From an uncultured Granulosicoccaceae bacterium (lineage in GTDB: Bacteria > Pseudomonadota > Gammaproteobacteria > Granulosicoccales > Granulosicoccaceae), in the NCBI GenBank assembly GCA_938003855.1, contig CALKXD010000082.1:1-56825 (forward strand): a DNA stretch of 56,825 bases, given 5' to 3'. The notes below the pieces were generated by a model, which saw only the letters and a list, made by a program, of their open reading frames with translations, was not told the DNA's origin and did no database searches. Made by a program: the position numbers and the translations under genes. Positions 1 to 56,825 of this stretch are shown here, piece after piece; positions within the stretch are counted from its first letter, which is position 1; each line of letters opens with the position of its first letter.

Positions 1-110
1 ATCATATCCCGACAGATCTGGTGAATACTGTGGCACCGGCGTTGGTCGCCTACCAGGCACGTATAGAGCAGGAGCCTCAGGTGGTGGCGTACTACGATTC
101 CATCAAGTGA
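1..110 (+). CDS. Glutathione S-transferase, C-terminal end only (partial)
   Basis: Only the last 35 residues are present; the gene starts before the window. Reading from base 3 gives HIPTDLVNTVAPALV, then AYQARIEQEPQVVAYYDSIK and a TGA stop at 108-110. The pattern of a Pro- and Leu-containing helix followed by Y-x-x-R-I-x-x-x-P-x-V-x-x-Y-Y resembles the C-terminal helical domain of soluble glutathione S-transferases (a conserved region ending RI..EP.V..YY). These enzymes conjugate glutathione to electrophiles in the cytoplasm. The catalytic N-terminal thioredoxin-like domain lies outside the window, so the subclass cannot be told. The call rests on a short match. Confidence 0.6.
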   Translation, partial: HIPTDLVNTVAPALVAYQARIEQEPQVVAYYDSIK

Positions 111-466
111 GAGACTGTGACCGTGACCCTGTGCAACTGCGAGCATAAAAGCCGATAAATCTATCGTGTTGCAGGTGTTGAGCTAACACTTGTAACACTG
201 TGCGAGTACAATCTGCGGGGCTGCATTCAGAGCTACAGTGTTCAACGCCCGGGTGTTGGTAGTCCGGAAATCAGGGTGACTTGTGCGGCCTGCGGCTGGC
301 CAAATCGCGCTGAATTTGCCAGGGGCGTGATGCTATGCCGTGCTTCGTTGATGAGCCGATGGTCTGTATGTCTCAGTGTGTCCTTGGCACGCTTTGATGT
401 GCACCGGGCATCGCGCAATGCAAACGCGTAAGTCATTGGGTGTGGTGTGAGTATACCGTGTGATTA
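111..466. other. Intergenic, no gene seen
   Basis: About 355 bases between the glutathione S-transferase stop and the stop of the minus-strand anchor protein, so the flanking genes converge. Short open frames exist here on the minus strand but lack a ribosome binding site and recognisable sequence. I found no clear terminator with a T-run. Confidence 0.5.
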
Positions 467-1096
467 CTACATCTCTTTTATGGCACTGTAGTCGCCGCGC
501 ACTTTTACCGTAACGGTGACCGGCTCTTTGCCACGGTTGCGCCAGAACCAACCGTGGTTGCCGGTAAAGGCGGCTGTCAGTGAGCCTTCGTCGCCCGGCA
601 CACCACGGCCTTTTTTATAGCTGATCGACTGGCCGTCGTCGTCGGCTTTGCCGTCACCGTGCAGGTCGTAATTAACGACGCCTTTATCGGTCGACCATGA
701 GTATTCTGCTACTGCGCCTTTTAGCATAGCGAGTTTTATTTCTATGCCTTCCCCGCGGCTGAGAGTAATGGACATTTGATCGGTCCAGATATCGTCAGCG
801 TGTGCGGTTGCGACGAACAATCCAAGCAACTGACCGGCCATTGTGTTTACAGGGCTAACGATTTGTGGGGCCTGTGAGTGATCTTCGGCAGCTTCGTCGG
901 CCAGTTGCGTTTTGATCTCACCCATTTCGGACAGCCCCAGCACATTGCCGATGCCGGTCGGGTCTATGTTGTACTCGGCGGGTAGTACAATAGTAACAAG
1001 AATCAGAATGGCCGCCGCTATCGCCAGTAGTGTCGATTTAATCAGTCTGGCAGAACTCGGTAGTTGATGGTGTTCGGGCCTGTTTTCGTTGTACAT
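467..1096 (-). CDS. Membrane-anchored periplasmic protein partnered with HupE-like protein
   Basis: A 209-residue protein with one N-terminal membrane helix (about residues 18-40, STLLAIAAAILILVTIVLP) after a short polar cytoplasmic stretch, then an exported domain of about 165 residues. The C-terminal part is rich in Gly, Asp and aromatic residues, with a segment NHGWFWRN and a closing stretch VTVTVKVRGDY that suggests a beta-sandwich. It starts 16 bases after the HupE/UreJ-like gene and is surely cotranscribed with it. Such a single-helix protein next to a HupE-like gene recurs in proteobacteria, which suggests one membrane complex, but the job of the pair is not established. The function of this protein is not recognisable from its sequence. 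Confidence 0.65.
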   Translation of the reverse strand: MYNENRPEHHQLPSSARLIKSTLLAIAAAILILVTIVLPAEYNIDPTGIGNVLGLSEMGEIKTQLADEAAEDHSQAPQIVSPVNTMAGQLLGLFVATAHADDIWTDQMSITLSRGEGIEIKLAMLKGAVAEYSWSTDKGVVNYDLHGDGKADDDGQSISYKKGRGVPGDEGSLTAAFTGNHGWFWRNRGKEPVTVTVKVRGDYSAIKEM

Positions 1097-1112
1097 AGCT
1101 GGTTTGTCCGTG

Positions 1113-1805
1113 TCAGGAAATAAAATAACCGGTCATCTGATACCCAAAGAGGATAAAGCCCAATGTCATCACAACAACATTGACCTGATAGGCCTGCTGC
1201 CAGAAACCCGTAGATTTCCGCCATACGCCCATGGCAATCAGTATCGCACACAGTGCCAGTAACTGACCGAGTTCAACGCCGATATTAAAAGCCAGTAAAT
1301 TAGCCACAAGGCCATCAGGTGCGATATCGTAGTCGATAATCTTAGACGATAACCCGAAACCGTGGCATAGACCGAATGCCAGCGTTGCCAGTCGGGTGTC
1401 AGGTTGTACGCCAAACCACCGCTTGAAAGCCCCCAGGTTGTCGAGCGATTTGTAGACCACGGAAAGGCCGATGATCGCATCAATCAGATAGCTGTTGATG
1501 CCGATACTAAAATACACACCAAGCAGCATTGTGACGGAGTGGCCGATCGCAAACAATGACACATAAAGCGCGATATCCTTCAGGCGATAAAGGAAGAAAA
1601 CCACCCCGAACAAAAACAGGATATGATCGTAGCCTGTGACCATATGCTTGGCCCCCAGGTACATAAACGGGATCAGGTGCTGGCCGGTGATTTCCTGTAT
1701 GTAGCCTTTATCGCCACTGGTGACAGCATGTGCCAGAAGTTGCTGTGCAGGTGTAATCAACAGCAGTAACAGCAGTAATAATCGAAGTGCCGGGTTGTTG
1801 CTCAT
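1113..1805 (-). CDS. HupE/UreJ-like integral membrane protein
   Basis: A 230-residue protein with an N-terminal signal-like helix (LLLLLLLLITPAQQLLAHA) and about six further membrane helices. It carries the conserved His-containing helices of the HupE/UreJ family: GYDHILFLFG, AIGHSVTMLLG and LCHGFGLSS. Characterised family members transport nickel or cobalt next to hydrogenase or urease genes, but many homologues sit in neither context, as here. No hydrogenase or urease gene is present in the window. It lies 89 bases after the upstream PPOX gene on the same strand and 16 bases before the anchor protein. Metal uptake is a reasonable inference; the metal is unknown. Confidence 0.8.
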   Translation of the reverse strand: MSNNPALRLLLLLLLLITPAQQLLAHAVTSGDKGYIQEITGQHLIPFMYLGAKHMVTGYDHILFLFGVVFFLYRLKDIALYVSLFAIGHSVTMLLGVYFSIGINSYLIDAIIGLSVVYKSLDNLGAFKRWFGVQPDTRLATLAFGLCHGFGLSSKIIDYDIAPDGLVANLLAFNIGVELGQLLALCAILIAMGVWRKSTGFWQQAYQVNVVVMTLGFILFGYQMTGYFIS

Positions 1806-1894
1806 TTCGTGATTAACGTCATCTATTGCTCCGGTATCCTGCAGCGGCTGAGTCGCTATGCTCTGTTGAATTTGACGAATGCCCCCTGCCGTGG

Positions 1895-2833
1895 CTACGG
1901 CGATAGATAGGGAGAGTATTCTGTTTCTTGTGACTGATAAGGAAAGCTGCCGGTGCTGCGGGTAACCGCGGTGATTGAAATTTTAAGTCTTCTTCCCATG
2001 TCTGGTGGTGTTAGTTCGTTGTCTTCAATGGTGAGAATCTCAGCCTGACCCTGCAGGTTCAGCAATGTGGCGGTGACGTAGTCGATCACCTGTATGCCGA
2101 CACGTGGCTCATGCGTTATGTTCCCCAGTGTATTAAAAAAGTTGTTGCCTTTGTAGTCGGGTATCAGAATGGTAGTGTTGTTGAGGATACTGACAAATCC
2201 GGGCAGACCGCCACGGTGGTTGATGTCAACACCAAAACGAGGATCCTCACTTAACGCGGCAGCTCGTGAGGCGATATACAGGGTGTCTGCGCGTTTTAGC
2301 AATTCGCTATCGGTCTGATCCAGTGAGCTATGCACGCTCACAACGGACGGTGTTGCTTCTGTTGTCTGATGCGGGGTTCGTTTTTGAATGTACTTGGGGC
2401 AGTTGCCATAGCTCTGATCCACCGCCACGTGCAGCTGATTGTCGGCATTGCGTTTCACTGTGCCGTTTAGACGGTTGCGTCGGCGGCTTGCAGTGTCCAG
2501 GCCGACGATGCTCACTTTTGATCCTGGTGACAGTTGCAAGTCTGCCGGTTCACCGGGCGGTGGCGTTGATAGAATGCAGAGTGTTTTGTTGTCCGGTGTC
2601 TGCATGAAACCTGGCTTACCTGTGCGCACCGTGGCCCAGGGGTGTCCCTCGCCGTCGACAGCGGCCAGATGTACCCACGGCAGTTGCGTAAAAAACTCCC
2701 TATGCTGGTCGGGCATGTGATCTCTTATCATATGCCTGCCTAAGTCAGCCAGGCGATCGTCAATTCCCAGTGATTTGTGCAGGCTGACTTCGCCTTCATG
2801 AAACACGGGTGGCAACAGGCGGTTGTCTGTCAT
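1895..2833 (-). CDS. Pyridoxamine 5'-phosphate oxidase-like (PPOX) flavoprotein
   Basis: A 312-residue cytoplasmic protein with two split-barrel halves. The first (about residues 40-120) has the typical strand pattern PWVHLAAVDGEGHPWATVRTG, and the second (about 195-265) has GGLPGFVSILNNTTILIPDYKGNNFFNTLGNI, the flavin-binding pattern of FMN-dependent PPOX proteins. Related proteins are often fused to a ferredoxin-reductase domain; this one stops before such a domain. The substrate is unknown and PPOX-fold proteins also include heme-binding and F420-dependent enzymes. It is first in a probable minus-strand unit with the HupE-like protein and its anchor, though the 89-base gap leaves room for a separate promoter. 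Confidence 0.75.
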   Translation of the reverse strand: MTDNRLLPPVFHEGEVSLHKSLGIDDRLADLGRHMIRDHMPDQHREFFTQLPWVHLAAVDGEGHPWATVRTGKPGFMQTPDNKTLCILSTPPPGEPADLQLSPGSKVSIVGLDTASRRRNRLNGTVKRNADNQLHVAVDQSYGNCPKYIQKRTPHQTTEATPSVVSVHSSLDQTDSELLKRADTLYIASRAAALSEDPRFGVDINHRGGLPGFVSILNNTTILIPDYKGNNFFNTLGNITHEPRVGIQVIDYVTATLLNLQGQAEILTIEDNELTPPDMGRRLKISITAVTRSTGSFPYQSQETEYSPYLSP

Positions 2834-3268
2834 TAACTTAGTTCCTTGTGAGTTCGTCCGTTGCGGACACGCGGTTAAATAAAGACTGTCTGCAGACTGT
2901 ATGCGCGCTCACAGACGTCACGATGCAGATTCGGTGTGCGCTTGAAAAGGCCGCGAGGTGCTGATTTTTTTGATCGAAGTGGCCATATCCCGCTGCGTTG
3001 GCTGCACAGTGTGGTTGTCTGTAGTGCCGGGGTCTCAGGACGGTGATTGCTGTATGCATTGTGTAGTTGCCAGTACAGGCCCCAAGCCAACAGCCTGTCA
3101 TTGGTGCGGTAGCATGGCTGTTATTAAAGCTGACTCATCTGCATTGTCTGCTGGCTGTGATCGACAAGTGGCGGCGGGCTCATGGTTGCCCGCCACGGTA
3201 GCAATTGCGCAATAGCCCGGTGAGTTGCCATCATGAAAATCAGATGGCAGGATTTCCGGTCTGCAGAG
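2834..3268. other. Intergenic, no gene seen; one GC-rich hairpin
   Basis: About 435 bases between two minus-strand genes, so it holds the 3' end of the ADP-ribosylglycohydrolase transcript and the promoter of the PPOX gene. A perfect 7-bp stem (GGCGGGC at 3173-3179, GCCCGCC at 3188-3194, 8-base loop) could end the upstream minus-strand transcript, but no T-run follows. The short frames here look random. Confidence 0.45.
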
Positions 3269-4162
3269 CTAGCGGTAGGTTATTGGCACCCTGCCACCTT
3301 CCAGTTTCGAGATCATCGTTTGTGGTACACCAAATACTAATCCCGCCAGTGCGCCAAGGACCATTGACCGGCCACAGGTATCACCGCCACAGCGAATGTT
3401 GTCGCGGATCGTGGTTTCAAAGTCGGTGGCAAACTTCAACAAATGCCAGGTAACCGGCAGCGCAGATTCCACGTAGCAGGCCAATCCGAAGCGTGTAGCA
3501 GTATCCAGTGGCTGATAGGTAGTGATGGCTGACGCCTCCTGCAGCAACTCGCCAATCTGGCCATCGGTGTTATCTGCCGATTGCTGCAGTGCGTCAACAA
3601 GGCTGGCCCCGCCGCTTATCAATTGCATGCAGCGATAAACAGCATCGGCACCGGTAACCACGTTGTCGTTTGTCGAGATTACTTTGACTGCAGGTTCCAC
3701 GGCTTGCAGCGGCTGGTCTTCTGAAAACAACCCGGCCAAACTGCAGAAGGCAGGCATCTGATTGTCATCCATTCCGGTTGGGTCGCTGATGTCGTCACCG
3801 TCAGTAATGATTTTAGCCACCAGCGCCTTGGTCGGTTTGTCGGCGTATCCGACATAGCTTCCGCAAGGGCCAAATGTCTCGAAGAAGGACTTGCGGTGGG
3901 TCTGTGCTGAGTAGTTGCCGTCGGCGATTAGTTGCGCGGCGATGCGGGCCGACTCGCCATAGTGGGACAGTTGTCCGGCGTGTCTGCCGCCATGTACAAA
4001 AGAGCCGCGTTTATTGTTGTAAGCGTTTGCATCGGGCTGTCTGAACAGGAGATCGCCGGACTGCTCCAGTAGTTGTATTTGCTCTTGATCGTAAAGCCAG
4101 TGCAGCCCCATAGCAGCGGCATCCGCTACCAGGACGCCGGCAATTGCCTGTTTTTTATCCAA
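3269..4162 (-). CDS. ADP-ribosylglycohydrolase-family protein
   Basis: A 297-residue protein of the ADP-ribosylglycohydrolase fold, whose members hydrolyse ADP-ribose bonds on proteins or small molecules with two Mg ions. The N-terminal AIAGVLVADAAAMGLHWLYD matches the G-x-x-x-G-D-A-x-G start of the family, and GGDTCGRSMVLGALAG (259-274) matches the C-terminal metal-binding segment. The usual pattern there is GGDTDT; here the second Asp is replaced, giving GGDTCGR, as in J1-crystallin-like members, so a canonical hydrolase cannot be assumed. A TTG start is chosen because AAGGAG sits 8 bases upstream; no suitable ATG is near. It follows the L31 gene by 28 bases and is probably cotranscribed. 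Confidence 0.75.
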   Translation of the reverse strand: MDKKQAIAGVLVADAAAMGLHWLYDQEQIQLLEQSGDLLFRQPDANAYNNKRGSFVHGGRHAGQLSHYGESARIAAQLIADGNYSAQTHRKSFFETFGPCGSYVGYADKPTKALVAKIITDGDDISDPTGMDDNQMPAFCSLAGLFSEDQPLQAVEPAVKVISTNDNVVTGADAVYRCMQLISGGASLVDALQQSADNTDGQIGELLQEASAITTYQPLDTATRFGLACYVESALPVTWHLLKFATDFETTIRDNIRCGGDTCGRSMVLGALAGLVFGVPQTMISKLEGGRVPITYR

Positions 4163-4190
4163 TGTTATTACTCCTTATATAGGGTGAAGA

Positions 4191-4394
4191 TCAGGGCTTG
4201 CTGCCAGTATAACGTTCTCTGAATTTGTCAACCTGTCCCGAGTTTGTCAGTGTGCGCTGCTCTCCGGTATAGGCCGGGTGGCAGTTCGAGCACACCTCAA
4301 CGCGAATATCGCCGTTGTGGGTTGAGCCGGTGTCGAAGTTGTTGCCGCAGTTGCTGCAGCTGACGTTAACCTGTTGGTAAGCGGGCGTGGTCAT
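4191..4394 (-). CDS. rpmE: 50S ribosomal protein L31, zinc-binding form
   Basis: A 67-residue protein with the L31 core: the cysteine pairs C13-x2-C16 and C35-x2-C38 (CSNCG and VCSNCHPAYTG), and the C-terminal VDKFRERY. All four cysteines are present, so this is the zinc-containing (C+) form. AGGAGA lies 8 bases before the ATG. The N-terminus differs from the usual MKxxIHPxY start: it reads MTTPAYQQVNVSC, so the typical His after Ile is missing. It heads a two-gene unit with the ADP-ribosylglycohydrolase-like gene, an uncommon place for L31. A second L31 copy elsewhere is possible. Confidence 0.85.
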   Translation of the reverse strand: MTTPAYQQVNVSCSNCGNNFDTGSTHNGDIRVEVCSNCHPAYTGEQRTLTNSGQVDKFRERYTGSKP

Positions 4395-4461
4395 GTTGTG
4401 CTTCTCCTGGGTTGATTATTTGCGTTGTACAAGGGCGATGTTGCGAGATCAATTGCCGTGA

Positions 4462-4506
4462 TTGACAGTGCCCTTGCTGAATTCGTCTACCTATCGTATG
4501 GTAGGT
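4462..4506. promoter_or_regulatory. Putative promoter with TetR-like operator palindrome
   Basis: In the divergent gap between rpmE (minus) and the second PPOX gene (plus), a TTGACA hexamer at 4462-4467 is followed by an imperfect 18-bp inverted repeat, ACCTATCGTATGGTAGGT (4489-4506), in which 14 of 18 positions are symmetric. Its arms (ACCTA/TAGGT) resemble operators of TetR-family repressors. No TetR gene is in the window. A related half-site (ACCTACCGATAG) lies at about 16413-16424. Confidence 0.35.
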
Positions 4507-4663
4507 GAAATGAAATTCAAGGCTTGCCGTTGCATTCTCGTAGAACGGTGTTTTACGGACAGGCTGACAGGTAGTTCCTGCTGCATACCAGCGGGGAATT
4601 CACAGACCCGCAGGGTCGGCAAAACGCTCGACGCCGATTGACGGGCAAACTTAAAGGAAAAAG

Positions 4664-5305
4664 ATGACTGCTATTGAGGTTCGAGAAGAGTATCTGATCA
4701 AGAGCGAGGAGGCGCTCAGGCAGCAATTTGGTGAGACCACCGATAGTATCTGGGAAAAAGCCACCGCAACCCTGAGTGATCCGATGGTTGAGTTCATCGG
4801 AAAGTCGCCGTTTTGCTGTATCTCATCTTCTGATAGTGCCGGGCGCTCTGATCTTTCTCCACGGGGCGATGCGCCCGGTTTTATTGAGGTCGCTGATCGT
4901 AAAACCCTGTTGATTCCCGATCGACCCGGCAACCGGCGCTATGACACGATTCGAAATATCTTTGAAACCGGTCAGATGTCGCTGTTGTTCATTATCCCGG
5001 GTGTACCGATAACGTTGCGGGTTAACGGACGGGCAGAGGTTACCCGTGATCCGGCCATACTTGAACGTTTTCCAGTCAGGGGCAAGCTGCCTGCCATGGT
5101 AGTTATTGTGACGGTACAGGAAGCCTACGGGCACTGTGCCAAGGCGATTCTACGCGGTAAAATCTGGCAGGAAGACTTCAAACTGTCCTCCGCCGATGTG
5201 CCAAGCCTGGCTGATCTGATGTCTCATCACCTTGCTGTAAACAGCGAGGTATACACCGATCTCGAGGATGTGATCTCGCGCGACATCAGAGACGACATGT
5301 ACTGA
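4664..5305 (+). CDS. PPOX-class FMN-binding protein, MSMEG_1061-like
   Basis: A 213-residue single-domain split-barrel flavoprotein of the PPOX group. The segment FCCISSSDSAGRSDLSPRGD followed by LLIPDRPGNRRYDTIRNI is the characteristic flavin-binding layout of the MSMEG_1061/DR2398-type subfamily (S-P-R-G-D, then D-R-x-G-N-x-R-x-D). The C-terminal EAYGHCAKAILRGKIWQ segment is also typical. The natural substrates of this group are unknown. AAAGGAAAA lies just before the ATG. An inverted repeat about 160 bases upstream could be its operator. It is monocistronic: the next gene starts 193 bases later. Confidence 0.82.
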   Translation: MTAIEVREEYLIKSEEALRQQFGETTDSIWEKATATLSDPMVEFIGKSPFCCISSSDSAGRSDLSPRGDAPGFIEVADRKTLLIPDRPGNRRYDTIRNIFETGQMSLLFIIPGVPITLRVNGRAEVTRDPAILERFPVRGKLPAMVVIVTVQEAYGHCAKAILRGKIWQEDFKLSSADVPSLADLMSHHLAVNSEVYTDLEDVISRDIRDDMY

Positions 5306-5498
5306 TACACCGACCAGGCCCTTCGCTGCAGCGCTGGTCATTTCCGTCGCGGGAAATAATTCCGGCACAGTGTGTCCCGTGCCGCTTGTGTCAAATCGGT
5401 GCGCGGCTGGCTGCCGGAAAAAATTAGTGGTTGCGTAGCCTGCGCTCAAGTGTTTTAGTTATCGCCCGAGGCATCCGTTCCACCAGGGAGATAATTCG

Positions 5499-6770
5499 TT
5501 GAAAATAGAAACTAAAGCTGTCCATTCAGGCTACAAACCGGACCCGACAACCAACGCGGTGGCGGTGCCGATCTATCAAACCACAGCGTTTGCGTTTGAC
5601 GATACCCAGCACGGCGCGGATTTGTTTGACCTGAAAGTGCTTGGCAACATCTACTCGCGGATAATGAACCCGACCAATGATGTGCTGGAACAGCGAATTG
5701 CCGATATGGAAGGGGGTGCTGCCGCACTGGCACTGGCCTCAGGTCAGGCGGCGACCACCAATGCGATCCTCACCATAGCCGAGGCCGGCGATAACATCGT
5801 CAGTACCTCTACACTTTATGGTGGCACCTATAATCTGCTGGCACACACGCTGCCGCAACTCGGTATTTCGACCCGTTTCATTGATCCTGAAAATCCGCAG
5901 GAACTACACACCCAAATTGACGCGAAAACGAAAGCGGTGTTTTGCGAATCTATAGGGAACCCGGCCGGCAACGTTGTAGACCTGCAAGCCATGGCTGATA
6001 TTGCTCATTCGCATGGCGTGCCGCTTATCGTAGACAATACCGTGGCATCCCCGTACCTGTGCCGGCCATTTGAATTTGGCGCTGATATCGTTGTGCATTC
6101 ACTGACAAAATACATTGCCGGTCATGGCACTATTGTCGGTGGGATGATTGTTGATTCTAACAATTTTGACTGGGTTGCAAACAAAGACCGGTTCCGCAGG
6201 CTGAATGAGCCGGATGTCTCTTATCATGGTGTTGTCTATACAGAAACCGGGTTGCCGCCTTATATACTCAGAGCGCGTGTGGTGCCGCTTCGGAATATGG
6301 GGGCAGCGCTGGCACCGATGACTGCATTTATGACAATGCAGGGGCTGGAGACTCTGCCGCTTCGGATGGATCGCATCTGTGAAAATACCCTCGCTGTGGC
6401 CGAGCATCTGCAGCAGGATTCACGTGTCTCCTGGGTTCGCTATGCAGGAATGCCGTCCAGTCCGTACCATGCGCTTGCTCAAAAATACACCAGTGGCAAA
6501 GCATCTGGTGTGATGAGTTTTGGTATCAAGGGCGGCGTGCCTGAGGCGACTAAATTCATCGATGCGTTACAACTGATCACGCGCCTGGTTAATATTGGTG
6601 ATGCCAAATCACTGGCCTGTCATCCCGCTTCAACCACCCACCGGCAGTTGTCACCGGAGGAGCTTGCCAGTTCCGGCGTAACCGAGGACCTGATTCGTTT
6701 GTCGATCGGCATAGAGCACAGTGACGATATCATTGCAGATATCGATCAGGCGCTTGCTGCAACGGCCTGA
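5499..6770 (+). CDS. metY: O-acetylhomoserine sulfhydrylase (aminocarboxypropyltransferase)
   Basis: A 423-residue PLP enzyme of the Cys/Met metabolism family. It makes homocysteine (or methionine) from O-acetylhomoserine plus sulfide (or methanethiol) in the cytoplasm. Visible marks are the N-terminal ETKAVHSGYKPDPTTNAVAVPIYQT start, the YSRIMNPTND substrate-phosphate segment, and the PLP-binding lysine K204 in VVHSLTKYIAGHG. The Ile-Ala-Gly-His-Gly continuation and the long insert after it are typical of the MetY rather than the MetB/MetZ branch. The length is usual. The start is TTG, with GGGAG 8 bases upstream, and agrees with the family's N-terminus. No SAM riboswitch is recognisable in the 193-base leader. 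Confidence 0.92.
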   Translation: MKIETKAVHSGYKPDPTTNAVAVPIYQTTAFAFDDTQHGADLFDLKVLGNIYSRIMNPTNDVLEQRIADMEGGAAALALASGQAATTNAILTIAEAGDNIVSTSTLYGGTYNLLAHTLPQLGISTRFIDPENPQELHTQIDAKTKAVFCESIGNPAGNVVDLQAMADIAHSHGVPLIVDNTVASPYLCRPFEFGADIVVHSLTKYIAGHGTIVGGMIVDSNNFDWVANKDRFRRLNEPDVSYHGVVYTETGLPPYILRARVVPLRNMGAALAPMTAFMTMQGLETLPLRMDRICENTLAVAEHLQQDSRVSWVRYAGMPSSPYHALAQKYTSGKASGVMSFGIKGGVPEATKFIDALQLITRLVNIGDAKSLACHPASTTHRQLSPEELASSGVTEDLIRLSIGIEHSDDIIADIDQALAATA

Positions 6771-6873
6771 CGACGCCCTGCGGGGAATAACCACGGACGA
6801 CGGTGTGGTGCCAGAATAGCGTGGGCTGCACCGCCCGTCCGATCATTTAAGAAGGCGATTTTTTCAGAACGCT

Positions 6874-7512
6874 TCAAGGGGCTGTTTCCGCTAAAAGCTC
6901 CTGCACCGTCAGTTGCCGGCAATAGCCACTGATTGTTTTCAGCGAGTGGTCGTGACGTGCCTGTGAGTAGGTAAGGCAGGCGTCAGTTGCCTGCGTCACC
7001 AGATAACCCAGATCACAGGCATCCCGAATAGCGCTTTCGACACACTGATCAGTGATCAGGCCGCTGATCACCAACTGCCGCACACCGAGGTTTCGGAGCA
7101 GATAATCTATGTGTGTCGAAATAAATACCGATGAAGATGTTTTAGGTAGCCATATTTCATCGTCGGCAGGCTTTAGCTGATCGATCACTTTTCCGTCCCA
7201 GGAGTTTTTGGGCACATGAAAGCCGGTGATTTTATAGTCAAGGCTTCGGTCGCGCCCGTCGAGTGTGAGGCTTTCTATGGTGGTGTGGATGACTTCAATT
7301 CCGGCCTGGCGAAAGCCCTGTAGCAATCGCTGCATGTTCGGGATAACCCGACTTTCCAGTTCGGAGAAATACCAGCCGTAACGCTGCTCGAAATCACTGC
7401 TGTCAAGGTTTTTAAATTCTGCTCCGTTGCGGTGTGCGCTGAAGTTCTGTACATCTATAAACAGCAGCGCGGTTTGCTCTGCCTGAAGCGGGACTTCGCG
7501 AGTGAGTGACAT
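6874..7512 (-). CDS. Isochorismatase-like cysteine hydrolase
   Basis: A 212-residue protein with the catalytic triad of the isochorismatase-like hydrolases: D20 in LLFIDVQN, K124 in WLPKTSSSVF and C157 in GLITDQCVESA. The family hydrolyses amides such as nicotinamide, N-carbamoylsarcosine, ureidoacrylate and biuret, or the isochorismate vinyl ether. The specificity cannot be read from the sequence. AGGAG lies 10 bases before the ATG. It follows the N-formylglutamate amidohydrolase by 42 bases on the same strand. With that gene and the formamidase and glutamine-synthetase-like genes nearby, an amidase role in use of a nitrogen compound is the likely reading. Confidence 0.82.
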   Translation of the reverse strand: MSLTREVPLQAEQTALLFIDVQNFSAHRNGAEFKNLDSSDFEQRYGWYFSELESRVIPNMQRLLQGFRQAGIEVIHTTIESLTLDGRDRSLDYKITGFHVPKNSWDGKVIDQLKPADDEIWLPKTSSSVFISTHIDYLLRNLGVRQLVISGLITDQCVESAIRDACDLGYLVTQATDACLTYSQARHDHSLKTISGYCRQLTVQELLAETAP

Positions 7513-7554
7513 GAACGTTGCGCTCCTGAGGTGGCGGTTTGTGTATTGCGGTGG

Positions 7555-8310
7555 CTAATCGGTGAGGTTGCTGCTAATGGCGTGGCGGATAAGATCGGCG
7601 ACAATAGCGGCCCATTTTTTCTGCCCTTCAGTATCGCTAATAAGGTCGTTACGTATTTCGATCAGGCAGTTCTGGACGCGATTTCTCTCGGCGTGCTGCG
7701 GGATAAACCAATCTGATTCATCATCGATTTGATAGGGTTCATTTAACCCGGTGTTGACTTGCGGGTAGTGCCTTGCTGCATAGGCTGCCATGGCGTTTGA
7801 TGTGTCGTTATCGTGGCGGAATAACAAGCCAAGCTCCCACGGTCGGTGTTTGCCATCAAGTTCCGGTGTGAAGCTATGAATGGAAAATGCCCAGTTTGTT
7901 TCGGTGTTTTGGAAGTGCGCTGTCAGCGCGTTATCGAGAGGGTTGAAAATCTCTGCAATCCGACGCTCGCGATCTTCCGGTGTGAGGTTCCGGTTGCCGG
8001 GAATCGTGGTTCCATGGCTGACCGTGGGTATTGAGTCGGGTGCCGGGGGCGGACGGTTACAGTCGATAAGCAGGCGGCTGTATCGTTGGATGATCAGTGT
8101 TACATCAAGCGCGCTGGCAATTCGACGTGCCGTCGCTTCAGCGCCGATGTCGTAGGCGATATGAGTTTTAAGTACTTCGGCAGGCAGGCCAAGATTGTTC
8201 AGCGATTGCGGAATTGTGTTACCGGCATGTTCACAAAGCAGCAGTCCCGCCACGTTGCCACTGGAGCAGATGCACTCGACCGCTGGTGGGTCTGCGTCAG
8301 TGACAAGCAT
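7555..8310 (-). CDS. N-formylglutamate amidohydrolase family protein
   Basis: A 251-residue protein of the N-formylglutamate amidohydrolase fold, which removes the formyl group from N-formylglutamate (the last step of one histidine degradation route) or acts on similar N-acyl amino acids. Visible signatures are LLLCEHAGNTIP, HIAYDIGAEA, YSRLLIDCNRPPPAPDSIP and IHSFTPELDGKHRPWELGLL; the metal-binding Glu/His residues of the zinc hydrolase lie in these. No other hut gene is in the window. The ATG at 8310 is used; a TTG six bases upstream is possible, and neither has a strong ribosome site. It starts divergently from the RpiR regulator, sharing about 170 bases. Confidence 0.85.
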   Translation of the reverse strand: MLVTDADPPAVECICSSGNVAGLLLCEHAGNTIPQSLNNLGLPAEVLKTHIAYDIGAEATARRIASALDVTLIIQRYSRLLIDCNRPPPAPDSIPTVSHGTTIPGNRNLTPEDRERRIAEIFNPLDNALTAHFQNTETNWAFSIHSFTPELDGKHRPWELGLLFRHDNDTSNAMAAYAARHYPQVNTGLNEPYQIDDESDWFIPQHAERNRVQNCLIEIRNDLISDTEGQKKWAAIVADLIRHAISSNLTD

Positions 8311-8401
8311 GATCAAGCGTTAAAAAGTGATTACGGCAAGATAGCCTCATGCAAAACACCTCCAGTATGACTGCGACATAAATCAGTTTGCGGGTGATAA
8401 A

Positions 8402-8453
8402 GAAAATAATCAATCAAATTGTGTGTGATAGATAATTCTGATAGATTATTTTC
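8402..8453. promoter_or_regulatory. 10-bp perfect inverted repeat, candidate RpiR operator
   Basis: GAAAATAATC (8402-8411) and its exact reverse complement GATTATTTTC (8444-8453) flank a 32-bp AT-rich spacer in the divergent gap between the N-formylglutamate amidohydrolase and the RpiR-type regulator. Position and symmetry suit binding by a dimeric autoregulator controlling both directions. No binding data exist. Confidence 0.4.
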
Positions 8454-8478
8454 ACATCGCAGGAGGAAAGTGGTTGTA

Positions 8479-9333
8479 ATGACTGTACGTGCCAACATCG
8501 AGGCTAGTGTCTCATCCATGACCAGCGCAGAGCGCAAGCTCGCCAGTACCTTGTTATCGGACTACCCGTTTGCCGGGCTCGATACCATCCAGTCACTCGC
8601 AGGGAAAAGCCGTGTGTCGGCCCCATCGGTTTCTAGATTCGTCAATAAGCTGGGTTGCAAAGGGTATCTAGACTTTCAGCGCTGCCTGATCGATGAGCTA
8701 AGAGAGGAGCAACGGTCACCCGCCGAGTTGCAATTGGCCGTGTCTGACGATACTCCCAGCGCCGCGCACACGTTTACCGGTTTTACCGACCGCTCTGTGC
8801 AACTGGTGGCTCAAATGACAGAGCATTTATCAGAAAACCGGTTTACCGCACTGTGTGAAATACTGGCAGACGAACGGCGGGCCTTGTATTTTCTCGGTGG
8901 CGAGATGAGTGATCCAGTGCTGCGTTTACTCTCAAACCATCTGCGACGCGTGCGTCGGCAGGTGTTTCATTTATCAACTGATTCCAGCAGTTGGCCGGCC
9001 TCTGTCATGCAGATGCGTGCTAAAGATATATTTGTCACTATGGATTTGCGACGCTATCAACCGTCACTGCTGCAACTCGCCAGACAAGTCACAAGTCACG
9101 CGAGAGCCAGTGTCGTGTTGTTAACCGACAAGTGGTTGTCACCGATCGCAGAACATGCCACCGAGGTTGTACCGCTGCCGATAGAAAATGGTAGCGCATG
9201 GGACAGCTACCTGGGCGCGGTGACTTGCTGCGAGGCCATTATTGAACGCGTCGCCAGCGGCGATACCGAAAAAACGCACCGGCGTCTAAAAGATTGGGAT
9301 GCACTCCGTGCTCCCGGGGTATGGCAGATATGA
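8479..9333 (+). CDS. MurR/RpiR-family transcriptional regulator
   Basis: A 284-residue regulator with an N-terminal RpiR helix-turn-helix domain (about residues 1-75; LAGKSRVSAPSVSRFVNKLGCKGYLDFQ is the recognition region) and a C-terminal SIS domain (about 120-260), which in this family senses phosphosugars or other small ligands. AGGAGG at 8461-8466 precedes the chosen ATG by 12 bases. Its stop overlaps the start of the glutamine-synthetase-like gene (ATGA), so regulator and pathway genes are cotranscribed. RpiR proteins in similar operons control amino-acid and amine use, so it probably regulates the uptake and formamidase genes that follow, perhaps through the inverted repeat at 8402-8453. 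Confidence 0.88.
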   Translation: MTVRANIEASVSSMTSAERKLASTLLSDYPFAGLDTIQSLAGKSRVSAPSVSRFVNKLGCKGYLDFQRCLIDELREEQRSPAELQLAVSDDTPSAAHTFTGFTDRSVQLVAQMTEHLSENRFTALCEILADERRALYFLGGEMSDPVLRLLSNHLRRVRRQVFHLSTDSSSWPASVMQMRAKDIFVTMDLRRYQPSLLQLARQVTSHARASVVLLTDKWLSPIAEHATEVVPLPIENGSAWDSYLGAVTCCEAIIERVASGDTEKTHRRLKDWDALRAPGVWQI

Positions 9334-10643
9334 TTGGTGAACCGCTGGTATTTGTTGCAACCTCTGATCTGGCCGGGTTGGTACGCGGCAAAGCGTTTGC
9401 AGAAAGTGAACTTGCTGCCAGGCAAACACGTGGGATTGGCTGGGTACCCACCAATGCACTGATAACCTGTTTTGATAACCTCGGCGACGGGCCCTACGGT
9501 TCTCTGGGTGACTTGCTTCTGGTGCCGGATGCCGAGACACGGGTTGTGGTGGACTACGAAGATGGCAGCCCGGCTGAAAATTTTGCTATTGGTAATATCG
9601 TGACACTCGACGGTGAGCCATGGGAGTGTTGTACCCGGGGCCAGCTTGCGTCAGCATTGGAGCGCTTGCAATCAGTGGCAGGGCTGCAACTCTATTCTGC
9701 GTTTGAGCACGAGTTTCAGTTGGTTTCACCGCAAGCTTCTGACAACCCGGCGTTTTCTATGCACGGTCACCGCTTGCAGGCACATTTCTCAGAAGTGTTG
9801 TTTGCGGCACTACGCAAGGCCGGTGTTGAGCCAGACAGTTTTATTAATGAATATGGTCGCGATCAATACGAATTACCGATAGGCGCATCACTGGGAATCG
9901 ATGCAGCCGATGCCGCAGTTGTATTCAGGCAAATAGTTCAGGCAAGTGCAAAACGCTGCCAGCAGAGCGTAAGCTTCTCGCCAATTCGGGACCTCGATGG
10001 CGTAGGCAATGGTGTGCATGTGCACCTGAGTTTTAAAAATGCGGCTGGCGAACCGGTCATGTATGACGCCGGCGGAAAGCATGGGCTGTCTTCGGTGGCA
10101 GGGTCGTTCATTGCAGGTGTTCTGAAGTACCTGCCGGAGTTTCTGTGCCTAACGGCTCCTTCAGAAATTTCTTATCAGCGCCTGACCCCGCATCGGTGGA
10201 GTGCCGCGTTTAATAATCTGGGGGCTCAGGACCGCGAAGCGGCGATGAGAATTTGTCCGATCTCCGGTCGCATGCAAGAGACCATCGCCAGACAATTTAA
10301 CGTTGAGTACCGCGCTGCAGATGCAGCGGCCTCACCTTACCTGGTGCTGGCAGCACTTATCCATGCCGGTGTACAAGGTATAGAAGAGCAGTTGCCGTTG
10401 CCGGATGCCACCACGGATGATTTATCCCTGCTGGATACCGCACAATTGACCGCCAGGGGCATAGAGCGACTGCCGCAAAGTCTGTCCGAGGCCTTATCCA
10501 GGTTTGAGCAGAGCGACCACACTGACGCCTGGTTCGGAGAAACCTTCAAGAGTGTCTATGTGGCCTTGAAAAAAGCAGAACTCGCCTACCTCGACGGACT
10601 TACCATAGAGCAGAAGTGTGCCGCCTACGGGCGTGTATTCTGA
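9330..10643 (+). CDS. Glutamine synthetase-family ligase (possible gamma-glutamyl-amine ligase)
   Basis: A 437-residue protein of the glutamine synthetase fold, ATP-dependent ligases joining glutamate to ammonia or amines. Visible blocks are FEHEFQL and NEYGRDQYELPIG (metal Glu residues), GVGNGVHVHLSF (the ammonia/ATP-site His block), SYQRLTPHRWSAAFNNLGAQDREAAMRI (Arg and nucleotide block) and VEYRAADAAASPYLVLAALIHAG. The length and sequence fit the GlnA-like/PuuA group, not the housekeeping GlnA: the adenylylation-loop Tyr region is absent. The ATG at 9330 overlaps the regulator stop; another ATG at 9321 is in frame. With the ABC transporter and amine oxidase nearby, gamma-glutamylation of an imported amine is plausible but unproven. 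Confidence 0.85.
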   Translation: MIGEPLVFVATSDLAGLVRGKAFAESELAARQTRGIGWVPTNALITCFDNLGDGPYGSLGDLLLVPDAETRVVVDYEDGSPAENFAIGNIVTLDGEPWECCTRGQLASALERLQSVAGLQLYSAFEHEFQLVSPQASDNPAFSMHGHRLQAHFSEVLFAALRKAGVEPDSFINEYGRDQYELPIGASLGIDAADAAVVFRQIVQASAKRCQQSVSFSPIRDLDGVGNGVHVHLSFKNAAGEPVMYDAGGKHGLSSVAGSFIAGVLKYLPEFLCLTAPSEISYQRLTPHRWSAAFNNLGAQDREAAMRICPISGRMQETIARQFNVEYRAADAAASPYLVLAALIHAGVQGIEEQLPLPDATTDDLSLLDTAQLTARGIERLPQSLSEALSRFEQSDHTDAWFGETFKSVYVALKKAELAYLDGLTIEQKCAAYGRVF

Positions 10644-10680
10644 TGAGAGGTGAGTACCGCAACAATAACGGCGTGTCGGT

Positions 10681-11412
10681 ATGCTTGAGTTAACCGATCT
10701 ATCAAAACGGTTTGGCGGAGTGAAGGCGGTAGATCAGGTTTCGCTGACGATCGATGAGGGAGTGGTACATGGGTTGATCGGTCCCAACGGTGCGGGCAAA
10801 ACAACACTGATAAATTTAATTTCGGGGTTGCTGAAGGCCAGCGGGGGGCAGTTGACCCTCAGGGGGAAATCTATAGATTCGCTCGAGGCACATCAGCGTG
10901 CCCGTGCCGGTCTAGCGCGAACGTTTCAGAATTTACGGGTCTATCCAAACCTGACAGTGTCACAAAATATTTCCGTGGCGGCCAGTGCCTCTGCATCCAG
11001 AACCGCCGGTGATCATGGCAAAGTCATCAGGGAGGCAATCAGACGGTTTGACCTGGAAGACAAGCAACACCTGCCGGCTTCTGTGTTGTCTTACGGGCAC
11101 ATGCGTCGTCTGGAAATTGTGCGAGCCCTTGCGCTGTCTCCCAGTGTGTTGATGCTTGACGAACCGGCTGCCGGTATGAACCAACAGGAAACCGAAGCGT
11201 TGGTCAGCGGGCTGGAGTGGATACGGGATAATCATGGTTGTGCGATTCTGGTCATTGATCACGATTTGCGTTTTATCATGAGGGTCTGCGAGAAAATTAC
11301 AGTTATGAGTATGGGCAGGGTGCTGACCACAGGCTTACCGGAAGAGGTCTCGGCTGATCCACGAGTTATTGCCGCCTATCTGGGTGATAGTGCAGATGGG
11401 CATTTAATCTAA
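10681..11412 (+). CDS. Branched-chain-type ABC transporter ATPase (LivG-like)
   Basis: A 243-residue ABC ATPase of the LivG group, energising import at the inner membrane. Walker A is GPNGAGKT (34-41); the signature is degenerate, LSYGHMRRLEIVRAL, as is normal for LivG; Walker B is LMLDEPAAGM; the switch His is in IDHDLRFIM. The family-typical Q-loop region LARTFQNLRVYPNLTVSQN is present. It lies 37 bases after the glutamine-synthetase-like gene and 20 bases before the binding protein. Its partner ATPase (LivF-like) is at 12669. The order ATPase, binding protein, ATPase, permease, permease differs from the E. coli liv order. Confidence 0.92.
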   Translation: MLELTDLSKRFGGVKAVDQVSLTIDEGVVHGLIGPNGAGKTTLINLISGLLKASGGQLTLRGKSIDSLEAHQRARAGLARTFQNLRVYPNLTVSQNISVAASASASRTAGDHGKVIREAIRRFDLEDKQHLPASVLSYGHMRRLEIVRALALSPSVLMLDEPAAGMNQQETEALVSGLEWIRDNHGCAILVIDHDLRFIMRVCEKITVMSMGRVLTTGLPEEVSADPRVIAAYLGDSADGHLI

Positions 11413-11432
11413 ACGAAAAGGAAAACACAATC

Positions 11433-12602
11433 ATGAGCAAGTTGAAAACCGGTACCGTACTTTCAGGTGTTGCCATGGCGGTTATGGTGGCCAGTTCCGT
11501 TGCCGCACAAGAGACGATCAAACTCGGTTTTGCTGTTCCGCTGACCGGGGAATACGCGCCGTATACTTCTGTTCAGGGTGCAAAGTGCATGGCCGAGATG
11601 ATCAATAAGGCCGGTGGTGTCGACGGTAAAATGTTTGAGTTAATGGTGCAGGATGTCGGCACCGACTCGCAAACAGCTATTTCTTTGTCTGAGAAATTTC
11701 TCGAGGCAGGCGCGATCACTATTTCTACCATACCATTTTCCGATACCATGATTCCCGTGTCGCAAATTGCCTCTGAATACGGCGCTACTGTCATACAAGC
11801 GCAAAGTACCCAGGTGGAGATGCACTCCGGCATAGTGGATAACTTTATTACCAATGTATCGCCAGACCCGTTTACCGCGACGGCGGGTGCCAATTTTGCG
11901 CTGGCGCAGGGGGTGAAGAATGTGGTGTTGTTTACTTCGGATGAAGGCGGCTCATGGTCTGCTAAAACGCCGGTATGGTTCGGTGATGTTATCGAGGCAA
12001 ACGGTGGCAAGGTGCAGGCGTCACTTAACTTCAGTTTCGGTACCTCTGACTGGTCTCCGCAAATTGCCGAAATGAAAAAGCTCGATCCAAAGCCGGACGC
12101 AGTTTATATATCATCGGTAATGCCGGATGTGGGTGTGCTGGTCCGGCAGATGCGCACCGCAGGTCTGGATGCCTGGGTGATTGGTTCTGATGGTCTTGAT
12201 GATCCGTCACTCGACGCGATTGGCGAGGCGGATGCATCGATCCTTGATAAGGTTGCTTTTGCCACACTGGCACCCTCGCATGCTGACAGTGCGATGGCAA
12301 AATTCCGCGCTGAATGTGCTGATTTGAACATTCCCGTTGAGGGACTGTTTCCTGCGTTGGGATCGGATATCGTTATGGCGATTGCCTATGGGGTCGAGAA
12401 AGCCGGTAGTGTCGATCCGGTTGCAGTCAGAGAAGCCATGCGAGCCGCTGACAGCATTCCGGCCAAGACCGTTGCTAACGTTTCTTTTAAAGAGCACTCG
12501 TCCTATGCGCAGCGGACTATTCCAGTGATTGGCTTCAAGGATGGTAAGCGCGTGCTTATATCCAATGAGATACCCGAAGGTGTCCCCGGCGATTGGAAAT
12601 AG
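11433..12602 (+). CDS. Branched-chain-type ABC transporter substrate-binding protein
   Basis: A 389-residue periplasmic binding protein of the LivK/amide-binding type. A signal peptide (MSKLKTGTVLSGVAMAVMVASSVAAQ) is followed by the type I periplasmic binding fold, opening ETIKLGFAVPLTGEYAPYTSVQGAKCMAEMINKAGGVDG, the usual ligand-binding loop region. AAGGAAAA precedes the ATG. Homologues bind branched-chain amino acids, urea, short amides or aromatic acids; the neighbours (glutamine-synthetase-like ligase, formamidase, amine oxidase) point to an amide or amine, not leucine. A strong hairpin follows the stop at 12621-12649. Confidence 0.9.
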   Translation: MSKLKTGTVLSGVAMAVMVASSVAAQETIKLGFAVPLTGEYAPYTSVQGAKCMAEMINKAGGVDGKMFELMVQDVGTDSQTAISLSEKFLEAGAITISTIPFSDTMIPVSQIASEYGATVIQAQSTQVEMHSGIVDNFITNVSPDPFTATAGANFALAQGVKNVVLFTSDEGGSWSAKTPVWFGDVIEANGGKVQASLNFSFGTSDWSPQIAEMKKLDPKPDAVYISSVMPDVGVLVRQMRTAGLDAWVIGSDGLDDPSLDAIGEADASILDKVAFATLAPSHADSAMAKFRAECADLNIPVEGLFPALGSDIVMAIAYGVEKAGSVDPVAVREAMRAADSIPAKTVANVSFKEHSSYAQRTIPVIGFKDGKRVLISNEIPEGVPGDWK

Positions 12603-12620
12603 TCACAGCCGTGCTTAATT

Positions 12621-12649
12621 CCGGTGACCAGGCATCTGCCTGGCGCCGG
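12621..12649 (+). terminator. Hairpin after the liv-type binding-protein gene
   Basis: CCAGGC (12628-12633), loop ATCT, GCCTGG (12638-12643), closed outside by CCGG (12621-12624) pairing with CCGG (12646-12649). It begins 18 bases after the binding-protein stop and has no T-run, so it more likely protects the upstream mRNA or partly terminates it than ends the operon. Confidence 0.6.
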
Positions 12650-12668
12650 AGTCGCTGACGGATCGACT

Positions 12669-13373
12669 ATGCTTGAACTTACTCATCTAAAGGTGTTTCA
12701 TGGCCCGATAGAAGCGGTGCACGGGATATCAATCACCGTGCAGCGCGGTCAATGCGTCTCATTGCTGGGGCCGAATGGTGCGGGCAAGACTTCGACGATA
12801 TCTGCCATTGCCGGTATTGCCGACTATCAGGGCAGTATACGGTTTCAGGGGGCTGACCTTGCTGCCATCTCAGTCGAAGACCGGCAGCGTGCGGGCATTG
12901 CGCTGGCCCCGGAAGGGCGACGTATCTTCAGTAACCTGACGGTCAAAGAGAATCTGTTAATCGGGGCCGCAACCCGCCACGACAGACGTGCCGTGCGCTC
13001 TGATATCAATCACTGGTTTGAGTCTTTTCCGGTGCTTGGTGAACGGCGTGATCAGTCGGCCGGGACATTGTCAGGGGGGGAACAGCAAATGCTGACAATT
13101 GCCCGGGCGCTGATGAGTAAGCCGCAGATACTGTTACTTGACGAACCAAGTCTGGGTCTGGCACCGCTGATCTGCCAGCAGGTGTTTCGTTTGATCAAAG
13201 AGCTGAAATCATCCGGTATGACCATTCTGCTGGTCGAGCAAAATGTCCGTGACGCGCTGGATCTGGCTGACTACGTCTATTTGCTCAACAGTGGCCATAT
13301 CAGCAACGAGGGAGATCACAACGTCTTTGGTAACGATGCAAACCTAATGGCAGAACTGACCGGAATTCACTAA
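12669..13373 (+). CDS. Branched-chain-type ABC transporter ATPase (LivF-like)
   Basis: A 234-residue ABC ATPase of the LivF group, of standard length when started at the ATG at 12669 (MLELTHLKVFHGPIEAVHGISITV). Walker A is GPNGAGKT (34-41), the LivF marker LAPEGRRIFSNLTVKENLLIG follows, the signature is LSGGEQQMLTIARAL and Walker B is ILLLDEPSLGLAP. An upstream in-frame ATG at 12624 would add 15 residues but falls inside the hairpin. Its TAA stop shares one base with the ATG of the next permease gene (TAATG), so translation is coupled. Confidence 0.92.
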   Translation: MLELTHLKVFHGPIEAVHGISITVQRGQCVSLLGPNGAGKTSTISAIAGIADYQGSIRFQGADLAAISVEDRQRAGIALAPEGRRIFSNLTVKENLLIGAATRHDRRAVRSDINHWFESFPVLGERRDQSAGTLSGGEQQMLTIARALMSKPQILLLDEPSLGLAPLICQQVFRLIKELKSSGMTILLVEQNVRDALDLADYVYLLNSGHISNEGDHNVFGNDANLMAELTGIH

Positions 13374-14269
13374 TGGACTATGCCATACAACAAATATTGA
13401 ATGCGTTGAGTTTCGGTGCGGAGTATGCGCTGCTGGCACTTGGGCTGGCTATTGTTTTTTCTATTATGGGGCTGGTGAACTTTGCCCACGGCGAGATCAT
13501 TGCGGCCGGTGGTTACAGCATGTTTGCGATCTCGGCACTGCTGACTGGAAACCCGTGGGTGGTTATCGTTGGTGCGCTTATTGTGGCGGTGCTGACATCA
13601 GTCTTGCTGGAACGACTGGCGTTTCGCCCGGTGCGCTACGCCGACCCGGCGACCGGCTTGCTGACCGCGTTCGGGGTCAGCATGATTCTGCAAAATCTTT
13701 TCCTGTTATTGGTCTCGCCACGGCCGATTGCAGTGACCAATCTCTATTTTCTAAATTGGCCTATTGAGATTGGCAGCGTGCAGATATCGACGCTGCAGAT
13801 ATTTGAAACCGTCAGCACTGCAGTTGCCATTACTGTGCTGGTGCTGTTCTTACGTATGAGTTCCTTTGGCATTGCCATGCGCGCGGCATCTCTCGATTTT
13901 GAAATGGTCCGGTTGATGGGCATTAAAGCCAATCGGGTAGTCGCGGTGGCCTTTGCGGTGTCTGGTCTGTTGGCCGGTCTGGCGTGCATATTTATTATGG
14001 CCAGACGCGGCAGCGTTGACCCGACGTTTGGGTTTAATCCGGTGTTGAAAGCGTTTGTGGCGTGTGTTGTGGGCGGTTTCGGCAGTCTCGGCGGTGCTGT
14101 GCTGGGTGGATTTCTGCTGGGTGCCATTGAAGTTGGGATGCTGGTCGTGCTGCCGCAGAGCTATGGTGGAATGAAAGAAGCCTTTGTGTTTGGCATTGTG
14201 GCGTTGATTCTGGTCTGGCGGCCTAACGGTATCCTGTCGCCACCGGTTGAAAAGGGTGACAAGCTATGA
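13373..14269 (+). CDS. Branched-chain-type ABC transporter permease (LivH-like)
   Basis: A 298-residue inner-membrane permease with about eight membrane helices. The N-terminal ALLALGLAIVFSIMGLVNFAHGEIIAAGGY is the hallmark of LivH-type permeases, and the coupling segment MRAASLDFEMVRLMGIKANRVVAVAF, which contacts an ATPase, lies near residue 165-190. It overlaps the LivF-like gene by one base and the LivM-like gene by four (ATGA). The Gly-rich VVGGFGSLGGAVLGGFLLG near residue 230-250 is also conserved in the family. Confidence 0.92.
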   Translation: MDYAIQQILNALSFGAEYALLALGLAIVFSIMGLVNFAHGEIIAAGGYSMFAISALLTGNPWVVIVGALIVAVLTSVLLERLAFRPVRYADPATGLLTAFGVSMILQNLFLLLVSPRPIAVTNLYFLNWPIEIGSVQISTLQIFETVSTAVAITVLVLFLRMSSFGIAMRAASLDFEMVRLMGIKANRVVAVAFAVSGLLAGLACIFIMARRGSVDPTFGFNPVLKAFVACVVGGFGSLGGAVLGGFLLGAIEVGMLVVLPQSYGGMKEAFVFGIVALILVWRPNGILSPPVEKGDKL

Positions 14270-15303
14270 GCAGCCTAACCCCCGGTTCCGGGTTTCGCCC
14301 TGCATTGACAGGAGCGCTAATTTTGTCAGTGGTGCTGGTCGCTATCGGTGTGCTAGTGGAACTCTATGGTCAGCGCTATCAGATACGTATGGTTTATGCG
14401 GCGTATGTCAATCTGCTGGTGGTGCTTGGCCTGCAGGTTTTTATGGGCAATGCCAACATCACTAATTTATCACACAGTGCGTTTATGGGCATTGGTGCCT
14501 ATGTGGCAGCAATCTGCGTCACACCGGTAAAGATCAAAGCGATCTCGCTACCGGACGCACCGTGGGGCCTGAACACCTTTGCACTTGACCCGATAAGCTC
14601 TGCGGTCATCGCGGTGGTAATAACGGCACTGCTTGCGTTACTGGTAGGGTTGATCATCACCCGACTGACGGGTATTGGTGCCACCATTGTTTCGCTGGCG
14701 ATTCTGGTCATCGTGCATTCTATTTTTTTGCACTACACAGACATCTTCAAAGGCAAGCAGGCATTCTTCGGTATACCGCGAGTATTTACCCTGAACAGTA
14801 TTCTGGTGGTAACGGTGATTGCGGTGTTTGTGGCCAGGTTGTTTCGTGAGTCGCGCTGGGGAGTGCAATTGCGTGCCAGTGCCGACGATGAAGTCGGCGC
14901 GCGTGCGATGGGTGTTGATGTCTTTCGCGTGCGGCTGGTGGCCTGGGTAACGGGGTCGATATTCCTGGCAACTGCCGGTATCTGCTACGCCTATTTTCTG
15001 GGCACTATCAGCGCACGGCCGTTTTATTTTACTCATGTGTTTCTGACAGTTGCCATGCTGATTCTAGGCGGAATGCGCACTGTCACCGGTGCGGTTCTCG
15101 GAACCGTGTTGATCTCGTTCGGGCTTGAGGGCATTCGATTTCTTGAAACCGGACCCGACGTGGCGGGTATAAAGCTACCCGAGATGCTGGGGCTTTCCGG
15201 TATTGCGCTTGGGGTGATCATTGTCGCAACAATGGCATTGCGGCCCAGTGGGATAATGGGTAACACAGAAGTCGAGCAGTTGTTTAGAAGACGCAGAACC
15301 TAA
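14266..15303 (+). CDS. Branched-chain-type ABC transporter permease (LivM-like)
   Basis: A 345-residue permease, partner of the LivH-like protein. It has about nine to ten membrane helices and the LivM pattern LLVVLGLQVFMGNANITNLSHSAFMGIGAYVAA near the N-terminus; most homologues read GxxGLxSLGHAAFFGIGAY here. The coupling region SRWGVQLRASADDEVGARAMGVDVFRVRLVAW is complete. The start overlaps the LivH-like stop by four bases. It completes the five-gene importer; the formamidase gene begins 23 bases on, which ties transport to amide hydrolysis. Confidence 0.9.
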   Translation: MSSLTPGSGFRPALTGALILSVVLVAIGVLVELYGQRYQIRMVYAAYVNLLVVLGLQVFMGNANITNLSHSAFMGIGAYVAAICVTPVKIKAISLPDAPWGLNTFALDPISSAVIAVVITALLALLVGLIITRLTGIGATIVSLAILVIVHSIFLHYTDIFKGKQAFFGIPRVFTLNSILVVTVIAVFVARLFRESRWGVQLRASADDEVGARAMGVDVFRVRLVAWVTGSIFLATAGICYAYFLGTISARPFYFTHVFLTVAMLILGGMRTVTGAVLGTVLISFGLEGIRFLETGPDVAGIKLPEMLGLSGIALGVIIVATMALRPSGIMGNTEVEQLFRRRRT

Positions 15304-15325
15304 CCATGAATACAGGAGCATAAAG

Positions 15326-16264
15326 ATGAAATGCCAGCATACTATTCATAACCACGATCATCATTTCGGTTGGGACAACAGTCTAGAGCCCGTGTTGACA
15401 GTGACGCCGGGGCAGACAGTAGAAATAGATACGATTGATTCTTCCGGTGGGCAGCTCAGTGCTGCTTCGTCACTCGATGACCTCCTCAAGTTGTCGTTTG
15501 ATTCGGTCAATCCGGTCACCGGGCCGGTCTATATCGAAGGCGCTGAGCCGGGCGATGCTGTCAGTATCCGCTTTCTTGATTTTGCACCGTCGGGCTGGGG
15601 GTGGACCGCAAACATCCCCGGTTTTGGCTTACTTGCCGATCAGTTTACCGAGCCACAGCTGCATATCTGGAAGTACGACAGTAACACGATGGCGCCTGCG
15701 CTCTATGGTCCAGGCGGGCAGGTCCCGCTGAAGCCGTTTTGTGGAACCGTAGGCCTGGCCATGGCGGAGGCCGGATTACACAGTGTCGTGCCACCACGGC
15801 GGGTAGGCGGAAATCTGGATATACGTGATAATGCTGTGGGAACAACGCTGTACCTGCCGGTCGAGGTTGCCGGTGGCTTGTTGTCACTGGGGGATACCCA
15901 TGCCGCGCAGGGCGACGGGGAGATCTGTGGTACCGCAATCGAGAGCCCAATGGTAGTTGCCATTGAGGTTGATCTGGTCAAACAGGCAAACTTTGCCTTC
16001 CCGCGCTTCGAGACTGATGGACCGGTAACCCGTCACCTGGATAGCATGGGGTATCAGGTCGCCACTGGTATCGGACCTGATCTAATGCAAGCGGCACGGG
16101 ACGCCGTATCAGGCACCATTGACTGGATTTGTGCGCAAACAGGTATGAGCGCGGTCGACGCTTACCTGTTGTGCAGTGTCTGCGGTGACCTTCGTATAAG
16201 TGAGATTGTAGATATGCCCAACTGGACGGTGTCATTTTATTTCCCGAAGAGTGCACTTGGCTGA
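15326..16264 (+). CDS. Acetamidase/formamidase family protein
   Basis: A 312-residue cytoplasmic amidase of the acetamidase/formamidase (FmdA) family, which hydrolyses short amides to acid and ammonia. It opens with HNHDHHFGWDNSLEPVLTVTPGQTVEIDTIDSS, the family's His-rich metal-site start, and has EGAEPGDAVSIRFLDF, PRRVGGNLDIRDNAVGTTLYLPVEVAGGLLSLGDTHAAQGDGEICGTAIE (a strongly conserved core) and the C-terminal DAYLLCSVCGDLRISEIVD. It ends the uptake operon, and a 9-bp hairpin follows. Position implies that the imported compound is, or yields, a small amide such as formamide. Confidence 0.9.
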   Translation: MKCQHTIHNHDHHFGWDNSLEPVLTVTPGQTVEIDTIDSSGGQLSAASSLDDLLKLSFDSVNPVTGPVYIEGAEPGDAVSIRFLDFAPSGWGWTANIPGFGLLADQFTEPQLHIWKYDSNTMAPALYGPGGQVPLKPFCGTVGLAMAEAGLHSVVPPRRVGGNLDIRDNAVGTTLYLPVEVAGGLLSLGDTHAAQGDGEICGTAIESPMVVAIEVDLVKQANFAFPRFETDGPVTRHLDSMGYQVATGIGPDLMQAARDAVSGTIDWICAQTGMSAVDAYLLCSVCGDLRISEIVDMPNWTVSFYFPKSALG

Positions 16265-16278
16265 TGTAACTGAATAGC

Positions 16279-16299
16279 GCTGTGGCGCATCGCCACAGC
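16279..16299 (+). terminator. Hairpin at the end of the uptake operon
   Basis: A perfect 9-bp stem, GCTGTGGCG (16279-16287) with CGCCACAGC (16291-16299) and a CAT loop, 14 bases after the formamidase stop. It is followed by TTAAAAG, not a T-run, so termination may be partial or Rho-assisted. It separates the operon from the amine oxidase gene. Confidence 0.6.
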
Positions 16300-16578
16300 T
16301 TAAAAGAGCGGAGGCACTGCGTTGTGGTTGCCTGCCGTGGTGACCCGCCAATTATCCTTTGCCCGGGTGTCTCCACGCTATTGTATTTTTCCGGGGCATC
16401 ATTAAGATACCTACCTACCGATAGAGAGTTTTCTGATAGAGAGCTTACTGACTGTGGCAGGCTTTAGTCGTCTGCAACAGGGGCAGGGTGTTCTGGAGAT
16501 CATTGAGGAGCAATGGCGATTGTTAAAAAACTATGGTGCTGTTAACTTTGGCGGCAGCCACCGCCTGCGATACCGCTT
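16300..16578. promoter_or_regulatory. Gap upstream of amine oxidase with direct repeats
   Basis: Non-coding, about 280 bases. It holds ACCTACCGATAG (16413-16424) and two copies of GATAGAGAG (16420-16428 and 16435-16443) exactly 15 bases apart. These may be regulator half-sites for the amine oxidase gene. No clear -35/-10 pair was found. Confidence 0.3.
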
Positions 16579-17673
16579 ATGAAGCGCACTGGCACGGTTA
16601 TCATTGGTGGCGGTTTAAGTGGCCTGTATGCAGCGCATCAACTGGCTGGCAGCGACTTTATTCTGCTGGAGGCACGAAGCAGGCTCGGTGGTCGTATTTA
16701 CTCAGAGGCCACTGAATCTAATCGCAAAGGCGGCACAATAGCGGCCATTGATCTGGGGCCTTCCTGGTTCTGGCCGCACCAGCAGCGCATGCAGGCGCTG
16801 ATCGCAGAATTAGGTCTTGCCTCCCTGGTCTATGAGCAACATAGCGCGGGTAATGCGGTGATGGAATATCCTGATGGTCAAATCGTTACCGGTCAGGGTA
16901 GCGCATCAATGGCCGGGTCTTTTCGTCTGGATGGCGGTCTGCAGCGCCTGATCGACACACTGGCGGCCACGCTGGACTCAAGGGCGGTAATGACCGATAG
17001 TGCCGTCAGTGAAATTACCCGCGGTATAGAAACAGTCACGGTTACCACAGTCAGCGGTGGTCAGTTGCAGAGTATAGAGTGCAATCAGGTGGTCATTGCG
17101 CTGCCGCCAAGGGTGGCAGTCGAAACCCTGACGTTCAAACCTGCGTTACCCGATCACACGACGGCAGCGCTTCGCGCTATACCGACCTGGATGGCGGGGC
17201 AGGCTAAGTTTATAGCCGTGTATGAGCAACCGTTCTGGCGGCAGCAGGGCTTGTCCGGTGATGGCGTGAGTCATCGTGGGCCGCTGGTGGAAATTCACGA
17301 TGCTTCGCCAAAAAACGGTGGACCCTATGCGCTGTTCGGTTTTGTCGGAGTTGCCGCGGCACAGCGTGGGGACCACGCAGATACCATTGTACAAATGGCG
17401 ATTAAACAAGTTGTTCGTATGTTTGGTGAGCAAGCCGCGCAACCCCGGTCTACCTGGTACAAAGACTGGGCGTTCGATCCATTGACCTCAATTGAGCTTG
17501 ATCGAGGCGGTCAGCGAGCGCACCCGTCAATGGAGGCCGGCCTGTTGAACTATTGGGATAATCAGATACTTTGGGCCGGGACGGAGGCTGCCGCCGGGCA
17601 GGACGCCGGCTATCTTGAAGGGGCGCTGTTGGCGGGTGAGCGGGTCGGGCGGCTGATCAGCAAGGCGGGCTGA
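16579..17673 (+). CDS. FAD-dependent amine oxidase family protein
   Basis: A 364-residue flavoprotein of the monoamine/polyamine oxidase type. The N-terminal VIIGGGLSGLYAAHQL is the dinucleotide-binding loop, LLEARSRLGGRIYS is the second FAD motif, and the C-terminal LWAGTEAAAGQDAGYLEGALLAGERVGRLI closes the FAD site. No signal peptide is seen, so it is cytoplasmic. It is shorter than eukaryotic amine oxidases but normal for small bacterial members. Substrates could be amines or gamma-glutamyl amines supplied by the preceding operon. The start codon context is weak; no good ribosome site is visible. Confidence 0.85.
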   Translation: MKRTGTVIIGGGLSGLYAAHQLAGSDFILLEARSRLGGRIYSEATESNRKGGTIAAIDLGPSWFWPHQQRMQALIAELGLASLVYEQHSAGNAVMEYPDGQIVTGQGSASMAGSFRLDGGLQRLIDTLAATLDSRAVMTDSAVSEITRGIETVTVTTVSGGQLQSIECNQVVIALPPRVAVETLTFKPALPDHTTAALRAIPTWMAGQAKFIAVYEQPFWRQQGLSGDGVSHRGPLVEIHDASPKNGGPYALFGFVGVAAAQRGDHADTIVQMAIKQVVRMFGEQAAQPRSTWYKDWAFDPLTSIELDRGGQRAHPSMEAGLLNYWDNQILWAGTEAAAGQDAGYLEGALLAGERVGRLISKAG

Positions 17674-17789
17674 TCTGTGCTGGGTCAAGGCCGGACGCGT
17701 GCGAAATGTATTTTATTTTAGCGCCGTAAAAATCTATAGTTTCAGGTGGTTAACACAGTGTTGGTCAGGTTGTTTGTCACCGGTGGCAG

Positions 17790-17817
17790 TAAAGGAATCT
17801 GTGATGGGGGTCGTTAC
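17790..17817 (+). promoter_or_regulatory. Sigma-28 (FliA) type promoter of flagellin gene
   Basis: TAAAG at 17790-17794, a 15-base spacer, then GTCGTTAC at 17810-17817, compared with the FliA consensus TAAAG-N15-GCCGATAA. The -35 box and spacing are exact; the -10 box matches five of eight. It lies 77 bases before the flagellin ATG, a normal leader length for such genes. Confidence 0.6.
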
Positions 17818-17893
17818 TTGTGGACCCGGAAATTATGGACATCCGGCGGTTGTAAAAAAAATAACAATAAGAAAATAAAAAGGGAATTTTAAA

Positions 17894-18715
17894 ATGCCAC
17901 AAACCATCAACACCAATGTCTCCTCGCTCACCGCGCAGCGCAACCTGAATTCTACACAGGGAAGCATGCAAACTGCACTGGAACGATTGTCGTCAGGGCT
18001 GCGTATTAACAGCGCGAAGGATGACGCGGCGGGTCTGGCAATCGCAGAGCGTATGAATGGACAGGTTAAGGGTATGAATGTCGCTATTCGCAACGCTAAC
18101 GATGCCATATCACTGGCACAGGTAGCTGAAGGCGGTCTAAATGAAATTGGAAATATGATGCAAAGAATGCGTGAGCTTGCTGTGCAATCAGCAAACGGCA
18201 CCAACAGTACCGGAGATCGTGCAAATCTGAATGCAGAATTTGTTGCGCTCGATACGGATATAGCGCGTATTGCCGGAGTTACCCAGTTTAATGGTCTGTC
18301 GATAATCGACAGTACCGGTGATGCCGGTGCGATAACCTTTCAGGTCGGTGCCAACAGCGGTGAAGTTCTGGTAGTGGATACCACGGCGGCCGGAACGGCT
18401 GCTGCGTCTACCTCGGCGACGATTGACACAGCCGGTAACGCTGACAGTGCAATTACAGCGCTTGATACGGCGATTGATGCGATCACCACCGAACGCGCCA
18501 CACTGGGTGCGGCACAGAGCCAGTTTACCAGTGCCATTAACAACCTGCAGGTCGGCATGGAAAATCAAGCGGCAGCCCGGGGACGGATTGTTGATGCCGA
18601 TTTTGCGGTAGAGACGGCCAATATGACACGAGCACAGATTCTACAGCAGGCCGGTACCGCCATGGTTGCTCAGGCAAACGCCTCTCCGCAGGGCGTGTTG
18701 AGTCTGTTGCGCTAG
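17894..18715 (+). CDS. fliC: Flagellin
   Basis: A 273-residue flagellin, the filament subunit exported by the flagellar type III system. The conserved N-terminal domain (INTNVSSLTAQRNLN, then ALERLSSGLRINSAKDDAAGLAIAERM) and C-terminal domain (ARGRIVDADFAVETANMTRAQILQQAGTAMVAQANASPQGVLSLLR) are complete. The variable middle is short (about residues 135-190, Ala/Thr/Ser rich), so D2/D3 outer domains are essentially missing, as in many marine bacteria. It stands alone: no flaG, fliD or fliS is adjacent, so the other flagellar genes must lie elsewhere. A FliA promoter precedes it and a strong terminator follows. Confidence 0.95.
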   Translation: MPQTINTNVSSLTAQRNLNSTQGSMQTALERLSSGLRINSAKDDAAGLAIAERMNGQVKGMNVAIRNANDAISLAQVAEGGLNEIGNMMQRMRELAVQSANGTNSTGDRANLNAEFVALDTDIARIAGVTQFNGLSIIDSTGDAGAITFQVGANSGEVLVVDTTAAGTAAASTSATIDTAGNADSAITALDTAIDAITTERATLGAAQSQFTSAINNLQVGMENQAAARGRIVDADFAVETANMTRAQILQQAGTAMVAQANASPQGVLSLLR

Positions 18716-18741
18716 ATTGAGGGTAGGTTAAAGAACGACAG

Positions 18742-18770
18742 CGAAAGGGGCCTCGAGCCCCTTTCGTTTG
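18742..18770 (+). terminator. Rho-independent terminator of flagellin gene
   Basis: A perfect 10-bp stem CGAAAGGGGC (18742-18751) and GCCCCTTTCG (18757-18766) with a five-base loop, followed by TTTG. It lies 26 bases after the flagellin stop. Confidence 0.85.
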
Positions 18771-18820
18771 CTGCGGCCTGTAAAGCCGGGCAAAGTTGCG
18801 CTATAGTAGGTGGATAGCTA

Positions 18821-19036
18821 ACCGGTCTGACGACCGGACCGTCCAGCGGGAGAGAACAGCCTCTGTGGTTATCACGCTGTCGCCGAAGGGGAAATCACCC
18901 GGAAACTCTCAGGCACAAAGGACCGTTGGCGGTTATAGCACTCTGGAAAGACGGGCGTTGCCCGCGCCGAAGGTGTAAGTGGTGATAACACGTATTGTGT
19001 GTTGCCGCGAGTCTCTCAGGCCAGTGACAGAGGGGT
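18821..19036 (+). ncRNA. Tandem glycine riboswitch
   Basis: Two successive glycine aptamers lie in the gcvT leader. Aptamer 1 (about 18821-18926) has GCGGGAGAG, GCCGAAGGGG, then AACTCTCAGGCACAAAGGACCG. Aptamer 2 (about 18941-19036) has GCGCCGAAGGTG, then GTCTCTCAGGCCAGTGACAGAGGGG. The conserved glycine-binding bulges and the paired ACTCTCAGG elements are present in both. Glycine binding in this class normally switches on glycine cleavage genes. A short hairpin, CAACGC-TTTT-GCGTTG (19043-19058), lies between aptamer 2 and the gcvT start and may be part of the expression platform; no T-run follows it, so control could be translational. A TATAGT box at 18802-18807 may be the -10 element. Confidence 0.93.
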
Positions 19037-19083
19037 AAACAGCAACGCTTTTGCGTTGTGCCCTTGATGGAATCTGAGCCACT

Positions 19084-20214
19084 ATGACAGACAACACCAG
19101 TCCGGCAGACGCTGCCGCAAAAAAGCCTCCTCAACAAACGCCGTTGCACCGCCTGCATGTAGAAATGGGCGGCAAGATGGTAGACTTTGCCGGTTGGCAT
19201 ATGCCGGTGCAATACCCGGCCGGAATCATGGCCGAGCACAGGCAATGTCGTGAACGCGCAGCCCTGTTTGACGTCTCTCACATGGGCCAGGTTGAGCTGC
19301 GTGGCAGTGCAACCGCACATCAACTCGAGGCACTGGTCCCTGCCGATCTGCAATCCCTTCCGCAGGGCAAGGCACGCTATACGTTCTTCACCAATGCCAC
19401 CGGCGGTATCATGGACGATCTCATTGTTACCAACGCCGGTGATCATTTTTATGTTGTCGTCAATGCGTCCATGCGCTATCAGGACATCCCGCACTTGCGC
19501 GATAATCTGCCAGATGTTGAAGTCACCGAGCGCCATGATCTGGCGCTAATTGCCGTGCAGGGGCCCAAAGCGGTTGATGTTGTTAGCCGGCATTGTCCCG
19601 ATGTTGTACCGCTGACTTTCATGCAGTCGTTGCAAACCAGATTACTAGGGTCTGATTGCCGTATATCGCGGCTGGGCTATACCGGTGAAGATGGTTTTGA
19701 GATAGCAATACCGGCCGATGCGGCAGAGTCAATCACCCGCACCCTGCTCGAAGATGAACTCTGCGATGTGGCAGGGCTGGGTGCTCGCGACAGCTTACGG
19801 CTGGAGTCCGGATTGTGCCTGTACGGCAATGATATCGATCAGACCACCAGTCCAGTGGAAGCATCACTACTGTGGGCTATACAAAAGCGTCGGCGAGCCG
19901 AAGGCGGCTACCCCGGTGCCGATGTGATCAGTGAGCAGATAAATCAGGGCGCCACGCGCAAGTTGGTGGGGATTCAACCTTCTGGCAAAGTGCCGGCGCG
20001 TAATGGCGTTGAAGTGCAGGACGCCACTGGCGCTGTGATCGGTAAAATTACCTCGGGTGGTTTCGGGCCCACGGTTGGTGCGCCGGTGGCGATGGGCTAT
20101 GTCGCCTCCTCTCATTGTGAAGCGGGTACTGACGTGATGCTGGTGATACGCGGTAAAACCCATGTGGCTACGGTGACCGCACTGCCTTTCATTACGCAGA
20201 ACTATAAGCGCTAG
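19084..20214 (+). CDS. gcvT: Glycine cleavage system T protein (aminomethyltransferase)
   Basis: A 376-residue T protein that takes the aminomethyl group from the H-protein lipoyl arm and makes methylene-tetrahydrofolate plus ammonia. Conserved blocks are MVDFAGWHMPVQYPAGIMAEH, ALFDVSHMGQVEL, GGIMDDLIVTN (containing the catalytic Asp), GYTGEDGFEIAIP, GLGARDSLRLESGLCLYGNDID and ITSGGFGPTVGAPVAMGYV. The extra N-terminal 20 residues are low-complexity and may not all be translated, but no better start is seen. It sits just behind the glycine riboswitch and 50 bases before gcvP; the usual gcvH between them is missing. Confidence 0.96.
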   Translation: MTDNTSPADAAAKKPPQQTPLHRLHVEMGGKMVDFAGWHMPVQYPAGIMAEHRQCRERAALFDVSHMGQVELRGSATAHQLEALVPADLQSLPQGKARYTFFTNATGGIMDDLIVTNAGDHFYVVVNASMRYQDIPHLRDNLPDVEVTERHDLALIAVQGPKAVDVVSRHCPDVVPLTFMQSLQTRLLGSDCRISRLGYTGEDGFEIAIPADAAESITRTLLEDELCDVAGLGARDSLRLESGLCLYGNDIDQTTSPVEASLLWAIQKRRRAEGGYPGADVISEQINQGATRKLVGIQPSGKVPARNGVEVQDATGAVIGKITSGGFGPTVGAPVAMGYVASSHCEAGTDVMLVIRGKTHVATVTALPFITQNYKR

Positions 20215-20264
20215 CAGACAGCGTGGTTTTGCCTCTTTAACTAACCTAATTCGAGCAACACGGC

Positions 20265-23117
20265 ATGACATTCCATCCTACTGATTATTTTGCCTACGAT
20301 TTCGCCAATCGGCGTCACATCGGGCCGTCTCCCGCCGAGATTACCGAGATGCTCGCCGCGGTCGGCTATAACACACTGGACGATCTGATCGATGCAACGG
20401 TGCCGCCGGCAATACGTCAAACCGACCCTTTGGACTGGGGACCGGCGCTGACCGAGCGCGATGCACTACACCATATGCGCAAGGTGGCCGAGAAAAATAC
20501 CTTGTGTACCTCGTTGATCGGGCAGGGCTATTACGGCACAACTACGCCTGCGCCGATTTTGCGGAACATTATGGAGAATCCCGCCTGGTACACCGCTTAT
20601 ACGCCGTATCAGCCGGAGATTTCACAAGGCAGGCTGGAGGCATTACTGAACTTTCAGACGATGGTCTCTGACCTGACCAGCCTGGATATCGCCAACGCGT
20701 CATTGCTTGATGAATCGACCGCGGCCGCTGAGGCAATGACCATGGTGCGTCGATCAACCCGCTCGAAGATGAAAAAGTTCTTCGTCGATGAAAATTGTCA
20801 CCCGCAGACTATAGCCGTTATAAAAACACGTGCTGAGCCATTGGGTATAGAAGTGTGCGTGTCATCCCCTGACGCCTTGCAGGCAGATCAGGTGTTTGGC
20901 GCGATCTTCCAGTACCCGGGAACCTACGGACACGTGCGGGATTTCACCGACAGTATTGCGACCTTGCATGAACACGGTGCGCTTGCCATCGTCGCAGCTG
21001 ACCTGCTGGCGTTGTCACTGTTAAAGTCACCCGGTGAAATGGACGCCGATATCGCTATTGGCTCGACACAGCGCTTTGGTGTGCCGATGGGATATGGCGG
21101 GCCGCACGCAGCCTATATGGCTGCCAAAGATGCCTATAAGCGCGCGATGCCTGGCAGAATTGTCGGGGTCTCTATAGACTCACGTGGCAATCAGGCTTAT
21201 CGATTGGCATTGCAAACACGTGAGCAGCATATACGACGTGAAAAAGCCAATTCCAACGTCTGTACTGCACAGGCGTTGCTGGCGGTGATGGCGTCGATGT
21301 ATGCAGTGTATCACGGGCCGAATGGCATCAGAGCGATTGCCGAGTCTGTGCATAGAAAAGCGGCACGGCTGGCCAGAGGCCTGAGTGAGAATGGCTTTAA
21401 TATAGAGCCGGAGGTCTTCTTTGACACCATCACCGTTGAAGTTGGTGGTCTGCAGAAAACCGTCATGGAATCCGCGGTTCGTAACGGTGTGAATTTACGC
21501 AAGGTCGGGGACACCCGGGTGGGTATCAGTATTGATGAGCAAACCCGCCCCGAGACAATAGAAGCGGTGTGGGCGGCGTTTGGTATCGATAAGCGGGACG
21601 ATAGCCAGGCTTATCGCGAGTACCATCTGCCGCAGGCAATGCTCAGAACCAGTAGTATTTTGACTCATCCTATTTTTCATCAGAATCGCTCCGAAGCCGA
21701 GTTTACCCGTTACATGCGGCGTCTGGCGGATAGAGACCTGGCGCTGGATCGCTCTATGATTCCTCTCGGTTCGTGCACAATGAAGCTCAATGCCACCGTT
21801 GAGATGATCCCGGTGACGTGGCCTGAATTTGGGCAGTTGCATCCTTTTGTACCAGCGGATCAGGCGCGCGGATACGCCGAGATGATCGACGATCTAAATG
21901 ACAAGCTTTGCCAGATTACCGGTTATGATGCGATCTCGCAGCAACCGAATTCCGGTGCGCAGGGTGAGTACGCGGGTTTGCTGACGATTCGCAATTACCA
22001 CATTTCGCGTGGTGACGAAGCCCGTAACGTCTGCCTGATTCCGACCTCGGCGCACGGTACCAATCCGGCCTCGGCGCAGATGGTGGGCTGGAAGGTGGTG
22101 CCGGTGCATGCGGACAGTGATGGCAATATAGATGTGGCTGACTTTCGGGCCAAGGCCGAGAAATTCAGTGCGCAACTGGCCGGTTGTATGATTACTTATC
22201 CCTCAACACACGGTGTATTTGAGGAGACCGTGACGGAAGTGTGCGCCATAACGCACGAGCACGGTGGGCAGGTCTATATAGACGGGGCAAACATGAATGC
22301 CATGGTCGGGTTGTCGCAGCCCGGCCATATCGGTGGTGATGTCAGTCACCTGAACCTGCATAAAACCTTTTGCATTCCGCACGGCGGTGGCGGGCCGGGT
22401 ATGGGCCCGATTGGCGTGAAAAAACATCTGGCCGAATTTCTACCGGGACACCCCGAGCACGATGATGCGGTAGGGCCGGTGTCGGCAGCACCGTTCGGGT
22501 CACCCTCGATACTTCCAGTGAGTTGGGCGTATGTGTTGCTGATGGGGGGCGATGGCCTGACTCAAGCTACCAAAATAGCGATACTCAATGCCAACTATAT
22601 CGCCGCCCGCCTGAAACAATCCTATAAGGTGCTTTTCAGTTCCACCAAGGGGCTGGTGGCGCATGAGTGTATTCTAGACACCCGGCCGATGGCGGATAGT
22701 GCTGGCGTCTCGGTTGAAGATGTAGCCAAGCGATTAATCGACAGTGGTTTTCATGCACCGACAATGAGCTGGCCGGTGGCTGGAACCCTGATGGTCGAAC
22801 CGACCGAGTCAGAACCCAAGGCAGAACTGGACCGCTTTATCGATGCGATGTTGTCTATCCACAGAGAGGCGCAGGATATCGAAGCCGGTAATATAGACGC
22901 AGACAACAATCCGCTGAAAAACGCGCCACACACCGTTGCCGATCTGGTGGGTGACTGGGATCGTCCCTACACGCGCGAGCAGGCTTGTTACCCGCCGGGG
23001 GCACTCGGGGTGGATAAATACTGGGCACCGGTGAACCGTGTTGATAACGTCTATGGCGACAGAAATCTTATCTGTACCTGCCCATCGATGGATGCGTATG
23101 TTGATGACGAAAACTAA
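20265..23117 (+). CDS. gcvP: Glycine dehydrogenase (decarboxylating), P protein
   Basis: A 950-residue, full-length fused P protein that decarboxylates glycine and passes the aminomethyl group to the H protein. The PLP lysine is K700 in [23 protein letters not shown]. Both halves are complete: the N-terminal half has [62 protein letters not shown], and the C-terminal half has [15 protein letters not shown] and [12 protein letters not shown]. Lengths and motifs are standard. It is cotranscribed with gcvT under the glycine riboswitch. No gcvH follows: the next 469 bases are non-coding. Confidence 0.97.
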
Positions 23118-23586
23118 TTGTTTGCGTCGGCCTGCCGCAGGTCAATTGTTCTGCGGCGTATTCAGTCTGCGCAATAACGCGATGCGTAACCAGAGGCACT
23201 TAATGTTTCTGTTGGAACCACGATAACACCGCAAGGCCGGTAGCCTGAGTCACTTGCGACGCTAAAACGCTGTCCCTGCCGGAGCGCCGCGTGCCGCCGA
23301 TGTCTGCGGTAAGGCCGTCGCTTGTTGTGCCGGCGCAGCTTGAGCTTTCGGGTTTTGTTTTTGTTGTTCGGGAGCTTTGGTTCGCAGAGCTCCATGCCGT
23401 TATATTTCGGGTCAATCAGGTGCTGTTAGCGTATTATCAACGGGCTTTGCTGTGCGGCGATGCTGCCATGTGAGGCTTGTCTGGCGATGGCACTGACATC
23501 GTTGATAACAGGTACGCATTCACGCTGACAGGTCGGCCGCAATACCAGCGTCCGGGAAGCGGTATTATGGTTGATTTGAGAATAGA
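23118..23586. other. Intergenic, no gene seen
   Basis: 469 bases between gcvP and the TauE-like gene. It contains only short frames without ribosome sites; an arginine-rich minus-strand frame (23162-23395) looks like chance. No strong terminator with T-run is evident. Confidence 0.45.
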
Positions 23587-24330
23587 GTGACTCTGGTATT
23601 TTTTGTTACCATCATCGCCGGAGCCCTGGCGGGTGGTTTTGTTAACGGCCTCACTGGCTTTGGTACAGGGATAACAGCACTGGGTTTGTGGCTCTATGTG
23701 CTGCCTCCTTCGGTTGCCGCGACGCTGGTGATCATCTGCTCAACCGCTGCACAGATTCAGACGCTGCCGAAGATATGGCATGCAATTGATGCTCATCGGC
23801 TGGCACCTTTCATTGTGCCTGGCCTCATCGGGGTGCCTATTGGGACCTGGTTGCTTGAAAGCATCGATGTGCGTGTGTTCAAGGTGTCCATTGCCTGTTT
23901 GTTGATCAGCTATGCGTTGCACTCATTTCTGTACCGTACTGGCACAGTGTACAGTCGGGGAGGTCGCAGTGCTGATGGTGTGATCGGGTTTAGTGGTGGT
24001 GTTCTCGGCGGGTTAGCCGGTCTATCGGGTGCTCTGCCGACGATCTGGGCGGATATACGAGGATGGAGTAAAGATGAAAAACGCAGCGTTTTTCAGGGGT
24101 TTAATCTATCCATTCTGCTGGCAGCACTTGTGTCCCATGCGGTTTCGGGCTTGCTGCATCGTGATGTGCTTGTAGCGGCTGCTGTGGCGTTGCCGGGGAC
24201 GTTTACCGGGGCAGCACTGGGCGTCGTGTTGTATGGCCGCCTCGACGAGAACCGTTTTCGTCAAATTGTCTTGCTGCTGCTTGGTGTTTCAGGCATCGGC
24301 TTGCTGTGGATGAATGTCCAGGCTGGCTAG
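23587..24330 (+). CDS. TauE/SafE-family membrane transporter
   Basis: A 247-residue protein with about eight membrane helices. The paired family repeats are seen as GALAGGFVNGLTGFGTGITALGLWLYVLPP at the N-terminus and GFSGGVLGGLAGLSGALPTIWADIRGWSKDEKR in the middle. Members export sulfite, sulfoacetate or other organic anions, or import small organosulfur compounds; the substrate here is unknown. The start is GTG, and AGAATAGA lies ahead, so initiation looks weak. It is monocistronic and converges on the serine hydrolase gene 72 bases on. Confidence 0.82.
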   Translation: MTLVFFVTIIAGALAGGFVNGLTGFGTGITALGLWLYVLPPSVAATLVIICSTAAQIQTLPKIWHAIDAHRLAPFIVPGLIGVPIGTWLLESIDVRVFKVSIACLLISYALHSFLYRTGTVYSRGGRSADGVIGFSGGVLGGLAGLSGALPTIWADIRGWSKDEKRSVFQGFNLSILLAALVSHAVSGLLHRDVLVAAAVALPGTFTGAALGVVLYGRLDENRFRQIVLLLLGVSGIGLLWMNVQAG

Positions 24331-24402
24331 CACCCGGCAACGATTGATGATTCGGGATCAACCGTACACCCTGAGAGCCTGATGCTCATGGGGATACCGC
24401 GG

Positions 24403-25302
24403 TCAGAGGTGGTTCTGTTGCGTGAAGCAGTCTACAGTCGCAAATTCTGCAACGCCTTCATCGTTGCCGTCGGTAAAGCAGGCAACAGTGAGCGGATCTG
24501 TGGTTTCGGTGAAGTGATAGATGGCATTCACACTGAAAGGGCCGCAGCCCGAGTGCCCTGATGTTGTTCCAGCGTCGGTCATAGTGCCTGTCATGAGGCC
24601 CAGTGCATAGGCACACTGTGTCCAGGGCCGACCGGCGAGGGCTCCACCAAGTGGTCGCGGTGCCGTCATTTGACTAAGCGAGCCGGGTGCTAGCAGGTTG
24701 CCGCTGAAAAGTGCATGCAGCAACTGCGCGGCATCCTGAGCGTTGCCGGTCAGGCATCCGTGATAAACCCAACCGGGATCATAGTCTGATGCCGCATCCC
24801 AGTGCAGGCGTGCAAACTGCTCACGGGATTGAGCCAGAGTTACGGAGGATAAGCCCAACGGCTGGACGATCAGCTCAGAGATGACGTCAGCCATCTTTTG
24901 ATCTGTCGCCTGTTCTATTTTTTCACAGATAAACAGGTAGCCTATGTTCGAGTATGACCAGCCTTGATCCGGTTGGAAGAGTAGGTCATCGGCGAGAGCG
25001 ATATCGAGAAGTTTTTCTCTGGACCACGGCGGGTCGCCAGCAGCGACGGCTGCGTGATATTGTTTCACTTGCCCGTAGTCAGGCAGCCCGGAGGTGTGTG
25101 CCAGTAGATGGCGCAGGCTGTAAGGCTGGTTGCTGAGGGAGGCATTCAGATCCAGTATGCCTTGTTCAACCAGTTTCAGTGCGCAGATAGCAATTGCTGT
25201 TTTGGTGAAACTCCAGTAGGGAAAAAGCAGATCTGGCGACCCTGAAGATCCTTCGCGACCGGACGCTGTTATCCAGTGTGTATAGATGCGCTGTTTTGCC
25301 AT
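24403..25302 (-). CDS. Serine hydrolase, beta-lactamase/DD-peptidase fold
   Basis: A 299-residue protein of the class C beta-lactamase-like serine hydrolases. The three active-site elements are present: S31-F-T-K34 (SxxK), Y117-S-N119 (YxN) and HSG in SGHSGCGPF near residue 245. No signal peptide is evident, so it is probably cytoplasmic and an esterase or peptidase, not a true beta-lactamase. The N-terminus is short: SxxK comes about 20-30 residues earlier than in typical members. GGGAAA lies upstream of the ATG. It has no operon partners. Confidence 0.8.
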   Translation of the reverse strand: MAKQRIYTHWITASGREGSSGSPDLLFPYWSFTKTAIAICALKLVEQGILDLNASLSNQPYSLRHLLAHTSGLPDYGQVKQYHAAVAAGDPPWSREKLLDIALADDLLFQPDQGWSYSNIGYLFICEKIEQATDQKMADVISELIVQPLGLSSVTLAQSREQFARLHWDAASDYDPGWVYHGCLTGNAQDAAQLLHALFSGNLLAPGSLSQMTAPRPLGGALAGRPWTQCAYALGLMTGTMTDAGTTSGHSGCGPFSVNAIYHFTETTDPLTVACFTDGNDEGVAEFATVDCFTQQNHL

Positions 25303-25738
25303 TAATAGATTTCCCGCCGTCGCCTATGGCTGTGTAGGTTTTTAGTTATTGCGCTTTTTAATTAGTTGCCATCCGGAAACAAGCGCTACGGGGTACCACT
25401 CAGGCACGCACTCTTTTGCCGACCACAGGTAGTTACTTAAGAACAACTAAGCGCCTCCATGTGGTAGGTAAAATCTCACGCACCTGAATGATCCTCGCGA
25501 CGCCCTGTTTCTGGATAGGCACTAATTATTGTGTAGGCAGCAAGGATACCGCTGAGATGGCAGTTAACGTCAATCATTACCTAAGTGGCTGCCGGATAGT
25601 CTGCGTGAAGCATGGGTTTACACTCTGATAATGGGCCGGTCGGTTCAGTGGTTATTGGGGCCGTATACTGCACACAAACAGAAATAACTCGTTGTCTGAT
25701 GCCGGCGCTGAATTGAATCGCCCGGGTCATTGCAACCC
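25303..25738. other. Intergenic, no gene seen
   Basis: 436 bases, AT-rich in parts, between the start of the serine hydrolase (minus) and the stop of the P-loop kinase (minus). It must hold the serine hydrolase promoter. I see no conserved element or terminator that I would name. Confidence 0.4.
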
Positions 25739-26413
25739 TTATTGCCTCAACGTTTTTCTATTGCCGTGCCAAGAGTCCGTTGATCCGTCCGGAGGCAAAA
25801 TCATGTGTGTGTCTGTGTTTAACGTAGCGAAGTAGTAGTCCTCTGCCGCCGTCCAGCGTCTATGCCAGGCGTGATTATAATCCTGACCTTCTCTTTCCAG
25901 CAGGCGAGCCTGGCGTGTGTTATCAGGCACCCGAAGCAATACGCATAAGTCGAGTAAGTCGGCCAGTTCGAGGCGAGTGCTGTAGACCCCCTCCAGCAGT
26001 ATGACGGGACTGCCGTCGAGGTGAGTGCTAATAAAGGACGGTGTATCGGTATTCCATGCGTTGCTGTGCCAGTTAAAGGCCTGCCAGTCAGCCTGGCCTG
26101 TGGCTTTTAATGACTCCAGTACCCGTCTTTGTTGTTGCCAGTCTATTGCAGTGGCGGCGTTTTCTGCGGCGGTGCGAGTGTCCCAGGTGGTGCTGCTGCC
26201 ACCTTTATAGAATTGATCTGCGCTGATGACAGTGGCCCTTTGCTGCCTGTGAGTATTGAGCCCCGCGGCGGTAAGATCTGCCAGGGTTGACTTACCACAC
26301 CCGCTGCGACCATCGATGGCGACAATAAACGGACTGCTGAGCGTTGAATTGTTGCGTTCAATGCTATCAATCAGCCGGTGACGCGGTAAATGTGCATTCA
26401 TCAGGTGGGGCAT
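25739..26413 (-). CDS. P-loop kinase, uridine kinase-like
   Basis: A 224-residue protein with Walker A G35-R-S-G-C-G-K-S42 in the setting FIVAIDGRSGCGKSTLADL, typical of the uridine kinase/phosphoribulokinase/pantothenate kinase group. Further signs are VISADQFYKGG (base or acceptor site Asp), VILLEGVYSTRLEL and the LID-like RVPDNTRQARLLEREG with a following W-x-x-A-E-x-Y. The acceptor is unknown; small orphan members phosphorylate nucleosides or sugars. It lies 51 bases after the FAD oxidoreductase on the same strand and may be cotranscribed. A second ATG 12 bases in is equally possible as start. Confidence 0.7.
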   Translation of the reverse strand: MPHLMNAHLPRHRLIDSIERNNSTLSSPFIVAIDGRSGCGKSTLADLTAAGLNTHRQQRATVISADQFYKGGSSTTWDTRTAAENAATAIDWQQQRRVLESLKATGQADWQAFNWHSNAWNTDTPSFISTHLDGSPVILLEGVYSTRLELADLLDLCVLLRVPDNTRQARLLEREGQDYNHAWHRRWTAAEDYYFATLNTDTHMILPPDGSTDSWHGNRKTLRQ

Positions 26414-26464
26414 GTTGGCCTTTGTGGCACGGTGCAGGTGCCTTCAGGGATAACAATGACGCGT

Positions 26465-27694
26465 CTACGAAATAGCGTCGGGCAGACGATACCCTTGCCT
26501 GTAACACGCCCTGATTGATTCCAGAGCCGCGTCAAGTGTGATGTCATTGCCAAAGCGATCAGCGTGCACAATAGGCAGATCAAAGTGTGGCTTGCCGTCG
26601 ACCATCCAGTGAGCAAGAAACTCGGCGGACCCGCCGCCGGTACCAATCCCGACGTTAAAGCCGGAGGCAAGCCATAAGCCTGCGTGCCCGCTGACGGGTC
26701 CGAGTAATGGCAGCCCGTCGGGTGTCCAGCACATCGGGCCGTTGTTGATTGCTTTGATACCGGCATGGCCAAATGCAGGCATACGCTCCAGTAGTTGTTC
26801 CAGGTGTGGCATAACCCGGTCGAGTTCCGGTGGGAACAGTTCTTCCTTGAAGTCTGCGGGGATACCGTCAAGTGCCCAGAACTTCGGATCGGTCTCATAG
26901 AAGCCGGCAAGAAAACCGTTTTGTTCCTGCCGAACACTGCAGGATACCACGGAGTCTCGCATCGCTGGCACTTCGTGATCCAGGGCGGCGAGTTCAGCGA
27001 CGCTGTCAGTAATGACTTCGTGATGCTGCGTTGCATATAAGGGAACGTTCAGACCCAGTGGCAGCAGCAGTTCACGGGTCCAGAATGACGCCGCCATGAC
27101 GACATGTTGTGCGCGAACGGTGCCGACTTTGGTTTCCAGTTGCCATTGCGTGCCATTGTGGTGCAAGGCATCGACCGGCGTCTGCCGGATGACCTCTGCA
27201 CCGAGATTACGTGCCGCTTTTGCCAGCGCGTTGGTCGTGCTGGTGGGGTCGACGTGACCATCTGTCGGAGTGTGGGCCGCACCGAATAACCCATCGGTTT
27301 CTATACAGGGGTGCAGTTCGGCGATGGTGTTATTGTCGACGACCCGGTATGGAATATCCAGCGTTTGATACTTTGGTGCGTAGCTGTGAAACAACGCGTG
27401 TTCGCGTTCGGAGGTGGCAACGCGTAGCGATCCGGTCTGGTGAAAGCCGACTGACTGACCGCTGTCCAGCTCGGCCTGCAGATACGTGCGTATCGACCCC
27501 GCAAAGAGCTTTGTCATCTCTGCGTAGGGACCGAAATAAGTGGTGTTGCCAGCGGCATGCCAGGTCGAGCCCGAGGTGAGTTCGCGGCGTTCGATCAGGG
27601 CACAGTCTGTCCAGCCGAGCCGGGTAAGCCAGTATAGTACTGACGCGCCGACGATGCCGCCTCCGATAACCGCTACCTGCACGTCTGACTTCAT
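26465..27694 (-). CDS. FAD-dependent oxidoreductase (DAO/dimethylglycine dehydrogenase type)
   Basis: A 409-residue flavoprotein of the D-amino-acid oxidase superfamily. VQVAVIGGGIVGASVLYWLTRLG near the N-terminus is the FAD-binding loop, ELTSGSTWHAAGNTTYFGPYAEMTKL matches the N-terminal part of dimethylglycine and sarcosine dehydrogenases (the His in TWHAAG normally carries the covalent flavin), and the C-terminal CWTPDGLPLLGPVSGHAGLWLASGFNVGIGTGGGSAEFLAHW closes the FAD site. The folate-binding C-terminal domain of dimethylglycine dehydrogenase is absent, so this is the short form. The ATG at 27694 is chosen because it directly precedes the FAD motif. A candidate GntR operator lies 123 bases upstream. 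Confidence 0.85.
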   Translation of the reverse strand: MKSDVQVAVIGGGIVGASVLYWLTRLGWTDCALIERRELTSGSTWHAAGNTTYFGPYAEMTKLFAGSIRTYLQAELDSGQSVGFHQTGSLRVATSEREHALFHSYAPKYQTLDIPYRVVDNNTIAELHPCIETDGLFGAAHTPTDGHVDPTSTTNALAKAARNLGAEVIRQTPVDALHHNGTQWQLETKVGTVRAQHVVMAASFWTRELLLPLGLNVPLYATQHHEVITDSVAELAALDHEVPAMRDSVVSCSVRQEQNGFLAGFYETDPKFWALDGIPADFKEELFPPELDRVMPHLEQLLERMPAFGHAGIKAINNGPMCWTPDGLPLLGPVSGHAGLWLASGFNVGIGTGGGSAEFLAHWMVDGKPHFDLPIVHADRFGNDITLDAALESIRACYRQGYRLPDAIS

Positions 27695-28230
27695 TGAGCT
27701 CTCGTGAGTTCTTATGTCTCCGTGGTGAAGCATATCCTGATACCTGAAGCGGCGAAAGGCAGGAGTAATCCTGCCGGTAAACCGCTGCTTGACAGGCACG
27801 AATGATTGCTATCAAATTGTAAATACAAATTTCAAGGGGCAGTCGTGGGTGGCGGGTGTCGTCAGCGTGCCGCGTAGGCATTGTTATCACACCACCGCAG
27901 GTGGGCGTTAACTGAAAACACCATGCCGCCACCGTAATCGCAGTCACCTGTTTGTTCGGCAGGTCTGATAACATGGCAGTCGTTCGATGCGGATGACAAC
28001 GCCCCGGTACTGGCCTGGAACTGACAACGGGGTGGCGGCGATGGATGCTTTTTTTTACGGCATCTGTTTTAAGTCGAAGGATTCAGTGTGCCGGCGGGGC
28101 AACGCCCATGACGGTTTTAAGCGCGTGACGAATTTCTACGGCTGGTGTTGATACCGGTCTGCAGTCAATCACTGACGAGTAACTGGAAAGTAAAGCGGAT
28201 GATTTGTTACCAACAAAGAGCGGGGGATAC
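27695..28230. promoter_or_regulatory. Divergent promoter region, 536 bases
   Basis: Non-coding stretch between the FAD oxidoreductase (minus) and the ABC binding protein (plus). Besides the palindrome at 27817-27828 it holds no element I can name. The binding-protein ATG is preceded by GCGGGGGAT, a fair ribosome site. Frames read across it on the minus strand are shadow extensions of the oxidoreductase. Confidence 0.4.
27817..27828. promoter_or_regulatory. Candidate operator of the HutC-type GntR regulator (site 1)
   Basis: TTGTAAATACAA, with arms TTGTA and TACAA inverted around AA. It fits seven of eight positions of the HutC-subfamily operator core GT-M-T-A-K-AC. It differs by one base from site 2 at 42402. 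It lies 123 bases before the FAD oxidoreductase ATG and about 400 bases before the ABC binding-protein gene. A HutC-type regulator is encoded at 38370-39110. Confidence 0.45.
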
Positions 28231-29463
28231 ATGAAACAAGTACTGAAGTGGGGACTACTGGCCTCAACAATGACACTGTTGCCGGTGGGTGCCTATGCGG
28301 ACACGGCAGACGGTGAAGCCTTGGTCGGTAAATCGTGGGATGACATCGTTGCCATGGCTAAGGGCGGGGAAGTCAACTGGTTTCTGTGGGGCGGTTCAGA
28401 CAACATCAACCAGTATGTCACCGAGTACATTGGCGGTATCCTGAAAAACGACTACGACATCAAACTCAATCGTGTCGGTCTGACGGATACGGTAGAAGCG
28501 GTAAATATAGTGTTGGGCGAGAAAGAATCGGGCGTGATGGACAAGGGCTCGGTCGACATGATCTGGATCAACGGTGAAAATTTCCGCACCATGAAGCAGG
28601 GCGGACTCGCCTATTGCGGTTACACCGATACGCTGCCGAATAACCAGTTGGTCAACTGGGATAACCCGGCGATTGCCAATGACTTCGGCGTACCCGTAGA
28701 CGGCTGCGAGGTACCTTGGTCAAAAGCGCAGTTTGCGTTTGCGTACGACACCATGCGCACTGAAGAACCTCCTCGCACCATTGGTGATCTGATAACCTGG
28801 GCAAAAGCGAATCCCGGTCGCTTCACCTATCCAGCGCCACCCGATTTCAATGGCTCTGTGTTTGTCCGGCACGTTTTTTATCATGCTGCCGGTGGTGTTG
28901 ATAACTTAATGGGACCGTTTGATCAGGCAAAATTTGATGAAGTCTCGGCCAAAACCTGGGAGATCCTCAACGATCTGGAAAGCAGCCTCTGGCGCGAGGG
29001 TAAGACCTACCCGACGTCCATCAGTGCGATGGAGCAGTTGTATGCGAATTCAGAAGTCGACCTGACTTTCAACTACGAGCCTGCAGGTGTCGGACTCAAC
29101 ATCGAAAACGGTGTGTTCCCGCCAACCACACAGGGCTACGGTTTAACAGACGGCACCATTGGTAACACCAATTACACTATTATTCCGTTCAACTCACCGA
29201 ATAAGGCGGCCGCGCTGGTACTGCAGAACGTACTGCTGTCCGGCGACGCGCAGTATCAAAAAGCCTTGCCGGACGTGTGGGGTACCAAGCCTGCGATAGA
29301 AATGTCGCGCACCAGTGCTGAAGTGCAGGAGAAGTTTGCTGCAATAAAAGCACACCCGAATGTGGTCCCTGCCGAAGAACTTGCCAAGGCCGCGTTGCCC
29401 GAGTTGCAGGCCGCCTGGATCTCTGCCATCGAAAAAGGCTGGCTTGCCAATGTAGGTAACTAG
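28231..29463 (+). CDS. ABC transporter periplasmic substrate-binding protein (YnjB-like)
   Basis: A 410-residue extracytoplasmic binding protein. The signal peptide is MKQVLKWGLLASTMTLLPVGAYAD; the mature part has a type II binding fold with GEVNWFLWGGSDNINQYVTEYI, the opening strand of YnjB-type (COG4134) proteins. YnjB relatives sit with spermidine/thiamine-type transporters, but their ligands are mostly unknown. The next genes encode the two permeases and ATPase, then a ketose kinase and aldolase set, so a sugar-like ligand is inferred. The ATG at 28231 is preferred over an upstream in-frame one at 28204 because it begins the signal peptide. A large hairpin follows the stop. Confidence 0.85.
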   Translation: MKQVLKWGLLASTMTLLPVGAYADTADGEALVGKSWDDIVAMAKGGEVNWFLWGGSDNINQYVTEYIGGILKNDYDIKLNRVGLTDTVEAVNIVLGEKESGVMDKGSVDMIWINGENFRTMKQGGLAYCGYTDTLPNNQLVNWDNPAIANDFGVPVDGCEVPWSKAQFAFAYDTMRTEEPPRTIGDLITWAKANPGRFTYPAPPDFNGSVFVRHVFYHAAGGVDNLMGPFDQAKFDEVSAKTWEILNDLESSLWREGKTYPTSISAMEQLYANSEVDLTFNYEPAGVGLNIENGVFPPTTQGYGLTDGTIGNTNYTIIPFNSPNKAAALVLQNVLLSGDAQYQKALPDVWGTKPAIEMSRTSAEVQEKFAAIKAHPNVVPAEELAKAALPELQAAWISAIEKGWLANVGN

Positions 29464-29470
29464 CAATCCT

Positions 29471-29538
29471 GCGCGGTAGAAATCCGCCCGCCCGGGTTGT
29501 GCCAGGGCGTGTAGGCATTAATCGATTTTCTACCGCGC
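29471..29538 (+). terminator. Extended hairpin after the YnjB-like binding-protein gene
   Basis: GCGCGGTAGAAATC (29471-29484) pairs with GATTTTCTACCGCGC (29524-29538), a 14-bp stem with one bulged T. Inside, CGCCC and GGGCG can pair again. It starts eight bases after the stop codon and sits before the first permease gene, with no T-run. It probably stabilises the upstream mRNA or reduces read-through. Confidence 0.65.
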
Positions 29539-29652
29539 GGGTGGCTGGCCTGCAAAAAGCCGTTTGTGCTTTAGTCCCGTGTAGGTCCGGCTGCTGCCGC
29601 ACCGTATCTTGCGGGAAACCCCATCCGACTATAGAAACTAAAACCCCGAGCC

Positions 29653-30510
29653 ATGTCAGATCGACTTAAGGTATTTTTACTGCTGTTACCAGCCTTGTCG
29701 GTTATTGTGGTTTTATTCTTCGGTGGGCTGCTCATCGGTTTGATGCGCAGTTTCAACTACATGCCGGTGATTGGATTAACAGAACCGGATTTCAGCGCCT
29801 ATGTGTCGGTGTTTACCGACAGAGAGTTTTACCTCTCCTTTATGCTGACGTTTTATATTGCGTTTGTGTCGACGGTGATTTCGTCGATACTGGCAATAGG
29901 GGCAGCGTTGCTGTTGCGACGACAGTTTGTCGGCCGGGCAATCGTTAACTTTTTATTCCAGCTGAATCTGACGGTCCCGCATCTGGTTGGGGCTATCGGG
30001 ATTCTGTATTTGTTTTCCCAGTCCGGCAGCTTTGCGCGACTGGCGGCGGAATGGGGCATGATTGCGCGACCGGCAGAGTTTCCAGCGCTGGTGTTCGACC
30101 CCTACGCCATCGGCATCATTTTGCAGTACGTGTGGAAAGAAGTGCCGTTTATCGGTGTGATTGTGCTGGCCAATATGCAGTCTATTGGTGAAGACTACGA
30201 AAGTGTCGCCAGATCACTGGGGGCTAATCGCTGGCAGTCTTTCCGCCATGTGCTGTTGCCCTTGGTGTTTCCCGGGGTATTGTCAGCCTCGGTCATGGTG
30301 TTTGCCTTTACTTTCGGCGCTTACGAAATACCGGCGATCCTCGGTGCTAACTATCCAGCGGCCCTGCCGGTGCTGGCCTACCGGAAATATACCGATGTCG
30401 ATCTTGCCGCCAGACCGGAAGCGATGGCAATGGCCATTATCATCGCACTGCTGAGTGCTGTCATGATTTACTTTTACGTGCGCTATTCGCGCCGCCGGAT
30501 CAGGGGTTGA
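29653..30510 (+). CDS. ABC transporter permease (first of pair)
   Basis: A 285-residue permease with six membrane helices, of the spermidine/putrescine-type (MetI-like) superfamily. The coupling motif is seen as YESVARSLGANRWQSFRHVLLPLVFPGVLSASV (EAA loop, about residues 180-215). It is followed two bases later by the second permease. The N-terminal half (LKVFLLLLPALSVIVVLFFGGLLIGLMRSF) is the usual first helix. It forms the membrane channel with the next gene product; the binding protein upstream delivers the substrate. Confidence 0.9.
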   Translation: MSDRLKVFLLLLPALSVIVVLFFGGLLIGLMRSFNYMPVIGLTEPDFSAYVSVFTDREFYLSFMLTFYIAFVSTVISSILAIGAALLLRRQFVGRAIVNFLFQLNLTVPHLVGAIGILYLFSQSGSFARLAAEWGMIARPAEFPALVFDPYAIGIILQYVWKEVPFIGVIVLANMQSIGEDYESVARSLGANRWQSFRHVLLPLVFPGVLSASVMVFAFTFGAYEIPAILGANYPAALPVLAYRKYTDVDLAARPEAMAMAIIIALLSAVMIYFYVRYSRRRIRG

Positions 30511-30511
30511 T

Positions 30512-31336
30512 ATGGTCGGTCGTGAAAGTATAGGGATTCGAAGCTTCCGGTTTCTGACCGGGGCACTGCTGATAATCTGGCTGGTGTTGCCTTTAATTCC
30601 ACTGGCAATCTGGTCCTTTGCGCGTGGCTGGTTTTTCCCCAGCCTACTGCCGAAAACCTGGTCGATGAAAGCCTGGGAGTACACTTTTTCGGATACCGCC
30701 GGTGTCATTGACAGTCTCTGGCTGACGGTCGGTATTTCACTGGCGGCGACATTGTTATCCATACTGGTGGGTGTGCCGGCCGGTCGTGCACTCGGAATGT
30801 ATAAATTTCGCGGTAAAGAGTTTGTCGAACTGCTGATACTGGCGCCAATTATAGTGCCGGGTATCGCTGTGGTACTGGGCATTCACTCAGTGTTTATTTC
30901 TATGGGACTCAACAACACGGTGTCCGGGGTAATCCTGGTTCACCTGATTCCCACGCTGCCTTATATGGTGTTGGTTATGGCGGGTATCTTTGCTAACTAC
31001 GATCCTGCCTTTGAGGCGCAGGCCAGAAGCCTGGGGGCGTCACCCTTAAAAACGTTCTGGTATGTGACGCTGCCTGCCATTATGCCTGGCATAATTGTCG
31101 GCGGGCTGTTTGCGTTTCTGGTGTCGTGGAGTCAGTACATTCTGACACTGCTGATCGGTGGTGGACGTGTGGTGACACTGCCGCTGTTGCTGTTTAATTT
31201 TGCCACCTCTGGCAGGAACGATATCACCGGGGCCATCGGCATGATCTATATCCTGCCGGGTATCATTATATTGTTGCTGACCGCCCGACACCTGTCAGGG
31301 CGCAGTGGTGCTGTCGGAGGCTTTGGACAAATTTGA
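30512..31336 (+). CDS. ABC transporter permease (second of pair)
   Basis: A 274-residue MetI-like permease with six membrane helices. The EAA coupling loop reads FEAQARSLGASPLKTFWYVTLPAIMPGIIVG (about residues 165-195). It starts two bases after the first permease and its TGA stop overlaps the TTG start of the ATPase gene (TTGA). It is the counterpart of PotC-type permeases, and the pair explains why the YnjC-type double-length permease is absent here. Confidence 0.9.
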   Translation: MVGRESIGIRSFRFLTGALLIIWLVLPLIPLAIWSFARGWFFPSLLPKTWSMKAWEYTFSDTAGVIDSLWLTVGISLAATLLSILVGVPAGRALGMYKFRGKEFVELLILAPIIVPGIAVVLGIHSVFISMGLNNTVSGVILVHLIPTLPYMVLVMAGIFANYDPAFEAQARSLGASPLKTFWYVTLPAIMPGIIVGGLFAFLVSWSQYILTLLIGGGRVVTLPLLLFNFATSGRNDITGAIGMIYILPGIIILLLTARHLSGRSGAVGGFGQI

Positions 31337-32370
31337 CACATGTTTCCCTACAAAAGCTGACCAAGGTGTATCCCGGGGCAACGGAGCCATCACTTGATCG
31401 TTTGTCGCTGGAGATCCCGACCGGTGAGCTAACAGCGCTGCTCGGGCCGTCCGGCTGCGGTAAAACCACCACCATGAAAATGATCGCCGGCCTGCTGGCG
31501 CCGACTTCGGGGGATGTCACCTTTGATGGCCGGTCGGTACTTAAAGACAAACCTGAGCACCGCGGTGTGGTGATGGTGTTTCAGAATTATCTGTTATTTC
31601 CGTACATGAGTGTTGCAGACAATATCGGCTTCGGTCTTAAAATGCGTAAGGTCGACAAGCCACAGATTGAAAAACGGGTAGCTGAAATGCTTGAGCTGGT
31701 CAAACTGCCTGATCTGGGTAAGCGCAAACCGGCTGAGTTATCCGGCGGACAACAGCAACGCGTAGCGCTGGCCCGGGCGCTTATCGTGCAGCCCAATGTG
31801 TTGTTGCTGGATGAGCCACTGTCGAATCTCGATGCGCACTTGCGTTTTGAAATGCGTGATCTGATTCGTTCCCTGCAACAGGAAATGGGTATTACCACGA
31901 TATTTGTCACCCACGATCAGGAAGAAGCGGTGGTGCTGGCGGATCGTGTGGCGTTGATTCTGGATGGTTGTATGAAGCAATACGACCGTGCAGATGTCTT
32001 CTATAAACGACCAGTCGATGAAGCTACCGCGCGTTTTTTCGGCGGCCAGAATTTTATACAAGGGGTTGCCGGTAACGGTGTTTTTGAAGCGGCGTTCGGC
32101 CACCTTGAATTACCGGCAGAGGCGGCAAGCGGGGTGGGTAAGCTGACATTTCGCCCGGAGAACATAAGACTTGGCAGCGCTGATCGCAACACGCTTGAAG
32201 CCACCATTGCCGAAAAAATTTATCTGGGCACTCAGACCCGACTGAAGCTGCAGTTGGGAGAAGAGACTATTGATCTTATCGCCAACCCCAACGATGCTGA
32301 GCACCTGCAACCGGGCAATGCACTGACCATCAACCTGCCGCCGGAAGCGCTGTGGGTTTTGCAATCATGA
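31333..32370 (+). CDS. ABC transporter ATPase, MalK/PotA type
   Basis: A 345-residue ATPase with the nucleotide domain and a C-terminal TOBE-like regulatory domain. Walker A is GPSGCGKT (38-45), signature LSGGQQQRVALARAL, Walker B VLLLDEPLSNLDAHLR and switch VTHDQEEAVVLADR. The C-terminal LTFRPENIRLGSADRNTLEATIAEKIYLGTQTRLKLQL is the TOBE part, typical of carbohydrate and polyamine importers. The start is TTG, overlapping the permease stop by four bases; no ATG fits. The TIM-barrel epimerase gene follows ten bases on, tying transport to metabolism. Confidence 0.92.
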   Translation: MTHVSLQKLTKVYPGATEPSLDRLSLEIPTGELTALLGPSGCGKTTTMKMIAGLLAPTSGDVTFDGRSVLKDKPEHRGVVMVFQNYLLFPYMSVADNIGFGLKMRKVDKPQIEKRVAEMLELVKLPDLGKRKPAELSGGQQQRVALARALIVQPNVLLLDEPLSNLDAHLRFEMRDLIRSLQQEMGITTIFVTHDQEEAVVLADRVALILDGCMKQYDRADVFYKRPVDEATARFFGGQNFIQGVAGNGVFEAAFGHLELPAEAASGVGKLTFRPENIRLGSADRNTLEATIAEKIYLGTQTRLKLQLGEETIDLIANPNDAEHLQPGNALTINLPPEALWVLQS

Positions 32371-32380
32371 GGGCAACACC

Positions 32381-33217
32381 ATGAAATTCGGGATTCATGC
32401 AGGCTTGTGGATGGCGCGCTGGACGGATGAAATTACCCCGATCCTGAAAACCGTCGCCGACCTGGGCTTCGACGGTGTGGAGGTCTCTCTGCTGGGTATG
32501 AGCGATGAAAAAGCCGCTGCGCTGGGCAAGGCCGTGCGCGATCATGGATTGCAGGTGACCTGTTCCGACGGTCTCGCTGTCGATAAAGACATCACCTCAG
32601 ACGATCCCGCCGTGCGCGAGGCCGGTCTGGCGTATTTAAAGTGGGCGGTGAGCACCACGGCACTGATCGGATCACAAGGGCTGGCGGGTGTCGTGTATGC
32701 CCCGTGGGGTGTTTATGATCCGGCCAACAAAAAAATCCGTGCGCAGCGTTCTGCTGAAGCGTTCGCAGCACTCGACGGTCACCTGCAAAGCCACGATGTC
32801 ACGCTGGGTATAGAGGCGATTAATCGATTTGAAACTGATCTGGTCAACACATCAGCCGAGGCAGTGGCGATGGCTGAGGCATCAGGTTCTGAACGAGTCG
32901 GGGCATTGCTTGACACCTTTCATTTGAACATTGAAGAAAAAGATATTACCGCCGCGATTGTGCAGGCGGCAGACCGGTTGGTGCATTTTCATGTGTCTGA
33001 TAATGACCGCGGGGTACCCGGGTCAGGTCATCTGCCATGGACTGAGGTCCGCGATGCGCTGAGGTCTATCCATTATGATCGCTGGATAGTTGCGGAAATG
33101 TTTGTTATCGCCGGCAACCCGGCCAGTGCTGATCTCAATATCTGGCGCAATATAGAGCCCGAGTCTACCGATGCAGCAGCACGCGCTCTGGCCTTTATGC
33201 AGAGCACATTTCAGTGA
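32381..33217 (+). CDS. Ketose 3-epimerase-like TIM-barrel sugar isomerase/epimerase
   Basis: A 278-residue protein of the xylose-isomerase-like TIM barrel family, close to D-tagatose/D-psicose 3-epimerases. The four metal ligands are in place: E145 in LGIEAINRFETD, D178 in LLDTFHLNIEE, H204 in HFHVSDNDRGVPGSGHLPW, and E239 in VAEMF. These epimerases invert C3 of free ketoses; relatives act on erythrulose phosphates. Start ATG follows the ATPase gene by ten bases; the last four bases overlap the DhaL-like gene. In this operon it would feed ketose isomers to the kinase. Confidence 0.85.
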   Translation: MKFGIHAGLWMARWTDEITPILKTVADLGFDGVEVSLLGMSDEKAAALGKAVRDHGLQVTCSDGLAVDKDITSDDPAVREAGLAYLKWAVSTTALIGSQGLAGVVYAPWGVYDPANKKIRAQRSAEAFAALDGHLQSHDVTLGIEAINRFETDLVNTSAEAVAMAEASGSERVGALLDTFHLNIEEKDITAAIVQAADRLVHFHVSDNDRGVPGSGHLPWTEVRDALRSIHYDRWIVAEMFVIAGNPASADLNIWRNIEPESTDAAARALAFMQSTFQ

Positions 33218-33747
33218 CCACCGAGCTATTCGATGACTGGGTTGAACGGTTTGAAACACTAGAGGTGGCGCTGAACCAACTCGACGCCGCCACCGGTGAC
33301 GGAGATCATGGCGCTACCATGCTAAAGGGCTTGCGTGCGGTACAACTTTCGCCTGAACAACCCGCTAAGGCGTTTCGTAAAGCGGCTGGTGGTGCTTCCG
33401 GATCTTTGTTCAGTCTGGTCATCGGGGCACTGGACAGTGTTATGCGTGGCAGGCAGTCGTTGCCCGAGGCGCTATCCACGGCCGCGTCGCGCATCACGCA
33501 GATGGGACAGGCGGTTGCGGGAGATAAAACCATGCTGGATGCCTTACTACCGGCGGCCACTGCGACCACGGTGACCGACGCGGTTACTGCCGCACGTGCG
33601 GGCTGTCTCGCCACCCAGGCAATGAGCGCCAGGCGTGGCAGAGCCCGCTATGTTGAAGGTGCCGGTGTCGGCTGTATAGATGCTGGAGCGACATCAGTGG
33701 CCGAATTACTGGAAGTGTTCGAGAAGCACTGGCAGGAGGACTCATGA
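33214..33747 (+). CDS. Dihydroxyacetone kinase DhaL-like subunit
   Basis: A 177-residue ATP-binding subunit of the DAK2 family. LDAATGDGDHGATMLKGL carries the Asp residues that hold the two Mg ions and ATP. Later blocks are GGASGSLFSLVIGAL, DKTMLDALLPA and ARRGRARYVEGAGVGCIDAGATSVAELL, all conserved in DhaL. It is shorter than E. coli DhaL (about 210). GTG start overlaps the epimerase stop (GTGA), and its own stop overlaps the DhaK-like start (ATGA). No phosphotransferase DhaM is present, so ATP, not phosphoenolpyruvate, is the likely phosphate source. Confidence 0.87.
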   Translation: MTTELFDDWVERFETLEVALNQLDAATGDGDHGATMLKGLRAVQLSPEQPAKAFRKAAGGASGSLFSLVIGALDSVMRGRQSLPEALSTAASRITQMGQAVAGDKTMLDALLPAATATTVTDAVTAARAGCLATQAMSARRGRARYVEGAGVGCIDAGATSVAELLEVFEKHWQEDS

Positions 33748-34763
33748 AAAAGCTGTTTAATAGTCAGCAGCGTATGGTCGATGACATGATCAGCGGCTTT
33801 GTTGCGGCCTATCCGGATCAGATCGTAAAAGGCAGTAACTCACGGGTTGTGCGTCGAAAAACATTGCGCACAAAGGATAATAAAGTTGCCGTGCTGATTG
33901 GCAACGGCAGCGGCCATGAGCCCATCGCGATGGGTTTTGTCGGGCACGGGTTGCTTGACGCCAATGTAGTTGGCGATGTGTTCACCGCTCCGTCACCGGA
34001 TTTAATCCTCGAAGGCATCGAAGAGGTGACCGGTTCAGCTGGTGCGGTGTTGTTGATCTCAAGACATGAAGGCGATGTGATTAATGGCAACGCCGCTGCC
34101 ATGATGGCGCAGGACGACGACCTCGATGTGCGGCCGTTGCTGATGTACGACGATATATCCTCTGCTCCACGGGGACAGGAGCACGAGCGGCGTGGTGCGG
34201 CGGGCACTCTGTTTATTTATAAGATTCTTGGTGCAGCGGCAGAGGCGGGAGTGGCACTGGATGATCTCATCGTACTTGGCGAGGCGGTGCGTGCACGGAC
34301 TCGCACACTTGGTGCGGCGGTGTCACCCGGCGTGTCGCCGATCAACGGCGAATTAATGTTCTCTCTCGCCGATGATGAGATCTATATAGGCATGGGCGTG
34401 CATGGTGAGCCCGGTGTCAGCCGACGCACCGTTGGCCCGGTCAATGAACTGGTAGCGTTTATGGTGGATGAGCTACTGGCAGACCGCCCGATTGAGTCCG
34501 GCACGCCCACGCTGGTGCTGGTGAATGGTTCAGGCGGTACCACCATGATGGAGCTGCTGACCATCTATGGTGAGGTACAGTCTTTGCTTGACGGGCAGGG
34601 GATTCCATGCCTGTCACCGATGATCGGGCCTTTTTCAACCACTCAGGAAACCGCTGGTTTTTCTATCTCGCTGTTTACCCCGACTGAGCCAATGCTCACC
34701 TGGTGGCAGGCACCGCATGCAGCGCCGCTGTTCCCGACAATATTCGGGGAGGCCGCTGTATGA
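33744..34763 (+). CDS. Dihydroxyacetone kinase DhaK-like subunit (probable ketose kinase)
   Basis: A 339-residue substrate-binding subunit. H220 in IYIGMGVHGEPGV aligns with the His that binds the carbonyl of dihydroxyacetone covalently, and GNGSGHEP (53-60) with the loop around the second active-site His (H58). The segment SRHEGDVINGNAA (106-118) keeps the catalytic Asp (D111) but differs from the dihydroxyacetone kinase pattern NYTGDVLNFGLA, which suggests another substrate. DhaK-like kinases for erythrulose are known (LerK, DerK). Here a longer ketose is plausible, phosphorylated at C1 for the aldolase that follows. Order DhaL then DhaK is reversed from E. coli. Confidence 0.87.
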   Translation: MKKLFNSQQRMVDDMISGFVAAYPDQIVKGSNSRVVRRKTLRTKDNKVAVLIGNGSGHEPIAMGFVGHGLLDANVVGDVFTAPSPDLILEGIEEVTGSAGAVLLISRHEGDVINGNAAAMMAQDDDLDVRPLLMYDDISSAPRGQEHERRGAAGTLFIYKILGAAAEAGVALDDLIVLGEAVRARTRTLGAAVSPGVSPINGELMFSLADDEIYIGMGVHGEPGVSRRTVGPVNELVAFMVDELLADRPIESGTPTLVLVNGSGGTTMMELLTIYGEVQSLLDGQGIPCLSPMIGPFSTTQETAGFSISLFTPTEPMLTWWQAPHAAPLFPTIFGEAAV

Positions 34764-35656
34764 CCACTGCCATTTATGGTGTTGCCATCGACGCTGGCAG
34801 TGGCTTGCAGGCAGCGCTCAAAGAGGCGCGTGGCGAAAGTGCACAAGCCAATGATCTGCTGACATTCAAGCGTTGTGTTATCGAAGAGCTGGGCACTGGT
34901 GCCAGCGATGTATTGATCGATGCGGCGACCGCTGAGCGGCTGGTGACAAGCTACCCGCCACAGTGTCGACGGATGATCGCCTACGAAGCCGACGTCTATC
35001 ATATCGCTGACGATGACCGTATCACCGTGTTTCCCGATAATTTATCGCTGGCAGACTACGCGGCTCTGGGCTCCACTCAGTTAAAGTTTTTTATTTATTA
35101 CGCGCCCGATGACAATGCCGAACTGAATCAGCGTAAGCAGGCACTGGTCGAGCAACTCGGCCACGACTGCAAGCAGCATAATCTCAGGTTTTTAATGGAG
35201 CCGCTGGTGTACCACCCGACTATTGAAGCGGGCGGTGCAGATTATGCCAAACGCAAGCCCGACCTTGTACAGCGTGCCACGTCATTGTTTGCCGAACCTC
35301 GATTCCAGGTTGATGTATTAAAAGTGGAAGTACCGGTCGACTTGAATTTTGTCGATGGTTTTGGTGAGCCACTGATGTCGCGTGCAGACGCGCTACAGGC
35401 GTTCCACCGTGCCGCGCTGCCTGCGGCAGATCTGGATCTGGTCTATCTCAGTGCCGGTGTCAGCTTCGACTGGTTCAAGGCTTCGCTGTCAATGGCCAGA
35501 GAAGCTGGCGTGGCGTATAACGGATTTATGTGTGGCCGCGCATTGTGGTCTGATGCCATTGCTGTATTTGGCAGTGACGGTGAAACAGCCGTCAGGCAGT
35601 GGCTGCGTGAGAACGGCCAGTCCAGACTGGCGCAATTGATTTCGGCTGTGCAGTAA
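34760..35656 (+). CDS. Class I aldolase, LacD/YihT type (ketose-phosphate aldolase)
   Basis: A 298-residue aldolase of the tagatose-1,6-bisphosphate/YihT family, which forms a Schiff base with the substrate and releases DHAP. The catalytic lysine is K188 in FQVDVLKVEVPVDL; other family signs are LKFFIYYAPDD (108-118), LRFLMEPLVYHP and VYLSAGVSFDWFKASLSMAREAG near the phosphate-binding end. The ATG at 34760 overlaps the DhaK-like stop (ATGA); an in-frame ATG upstream (34703) lies inside dhaK. It ends the operon. The family includes enzymes for tagatose-1,6-bisphosphate and for sulfofructose 1-phosphate, so the aldehyde product is not fixed. Confidence 0.85.
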   Translation: MTTAIYGVAIDAGSGLQAALKEARGESAQANDLLTFKRCVIEELGTGASDVLIDAATAERLVTSYPPQCRRMIAYEADVYHIADDDRITVFPDNLSLADYAALGSTQLKFFIYYAPDDNAELNQRKQALVEQLGHDCKQHNLRFLMEPLVYHPTIEAGGADYAKRKPDLVQRATSLFAEPRFQVDVLKVEVPVDLNFVDGFGEPLMSRADALQAFHRAALPAADLDLVYLSAGVSFDWFKASLSMAREAGVAYNGFMCGRALWSDAIAVFGSDGETAVRQWLRENGQSRLAQLISAVQ

Positions 35657-35749
35657 CCTGGCGCCAGTGATCAGATCATAAAACCCTGCCTGGCGAATTA
35701 TTGCAGTGGCATTGTAATTAATATCAATCCATAGAGGAGTAGTCTGCGA

Positions 35750-37183
35750 ATGACCGGCAAGGTAACCATCGGCTTGATCAAAGCGTCACTGCCGAGCTAT
35801 TTCCCTGACAGGCACGGTGTCTGGACGGCTGCCGAGACGGCGCTGTCGTCGTTGTGTGCCTCTGAATCTATAGAGTTGTTTGTTGCCCCGACTATACCAA
35901 TGGATGCGCGTGAAACTACGGCCGCACTGCAGGCTTGCGAATCTGCCGGCGCTGATTTTATTTTGGTGTTGCACGGTGGATTCACGATGGGTGACGTTGC
36001 GCGCACGGTTGCTGCAGCGCCGGTGCGCGCGGGATTCTGGTCGGTGCCGGAGCCGATCCGCACCGGTGATATACAGCTGAACAATTTTGTCTCACTTAAT
36101 ATGTCGATGTCGATAGCGCGACAGGTCCGGGACCTCGCCCGCAATCCGGTGCAGTGGTATCACGGTGCGCCTGACAGCCCGGCGTTAGTTAAGCGCCTGA
36201 CCACAACTTTCAGAGCGCTGAAGGCTGTTCGTGCTCTGGATGGTGCTCGAATCGGCGTGATTGGCGGGTTGGCGATGACCTTCTATAACATGGAAGTCTC
36301 GACCAACGCATTGCGTCAGCGACTGGGTGTTGAAGTCTCGCACCATGATATTCACGAACTGACCAATCGCATGGATGCCATGGATGCGGAGGCAGTCGAA
36401 GCCGAGGTAACTGCAATTAGTGCAGCCGCTGCTGTTGATGGTGTCAGTGAGGCACAGATGTTGTTAACCGCCCGTGCGTCACTGGCGTTACGTGCCATAG
36501 CGCATGAGTGCGGTTACGCGGCACTTGCTGTCAGTGACTGGCCGGCGCTGCAGAATTACCCGGGGATGCATCCGGGGGCCGCTTTTACCTGGCTGGAAGA
36601 AAATGATGGCATACCGGTGGCATCAGAGGGCGATATTCTCGGTGCCGTTACGCAACTGGTGGCCAAATCGGTATATGGGAAAGTAGGCTATTTGCTCGAC
36701 ATGACCGAACCGGATCTCGACGCCGGGCAGTTACTGATGTGGCATGGCGGCGGGGGGCCGCTGTATCTTGCCGACGCCGGTGGTGCGCGCTGGATAAATC
36801 ACCCGATGATCGGACGCGGCACAGAGGCGGGGCCGATCTACGGTGCGATCTCTGACCTGGTGTTCAAAGATGGGCCGGTCAGTGTTTTTCGAGTGGCCAG
36901 AGACGGCACGGCGTTGTTTCAGATGAACAGCGTGGTGAGCGGCCGGGACCCGAGTGGCTTCACCGGGTGTCGCGGGTGGCTTGAGCAGTTCAGTATGGAG
37001 GGTCGAACCCTGTCACTGGAAGATATTGTCTCGACCGTGATGGCACACGGACTGGAACATCATTTCATTCTGGTGCCCGGCGACGTCAGCGCGGTGCTGG
37101 CCGAGTTCGCCGCATGGACCGCGATGCAGACGCTTGAGTGCCGGCCGATGAAAGCGCATCTTGATTGTCGGGACTTTACCTGA
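35750..37183 (+). CDS. L-fucose/L-arabinose isomerase-family protein
   Basis: A 477-residue protein of the fucose/arabinose isomerase fold, which interconverts aldoses and ketoses using Mn or Mg. N-terminal, middle and C-terminal domains are present; IPVASEGDILGAVTQLVA and MWHGGGGPLYLADAGGARW are the metal-site and substrate-site regions expected in this family. It is closer to the short COG2407 group than to E. coli FucI (591 residues). AGGAG lies 11 bases upstream of the ATG. A 93-base gap containing the palindrome CTGGCGCCAG separates it from the aldolase gene, so it may have its own promoter. It would supply the ketose to the epimerase and kinase. Confidence 0.8.
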   Translation: MTGKVTIGLIKASLPSYFPDRHGVWTAAETALSSLCASESIELFVAPTIPMDARETTAALQACESAGADFILVLHGGFTMGDVARTVAAAPVRAGFWSVPEPIRTGDIQLNNFVSLNMSMSIARQVRDLARNPVQWYHGAPDSPALVKRLTTTFRALKAVRALDGARIGVIGGLAMTFYNMEVSTNALRQRLGVEVSHHDIHELTNRMDAMDAEAVEAEVTAISAAAAVDGVSEAQMLLTARASLALRAIAHECGYAALAVSDWPALQNYPGMHPGAAFTWLEENDGIPVASEGDILGAVTQLVAKSVYGKVGYLLDMTEPDLDAGQLLMWHGGGGPLYLADAGGARWINHPMIGRGTEAGPIYGAISDLVFKDGPVSVFRVARDGTALFQMNSVVSGRDPSGFTGCRGWLEQFSMEGRTLSLEDIVSTVMAHGLEHHFILVPGDVSAVLAEFAAWTAMQTLECRPMKAHLDCRDFT

Positions 37184-37237
37184 GGCGGGCAGTACCCACG
37201 CTCAGGCGTTATAGAAAGCGTTGCGGGTTGAATCTGC

Positions 37238-38323
37238 TCAGCTGGCAGCGGTTTTGAGCTTATTGTAGAAATCGATAAATATTTCATCGCGCTGTACGTC
37301 GTGCGCCTCACGCATCTGGTGGCGTGATTGATCTTTTTTCCAATACAGGTTTTCATCCAGTATTGGTGACGTTGTCAGCCTGGTGGGAACCCAGTCGGGA
37401 TTGATCAGCCAGGCGATGTTGATGATATCCCAGATCACCCAGGTGCGACGGCCGGTGTCCTCGATAGCAAACATTTTGTGCAGTGGATTATTGGTGTACA
37501 AGTGGTGCAGGTACTCGCCAATGGCACCACAGCCTGAGACGAATTCGGTCATCTCGGGCAGGGATATCTTAAGCTGGGCACCAACATGGTAACCGGGCAG
37601 ATAAATATGCGGCACACCGCAGTCGAAGATCAGCCGCGAGGCGTGGACATCCTGTACCAGGTTCAGTGACGGCCGGTTGCAGTGCGGTGCGCTGGACGGA
37701 TAGGCAGAGGTCCAGATAACCACAATATTCTCACGAATCTCCGGCGCTTTTAGAATCGCTGCGGCGATGTTTGTCACGCAACCCATCGCCGCGATATACA
37801 GCGGCGACGAACCGCTTTTTGCCAGATCGATTATCGTGTCGACCGATTCACTCTCAACGATATCGTCGGCGGCGGTCATGTAGCGGGTGGCGCCCCGAAA
37901 CACTTTTCCGGCTGACGACATGCCCAGTTTCCGGTAGATGGTTTCTATTTCCGTGTAGCTGAGTTCCATGCCTTGCTCTGGCAGTACAAATTGCAGATCG
38001 GCGGCGCGTCTGCCTTGCGCATGCAGTCGGTCGATCCAGCCCTGAAAACCACCGACTAGATGTTCCTGGTGGGTGTCTCCGCGCTCGATAGCCTGCTCGG
38101 CGGCGAGTAACTGCGGCTGGTGGTGAGCAAACGAGAAGGGCTCGGCGGTAACCGCTTCGACGGTCATGTGTTGTGGGGATAGCAATGCCCAGGCAAGGGC
38201 GTATTGATCATCGATCTCGTTGGCGGTATCGGTATCAATCAGCAGGCGTACCGTCGACGACGGGGGGGTTAATCGTTCCTGCATGAGTTCTTTAGACAAG
38301 GGTTTGAAGGCTGGATAGGTCAT
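37238..38323 (-). CDS. Nucleoside hydrolase-like protein
   Basis: A 361-residue protein of the inosine-uridine nucleoside hydrolase family. The calcium-binding signature is LLIDTDTANEIDDQYALAWALLS (about 27-49), an extended form of the usual DTDPGIDDA. The middle IAAMGCVTNIAAAILKAPEIRENIVVIWTSAY and the C-terminal half fit the same fold. Enzymes of this family split nucleosides into base and ribose, but the NEID insertion marks a distinct group of unknown substrate. It is the last gene of a minus-strand unit behind the GntR regulator (46-base gap) and converges on the fucose-isomerase-like gene. Confidence 0.78.
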   Translation of the reverse strand: MTYPAFKPLSKELMQERLTPPSSTVRLLIDTDTANEIDDQYALAWALLSPQHMTVEAVTAEPFSFAHHQPQLLAAEQAIERGDTHQEHLVGGFQGWIDRLHAQGRRAADLQFVLPEQGMELSYTEIETIYRKLGMSSAGKVFRGATRYMTAADDIVESESVDTIIDLAKSGSSPLYIAAMGCVTNIAAAILKAPEIRENIVVIWTSAYPSSAPHCNRPSLNLVQDVHASRLIFDCGVPHIYLPGYHVGAQLKISLPEMTEFVSGCGAIGEYLHHLYTNNPLHKMFAIEDTGRRTWVIWDIINIAWLINPDWVPTRLTTSPILDENLYWKKDQSRHQMREAHDVQRDEIFIDFYNKLKTAAS

Positions 38324-38369
38324 AACGATTGTCCGTTGTAACAGTAGAGAGAATAGCGGGTTAAACCAG

Positions 38370-39110
38370 TCACAGGTGCCTGGGGGTACGCGATTGTTGC
38401 GATAAGTTAAAGCTCAATGGGCCGCGGCGAAAGACATCTTCGTGAAAAACCACTCCGCCGTTATCATCAAATGCCGAGCAGGACTGCTTCAGCAGTAGCT
38501 CACCACTTTTTATCTTTAGTATTCTGGCCAGTTTAGAGTCTGCGGCGATCGGGCTGATATCTTCGCATGCGGCTGACCAGTCGAGGTTAAATCGGGCGCT
38601 GAGAATTCGCAGGATCGACTGACCGGGACCGACTTCCGGAAAATCAGCGGCAGTGGCATCGCGGAGCAGATCAGTGGGCACGTAGGTCATGACCAGCATC
38701 TGAGGCTCGTTGTCGACTTCTCTCAGTCGGGTGATGCGGGTGACGGCACATTGTTGCAAGCCGCTTGGTAGTGCGCGGGTGGCTTTGGCGGACGGTTTAT
38801 AGAGGTCCAGCGCAAGAAAGCGTGAAGCGGGTTCGTGGCCGGCGCGTAGCATCGCGTCGGTGAAGGAGGTCAGACAGGTGTCCGAAGCGGGTGACAGGGT
38901 CAGGATTTTATAGCCACTGCCTTGCTTTCTTTCTACGTAGCCGTCCTGCACCAGCATGTCGAGCGCGCGGCGGATTGTCACCCGGGATACGTTAAATTGT
39001 AGTGCGAAGTCGCTTTCGGTTGGTAGCCGCGATCCTATAGAATAGCGACCGGCTTTCAAGCGCTCGACAATCACGCGGTAGGCGTGAATATATTTTGGCG
39101 TATCGGTCAT
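38370..39110 (-). CDS. GntR-family regulator, HutC subfamily
   Basis: A 246-residue regulator with an N-terminal winged helix (residues 1-70; RLPTESDFALQFNVSRVTIRRALDMLVQDGYVERKQGSGYKI) and a C-terminal UTRA ligand-binding domain (about 80-235). HutC-type proteins bind short palindromes with a GTMTAKAC core and are released by small ligands. Two TTGTAAAKACAA palindromes lie in the two divergent promoter regions flanking this gene block. It sits 17 bases after the acyl-CoA synthetase and 46 before the nucleoside hydrolase, so it is part of the operon it probably controls. Confidence 0.88.
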   Translation of the reverse strand: MTDTPKYIHAYRVIVERLKAGRYSIGSRLPTESDFALQFNVSRVTIRRALDMLVQDGYVERKQGSGYKILTLSPASDTCLTSFTDAMLRAGHEPASRFLALDLYKPSAKATRALPSGLQQCAVTRITRLREVDNEPQMLVMTYVPTDLLRDATAADFPEVGPGQSILRILSARFNLDWSAACEDISPIAADSKLARILKIKSGELLLKQSCSAFDDNGGVVFHEDVFRRGPLSFNLSQQSRTPRHL

Positions 39111-39127
39111 GGTATTCCAGTGTGCTT

Positions 39128-40801
39128 TCAGCCGCCGCTGCGGGCTTTGCTTTGCTCGGCCTCACGCAGTACGCGACGGTTGATCTTGCCGGATGATGTC
39201 ATCTCGAAACCGCTGACAAACTCAATTTCACGCGGGGCTTTGTAGCCCGCTAACTGCTCCCGCACATGGTTTTTTAACAGCGTGGCTAAGTCTTCGTTGC
39301 CGCTAAAGTTTGTGCTGCATTTAATAAACGCTTTTACGATAGAGCCGCGGTCTGCATCGGGCTTGCCAACGACTGCCACTTCGGCGACGGCAGCGTGTGC
39401 CAGCAGGCTTTCTTCTATCTCTGCAGGTCCGATGCGAAAGCCTGATGATTTGATCAGGTCGTCAGAGCGCCCTTTGTACCAGTAGTAGCCATCTTCATCG
39501 CGAACGGCCAGGTCGTGCGTTCGCAAATACCGGCCAAGCTGCATTTCCTGTTCTTTTTCAGTGTTGTTGAGGTAGCCCATGAATCGGGTCGGTGAGCTAG
39601 CAAGGGTGACTATCTCTCCGGGTTCACCGTCAGCGACGTCTTTTCCGTCGGCGTCGACCAGATGGACTTCGTGGCCGGGGTAGGCGCATCCCATGGAGCC
39701 GGCCTTACGCGGGAACAGAGCGCTGCAGTTGCCGATCAGATGATTGACTTCGGTCATGCCGTAGAATTCGTTGCAGACCACGCCGAGTGAGTTTTCTGCC
39801 CAGTTCAGTGTTTCTGATGCCAGCGCTTCGCCGCCGGTGCAGATCACTCTCAGTGACAGGTCATAGTCTTCACGGGGTTTTGCTGTTTGTGCCAGGCGCT
39901 TAATGGCTGTTGGCGCTAAAAAGGTGTGAGTCACCGCATGGCGCGCCATAAACTCATAGGCATAAGCGGCGCTGAAGCGTCGCAGGGATGTGGCGATCGG
40001 GCGTCCGGCCATCCATGCGGGAAACAGCATGTCGAGCAGGCCACCCACCCATGCCCAGTCGGAGGGTGACCAGTAAACGGCATCACTGTCTTCCATCGAT
40101 AGATTGAAAAACAGATTGATTGACGGTGTGTAGGCCGCCAGCACGCGGTGGCCGTGCAGAATTCCTTTGGGCTTGCCGGTAGACCCGGAGGTGTACATCA
40201 GCAGCGCCGGGTCATCAGCGCCGGTGTAGTCGGGGGTGAAGTCCGGCGCGGCTGTCGTCAGTGCAGTGGCCAGGCAGTGTTCGGAATTTTTCGGATCTCT
40301 GAGTAGCACATCCTGCAGGTCGGGAAACCGGCTCGAGGCCTCATCGCGCAGAACGGACCAGGCGTCATCAGAGGTAATCAGGACTTTTAATTTGCAGTCG
40401 TTCAGAGCGTGCTGCAGGGTTTGTGGTCCGTACAATTGCGACAATGTTACGGCGACACCTCCCAGCTTGCATACGGCCATGTGAGCGACCGCTGTGTCGG
40501 GGTGCTGGCCGGTATGCAAGCCGATCAGATCACCGCGACCGTAGCCCAGTTGCCGTAAGCGACCGGCCAGATTGCTGGCGGCGGTGTCGACCTCGGCAAA
40601 CGATTGCTGGTGGATATTGCCGTCGGCATCTTCATAGATCAGAGCTGGTTTATCTCTGTCTGCCGTCGACAGGTGCCTGCCGAGTGTCATGTGAAAGATA
40701 TTGCTGTCGTCCGGCCATTGTATAGACAGGGTATCGTTGTCGAGTGACAGATTTAGTTTGCTGAGTGTTTGCGCAGGTAGCGCACGTAGTTTATTGATCA
40801 T
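39128..40801 (-). CDS. AMP-forming acyl-CoA synthetase
   Basis: A 557-residue acyl-adenylate enzyme, joining an acid to CoA with ATP. The ATP motif is LMYTSGSTGKPKGILHGHRV, then the adenylation motif EFYGMTEVNHLIGN, the hinge YKGRSDDLIKSSGFRIGPAEIEE and the catalytic lysine in SGKINRRVLREAE. It resembles the acetyl/medium-chain group (ACSM-like); LANSLWNW-type fatty-acid markers are absent. The acid it activates is unknown. It overlaps the zinc-ribbon gene by four bases, and the thiolase-like gene lies upstream of both, so it probably makes the CoA ester on which they act. A GTATAGAC element lies inside its first codons (40718-40729). Confidence 0.88.
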   Translation of the reverse strand: MINKLRALPAQTLSKLNLSLDNDTLSIQWPDDSNIFHMTLGRHLSTADRDKPALIYEDADGNIHQQSFAEVDTAASNLAGRLRQLGYGRGDLIGLHTGQHPDTAVAHMAVCKLGGVAVTLSQLYGPQTLQHALNDCKLKVLITSDDAWSVLRDEASSRFPDLQDVLLRDPKNSEHCLATALTTAAPDFTPDYTGADDPALLMYTSGSTGKPKGILHGHRVLAAYTPSINLFFNLSMEDSDAVYWSPSDWAWVGGLLDMLFPAWMAGRPIATSLRRFSAAYAYEFMARHAVTHTFLAPTAIKRLAQTAKPREDYDLSLRVICTGGEALASETLNWAENSLGVVCNEFYGMTEVNHLIGNCSALFPRKAGSMGCAYPGHEVHLVDADGKDVADGEPGEIVTLASSPTRFMGYLNNTEKEQEMQLGRYLRTHDLAVRDEDGYYWYKGRSDDLIKSSGFRIGPAEIEESLLAHAAVAEVAVVGKPDADRGSIVKAFIKCSTNFSGNEDLATLLKNHVREQLAGYKAPREIEFVSGFEMTSSGKINRRVLREAEQSKARSGG

Positions 40802-41178
40802 GTGTGTTCCTGCACGGGGTACAAATGGAGTGCGGGTAGTGACTGGCCTGTCGTCGCGGCACGCAGCTGACCGACCCGCTGATCTGCAGCGAAGTTGCAG
40901 AGTTTGACCGTACAGAGGGTGTCTGCACCGCGGAATTTAACCAGCGCAAAGTCACCGTCGGCCCCCATTGTTCGGTAGTGAATATCGGCTCGACCGTCGA
41001 GGGTAATCCACGAGCCCCGGGTATCGCCACAGCGGCAGGTTCTGTGCGGTGGAAAGCTGACTTCTGTGCAACTGCTGCATTGTCTGGCAACCGCACCACC
41101 TGACAGTATGCCGCTGCTGAACGGTTGCAACCATCCTTCGGCCAGAGTGTACTCCAGTGGCAGGTTGTGTTTGATCAT
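40798..41178 (-). CDS. Zn-ribbon/OB-fold protein (DUF35), partner of the thiolase-like protein
   Basis: A 126-residue protein with a rubredoxin-like zinc ribbon formed by C34, C37, C48 and C50 (QCSSC then TCRCG), followed by an OB-fold. Such proteins form tight complexes with thiolase-superfamily enzymes: BbsA with BbsB in anaerobic toluene degradation, the DUF35 domain of ChsH2 with the steroid aldolase Ltp2, and archaeal thiolase/HMG-CoA synthase channels. It overlaps the thiolase-like gene and the acyl-CoA synthetase gene by four bases each (ATGA), so the three proteins should be made together and probably act as one complex. Confidence 0.85.
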   Translation of the reverse strand: MIKHNLPLEYTLAEGWLQPFSSGILSGGAVARQCSSCTEVSFPPHRTCRCGDTRGSWITLDGRADIHYRTMGADGDFALVKFRGADTLCTVKLCNFAADQRVGQLRAATTGQSLPALHLYPVQEHT

Positions 41179-42353
41179 GCGCGTGCTCCGGCCAGTAAAG
41201 TGACTGCAGCGGTGGTGCAGATTCCGCCGTGGGTGTCGGCCAGTGCAATGCGCGGTAATGCTGACGGTTGTAGCGGTGGGTGATAGCGGCCTTCCAGCAA
41301 CAACGCGCAGTTGGCGGTTTGAGCCACCCCCGTGGCACCGACGGGTGCGCCCTGACCCATAAGACCACCGGAGATATTTACCGGCATGGTGCCAGTCGGG
41401 GCGAACGCGCCGTCAAGCAGGTCGGTAGCTATATTGTCGCTTAAGCCAAGTGCATCGATGGCCTGCAACTGGGCACCGGCATAGGCGTCATAGAGTTCGG
41501 CCGTGTCGATATCTGCAATGCGGATATCCGCTTCTTTCAAGGCCCGTTGCATTGCCCGTGTCTTTGCGGCAAATGAGCCGATGTTTTCGCGTGCTCCCAG
41601 ATGAGCGGTGTCGGAAGCGGCGCCAATCCCGATAATGCTTGGCGCGGCCCTGCGAGCGCCAGGGGTTAAACGGCTGCCCGATAATATAATCGCTGCCGCA
41701 CCGTCACTGAGTGGTGAGCAATGCAGGCGCCTATAGGGCGAAGCGATCAGCGGGGACTGATTAATCTCATCCAGGGTGTGCGTGCGGCCAAGATGTGCGC
41801 CGGGGTTGTGCGTGGCATTGCGGCGGTTTTGCCGGGTGACTTCGGCGAGTTCTGATATACCCAGCCCGCTGTGCTGCATAAAGGCCTGAAACGACAGTGC
41901 ATAGAGTGCGGTTGACGTGATGCCACTCATGCCGTCAGTCCATGCATCAAATGAATAACTGTATAGGGATTTGACGGTGGCCGGGTCAAGTTGTGACGCT
42001 GAGGGGTCGACCCCGATAACGGCCACATGGTCTATGTGGCCGGACTGAATCGCGCGTACCGCTGCGTGCACTGCGAGTTGTCCGGAAGCCCCGCCACCTT
42101 CGACGCGAGAGCACGCAGCACCGGTCAGGCCAAGGTCTGAGGCGAGCACCGACGCTGGATTCAATTGCAAGGTGAAAAAATCACTCTCTGAGGCAACCAC
42201 CAGTGCGTCGATATCGCGACGTTCAAGGCCGGACATACGCAACGCTTGCTCAAAGGCACTGGCCGACCAGTCCCGGAATGACGAGTTATCACGTCGACGG
42301 TTGAATTCAGTGACGGCGGCACCGGTGACGGTGACTCCGGATGGCGATCTCAT
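41175..42353 (-). CDS. Thiolase-fold protein lacking thiolase catalytic Cys and His
   Basis: A 392-residue protein of the SCP2/acetyl-CoA acetyltransferase branch of the thiolase superfamily. In place of the nucleophile motif (VE-x-A-C-A-S-G) it has VEGGGASG (84-91), with Gly88 at the Cys position. In place of GHP-x-GATG it has GAPVGATG, with Ala336 at the His position. The CGG-type C-terminal segment reads HGGICTTAAV. It is therefore unlikely to be a thiolase. By analogy with Ltp2-DUF35 retro-aldolases, a C-C lyase acting on an acyl-CoA is possible. It is first in the minus-strand operon, 49 bases downstream of a candidate GntR operator. Confidence 0.8.
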   Translation of the reverse strand: MRSPSGVTVTGAAVTEFNRRRDNSSFRDWSASAFEQALRMSGLERRDIDALVVASESDFFTLQLNPASVLASDLGLTGAACSRVEGGGASGQLAVHAAVRAIQSGHIDHVAVIGVDPSASQLDPATVKSLYSYSFDAWTDGMSGITSTALYALSFQAFMQHSGLGISELAEVTRQNRRNATHNPGAHLGRTHTLDEINQSPLIASPYRRLHCSPLSDGAAAIILSGSRLTPGARRAAPSIIGIGAASDTAHLGARENIGSFAAKTRAMQRALKEADIRIADIDTAELYDAYAGAQLQAIDALGLSDNIATDLLDGAFAPTGTMPVNISGGLMGQGAPVGATGVAQTANCALLLEGRYHPPLQPSALPRIALADTHGGICTTAAVTLLAGARA

Positions 42354-42669
42354 TGCGGATCTGACTCGGTAGCGTTGACGAGGTATGTTGAATTAACCAA
42401 TTTGTAAAGACAAGTCCTTTTGAAGTAATCCGGTCAGTGATCAGCCGGCGGTCAGGATGTGGCTGCGGTTATTGCTGCCGGTTGCGTAAAACCGATGATG
42501 CGAGTGGCCTCGATAGCTGTTTGTGCCGCTCTGCCTGACGGGTTAAAAAGTGCTTGCAAGTTGATTGGCGACAGGCGATAACAGATGTCGGGGAAAGTTG
42601 GCCGGGCGTACTGCAACGGGGCGTTTCGGCCAGATATTAACGACAGCATAATGTCTAAACGGAGTGAAC
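42354..42669. promoter_or_regulatory. Divergent promoter region, thiolase-like and polyamine operons
   Basis: 316 non-coding bases between the thiolase-like gene (minus) and the polyamine binding-protein gene (plus). It carries the operator candidate at 42402-42413 near the minus-strand start. GGAG at 42661-42664 is the ribosome site for the plus-strand gene. Nothing else is recognisable. Confidence 0.45.
42402..42413. promoter_or_regulatory. Candidate operator of the HutC-type GntR regulator (site 2)
   Basis: TTGTAAAGACAA, arms TTGT and ACAA, core matching seven of eight positions of GT-M-T-A-K-AC. It differs by one base from site 1 (27817). It lies 49 bases before the ATG of the thiolase-like gene, a location suited to repression, and 257 bases before the polyamine binding-protein gene. 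The regulator is encoded in the downstream operon. Confidence 0.5.
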
Positions 42670-43737
42670 ATGGACACACGCAGATTGACCGCCCGTATCG
42701 CCGCAGGCCTCGGGGTGATGTGCCTTTTCCATAGCGGTTCAGCGCTGGCCGCAGGCTCGATAAACGCACTGGTCTGGTGCGACCATACCGACGCTGAGTT
42801 TATCCGTCCGTTTGAGGAGGCAAACGACGTAAAAGTAAACCTGAAGGAATTCGAAGGCACCGGGGCAGCCTTGTCGATACTTGAGCAATCACAGCCCGGT
42901 GACTGGGATGTGCTGATTATTGATGGTGTCGATGTGCCGAAACTCGCCAAAGACGGTGTGCTGGCCAGCCATCCGGAAGAGGCGCTGCCAATCTCTGATA
43001 TCTGGCCGGAAGTACTGCTCGAGCAAAATCACAAGATTGACGGTAAATGGTATGGCATGACGGAACTGTTCGGCTACAACACAATTGCCTATAACAAAGA
43101 CAAGGTCGACCCGGCTGATATGCTCGACATGACTACCCTGTGGGGTGATAAATATAAAGGTCGCATGGCCGTTTATGACTGGCACACCCCGATGATCGGG
43201 CTGGTGGCAATGGGGCTGGGTAAAAAGACCGCAGAGTTGGGCGAGGCCGATCTGCCCGAAATCAAAGAAACGCTGTTCAAGCTAAAAGACAACACCGCGC
43301 AGTTTACCGACGTTGTTGCCAGTCAGACGGCACTGGCCACCGGTGAGGTTGATATCCTGTTCGGCGGAGGTGAATGGCTGACGGGGGTATTGTCGCAGGA
43401 GATGCCTAATCTGGACTGGGTACTGCCAAAGCAGGGAGGGCTGATGTGGTCACAGTCAGTTACGACGCTGGCCGATGCCGGCAACCCTGAAATGGCGCTT
43501 AAATTTATGCAATATATTCTCAGTCCCGAAGGGCAGGCCAGGTTGGCGACATCTTCATGCTACTGGGCTATGCCGGCCAATATGAAAACCGGCGACAAGC
43601 TCAATGATCAGCAAAAAGCGGCACTGCGCTGGGACCAGCAGGCTGACTATCTGGCCAATTCCCAGCTGTATCCCGTAGTCGATGCCGAACTCGATGAAAA
43701 AATGGAAGATCTCTGGACAGAGATGCAGCAGCGCTAG
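42670..43737 (+). CDS. Polyamine-type ABC transporter substrate-binding protein (PotD-like)
   Basis: A 355-residue extracytoplasmic binding protein. The signal peptide is about 28 residues (ends SGSALAAG); the mature part opens SINALVWCDHTDAEFIRPFEEANDVKV and contains DVLIIDGVDVPKLAKDGV, GMTELFGYNTIAYNKDKVD and DILFGGGEWLTGVLS, as in PotD/PotF relatives of type II fold. The ATG at 42670 is chosen with GGAG six bases ahead; a GTG at 42664 is also in frame. The ligand may be a polyamine or another small cation. A hairpin follows before the permease genes. Confidence 0.88.
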   Translation: MDTRRLTARIAAGLGVMCLFHSGSALAAGSINALVWCDHTDAEFIRPFEEANDVKVNLKEFEGTGAALSILEQSQPGDWDVLIIDGVDVPKLAKDGVLASHPEEALPISDIWPEVLLEQNHKIDGKWYGMTELFGYNTIAYNKDKVDPADMLDMTTLWGDKYKGRMAVYDWHTPMIGLVAMGLGKKTAELGEADLPEIKETLFKLKDNTAQFTDVVASQTALATGEVDILFGGGEWLTGVLSQEMPNLDWVLPKQGGLMWSQSVTTLADAGNPEMALKFMQYILSPEGQARLATSSCYWAMPANMKTGDKLNDQQKAALRWDQQADYLANSQLYPVVDAELDEKMEDLWTEMQQR

Positions 43738-43772
43738 GCCCGGCTGTTTTAAAGACACAGCGCGTTTTTTTC

Positions 43773-43815
43773 GATCATTGCTGTTACGCCGGAATTACCC
43801 GCGCCGGCAATGATC
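43773..43815 (+). terminator. Hairpin after the PotD-like binding-protein gene
   Basis: GATCATTGC (43773-43781) pairs perfectly with GCAATGATC (43807-43815); an inner GCCGG/CCGGC pairing is an alternative. It begins 35 bases after the stop and ends about 20 bases before the first permease gene. It is preceded by a T-run but not followed by one. Confidence 0.6.
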
Positions 43816-43835
43816 AGTAATCCGCCCTTGCGCTC

Positions 43836-44693
43836 ATGAACCACACCCGGCTTGAAACACGCTGGCAGCGCTGGCGTTTTGTGTTGCCTGCGTTGTTGTG
43901 GACGGTGGCATTTTTTGTTGTGCCGTTTGTCTTTATGGTTGTGATGAGTTTATGGCATCGCATAGGTGGCAAGATAGTCGCCACCTGGAACCTCGACAAT
44001 TATAGTAATTTTTTCGCCAAACCTCACCTGATCAAAGCGCTGCTGAACTCCATAGAGATCAGTTTAAGTGTGACCGTAATATCCCTACTACTGGCCTATC
44101 CGCTGGCATGGATTATCGCCGAGCGGGTGCCGGTAAGGTGGCAACGTACGGCATTAATACTGGCGGTGCTGCCTTTCTGGACATCCTATGTGGTGCGATC
44201 CTATGCGTGGCTGCTGGTGCTTGCGAAACAAGGCATTGTCAATACGTTTCTGCTCGATACCGGTATCATCGTCGAACCACTGGCAATAGCATCGAGTCGC
44301 TATGCCACGGTGATTGGCTTTGTGCATTTTTTTGTGATGCTGCTGACGCTCACGATTTATGCAAACCTGAAGCAGCTATCGCCGAACTATGCGCGTGCCG
44401 CCGCCGATCTGGGGGCAGGGCCGTGGCGTACTTTCTGGCATGTGATTCTGCCGTTAACGCTGCCAGGCATTATGGTCGGCGCGTTCCTGACCTTTGTGCT
44501 GTGCATTGGTGATTACATCACGCCTAAAATACTAGGGGGCAGTAATGAGCTTGTTCTGCCGCAGGTAATTATGCTGCAGATCGGCCGGCGTGCTGATTTT
44601 CCCAACGCGGCTGCGCTGTCTATTTTATTGATGATGGTGGTGACTCTTGCCTATGTGGTGTGCGCGCGCTGGCTGAAGATGGAGCGCACCTGA
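43836..44693 (+). CDS. Polyamine-type ABC transporter permease (PotB-like)
   Basis: A 285-residue MetI-like permease with six membrane helices. RWQRWRFVLPALLWTVAFFVVPFVFMVVMSLW is the first helix and YARAAADLGAGPWRTFWHVILPLTLPGIMVG the EAA coupling loop, followed by GDYITPKILGGSNELVLPQVI, a signature of PotB-type permeases. It begins 98 bases after the binding protein and just past the hairpin. The next permease starts two bases after its stop. Confidence 0.9.
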   Translation: MNHTRLETRWQRWRFVLPALLWTVAFFVVPFVFMVVMSLWHRIGGKIVATWNLDNYSNFFAKPHLIKALLNSIEISLSVTVISLLLAYPLAWIIAERVPVRWQRTALILAVLPFWTSYVVRSYAWLLVLAKQGIVNTFLLDTGIIVEPLAIASSRYATVIGFVHFFVMLLTLTIYANLKQLSPNYARAAADLGAGPWRTFWHVILPLTLPGIMVGAFLTFVLCIGDYITPKILGGSNELVLPQVIMLQIGRRADFPNAAALSILLMMVVTLAYVVCARWLKMERT

Positions 44694-44695
44694 TA

Positions 44696-45487
44696 ATGGC
44701 ACGACGCTATATACAGACTACGCTGACAACGGTTTATGCCGCACTGCTGTACGGTTTTATTTTTCTACCGGTGGGCGTGCTGGTGTTGTTTTCGTTTCAG
44801 GACAGCCGATTGCCGATCATGCCATTTAAAGGCCCGACACTGAAATGGTATGAGGCGGTACTCGCTGACAGCCGCCTGATTGAATCGATGGTCAATTCCC
44901 TGATAGTGGCGGTGTCTTCGTCGCTGCTGTCGGTGGTGCTCGGGTTTCTGGCGGCGTATGCGCTGGCCCGTTTCTACCTGCCGGGGAAAGGCTGGCAGCG
45001 CGCGCTGCTGACCGCACCGTTGACAGTCAGTTATCTGATCATAGCGCTGGGCCTGATGATACTGTTCAACGCATTGGGGGTGTCCCGTTCGCTTTGGACT
45101 ATCGGTGTTGGTCATGTTGTGATAAACACACCGTTGTGCTTTGCGATAATCTATAGCCAGATGGGAGACCATCAAATAAACATTGAGCGTGCAGCGCGTG
45201 ATCTGGGAGCGACAGAATGGCAGACCCTGTTGCTGATTACCGCACCAATGATGCTGCCATCTATTCTTGCCAGTTTTTTCCTCGCAATGACCTTCTCCTG
45301 GGATGAGTTTATTATTGCATTTTTACTGTCGCGCTTTGATGTCACCCTGCCGGTGGAGATCTGGGGTTTGCTGCGTTCGGGTCTTAGTCCAAAGACTAAT
45401 GCAGCTGGTTCGCTGGTGTTTCTGATTTCGATAGGTCTATTGATCCTTGCTGAGCTTATGGTTTTTCGCAGAATGAAAAAAACATGA
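44696..45487 (+). CDS. Polyamine-type ABC transporter permease (PotC-like)
   Basis: A 263-residue permease with six membrane helices. The opening FIFLPVGVLVLFSFQDSRLPIMPFKGPTLKWYEAV and the coupling loop INIERAARDLGATEWQTLLLITAPMMLPSILASF are typical of PotC. The ATG at 44696 is used because it lies two bases after the PotB-like stop; an in-frame ATG at 44660 is inside potB. Its TGA overlaps the ATPase start (ATGA). Confidence 0.9.
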   Translation: MARRYIQTTLTTVYAALLYGFIFLPVGVLVLFSFQDSRLPIMPFKGPTLKWYEAVLADSRLIESMVNSLIVAVSSSLLSVVLGFLAAYALARFYLPGKGWQRALLTAPLTVSYLIIALGLMILFNALGVSRSLWTIGVGHVVINTPLCFAIIYSQMGDHQINIERAARDLGATEWQTLLLITAPMMLPSILASFFLAMTFSWDEFIIAFLLSRFDVTLPVEIWGLLRSGLSPKTNAAGSLVFLISIGLLILAELMVFRRMKKT

Positions 45488-46566
45488 CAGCCAGAGTGGA
45501 CATAGCGCAACTCACACATCGCTTTGGCAGTTTCACGGCGCTGAAAGATATTGATCTGACGATTGCAGCAGGAAGCTTTGCGGTACTGCTTGGACCGTCC
45601 GGCTGTGGCAAGACAACTTTGCTGTCGGTACTTGGTGGTTTTTTGCGTCCGTCCGCCGGGTCGATTCTACTCGACGGCCAGGATGTTACGCAGGTGCCGC
45701 CGGCTAAACGTGGCACCACAACCATGTTTCAGGATTATGCCTTGTTTCCACACATGAACCTGCTCGATAACGTTGGCTTCGGCCCGCGCATGCGCGGGCA
45801 TTCCCGAAAGCGTCGTCGGCAGCAATCGCTGCAATTGCTTGAGCTGGTTGGTTTGCACTCCGAGGCACAAAAAAAACCACATGAACTATCCGGCGGCCAG
45901 CGCCAGCGGGTGGCTCTGGCGCGTGCGCTTGCAGTAGATCCCGATGTGCTGTTGCTCGATGAGCCCCTTGGCGCGCTTGACCTGAAGTTACGCCGGCAGA
46001 TGCAGGATGAGCTCAAGGCAATTCAAAAACGTGTCGGTACCACTTTTATCCATGTAACTCATGATCAGGAAGAAGCCATGGCCATCGCAGATGAGATCAT
46101 CGTGATGAATGGCGGCGTCGTGGTAGACCAGGGCTCCCCTGAATCGATCTATTTACATCCGGCCAGTACTTTCTCGGCGGCGTTTATGGGAGATGCAAAC
46201 TTAATCGACGGGCGGGTGCTGGCGATGGATAGTCATACAATCACTGTAACCACAGAGTTTGGTCAGCTAAACTTGAATGCCTTCTGCAATGTGAATCAAA
46301 ACATCGGCAGTGGCGACCGTATTTGTGTGTGCTTCAGACCGGAGCATGTACTGCCCCCGGGTACCATCGCCGAACACCCGATAGACCTCGGGTTGGCTGT
46401 AATCCGTGATTCTACATTCTTCGGGTCTCATCAGCGCTATCAGTTACTGGCTGCTGATGGATCTATCTATATCGCCCAGTTGCCACAGTCGGCATCGATG
46501 GCCCGCGACAGTCAGATGCCGCTGCGGCTGGATGGTTTGTCTCTGGTAGTACTGCGCGCTGAATAA
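45484..46566 (+). CDS. Polyamine-type ABC transporter ATPase (PotA-like)
   Basis: A 360-residue ATPase of the PotA/MalK group with a C-terminal TOBE domain. Walker A is GPSGCGKT (37-44), the signature LSGGQRQRVALARAL, Walker B VLLLDEPLGALDLKLR and the switch VTHDQEEAMAIADEI. The motif FQDYALFPHMNLLDNVGFG is the usual Q-loop region. It overlaps the PotC-like gene by four bases and precedes the hydrolase gene by 12, so the hydrolase belongs to the same transcript. Confidence 0.92.
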   Translation: MTARVDIAQLTHRFGSFTALKDIDLTIAAGSFAVLLGPSGCGKTTLLSVLGGFLRPSAGSILLDGQDVTQVPPAKRGTTTMFQDYALFPHMNLLDNVGFGPRMRGHSRKRRRQQSLQLLELVGLHSEAQKKPHELSGGQRQRVALARALAVDPDVLLLDEPLGALDLKLRRQMQDELKAIQKRVGTTFIHVTHDQEEAMAIADEIIVMNGGVVVDQGSPESIYLHPASTFSAAFMGDANLIDGRVLAMDSHTITVTTEFGQLNLNAFCNVNQNIGSGDRICVCFRPEHVLPPGTIAEHPIDLGLAVIRDSTFFGSHQRYQLLAADGSIYIAQLPQSASMARDSQMPLRLDGLSLVVLRAE

Positions 46567-46578
46567 GAGAGTAACCCC

Positions 46579-47301
46579 ATGCAACGAGCTAACGCAAATG
46601 ACTGGTATACGGTTAGTAAATTCAGTGACGACATTCGCCTGATCAGTGAAATGCACATTACAGAGTTTTATCGTTGCAATATCTGGCACGTGCGAGGGCG
46701 CAATGCCGATGCACTAATTGACAGCGGTATGGGGGTGGTGAGTCTGCGCGAGCAAGTACCGCTGGTCACCGAAAAGCCGGTGCAGGCTATTGCGAGCCAC
46801 ACGCACTTTGACCACATAGGTTGCCATCATGAATTTGAACACCGCTGTGTGCACGTGGCGGAAGCTGAATTACTGGCCAGCCCGACACGAAGCAGTACAC
46901 TCGCAGACCCCTATGTCACGGATGAAATATTTACCAGCTTGCCGCCACTGCCGTATCAATCGACACGCTATGCGGTGAAGGCCGCTTCGGCTACCCGGCT
47001 ACTGGAAGACGGTGATGTCATTGATCTGGGTAATCGGCAACTGGAAGTGATACATACACCGGGACATTCCCCGGGCGGGATTGCGCTATGGGAAGCAGCC
47101 ACGAGTACCTTGTTCAGTGGTGATATCGTCTACGACGGCCCTTTGATTGAAGACACTTATCATGCGGATGCACAGGATTATTATCGTAGTATGACGCGTT
47201 TGCTTGAGATCCCCGTGGTTACTGTTCACGGCGGACATTTCGCAAGTTATGGTCGGTCACGGCACCGGCAGATTATACGGCAATGGCTCGATGCACATTG
47301 A
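46579..47301 (+). CDS. Metallo-beta-lactamase-fold hydrolase
   Basis: A 240-residue metal-dependent hydrolase. The zinc-binding motif is H74-T-H76-F-D78-H79 in IASHTHFDHIG; further metal ligands lie in HTPGHSPGGIALWE and in LFSGDIVYDG, and the terminal VTVHGGHFASYGR holds the last His. These match the glyoxalase II/lactonase-like group, but the substrate cannot be named. GAGAG precedes the ATG. It is the last gene of the polyamine-type uptake operon, so it may act on the imported compound or a derived lactone, thioester or phosphoester. Confidence 0.85.
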   Translation: MQRANANDWYTVSKFSDDIRLISEMHITEFYRCNIWHVRGRNADALIDSGMGVVSLREQVPLVTEKPVQAIASHTHFDHIGCHHEFEHRCVHVAEAELLASPTRSSTLADPYVTDEIFTSLPPLPYQSTRYAVKAASATRLLEDGDVIDLGNRQLEVIHTPGHSPGGIALWEAATSTLFSGDIVYDGPLIEDTYHADAQDYYRSMTRLLEIPVVTVHGGHFASYGRSRHRQIIRQWLDAH

Positions 47302-47416
47302 TCGGTGTCGGTATCTTGCGGCAAAGATTGTTGCCCGTACTACCTGGTAAAGGTAAAACAGATTATTGATATTGCTGCAGCGTACGGGATTGCGGCACAG
47401 AATGTCGGGATGACTA

Positions 47417-47923
47417 ATGAAACAACTTAAAATAAACGTAAGACCAAATCGAGTTGCGGTGCTCAGCGTGCTGTGCAGTGTGTTGTTGCATGGTTGTGCG
47501 GCTACTGTGCTCAGGCCGGTACAGGAAACTGACAAAGACACCTCAGGATCGTTTAACGGTAGATGGCTCGGTGAGGTGATCAGTACCGCGCCGGTGCAAT
47601 CCGGTCCGGGTAACTGGCGGCTCAATTGCTCAGATGCTTCGGGCAGCAAATTTATGATGGTAGTCAACGATGGGGTGGTGAACTACGGTTCACCTCCGGA
47701 TCAGGCGTCAGCTTTTATCAACAGTGATGGTAAATTTAGAATAGAGTCGCCGTTGGAAGAAGAAGTAAAGGCCGATGATAGCTCGGTCGAGTCGGTTGGG
47801 AATGGTAAAGTCACGCTTATAATATATGGTTCTCTCGCCAGCGGAAAAGGGTCTGTTACCTTTGGTATTGCTCAATTTTCGAACAATGGTTGTACGTCGA
47901 AGATCGACTTTACCAAAGTATAA
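47417..47923 (+). CDS. Small putative lipoprotein, first of a tandem pair
   Basis: A 168-residue exported protein. Residues 1-20 form a signal peptide ending LLHGC, a lipobox-like site where Cys would be lipidated. The rest is beta-rich with a single conserved plan shared with the next gene: GPGNWRLNCSD, a Gly-rich middle, KVTLIIYGSLASGKGSVTFGIAQFSNNGCTSKIDF. The two further Cys (in LNCSD and NNGCTS) could form a disulfide. I do not recognise a family. The last steps of both proteins (YGS, KGS, FG/IG, NNGCTS) are nearly identical, so the pair arose by duplication. Confidence 0.7.
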   Translation: MKQLKINVRPNRVAVLSVLCSVLLHGCAATVLRPVQETDKDTSGSFNGRWLGEVISTAPVQSGPGNWRLNCSDASGSKFMMVVNDGVVNYGSPPDQASAFINSDGKFRIESPLEEEVKADDSSVESVGNGKVTLIIYGSLASGKGSVTFGIAQFSNNGCTSKIDFTKV

Positions 47924-48182
47924 TCCGCTGCAGAAATAACCCCGGGGCCGCGTGGTTATTTACCGCTAAGGTCCCATTGCCATTGTTGATTGGATTCTAC
48001 TAACTGAATCCACGCCCTGGACGCTTTTAACAACTGTGCTTTACGGGGGATAACGCCGATGAAAATGAAATTAATTACTTAGTAAAAAATGACTACTGAG
48101 TAGCTAATAGCCGTTTAACAATAGAGGGGAGATGCCGTTACAACTGAGCATCAATGCACATATCCAGCGGGAATCATAACAG
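47924..48182. promoter_or_regulatory. Intergenic with terminator-like hairpin and inverted repeats
   Basis: 259 bases between the two lipoproteins. AAATAACC (47934-47941) and GGTTATTT (47954-47961) form an 8-bp stem just after the first gene. GGATTC (47992-47997) and GAATCC (48006-48011) form a second short inverted repeat. Paired palindromes follow at 48075-48103. The second gene therefore probably has its own promoter. Confidence 0.45.
48075..48103. promoter_or_regulatory. Two tandem 11-bp palindromes, candidate operator
   Basis: TTACTTAGTAA (48075-48085) and CTACTGAGTAG (48093-48103), both fitting YTACTNAGTAR, with centres 18 bp apart. They lie about 80-100 bases before the second lipoprotein ATG in an AT-rich stretch. 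The pairing suggests two dimers of one regulator. The regulator is not identified. Confidence 0.45.
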
Positions 48183-48689
48183 ATGAATACGAAATCGAGA
48201 GGACGGCCTGTCCGATTGGCAGCTGTCGGGGTTTTGTTGGGTGTCTTGTTAGCGGGTTGCGGTTCTACAGCATTGCGGCAGGTAGATCAATCAGATAGAG
48301 ACCGCGCCGGCGTCTACGACGGTGTCTGGAGTGGCCTTATTGTGAGCACTGCGGCCAAGCAACCCGGTCCGGGTAACTGGTTGATGGACTGTGGCGATAT
48401 GGCCGGTACCCAGATGTCGAATATCGTCGTCGATGACGGTGTGGCCTCATTGGGTGGGCAGGAAGATTCACCGGTCGCCAATGTCAGTGCCTTCGGCAAG
48501 TTTAGATTTGTCATCCCGATGAGCGAGGTCGCAACCGCCGCTGGCCGGTCAGACTCCAGTATCAACAACGGCGACATGACGCTGATCATGTATGGATCAC
48601 TGCGAACCCAGAAAGGCTCACTCACGATAGGAATTGCTGATTTCGGCAACAACGGCTGTACGTCTGAGGTTGAGTTCAGCAAGCCCTGA
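48183..48689 (+). CDS. Small putative lipoprotein, second of a tandem pair
   Basis: A 168-residue paralogue of the preceding gene, equal in length. The signal peptide is MNTKSRGRPVRLAAVGVLLGVLLAGCGS, with a clear lipobox LLAGC. The mature part shares RAGVYDGVWSG, STAAKQPGPGNWLMDCGD, GDMTLIMYGSLRTQKGSLTIGIADFGNNGCTSEVEF with the first copy. The two Cys of the mature domain are kept. It converges on the LysE gene 11 bases away. The function is unknown; an outer- or inner-membrane lipoprotein with a small beta-fold is the best description. Confidence 0.72.
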   Translation: MNTKSRGRPVRLAAVGVLLGVLLAGCGSTALRQVDQSDRDRAGVYDGVWSGLIVSTAAKQPGPGNWLMDCGDMAGTQMSNIVVDDGVASLGGQEDSPVANVSAFGKFRFVIPMSEVATAAGRSDSSINNGDMTLIMYGSLRTQKGSLTIGIADFGNNGCTSEVEFSKP

Positions 48690-48700
48690 TATACAGGCCG

Positions 48701-49330
48701 TTATGGTTGACTCACGCCCAGGTGAATACCCAGCCCTATCAGAATAACTCCACCTGTGCGTTGCATGAGGTGGCTGGCGCCTTGTGATCGGGCGAGAAGC
48801 CTGATCACCGTCGTCGACAATAAAACGCAGATTACATCAGCGCTTGAAAAGGCGATGTTAACCACGGTTCCTAGAATCAGTAGCTGAACCCAGAGTGGCA
48901 TGGTGGTTGACGGATCGGCAAACAGCGGCAGAAAGGTAATATAAAAAACGGCTGTTTTCGGGTTAAGTATCTCCACAGCAATACTCTGCCGGAACGCCCG
49001 CGCCGGCAACTGGGCTTGTTGTGTTGCCGGCTGCATCTGAATGCGGCTGGAGCGCAATTGCTGACACCCCAGGTAGATCAGATAGGCAGAGCCGATCCAT
49101 TTAATGGCGGCGTACAGCGGCGGTACAGCGGTGAACAACACCGGCAATCCCAGTGCCGCTGCAATAACATGCACATACCCCCCTAGATGTATGCCGAGAG
49201 CTGCCATCCAACCGGCACTGCGTCCGTGTGCAATTGTCTGCGCGGCGGTGTATAGCATTGACGGGCCCGGCATATAAGCAAACACCGCGGTGGCAACCAG
49301 GAAGGCGGTCAGGGTTTCAGCGTTTGGCAT
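48701..49330 (-). CDS. LysE-family exporter
   Basis: A 209-residue membrane protein with about six helices, of the LysE/RhtB family, which exports amino acids. The N-terminal LTAFLVATAVFAYMPGPSMLYTAAQTIAHGRSAGWMAALGIHLGGYVHVIAAALGL matches the conserved first half (a PGP turn, then G-x-x-x-G-x-x-x-G), and VEILNPKTAVFYITFLPLF is the conserved middle loop. The substrate is not predictable. It is monocistronic, lying 193 bases downstream of the GMC oxidoreductase on the same strand. Confidence 0.9.
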   Translation of the reverse strand: MPNAETLTAFLVATAVFAYMPGPSMLYTAAQTIAHGRSAGWMAALGIHLGGYVHVIAAALGLPVLFTAVPPLYAAIKWIGSAYLIYLGCQQLRSSRIQMQPATQQAQLPARAFRQSIAVEILNPKTAVFYITFLPLFADPSTTMPLWVQLLILGTVVNIAFSSADVICVLLSTTVIRLLARSQGASHLMQRTGGVILIGLGIHLGVSQP

Positions 49331-49523
49331 CTATAGAGATCAGGCCGGGGCGCTGCAGGGGTGACGTTGCCGGTGTGGATGGAGGGTGTTGTGGTGTGTT
49401 GAGTCGCGATGCAATCTGGTTCGTCACCTTACTGATTTAAAATGGCCGGAGTGATAGTTGTCTGGTGCGGTATTCACCAACTGGCAGGGGATGAAACTGC
49501 GGGCGCTTGCGCCGGTATCTCTG

Positions 49524-51125
49524 TCAGGAGGCATCGTCCAGAACATGCTGTGCGCCTTTCTCGGCAATCATTAAAGTCGCGGCGTTGGTATTGGCGGAGG
49601 TAATTGTCGGCATGACCGACGCATCGATCACGCGCAGGCCCTGAACACCACGCACGCGCAGTTGTGGATCAACAACTGACAGTTTGTCATTGCCCATGCG
49701 GCAGGAGCCGACCATATGAAATACCGTGCCGCCATGACGGGCAATCTGCTGGCCGATCTGATTGTCGGTGGAACACAGTTTGCCCGGCAGCACCTCGGTA
49801 TTCCAAAGATCCTTGAATGCCGGTTGCTTGAGAATTTGCCGGTTGATTTTAAAGCCTTCCACCATGGTTTTACGGTCAATTTCTGATTCGAGGTAGTTCG
49901 GTGTGATTACCGGTGCGACGTGAGCATCGGCTGAGCGAATGGTGATGTGACCACGTGAGTGTGGATGACACTGCCAGAACGAACTGGTGAACCCGGAATA
50001 ATGGTGTAGCGGTGTGCCCGGTTTGTCGACAGACAGTGGCATGACATTAAACTGGATATCCGGTTGCTTGTCTGCTGCAAGCGGGGTGCAGGCAGCACCG
50101 CCGACCTGTCCCGCGCCAACGGTCAATGCACCACGCGCCTGAACGGCCCATTGCCAGGCCATTTTTGCCAATGATACGGGACTGCGGGTTTGCTTGTTGA
50201 GGGAGCGATTGTCGTTCATTTCAACAATCATTCTAAATTGATAGTGGTCTTGTAGGTTCACACCAACATTGGCGGAGTCAGCGACTACCTTGACGCCATT
50301 GTCCTGCAGTAGTATCGCCGGGCCGACACCTGATAGCTGCAACAACTGTGGGGTCTGAATAGCGCCGGCGCACAGAATAACCTCGCGGGTTGCGGTGTCG
50401 CGCCTGGTGACACCGTTGTGAACCCATTCAACGCCGCTGGCTTTGGTGTTACTGAACAGCACTTTGGTTGTCAGCGCACCGGTTATAACGGTCAGGTTCT
50501 GCCGATTCATCACCGGTTGCAGAAATGCGCTGGCGGCACTGCAACGCCAGCGTCCGTTAAGCGTTAACTGGTACTTACCGACTCCGAAAGTACTTTGCGC
50601 GTTGAAGTCCGGATTGGGCGGCAAGCCGTACTGCTGCGCTGCATCGAGCCATGCATTGCAGTGCGGGTGATCTTCACGCAGTGCTGATACCTGCATTTCA
50701 CCATGACCTCCACGGAACCGGTTTTCACCGTCCTGCCAACTCTCCAGTCGCTGGAAGTAGGGTAGTACATCGGAGTACCCCCAGTTGTCAGCGCCAAGCT
50801 CTTTCCAGTGATCGAAGTCGCGCTGCTGGCCGCGTATGAAAATCAGTCCGTTGATGGAGCTCGATCCGCCGAGTCCAATACCACGTGGACACTGGATATT
50901 GCGGTCAGCGGTTTGTGCTGAGGGTTCGGTATCGAAGGTGCGCGAGAATCTGGAATCATAGATTGATTTGAAATAGCCGACAGGTAAACGTGTCCACAGG
51001 CTTTTTGGCGGATCACCGGCCTCCAGTAACAGTACCCGGTTGGCAGGGTTCGCGGACAGCCGGTTTGCTACCAGACAGCCTGCTGAGCCTGCGCCGATGA
51101 TTATGTAGTCATAGGGTGAAGTCAT
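49524..51125 (-). CDS. GMC-family oxidoreductase (choline dehydrogenase-like)
   Basis: A 533-residue FAD enzyme of the glucose-methanol-choline family. The N-terminal YIIIGAGSAGCLVANRLS is the FAD-binding loop; CPRGIGLGGSSSINGLIFIRGQ and GAIQTPQLLQLSGVGP are PROSITE-type GMC signatures; VFHMVGSCRMG holds the active-site His and ASVMPTITSANTNAATLMIAEKGA the second catalytic residue (Asn). It oxidises alcohols, choline or related substrates; specificity is uncertain. No signal peptide. It is divergent from the enolase-superfamily gene across about 300 bases, so the two may share control. Confidence 0.9.
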   Translation of the reverse strand: MTSPYDYIIIGAGSAGCLVANRLSANPANRVLLLEAGDPPKSLWTRLPVGYFKSIYDSRFSRTFDTEPSAQTADRNIQCPRGIGLGGSSSINGLIFIRGQQRDFDHWKELGADNWGYSDVLPYFQRLESWQDGENRFRGGHGEMQVSALREDHPHCNAWLDAAQQYGLPPNPDFNAQSTFGVGKYQLTLNGRWRCSAASAFLQPVMNRQNLTVITGALTTKVLFSNTKASGVEWVHNGVTRRDTATREVILCAGAIQTPQLLQLSGVGPAILLQDNGVKVVADSANVGVNLQDHYQFRMIVEMNDNRSLNKQTRSPVSLAKMAWQWAVQARGALTVGAGQVGGAACTPLAADKQPDIQFNVMPLSVDKPGTPLHHYSGFTSSFWQCHPHSRGHITIRSADAHVAPVITPNYLESEIDRKTMVEGFKINRQILKQPAFKDLWNTEVLPGKLCSTDNQIGQQIARHGGTVFHMVGSCRMGNDKLSVVDPQLRVRGVQGLRVIDASVMPTITSANTNAATLMIAEKGAQHVLDDAS

Positions 51126-51424
51126 GTAGGCGACCGACCGGTTGCGTCCGGGTGGTGTAGGGGCATAGATATTCCTCGAACTTCACTTGGCGGCCGGAGC
51201 TGGTACGCTCGCGTTAATAAGCTCTGCGGCAGTAGTGTTAATAATATTGCACGGTGCTGTCAATGTGAAATAGGTGCTGTACCTGTTCCCGCGGCCACTG
51301 GCCGGTAACGACTGCGATAGACTACTATTATAGGCGGGCAGGCAATGCTGGCCGCAATGTTGGATTGATTAGTCACTGCCGGCAGTGGAATACGTCCACA
51401 GGCAGCGAGGCAACCGGAAAAGCA
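51126..51424. promoter_or_regulatory. Divergent promoter region, GMC oxidoreductase and enolase-superfamily gene
   Basis: About 300 non-coding bases. TATTATAG near 51325 could be a -10 element for the plus-strand gene, but I cannot place a convincing -35 box. No regulator gene is adjacent. Confidence 0.35.
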
Positions 51425-52579
51425 ATGACTACTGAACTCTCTTCGATGAGGCTACCTGTAAACGTAGTCAGTTGTGGTGTCGCGGTCTTGCGGGTGCCGA
51501 TATCGCAGCCGGTGCAAACAGCATTCGGGACGATGATCGACCGGCCTGCTGTTGTTGTCACACTGACCAATGCGGAAGGTATCAGTGGCTACGGTGAAGT
51601 GTGGTGCAATTTCCCTTCCTGCGGTGCGGAGCACCGCGCGCGCTTGCTTGTTACCGAAATCGCGCCATTGATACTTAACCAGCCTTTCGATAACCCGCCA
51701 GCGGCGTTTGAGTGGATGTGCAGCAAGCTGTCTTTGCTGGTTAATCAAACAGGCGAGCACGGCCCGCTTGCACAGGCCATGGCCGGCGTCGACATGGCGT
51801 TGTGGGATCTGTCTGCAAAACAGCGTGGTAAGCCGTTGTACAAGTTGCTCAATGCCCGCTCAACACGAATTCGCTGTTATGCCAGTGGCATAAATCCCAC
51901 CACGCCGGAACAAACGGCCCTGGCGCACTCGAAGGCGGGTTATCAGGCGTTCAAGCTGAAAGTCGGTTTTGACGATGATCTCGATTTTTCCAATGCGCTG
52001 GCGATGCGTGAAAAGCTGGGGCCGGATGCGCCGATTATGCTCGATGCTAATCAGGCATGGGATCTGCCTCGCGCTCAAAAAATGACCGAGTTGCTCAGTT
52101 GCATCAATCCAGCCTGGATGGAAGAACCTCTGGCAGTAGATGCGCCGCAGTCGCAGTGGCAACAATTGGCGCGGTCGTCTCCCATTCCGCTGGCCGCTGG
52201 TGAGAATCTGCGTGGCCTGGAGGCGTTTGGTCAGTTGATTGAGTCCGGAGTCTGCAAGTTTATTCAGCCTGATGCCGCCAAGTGGGGTGGGATTACCGGT
52301 TGCCATACGGTTGCGAAGGCGGCAACTGGTGCCGGCTTGTGTTACTGCCCGCACTGGCTGGGCGGCGGTGTCGGTCTGCTTGCCTCGGCACACTTACTGG
52401 CATCCATTGGTGGCGATGGCATGCTGGAGATCGACGGCAATCCCAATCCGCTCAGAGACACGCTGGCGGGTCCGCTGCCAGTACTTGACCGTGGTGGCTG
52501 GACACTGCCCGAGCGCGCTGGCATCCGTCTGGATACCACTTGTGCTGCAGAATATTCAACTCTCGAACTGCAGGTTTAG
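51425..52579 (+). CDS. Enolase-superfamily enzyme (mandelate racemase/muconate cycloisomerase type)
   Basis: A 384-residue enzyme that abstracts the proton next to a carboxylate. The metal ligands are D207 (MLDANQAW), E233 (WMEEPL) and E260 (AAGEN). The acid-base lysines are K177 and K179 (AFKLKVG), and the opposite Asp/His pair is in QPDAAKWGG and CPHWLGGG, placing it in the mandelate-racemase group of dehydratases, racemases or epimerases. The substrate is unknown. The ATG at 51425 follows a weak AAAAGCA. The cobalamin riboswitch begins only 11 bases after its stop, so its transcript must run into the riboswitch or end there. Confidence 0.87.
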   Translation: MTTELSSMRLPVNVVSCGVAVLRVPISQPVQTAFGTMIDRPAVVVTLTNAEGISGYGEVWCNFPSCGAEHRARLLVTEIAPLILNQPFDNPPAAFEWMCSKLSLLVNQTGEHGPLAQAMAGVDMALWDLSAKQRGKPLYKLLNARSTRIRCYASGINPTTPEQTALAHSKAGYQAFKLKVGFDDDLDFSNALAMREKLGPDAPIMLDANQAWDLPRAQKMTELLSCINPAWMEEPLAVDAPQSQWQQLARSSPIPLAAGENLRGLEAFGQLIESGVCKFIQPDAAKWGGITGCHTVAKAATGAGLCYCPHWLGGGVGLLASAHLLASIGGDGMLEIDGNPNPLRDTLAGPLPVLDRGGWTLPERAGIRLDTTCAAEYSTLELQV

Positions 52580-52590
52580 CGATCGCTGTC

Positions 52591-52765
52591 GGCAGGTGGT
52601 GCGTTTGCACCTGTGTACGCCGGCAGCGCCGGTGCAATCTACCCGGTTATCGGCTATAGTCGCGGCTTGGCCGATCTGGCCAACAGCAGGGAAGCCGGTG
52701 AGACTCCGGCACTGTCGCGCAACGGTGAAGCGGTCGTCATACGACTGAAAGTCCGATTACCTGCC
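52591..52765 (+). ncRNA. Cobalamin riboswitch
   Basis: P1 is formed by GGCAGGT (52591-52597) and ACCTGCC (52759-52765). Inside, the class marks are AGGGAAGCCGGTGAGACTCCGGCACTG, the B12 box region CGCGCAACGGTGA, and AGTCCGATTACCTGCC at the 3' end. Binding of adenosylcobalamin normally represses downstream cobalamin transport genes. The downstream start (52802) lies 37 bases after P1 with AAGG between, compatible with translational control. No terminator hairpin with T-run is seen, so control is probably at translation initiation. Confidence 0.93.
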
Positions 52766-52801
52766 CACGTTTGATATACCTCGCGTAAGGTTGAACGGTC
52801 A

Positions 52802-53974
52802 GTGCAGGCTGAGTTTTTACCGCAATGCCACGCTGTCTCCTTACCTCTAAGTATGTCGAATTCTATTTACGGCAATCGGGTTCCGCTGTTGCGGATTGAG
52901 GTGGGTGATCATCACGGGTCTTTGTTGTTCGATGCTTGTCGCAGACTGCTTTGCAAGTTGGCCTGCGCTGTGATGTCGGCAGTGAGTCCGGCAAGACTTC
53001 ACGGTGCGCTGGCGTTGCTGGTGCTGGTGCTGGCGCTGATTAGTCTGTCGATAGGCGCGGAATCGATAGAGTTATCAGCGGCGGTGCGAAATGTCTTTGT
53101 CCAGCCTGACGCCGTGGATGCGATCATACTTCGGGAACTGCGATTGCCGCGAATGCTCATTGGCATTATCGCGGGTGCCACCCTGGGTGTGTGTGGTGCT
53201 GCCATGCAGGGGCTGTTGCGCAATCCGTTGGCAAGTCCGGGTCTGGTGGGTAGTGCCAGTGGTGCGGCACTGGGTGCGGTCAGTGTATTGTATTTTGGCA
53301 TAGCCACGCAGTACCCGCAGATGGTGCCTCTGGCGGGCATGGCGGGATCTCTGATTGCCACTGCCATTGTTTATTTGTTATCGGGAAAAGACGCCAACGT
53401 CACAACACTGATACTGGCGGGCGTGGCGGTAAATGCCATGGCAACCGCTGCGATGTCGCTGTTACTTAACTTTGCGCCCAGCCCGTTTGCGATGCGTGAA
53501 CTGGTGCTCTGGACGCTCGGTGATATCAGTGATCGAAGCCTGCTTGATGTCAAACTGATGCTGCCCTGCACGCTGCTCGGCTGGTTGTTGCTGGCCGGGT
53601 GTGGCCGACAGCTTGATGCCCTGACCCTCGGTGAACGGACTGCCCAAAGCATGGGGGTCAGGCCCGGTGTGCTGCGTTGGCGAATTTTCCTCGCTGTCTC
53701 TCTGGCGGTCGGGGCGGCGGTGGCGACGACCGGTATGATCGGCTTTATCGGGTTGGTTGTGCCCCATCTGATTCGGCCGCTGGTCGGTCACCAGCCGCGT
53801 AAGCTGTTACTGGCGTCAGCGCTGGGTGGGGCATCGTTATTACTGGCGGCTGATATTGGTGTGCGGCTTATCCCGACACAGTCGATATTAAAGGTGGGGG
53901 TACTGACATCACTGGTCGGTGCACCGTTCTTCTTGTACCTGATCCTGCAAAGTCGTCGCCATGCGTTCCGGTAA
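52802..53974 (+). CDS. btuC: Cobalamin/iron-type ABC transporter permease (BtuC-like)
   Basis: A permease of the FecCD/BtuC family. With the GTG start chosen it has 390 residues; an in-frame ATG at 52973 would give 333, the usual size, removing a 57-residue non-membrane N-terminus. The GTG lies 11 bases after AAGG and nearest the riboswitch. Membrane helices begin at about residue 66; the conserved segment REL RLPRMLIGIIAGATLGVCGAAMQGLLRNPLASPGLVG is the family hallmark and GFIGLVVPHLIRPLVGHQPR follows at about 320. The riboswitch and neighbours make cobalamin the probable substrate, though iron-siderophore permeases look alike. Confidence 0.85.
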   Translation: MQAEFLPQCHAVSLPLSMSNSIYGNRVPLLRIEVGDHHGSLLFDACRRLLCKLACAVMSAVSPARLHGALALLVLVLALISLSIGAESIELSAAVRNVFVQPDAVDAIILRELRLPRMLIGIIAGATLGVCGAAMQGLLRNPLASPGLVGSASGAALGAVSVLYFGIATQYPQMVPLAGMAGSLIATAIVYLLSGKDANVTTLILAGVAVNAMATAAMSLLLNFAPSPFAMRELVLWTLGDISDRSLLDVKLMLPCTLLGWLLLAGCGRQLDALTLGERTAQSMGVRPGVLRWRIFLAVSLAVGAAVATTGMIGFIGLVVPHLIRPLVGHQPRKLLLASALGGASLLLAADIGVRLIPTQSILKVGVLTSLVGAPFFLYLILQSRRHAFR

Positions 53975-54767
53975 TACAGGGCGATACACCGCCAGCCTGC
54001 AAGCATCGGGCATTGGTGTGACGCGCGGAGGCCGGCAAATACTGCGTGGGGTGTCGCTAGAGGTGGAGCCCGGTGAACTGGTCGGTCTGATCGGTCCAAA
54101 CGGTGCCGGCAAGTCTACGTTGCTGGCTGTGATGGCCGGGCTGAGCAAGGCTGATCACGGGCAGGTGATGCTGTCGGGCAAACCACTGCACACGCTCAGT
54201 GATACCACCCGAGCGCAACTGCTCGGGTGGCTGGAGCAGACCTCAACCGTGCATTGGCCGGTGAGTGTCGAATACCTGGTGACCCTGGGGCGCATCCCGT
54301 ATTTATCGTCATGGCAGTCACCTTCGGCAGAGGATAGAGAAGCTGTCAACAGGGCGTTGACGGCTACCGATTGCGACCGCTTTCGAGATCAATCGGTGAT
54401 GACTTTATCGGGTGGGGAGCTGACACGCGTGATGCTTGCACGAGCGCTCGCCGTAGAGCCCATGTTGCTGCTTGCGGATGAGCCAACCGCCGCCCTTGAT
54501 ATTGGTCACCAGTTGCAGACTATGGACTACCTCAGAGCATTCGCGTCAGGGCAGCGCGCCTGTGTGGTGGTCCTGCACGATCTATCACTGGCAGCCCGCT
54601 ACTGCGACCGGGTATATCTGCTAGATGATGGCAAGCTGCTGGCCGACGGTAAGCCCGCTGCCGTTCTGACCAAAGAGAATATTCGCCACGTCTATGAGGT
54701 GGATACTATCGTTGGCGGTACCGATGTGCCATGGATAGTACCGGTCAAGCGGGTGCCGTCATCGTGA
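53961..54767 (+). CDS. btuD: Cobalamin/iron-type ABC transporter ATPase (BtuD-like)
   Basis: A 268-residue ATPase with Walker A GPNGAGKS (45-52), signature LSGGELTRVMLARALAVEP, Walker B LLLADEPTAALDIGHQ and switch VVLHDLSLAARY, all matching the FecE/BtuD group. It overlaps the permease by 14 bases and the binding protein by four (GTGA). The C-terminal half holds the regulatory coupling ITYEV-like region (HVYEVDTIVGG) typical of this subfamily. Confidence 0.9.
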   Translation: MRSGNTGRYTASLQASGIGVTRGGRQILRGVSLEVEPGELVGLIGPNGAGKSTLLAVMAGLSKADHGQVMLSGKPLHTLSDTTRAQLLGWLEQTSTVHWPVSVEYLVTLGRIPYLSSWQSPSAEDREAVNRALTATDCDRFRDQSVMTLSGGELTRVMLARALAVEPMLLLADEPTAALDIGHQLQTMDYLRAFASGQRACVVVLHDLSLAARYCDRVYLLDDGKLLADGKPAAVLTKENIRHVYEVDTIVGGTDVPWIVPVKRVPSS

Positions 54768-55630
54768 AGAACCTATGGCAAGGCGGCCTTAGCCGTATTT
54801 GCTTTATGCTACTGTCAGTCCAGGTGGCTGCGCAGCCGGTGCACACAGCAGAACTTCCGTCGGTAGTCTCTATAAATCTTTGTGCTGATCAACTGGTTCT
54901 AGCGCTGGCCGACGAGCAACAGATCACGGCACTCAGTCTGCTCTCCCATGAGCCGGCGGGCTCTTATTATTACTCCCGGGCGCTCAATTTTGCGGTTAAC
55001 TCCGGCAAGGCGGGAGAGGTTATTCTTCATCAACCGGATCTGGTTATCGCCGGGCAATACAGTGATTTTTATACTGTTCGCGCACTGCGTTCAGCCGGAC
55101 TGCGGGTAGAACTTCTGCCGATTGCAAACTCACTTGAAAGCATGTTCAGCAACCTTGAGCAAGTGGCAGACTGGCTCGGACAGTCTGCACGTGGTGAAGC
55201 GCTGGTTTTATCATTGCGACAGCGGCTGATTGAATTGCCGGAGCCAACTGGACATAAGGTAACCGCGGCGGTCTATGATCCGAATGGCTATACGGTGGGT
55301 GATCAGAGCCTGCGTGGAGATGTATTGCAGCGTGCCGGTTGGTATAATGTCGCGCTTGATGCCGGTATTCGCAACTATGGTGTGCTGGCGCTTGAGACCC
55401 TCATGCGGTTGCAGCCGGATGTGTTAATTGAATCCCCCTATAGCCCCGGTACTTTTTCCCGTGCGCAGCAGTTAAATCAGCACCCGGCACTGACGCAAAG
55501 CGGGCTGGCCCCGGGAATTATTTCGGTGCCCAGTGCGCAGACTATTTGCGGCGGTCCGTGGACCGTTGATCTTATTGAGCGGTTGTCTAGTGAGCGTGCA
55601 GGTTATCAGGACGCAAGCCCTGTCAACTGA
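54764..55630 (+). CDS. btuF: Cobalamin-type ABC transporter substrate-binding protein (BtuF-like)
   Basis: A 288-residue periplasmic protein of the class III (helical-backbone) binding fold. The GTG start overlaps the ATPase stop and begins a signal peptide, VKNLWQGGLSRICFMLLSVQVAAQ. The mature protein opens PSVVSINLCADQLVLALADEQQITALSLL, typical of BtuF/FhuD-like proteins, and the C-terminal domain has LETLMRLQPDVLIESPY. Together with the permease and ATPase and the cobalamin riboswitch, B12 or a corrinoid is the likely ligand. The outer-membrane receptor BtuB is not in the window. Confidence 0.85.
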   Translation: MKNLWQGGLSRICFMLLSVQVAAQPVHTAELPSVVSINLCADQLVLALADEQQITALSLLSHEPAGSYYYSRALNFAVNSGKAGEVILHQPDLVIAGQYSDFYTVRALRSAGLRVELLPIANSLESMFSNLEQVADWLGQSARGEALVLSLRQRLIELPEPTGHKVTAAVYDPNGYTVGDQSLRGDVLQRAGWYNVALDAGIRNYGVLALETLMRLQPDVLIESPYSPGTFSRAQQLNQHPALTQSGLAPGIISVPSAQTICGGPWTVDLIERLSSERAGYQDASPVN

Positions 55631-56364
55631 GTTCGTGTGATGACAAGTGGTATTGCTATGCTTCGAGGCGCGGTATTTTTTACAGTGAACCGATCCGGTC
55701 GGTCGGGTTCTTTGTCTGGCGGCGGTGTTCACCAATATCTATAACGTTTACCGGTTAAAACCTTATTAGCAGATACAGCCCTGCTGCGGTTCGCGATGTA
55801 AATAGGGTGCATATGGCGCGTACCCTGAATTGACTGCCCTCAGATAGCTTTCTTTGATATGCAGATTAAGGTCGCAGAGCGCCAGCGGCCATGCTGTTGC
55901 TACTTTAGACTCAGGCAGGCGCGACTATGGAGGTCTGTCTCTATAAAGAAATCTAGAATATTGCTGGCTCTGGCAGCACCGGTCGCTTGTTAACCTGCAG
56001 CGTTATCCGGCTGTCGATAACCGTTGGTAATCCCGTTTTGGATTCAAGTGGTAGCGGCCTTGTACCCGGCATAGATTCAAGTTGTGTTATTGGTAATTTG
56101 AGGTACAGTATCGCGCTACAACGATATCTGCAGTTGTGTATAACTGAAAGTTCTGCTTAGTGGGTGATTTATTTGCAGGCAATAGCTTCTGCTGCGCTTT
56201 GACACGATTGGTACTCCGTTCCGGGCGCAATAATGTCGAGGTTAGCAGGGTCATTGATTAGCATGCTTATCGGATTTTTAAAAATAAATTTAATGCGCTG
56301 CAATGGTGGGCAGTATTCACTCTTGCGGGCAGTCGTTAAAAAAATAACTTGTAAATCCAATTAA
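55631..56364. other. Long non-coding stretch, no convincing gene
   Basis: About 734 bases, more AT-rich toward its right end. GGAGG at about 55930 followed by a signal-peptide-like reading (residues KKSRILLALAAPVAC) ends in a stop after 16 codons; I treat it as chance or gene decay. A 63-residue minus-strand frame (56169-56360) lacks a ribosome site. No promoter or riboswitch could be named. Confidence 0.4.
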
Positions 56365-56825
56365 ATGAAATTAGAAATTCCGGCAAGCCCGATTTTGTCA
56401 ACGGTAGTGAGCCATATTCCTGCCCGGCATGTGAGTCTGTGGCGCAGCGGGCAGGTTCAGTCCCATTGTTCGACGCTGTTGTTACCGTCTATTTGCATCG
56501 ATGAACTAAGCTCGGTGTTGAAAAAGTATCCCGGTACCTTACTGACGGCAGTTAATGATTTATCCGGATTGCAGCAATGCCGAAAATTCACCGACGCTAT
56601 AGAAGCGCAGTTGGCCCATCAGGGCTCAGGTGTTGCCTTGGTAGATGGTTTTCCGGTCGAAAACTATAGTGAATTCGATAACCGCCGGATATCTGCATTG
56701 TTTGCAGCACTGATAGCGCCATTGATGGAGCAGAATGCCGAGGGTTCGGTGTTGCTCGATCTGAAAAGCACGCAACCGACCAGACCGGATACAATCCCGG
56801 CTCGAGAGTTAAATCAAGCGCTCGG
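56365..56825 (+). CDS. TauD/TfdA-type Fe(II)/2-oxoglutarate dioxygenase, N-terminal part (partial)
   Basis: The frame runs from ATG 56365 to the window edge without a stop (153 codons), so the gene continues outside. The segment GSGVALVDGFPVENYSEFDNRRISALFAALIAPLMEQNAEGSVLLDL resembles the N-terminal part of TauD/TfdA-like dioxygenases (G-x-G-x-x-x-x-x-G-x-P-V, then a helix and P-x-x-Q-N-x-x-G). The His-Asp-His iron site would lie beyond the window. Substrates in the family include taurine, 2,4-D, carnitine precursors and clavaminate. No clear ribosome site precedes the ATG. The call is an inference from a partial pattern. Confidence 0.5.
   Translation, partial: MKLEIPASPILSTVVSHIPARHVSLWRSGQVQSHCSTLLLPSICIDELSSVLKKYPGTLLTAVNDLSGLQQCRKFTDAIEAQLAHQGSGVALVDGFPVENYSEFDNRRISALFAALIAPLMEQNAEGSVLLDLKSTQPTRPDTIPARELNQAL

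Follow-up and report, generated by a model that had tools for sequence, protein, structure and literature searches.

A thiolase-fold protein without catalytic Cys and His as a putative DUF35-dependent acyl-CoA aldolase within a bacterial sugar cassette

Two characterised thiolase-fold aldolases, TcLtp2 and CtSal, act on steroids (PMC12329534). TcLtp2 uses Tyr294, in a YDHF motif, as catalytic base and Tyr344 as acid, and CtSal uses Tyr302, in YDCY, and Cys304 in these respective roles (PMC12329534). CtSal also has Gly at the old position of the thiolase Cys, beside the substrate hydroxyl, and its GG loop forms the oxyanion hole (PMC12329534). Here we describe a thiolase-fold protein (THI), a DUF35 partner (D35) and an AMP-forming acyl-CoA synthetase (ACS) encoded in a 56,825-nucleotide stretch of DNA, referred to as the window, from an uncultured Granulosicoccaceae bacterium. 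The initial annotation envisaged a small stand-alone three-protein lyase, which was not borne out: the three genes are one arm of a conserved cassette of 13-15 genes for a pentofuranoside or nucleoside-like sugar. From sequence and by analogy, we lean towards THI-D35 being a DUF35-dependent acyl-CoA retro-aldolase that feeds a ketose-1-phosphate sugar pathway. Instead of being a thiolase, THI probably cleaves a polar acyl-CoA.

Active site and descent of the thiolase-fold protein

THI is encoded by an intact open reading frame of 392 aa at 41175-42353 on the minus strand, and was assigned to what we call the YDAY family from its reading frame, motif alignment, orthologues, a structural model and a tree. 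It matches Thiolase_N and Thiolase_C_1 in Pfam (PF00108 and PF22691), and the predicted model has a thiolase fold with a pTM of 0.90. The VIA Z scores of this model are 53.1 to 6esq (archaeal ACAT), 45.8 to Ltp2 and 44.8 to Sal. Its confidence is low at residues 332-337, the region that holds Gln334 and Ala336.

Alignment with 6esq places Gly88 (codon 42090-42092) against the nucleophilic Cys, the THI motif reading CSRVEGGGASG where 6esq has CTRVEAACASG. The GH segment of 6esq becomes GQGAPVGATG, and Ala336 (codon 41346-41348) stands against the His of GHP in GLMGQGAPVGATG. Both replacements had been proposed in the initial annotation, and both are present in all 46 family members, with Gly88 wherever a thiolase would have its Cys. 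There is also a third change absent from that annotation: AEVHDCFA of 6esq is AELYDAYA in THI, so that the third catalytic residue, the His of HDxF, is replaced by Tyr288 (codon 41490-41492; Y288-D-A-Y) in 46/46. The loss of Cys, His and His rules out an ordinary thiolase, whether thiolytic or biosynthetic and including the SCP2 type. No other cysteine is a convincing substitute, since Cys379 is Cys in only 26 and Cys81 in 5 of the 46 sequences, and Cys212 is invariant yet lies in an HCSP motif shared by the thiolase 6esq.

The family was collected by a scan of 84,980 species genomes, which gave 45 loci at 54-71% identity and, with the window copy, a total of 46. One further match in the same scan (L060, 33% identity) has the CAS and HDCF motifs of a true thiolase and was kept apart. 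Almost all hosts are marine members of the Rhodobacterales, Hyphomicrobiales, SAR116 and Granulosicoccaceae; Marinovum algicola DG 898, Tateyamaria pelophila and Hoeflea halophila are carriers that can be cultured. Six residues of interest are identical throughout the family (Gly88, Ala336, Tyr288, Asp289, Gln334 and His375), and Ala, Ser or Pro occupies position 290; two plasmid orthologues have YDSF instead of YDxY. The next relatives are only about 33% identical and have Cys and His intact, so the residue change marks a discrete family. Close pairs have dN/dS values of 0.08-0.20, indicating purifying selection. Because Gly88 and Ala336 are invariant across sequences of 54-71% identity and dN/dS is low, we reject chance, decay and sequencing error as causes of the changes. 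The earlier view that the loss was selected is upheld, the reading frame being intact as well.

A tree built without the trait columns places the THI family on its own branch with 100/100 support and a long stem. The Ltp2/Sal-type clade is separate, also at 100/100, and the THI family does not fall inside it in this tree; a sister relation between the two is not rejected (p-AU 0.558). We infer that THI resembles the Ltp2 and Sal enzymes in its mode of action from outside their clade. Many gammaproteobacterial YDxF thiolase-fold proteins (YDAF, YDSF, YDCF and YDHF; L090-L101) cluster with Ltp2/Sal, and the YDAF of one Ltp2-family member means that Ala at the third place occurs there too. An Ltp2/Sal-type YDSF protein also lies on a plasmid of Aureimonas sp. 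SA4125 (L125, 3140-10750) together with DUF35, MaoC, SDR, carboxyltransferase, AMP-ligase and PotD-like importer genes, forming another aldolase-like cluster. Separately, Sulfolobus tokodaii ST0096 (PDB 4yzo) is a Cys-less thiolase-like protein (VDNTSGSGG) that retains the GHP His.

When THI is aligned to the two aldolases via relatives, Tyr288 occupies the base position of TcLtp2 and CtSal. Residue 290 (Ala, Ser or Pro) falls at Cys304 of CtSal and His296 of TcLtp2, and Ala336 at the thiolase GHP His, Tyr344 of TcLtp2 and Gln352 of CtSal. Neither known general acid, Tyr344 of Ltp2 or Cys304 of Sal, is retained in the THI alignments. With Tyr288 and Gly88, THI would therefore keep a base and room for a beta-hydroxyl while both known acids are lost. 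Judged from these alignments, THI has a rebuilt active site that differs from those of both Ltp2 and Sal, making it the third such arrangement. A candidate general acid is His375 (codon 41229-41231), which is invariant, sits in a DTHGG motif and directly precedes the GG oxyanion loop.

Partner, synthetase and the surrounding cassette

D35 (40798-41178, minus strand) comprises a zf-ChsH2 zinc ribbon (C34-x2-C37-x10-C48-x-C50) and an OB-like barrel. It sits beside THI in 46/46 loci. The overlaps of four bases with THI and with the ligase gene, reported initially, are confirmed at both junctions (ATGA in the window), and the THI-partner overlap (ATGA or GTGA) recurs in 42 of the 46 orthologues. 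A Pfam search with the window copy returned no match; among 19 aligned orthologues, 15 match zf-ChsH2 (PF12172), and one close orthologue scores above the cut-off. All four zinc ligands, C34, C37, C48 and C50, are invariant in the alignment. A D35 profile searched against the PDB gives as its best match the DUF35 of Shy, which is bound to Sal. The predicted model has a pLDDT of 88.5 and matches DUF35 chains at Z 9-13, with VIA Z of 12.1 to the Sal partner and 11.9 to the Ltp2 partner; unrelated folds score at most 5.9. The earlier assignment to a Zn-ribbon/OB fold is borne out, and by predicted fold and sequence D35 is a true DUF35 protein nearest to the Sal and Ltp2 partners.

ACS (39128-40801, minus strand) has a catalytic Lys539 that is conserved in 45/45 sequences. 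Equally conserved is Gly348, which lies at the second Trp of the TWW motif of acetyl-CoA synthetases. In Acs, a Trp to Gly change makes room in the pocket for acids above propionate in size, and Gly348 disfavours glycolate or acetate as the acid.

The cassette was defined from neighbour clustering of all loci, three annotated plasmids and extra regions. It contains an ABC importer, an IunH-like hydrolase, a GntR regulator, an aldose isomerase-like protein (ISOM), an epimerase-like protein (EPI), DhaL, DhaK, LacD, ACS, DUF35 and THI, and is seen at 46 loci and on 3 plasmids. Its window layout consists of 28204-37183 on the plus strand followed by 37238-42353 on the minus strand. The plus-strand genes encode a solute-binding protein of the PRK11622 family (28204-29463), two permeases (29653-31336; individually 29653-30510 and 30512-31336) and the importer ATPase (31333-32370). 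These are followed by EPI, a psicose/tagatose 3-epimerase-like TIM barrel (32381-33217), DhaL-type and DhaK-type kinase subunits (33214-33747 and 33744-34763), a LacD/DeoC-type class I aldolase (34703-35656) and ISOM, assigned to the FucI/AraA/SftI superfamily on weak matches (35750-37183). On the minus strand, the IunH-like nucleoside hydrolase (37238-38323; DTDTANEIDD) and a GntR/UTRA regulator (38370-39110) precede the ACS-D35-THI genes. Sulfoquinovose and sulfofucose pathways were set aside for the cassette, as the isomerase and aldolase similarity is only weak. Arsenosugars and modified nucleosides were further candidates, which the evidence neither favours nor disfavours.

Divergent from THI lies a second, PotD-like ABC transporter (42664-46566, plus strand) whose membership of the cassette is uncertain. 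This transporter and an MBL-fold hydrolase (42664-47301 together) were not seen at other loci, where a monocarboxylate-type MFS transporter often sits beside THI. Further along the window, two adjacent small putative lipoproteins of 168 aa each (47417-47923 and 48183-48689) appear to be tandem paralogues.

The cassette genes are closely linked across genomes. Orthologues of IunH, LacD, DhaK and ISOM above about 49% identity occur in exactly the same 3 of 72,556 plasmid records, and IunH and the importer are present in 18/18 genomes. Among Granulosicoccaceae, every genome with ISOM also has THI; IunH extends to two additional genomes, of which G005 carries IunH and the importer alone. At two loci (L042 and L043) ISOM directly follows THI-D35-ACS; in the genome of the first, EPI-DhaKL-LacD-IunH lies at another place, where a GH51 arabinofuranosidase and a further isomerase-like gene accompany it. 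An aldehyde dehydrogenase (ALDH) was detected in 22 of the 46 loci as fetched. Several clade B loci have a 4-base overlap between ALDH and LacD, and most clade A loci that carry ALDH have one of the same length between ALDH and ACS; no ALDH adjoins the cassette genes of the window or of Parasedimentitalea. Because a GH51 arabinofuranosidase is also present in THI loci L039 and L059, the sugar handled by the cassette is probably a pentofuranoside. A GH51 gene 68-75% identical to these two copies is found inside a THI-less sister cassette (L132, 6714-8678). At the loci examined, the neighbours of THI are sugar genes, with no steroid genes among them. Text searches, with partial coverage of the open literature, returned no description of the cassette.

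Proposed pathway and alternatives

We infer retro-aldol chemistry, its direction and the order of steps as follows. ACS would convert a polar 3-hydroxy acid, one bigger than acetate, to its CoA ester, and THI and D35 would assemble into a heteromer that cleaves a C-C bond of the acyl-CoA by retro-aldol chemistry. As THI is missing the nucleophilic Cys, no acyl-enzyme would form; the space at Gly88 would admit the beta-hydroxyl, with Tyr288 as the proton acceptor. Deprotonation by Tyr288 would lead to cleavage of the Calpha-Cbeta bond, and the GG loop would hold the resulting enolate for reprotonation, with His375 as a possible proton donor. The reaction would release a short acyl-CoA together with an aldehyde. 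The latter is most likely an aldose, which ISOM, EPI, DhaKL and LacD would convert to DHAP and a small aldehyde. Points that weigh against this reading are the loss of both known general acids, the placement of the family outside the Ltp2/Sal clade and the low model confidence at residues 332-337. Carnitine and gonyol are also 3-hydroxy zwitterions; they were dropped as substrates, since they would leave the sugar genes unexplained.

The position of ISOM directly after THI-D35-ACS at L042 and L043 favours an order in which THI makes the aldose for ISOM. We prefer this order with modest confidence over two rivals. The first, which we regard as possible though doubtful, keeps the chemistry and reverses the order: IunH, ISOM, EPI, DhaKL and LacD would first break down a C5-modified pentofuranoside, yielding DHAP plus a substituted aldehyde, which ALDH would oxidise to an acid for ACS to activate and THI-DUF35 to cut. 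Sugars with a blocked terminal carbon, such as 5-deoxyribose, are known to be handled by C1 phosphorylation together with aldol cleavage (PMC6079011), and the salvage of that sugar is a precedent here. The coupling of ALDH to LacD in some loci and to ACS in others is expected if ALDH links the two, favours the order LacD, ALDH, ACS, THI, and counts against the preferred retro-aldolase reading in so far as it fits the reverse order equally. However, ALDH was detected in fewer than half of the loci as fetched and is missing beside the window and Parasedimentitalea genes, and in split cassettes ISOM remains next to THI. The second rival, which we judge unlikely, treats the cassette as serving two halves of one conjugate, with IunH or GH51 splitting a pentofuranosyl-acid, the sugar arm burning the pentose and ACS-THI-DUF35 consuming the acid aglycone. 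It draws on the GH51 genes of L039, L059 and the THI-less L132 and on the monocarboxylate-type MFS beside THI, and is hard to square with ISOM travelling with THI-D35-ACS at L042/L043.

Two further alternatives concern the activity of THI itself. Cys-less condensing-enzyme folds can decarboxylate, a point in favour of a malonyl-CoA-type decarboxylase. TbSLP (YDCF) slowly decarboxylates malonyl-CoA, yet CtSal, which shares the Tyr and Gly of THI, shows no such activity (PMC12329534), and THI no longer has the His residues found in oxyanion holes of the thiolase type, which makes this alternative very improbable. Least probable is a catalytically dead homologue that serves DUF35 or ACS in a structural or regulatory capacity, which would fit the loss of all three thiolase catalytic residues but not the strong purifying selection or the dozens of invariant polar residues, Tyr288, Asp289, Gln334 and His375 among them.

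Returning to the preferred retro-aldolase, we tentatively suggest that THI could represent a further class, the third, of DUF35-dependent aldolase built independently on the thiolase fold, releasing a free sugar from the polyhydroxyacyl-CoA of an algal or marine sugar acid into the ketose-1-phosphate pathway. If so, conversion of thiolase to aldolase would be more general, having occurred in a distinct clade and within a mobile cassette of marine bacteria, and CoA-dependent C-C cleavage would feed sugar catabolism. The cassette would point to an unrecognised pentofuranoside-type compound eaten by marine bacteria.

Comparison with known enzymes

In deoxyribonate catabolism of Klebsiella michiganensis, a CoA ligase and a thiolase-fold enzyme also act on a sugar acid; that route proceeds by oxidation to a 3-keto-CoA and then thiolase (PMC6365646), whereas the core of the THI cassette is without such a dehydrogenase. 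The benzoylsuccinyl-CoA thiolase BbsAB (PDB 7pxp) resembles THI-D35 in combining a thiolase fold with a DUF35-type subunit, but it retains Cys and His and is thiolytic. Nearest to THI in both fold and sequence (31% identity, the top-scoring structure above) is the thiolase of 6esq, the archaeal acetoacetyl-CoA thiolase-HMGCS-DUF35 complex. This enzyme also has a DUF35 partner, but with Cys, the HDCF His and the GH His all present it is a true thiolase.

The bile acid aldolase CtSal-Shy (PDB 9myr) shares with THI the fold, the Gly, the Tyr base (YDCY versus YDAY) and a DUF35 partner. It differs in that Cys304 is Ala or Ser and Gln352 is Ala336 in THI, the MaoC hydratase is absent and a polar-sugar cassette replaces the steroid cluster. 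TcLtp2-ChsH2 (PDB 6ok1) is unlike THI in having Tyr344 in place of Ala336, His296 in place of Ala/Ser290, a rebuilt GxPxGATG segment where THI keeps that of thiolases, a separate clade and a locus with steroid genes, which are absent near THI. The Ltp2-DUF35 precedent proposed initially does not extend to clade membership or to the general acids, both of which are replaced; it does hold for the Tyr of YDxY and the DUF35 partner. As in TcLtp2-ChsH2, a thiolase fold with Gly at the Cys position and the Tyr of a YDxF-type motif as putative base is paired with a DUF35 protein.
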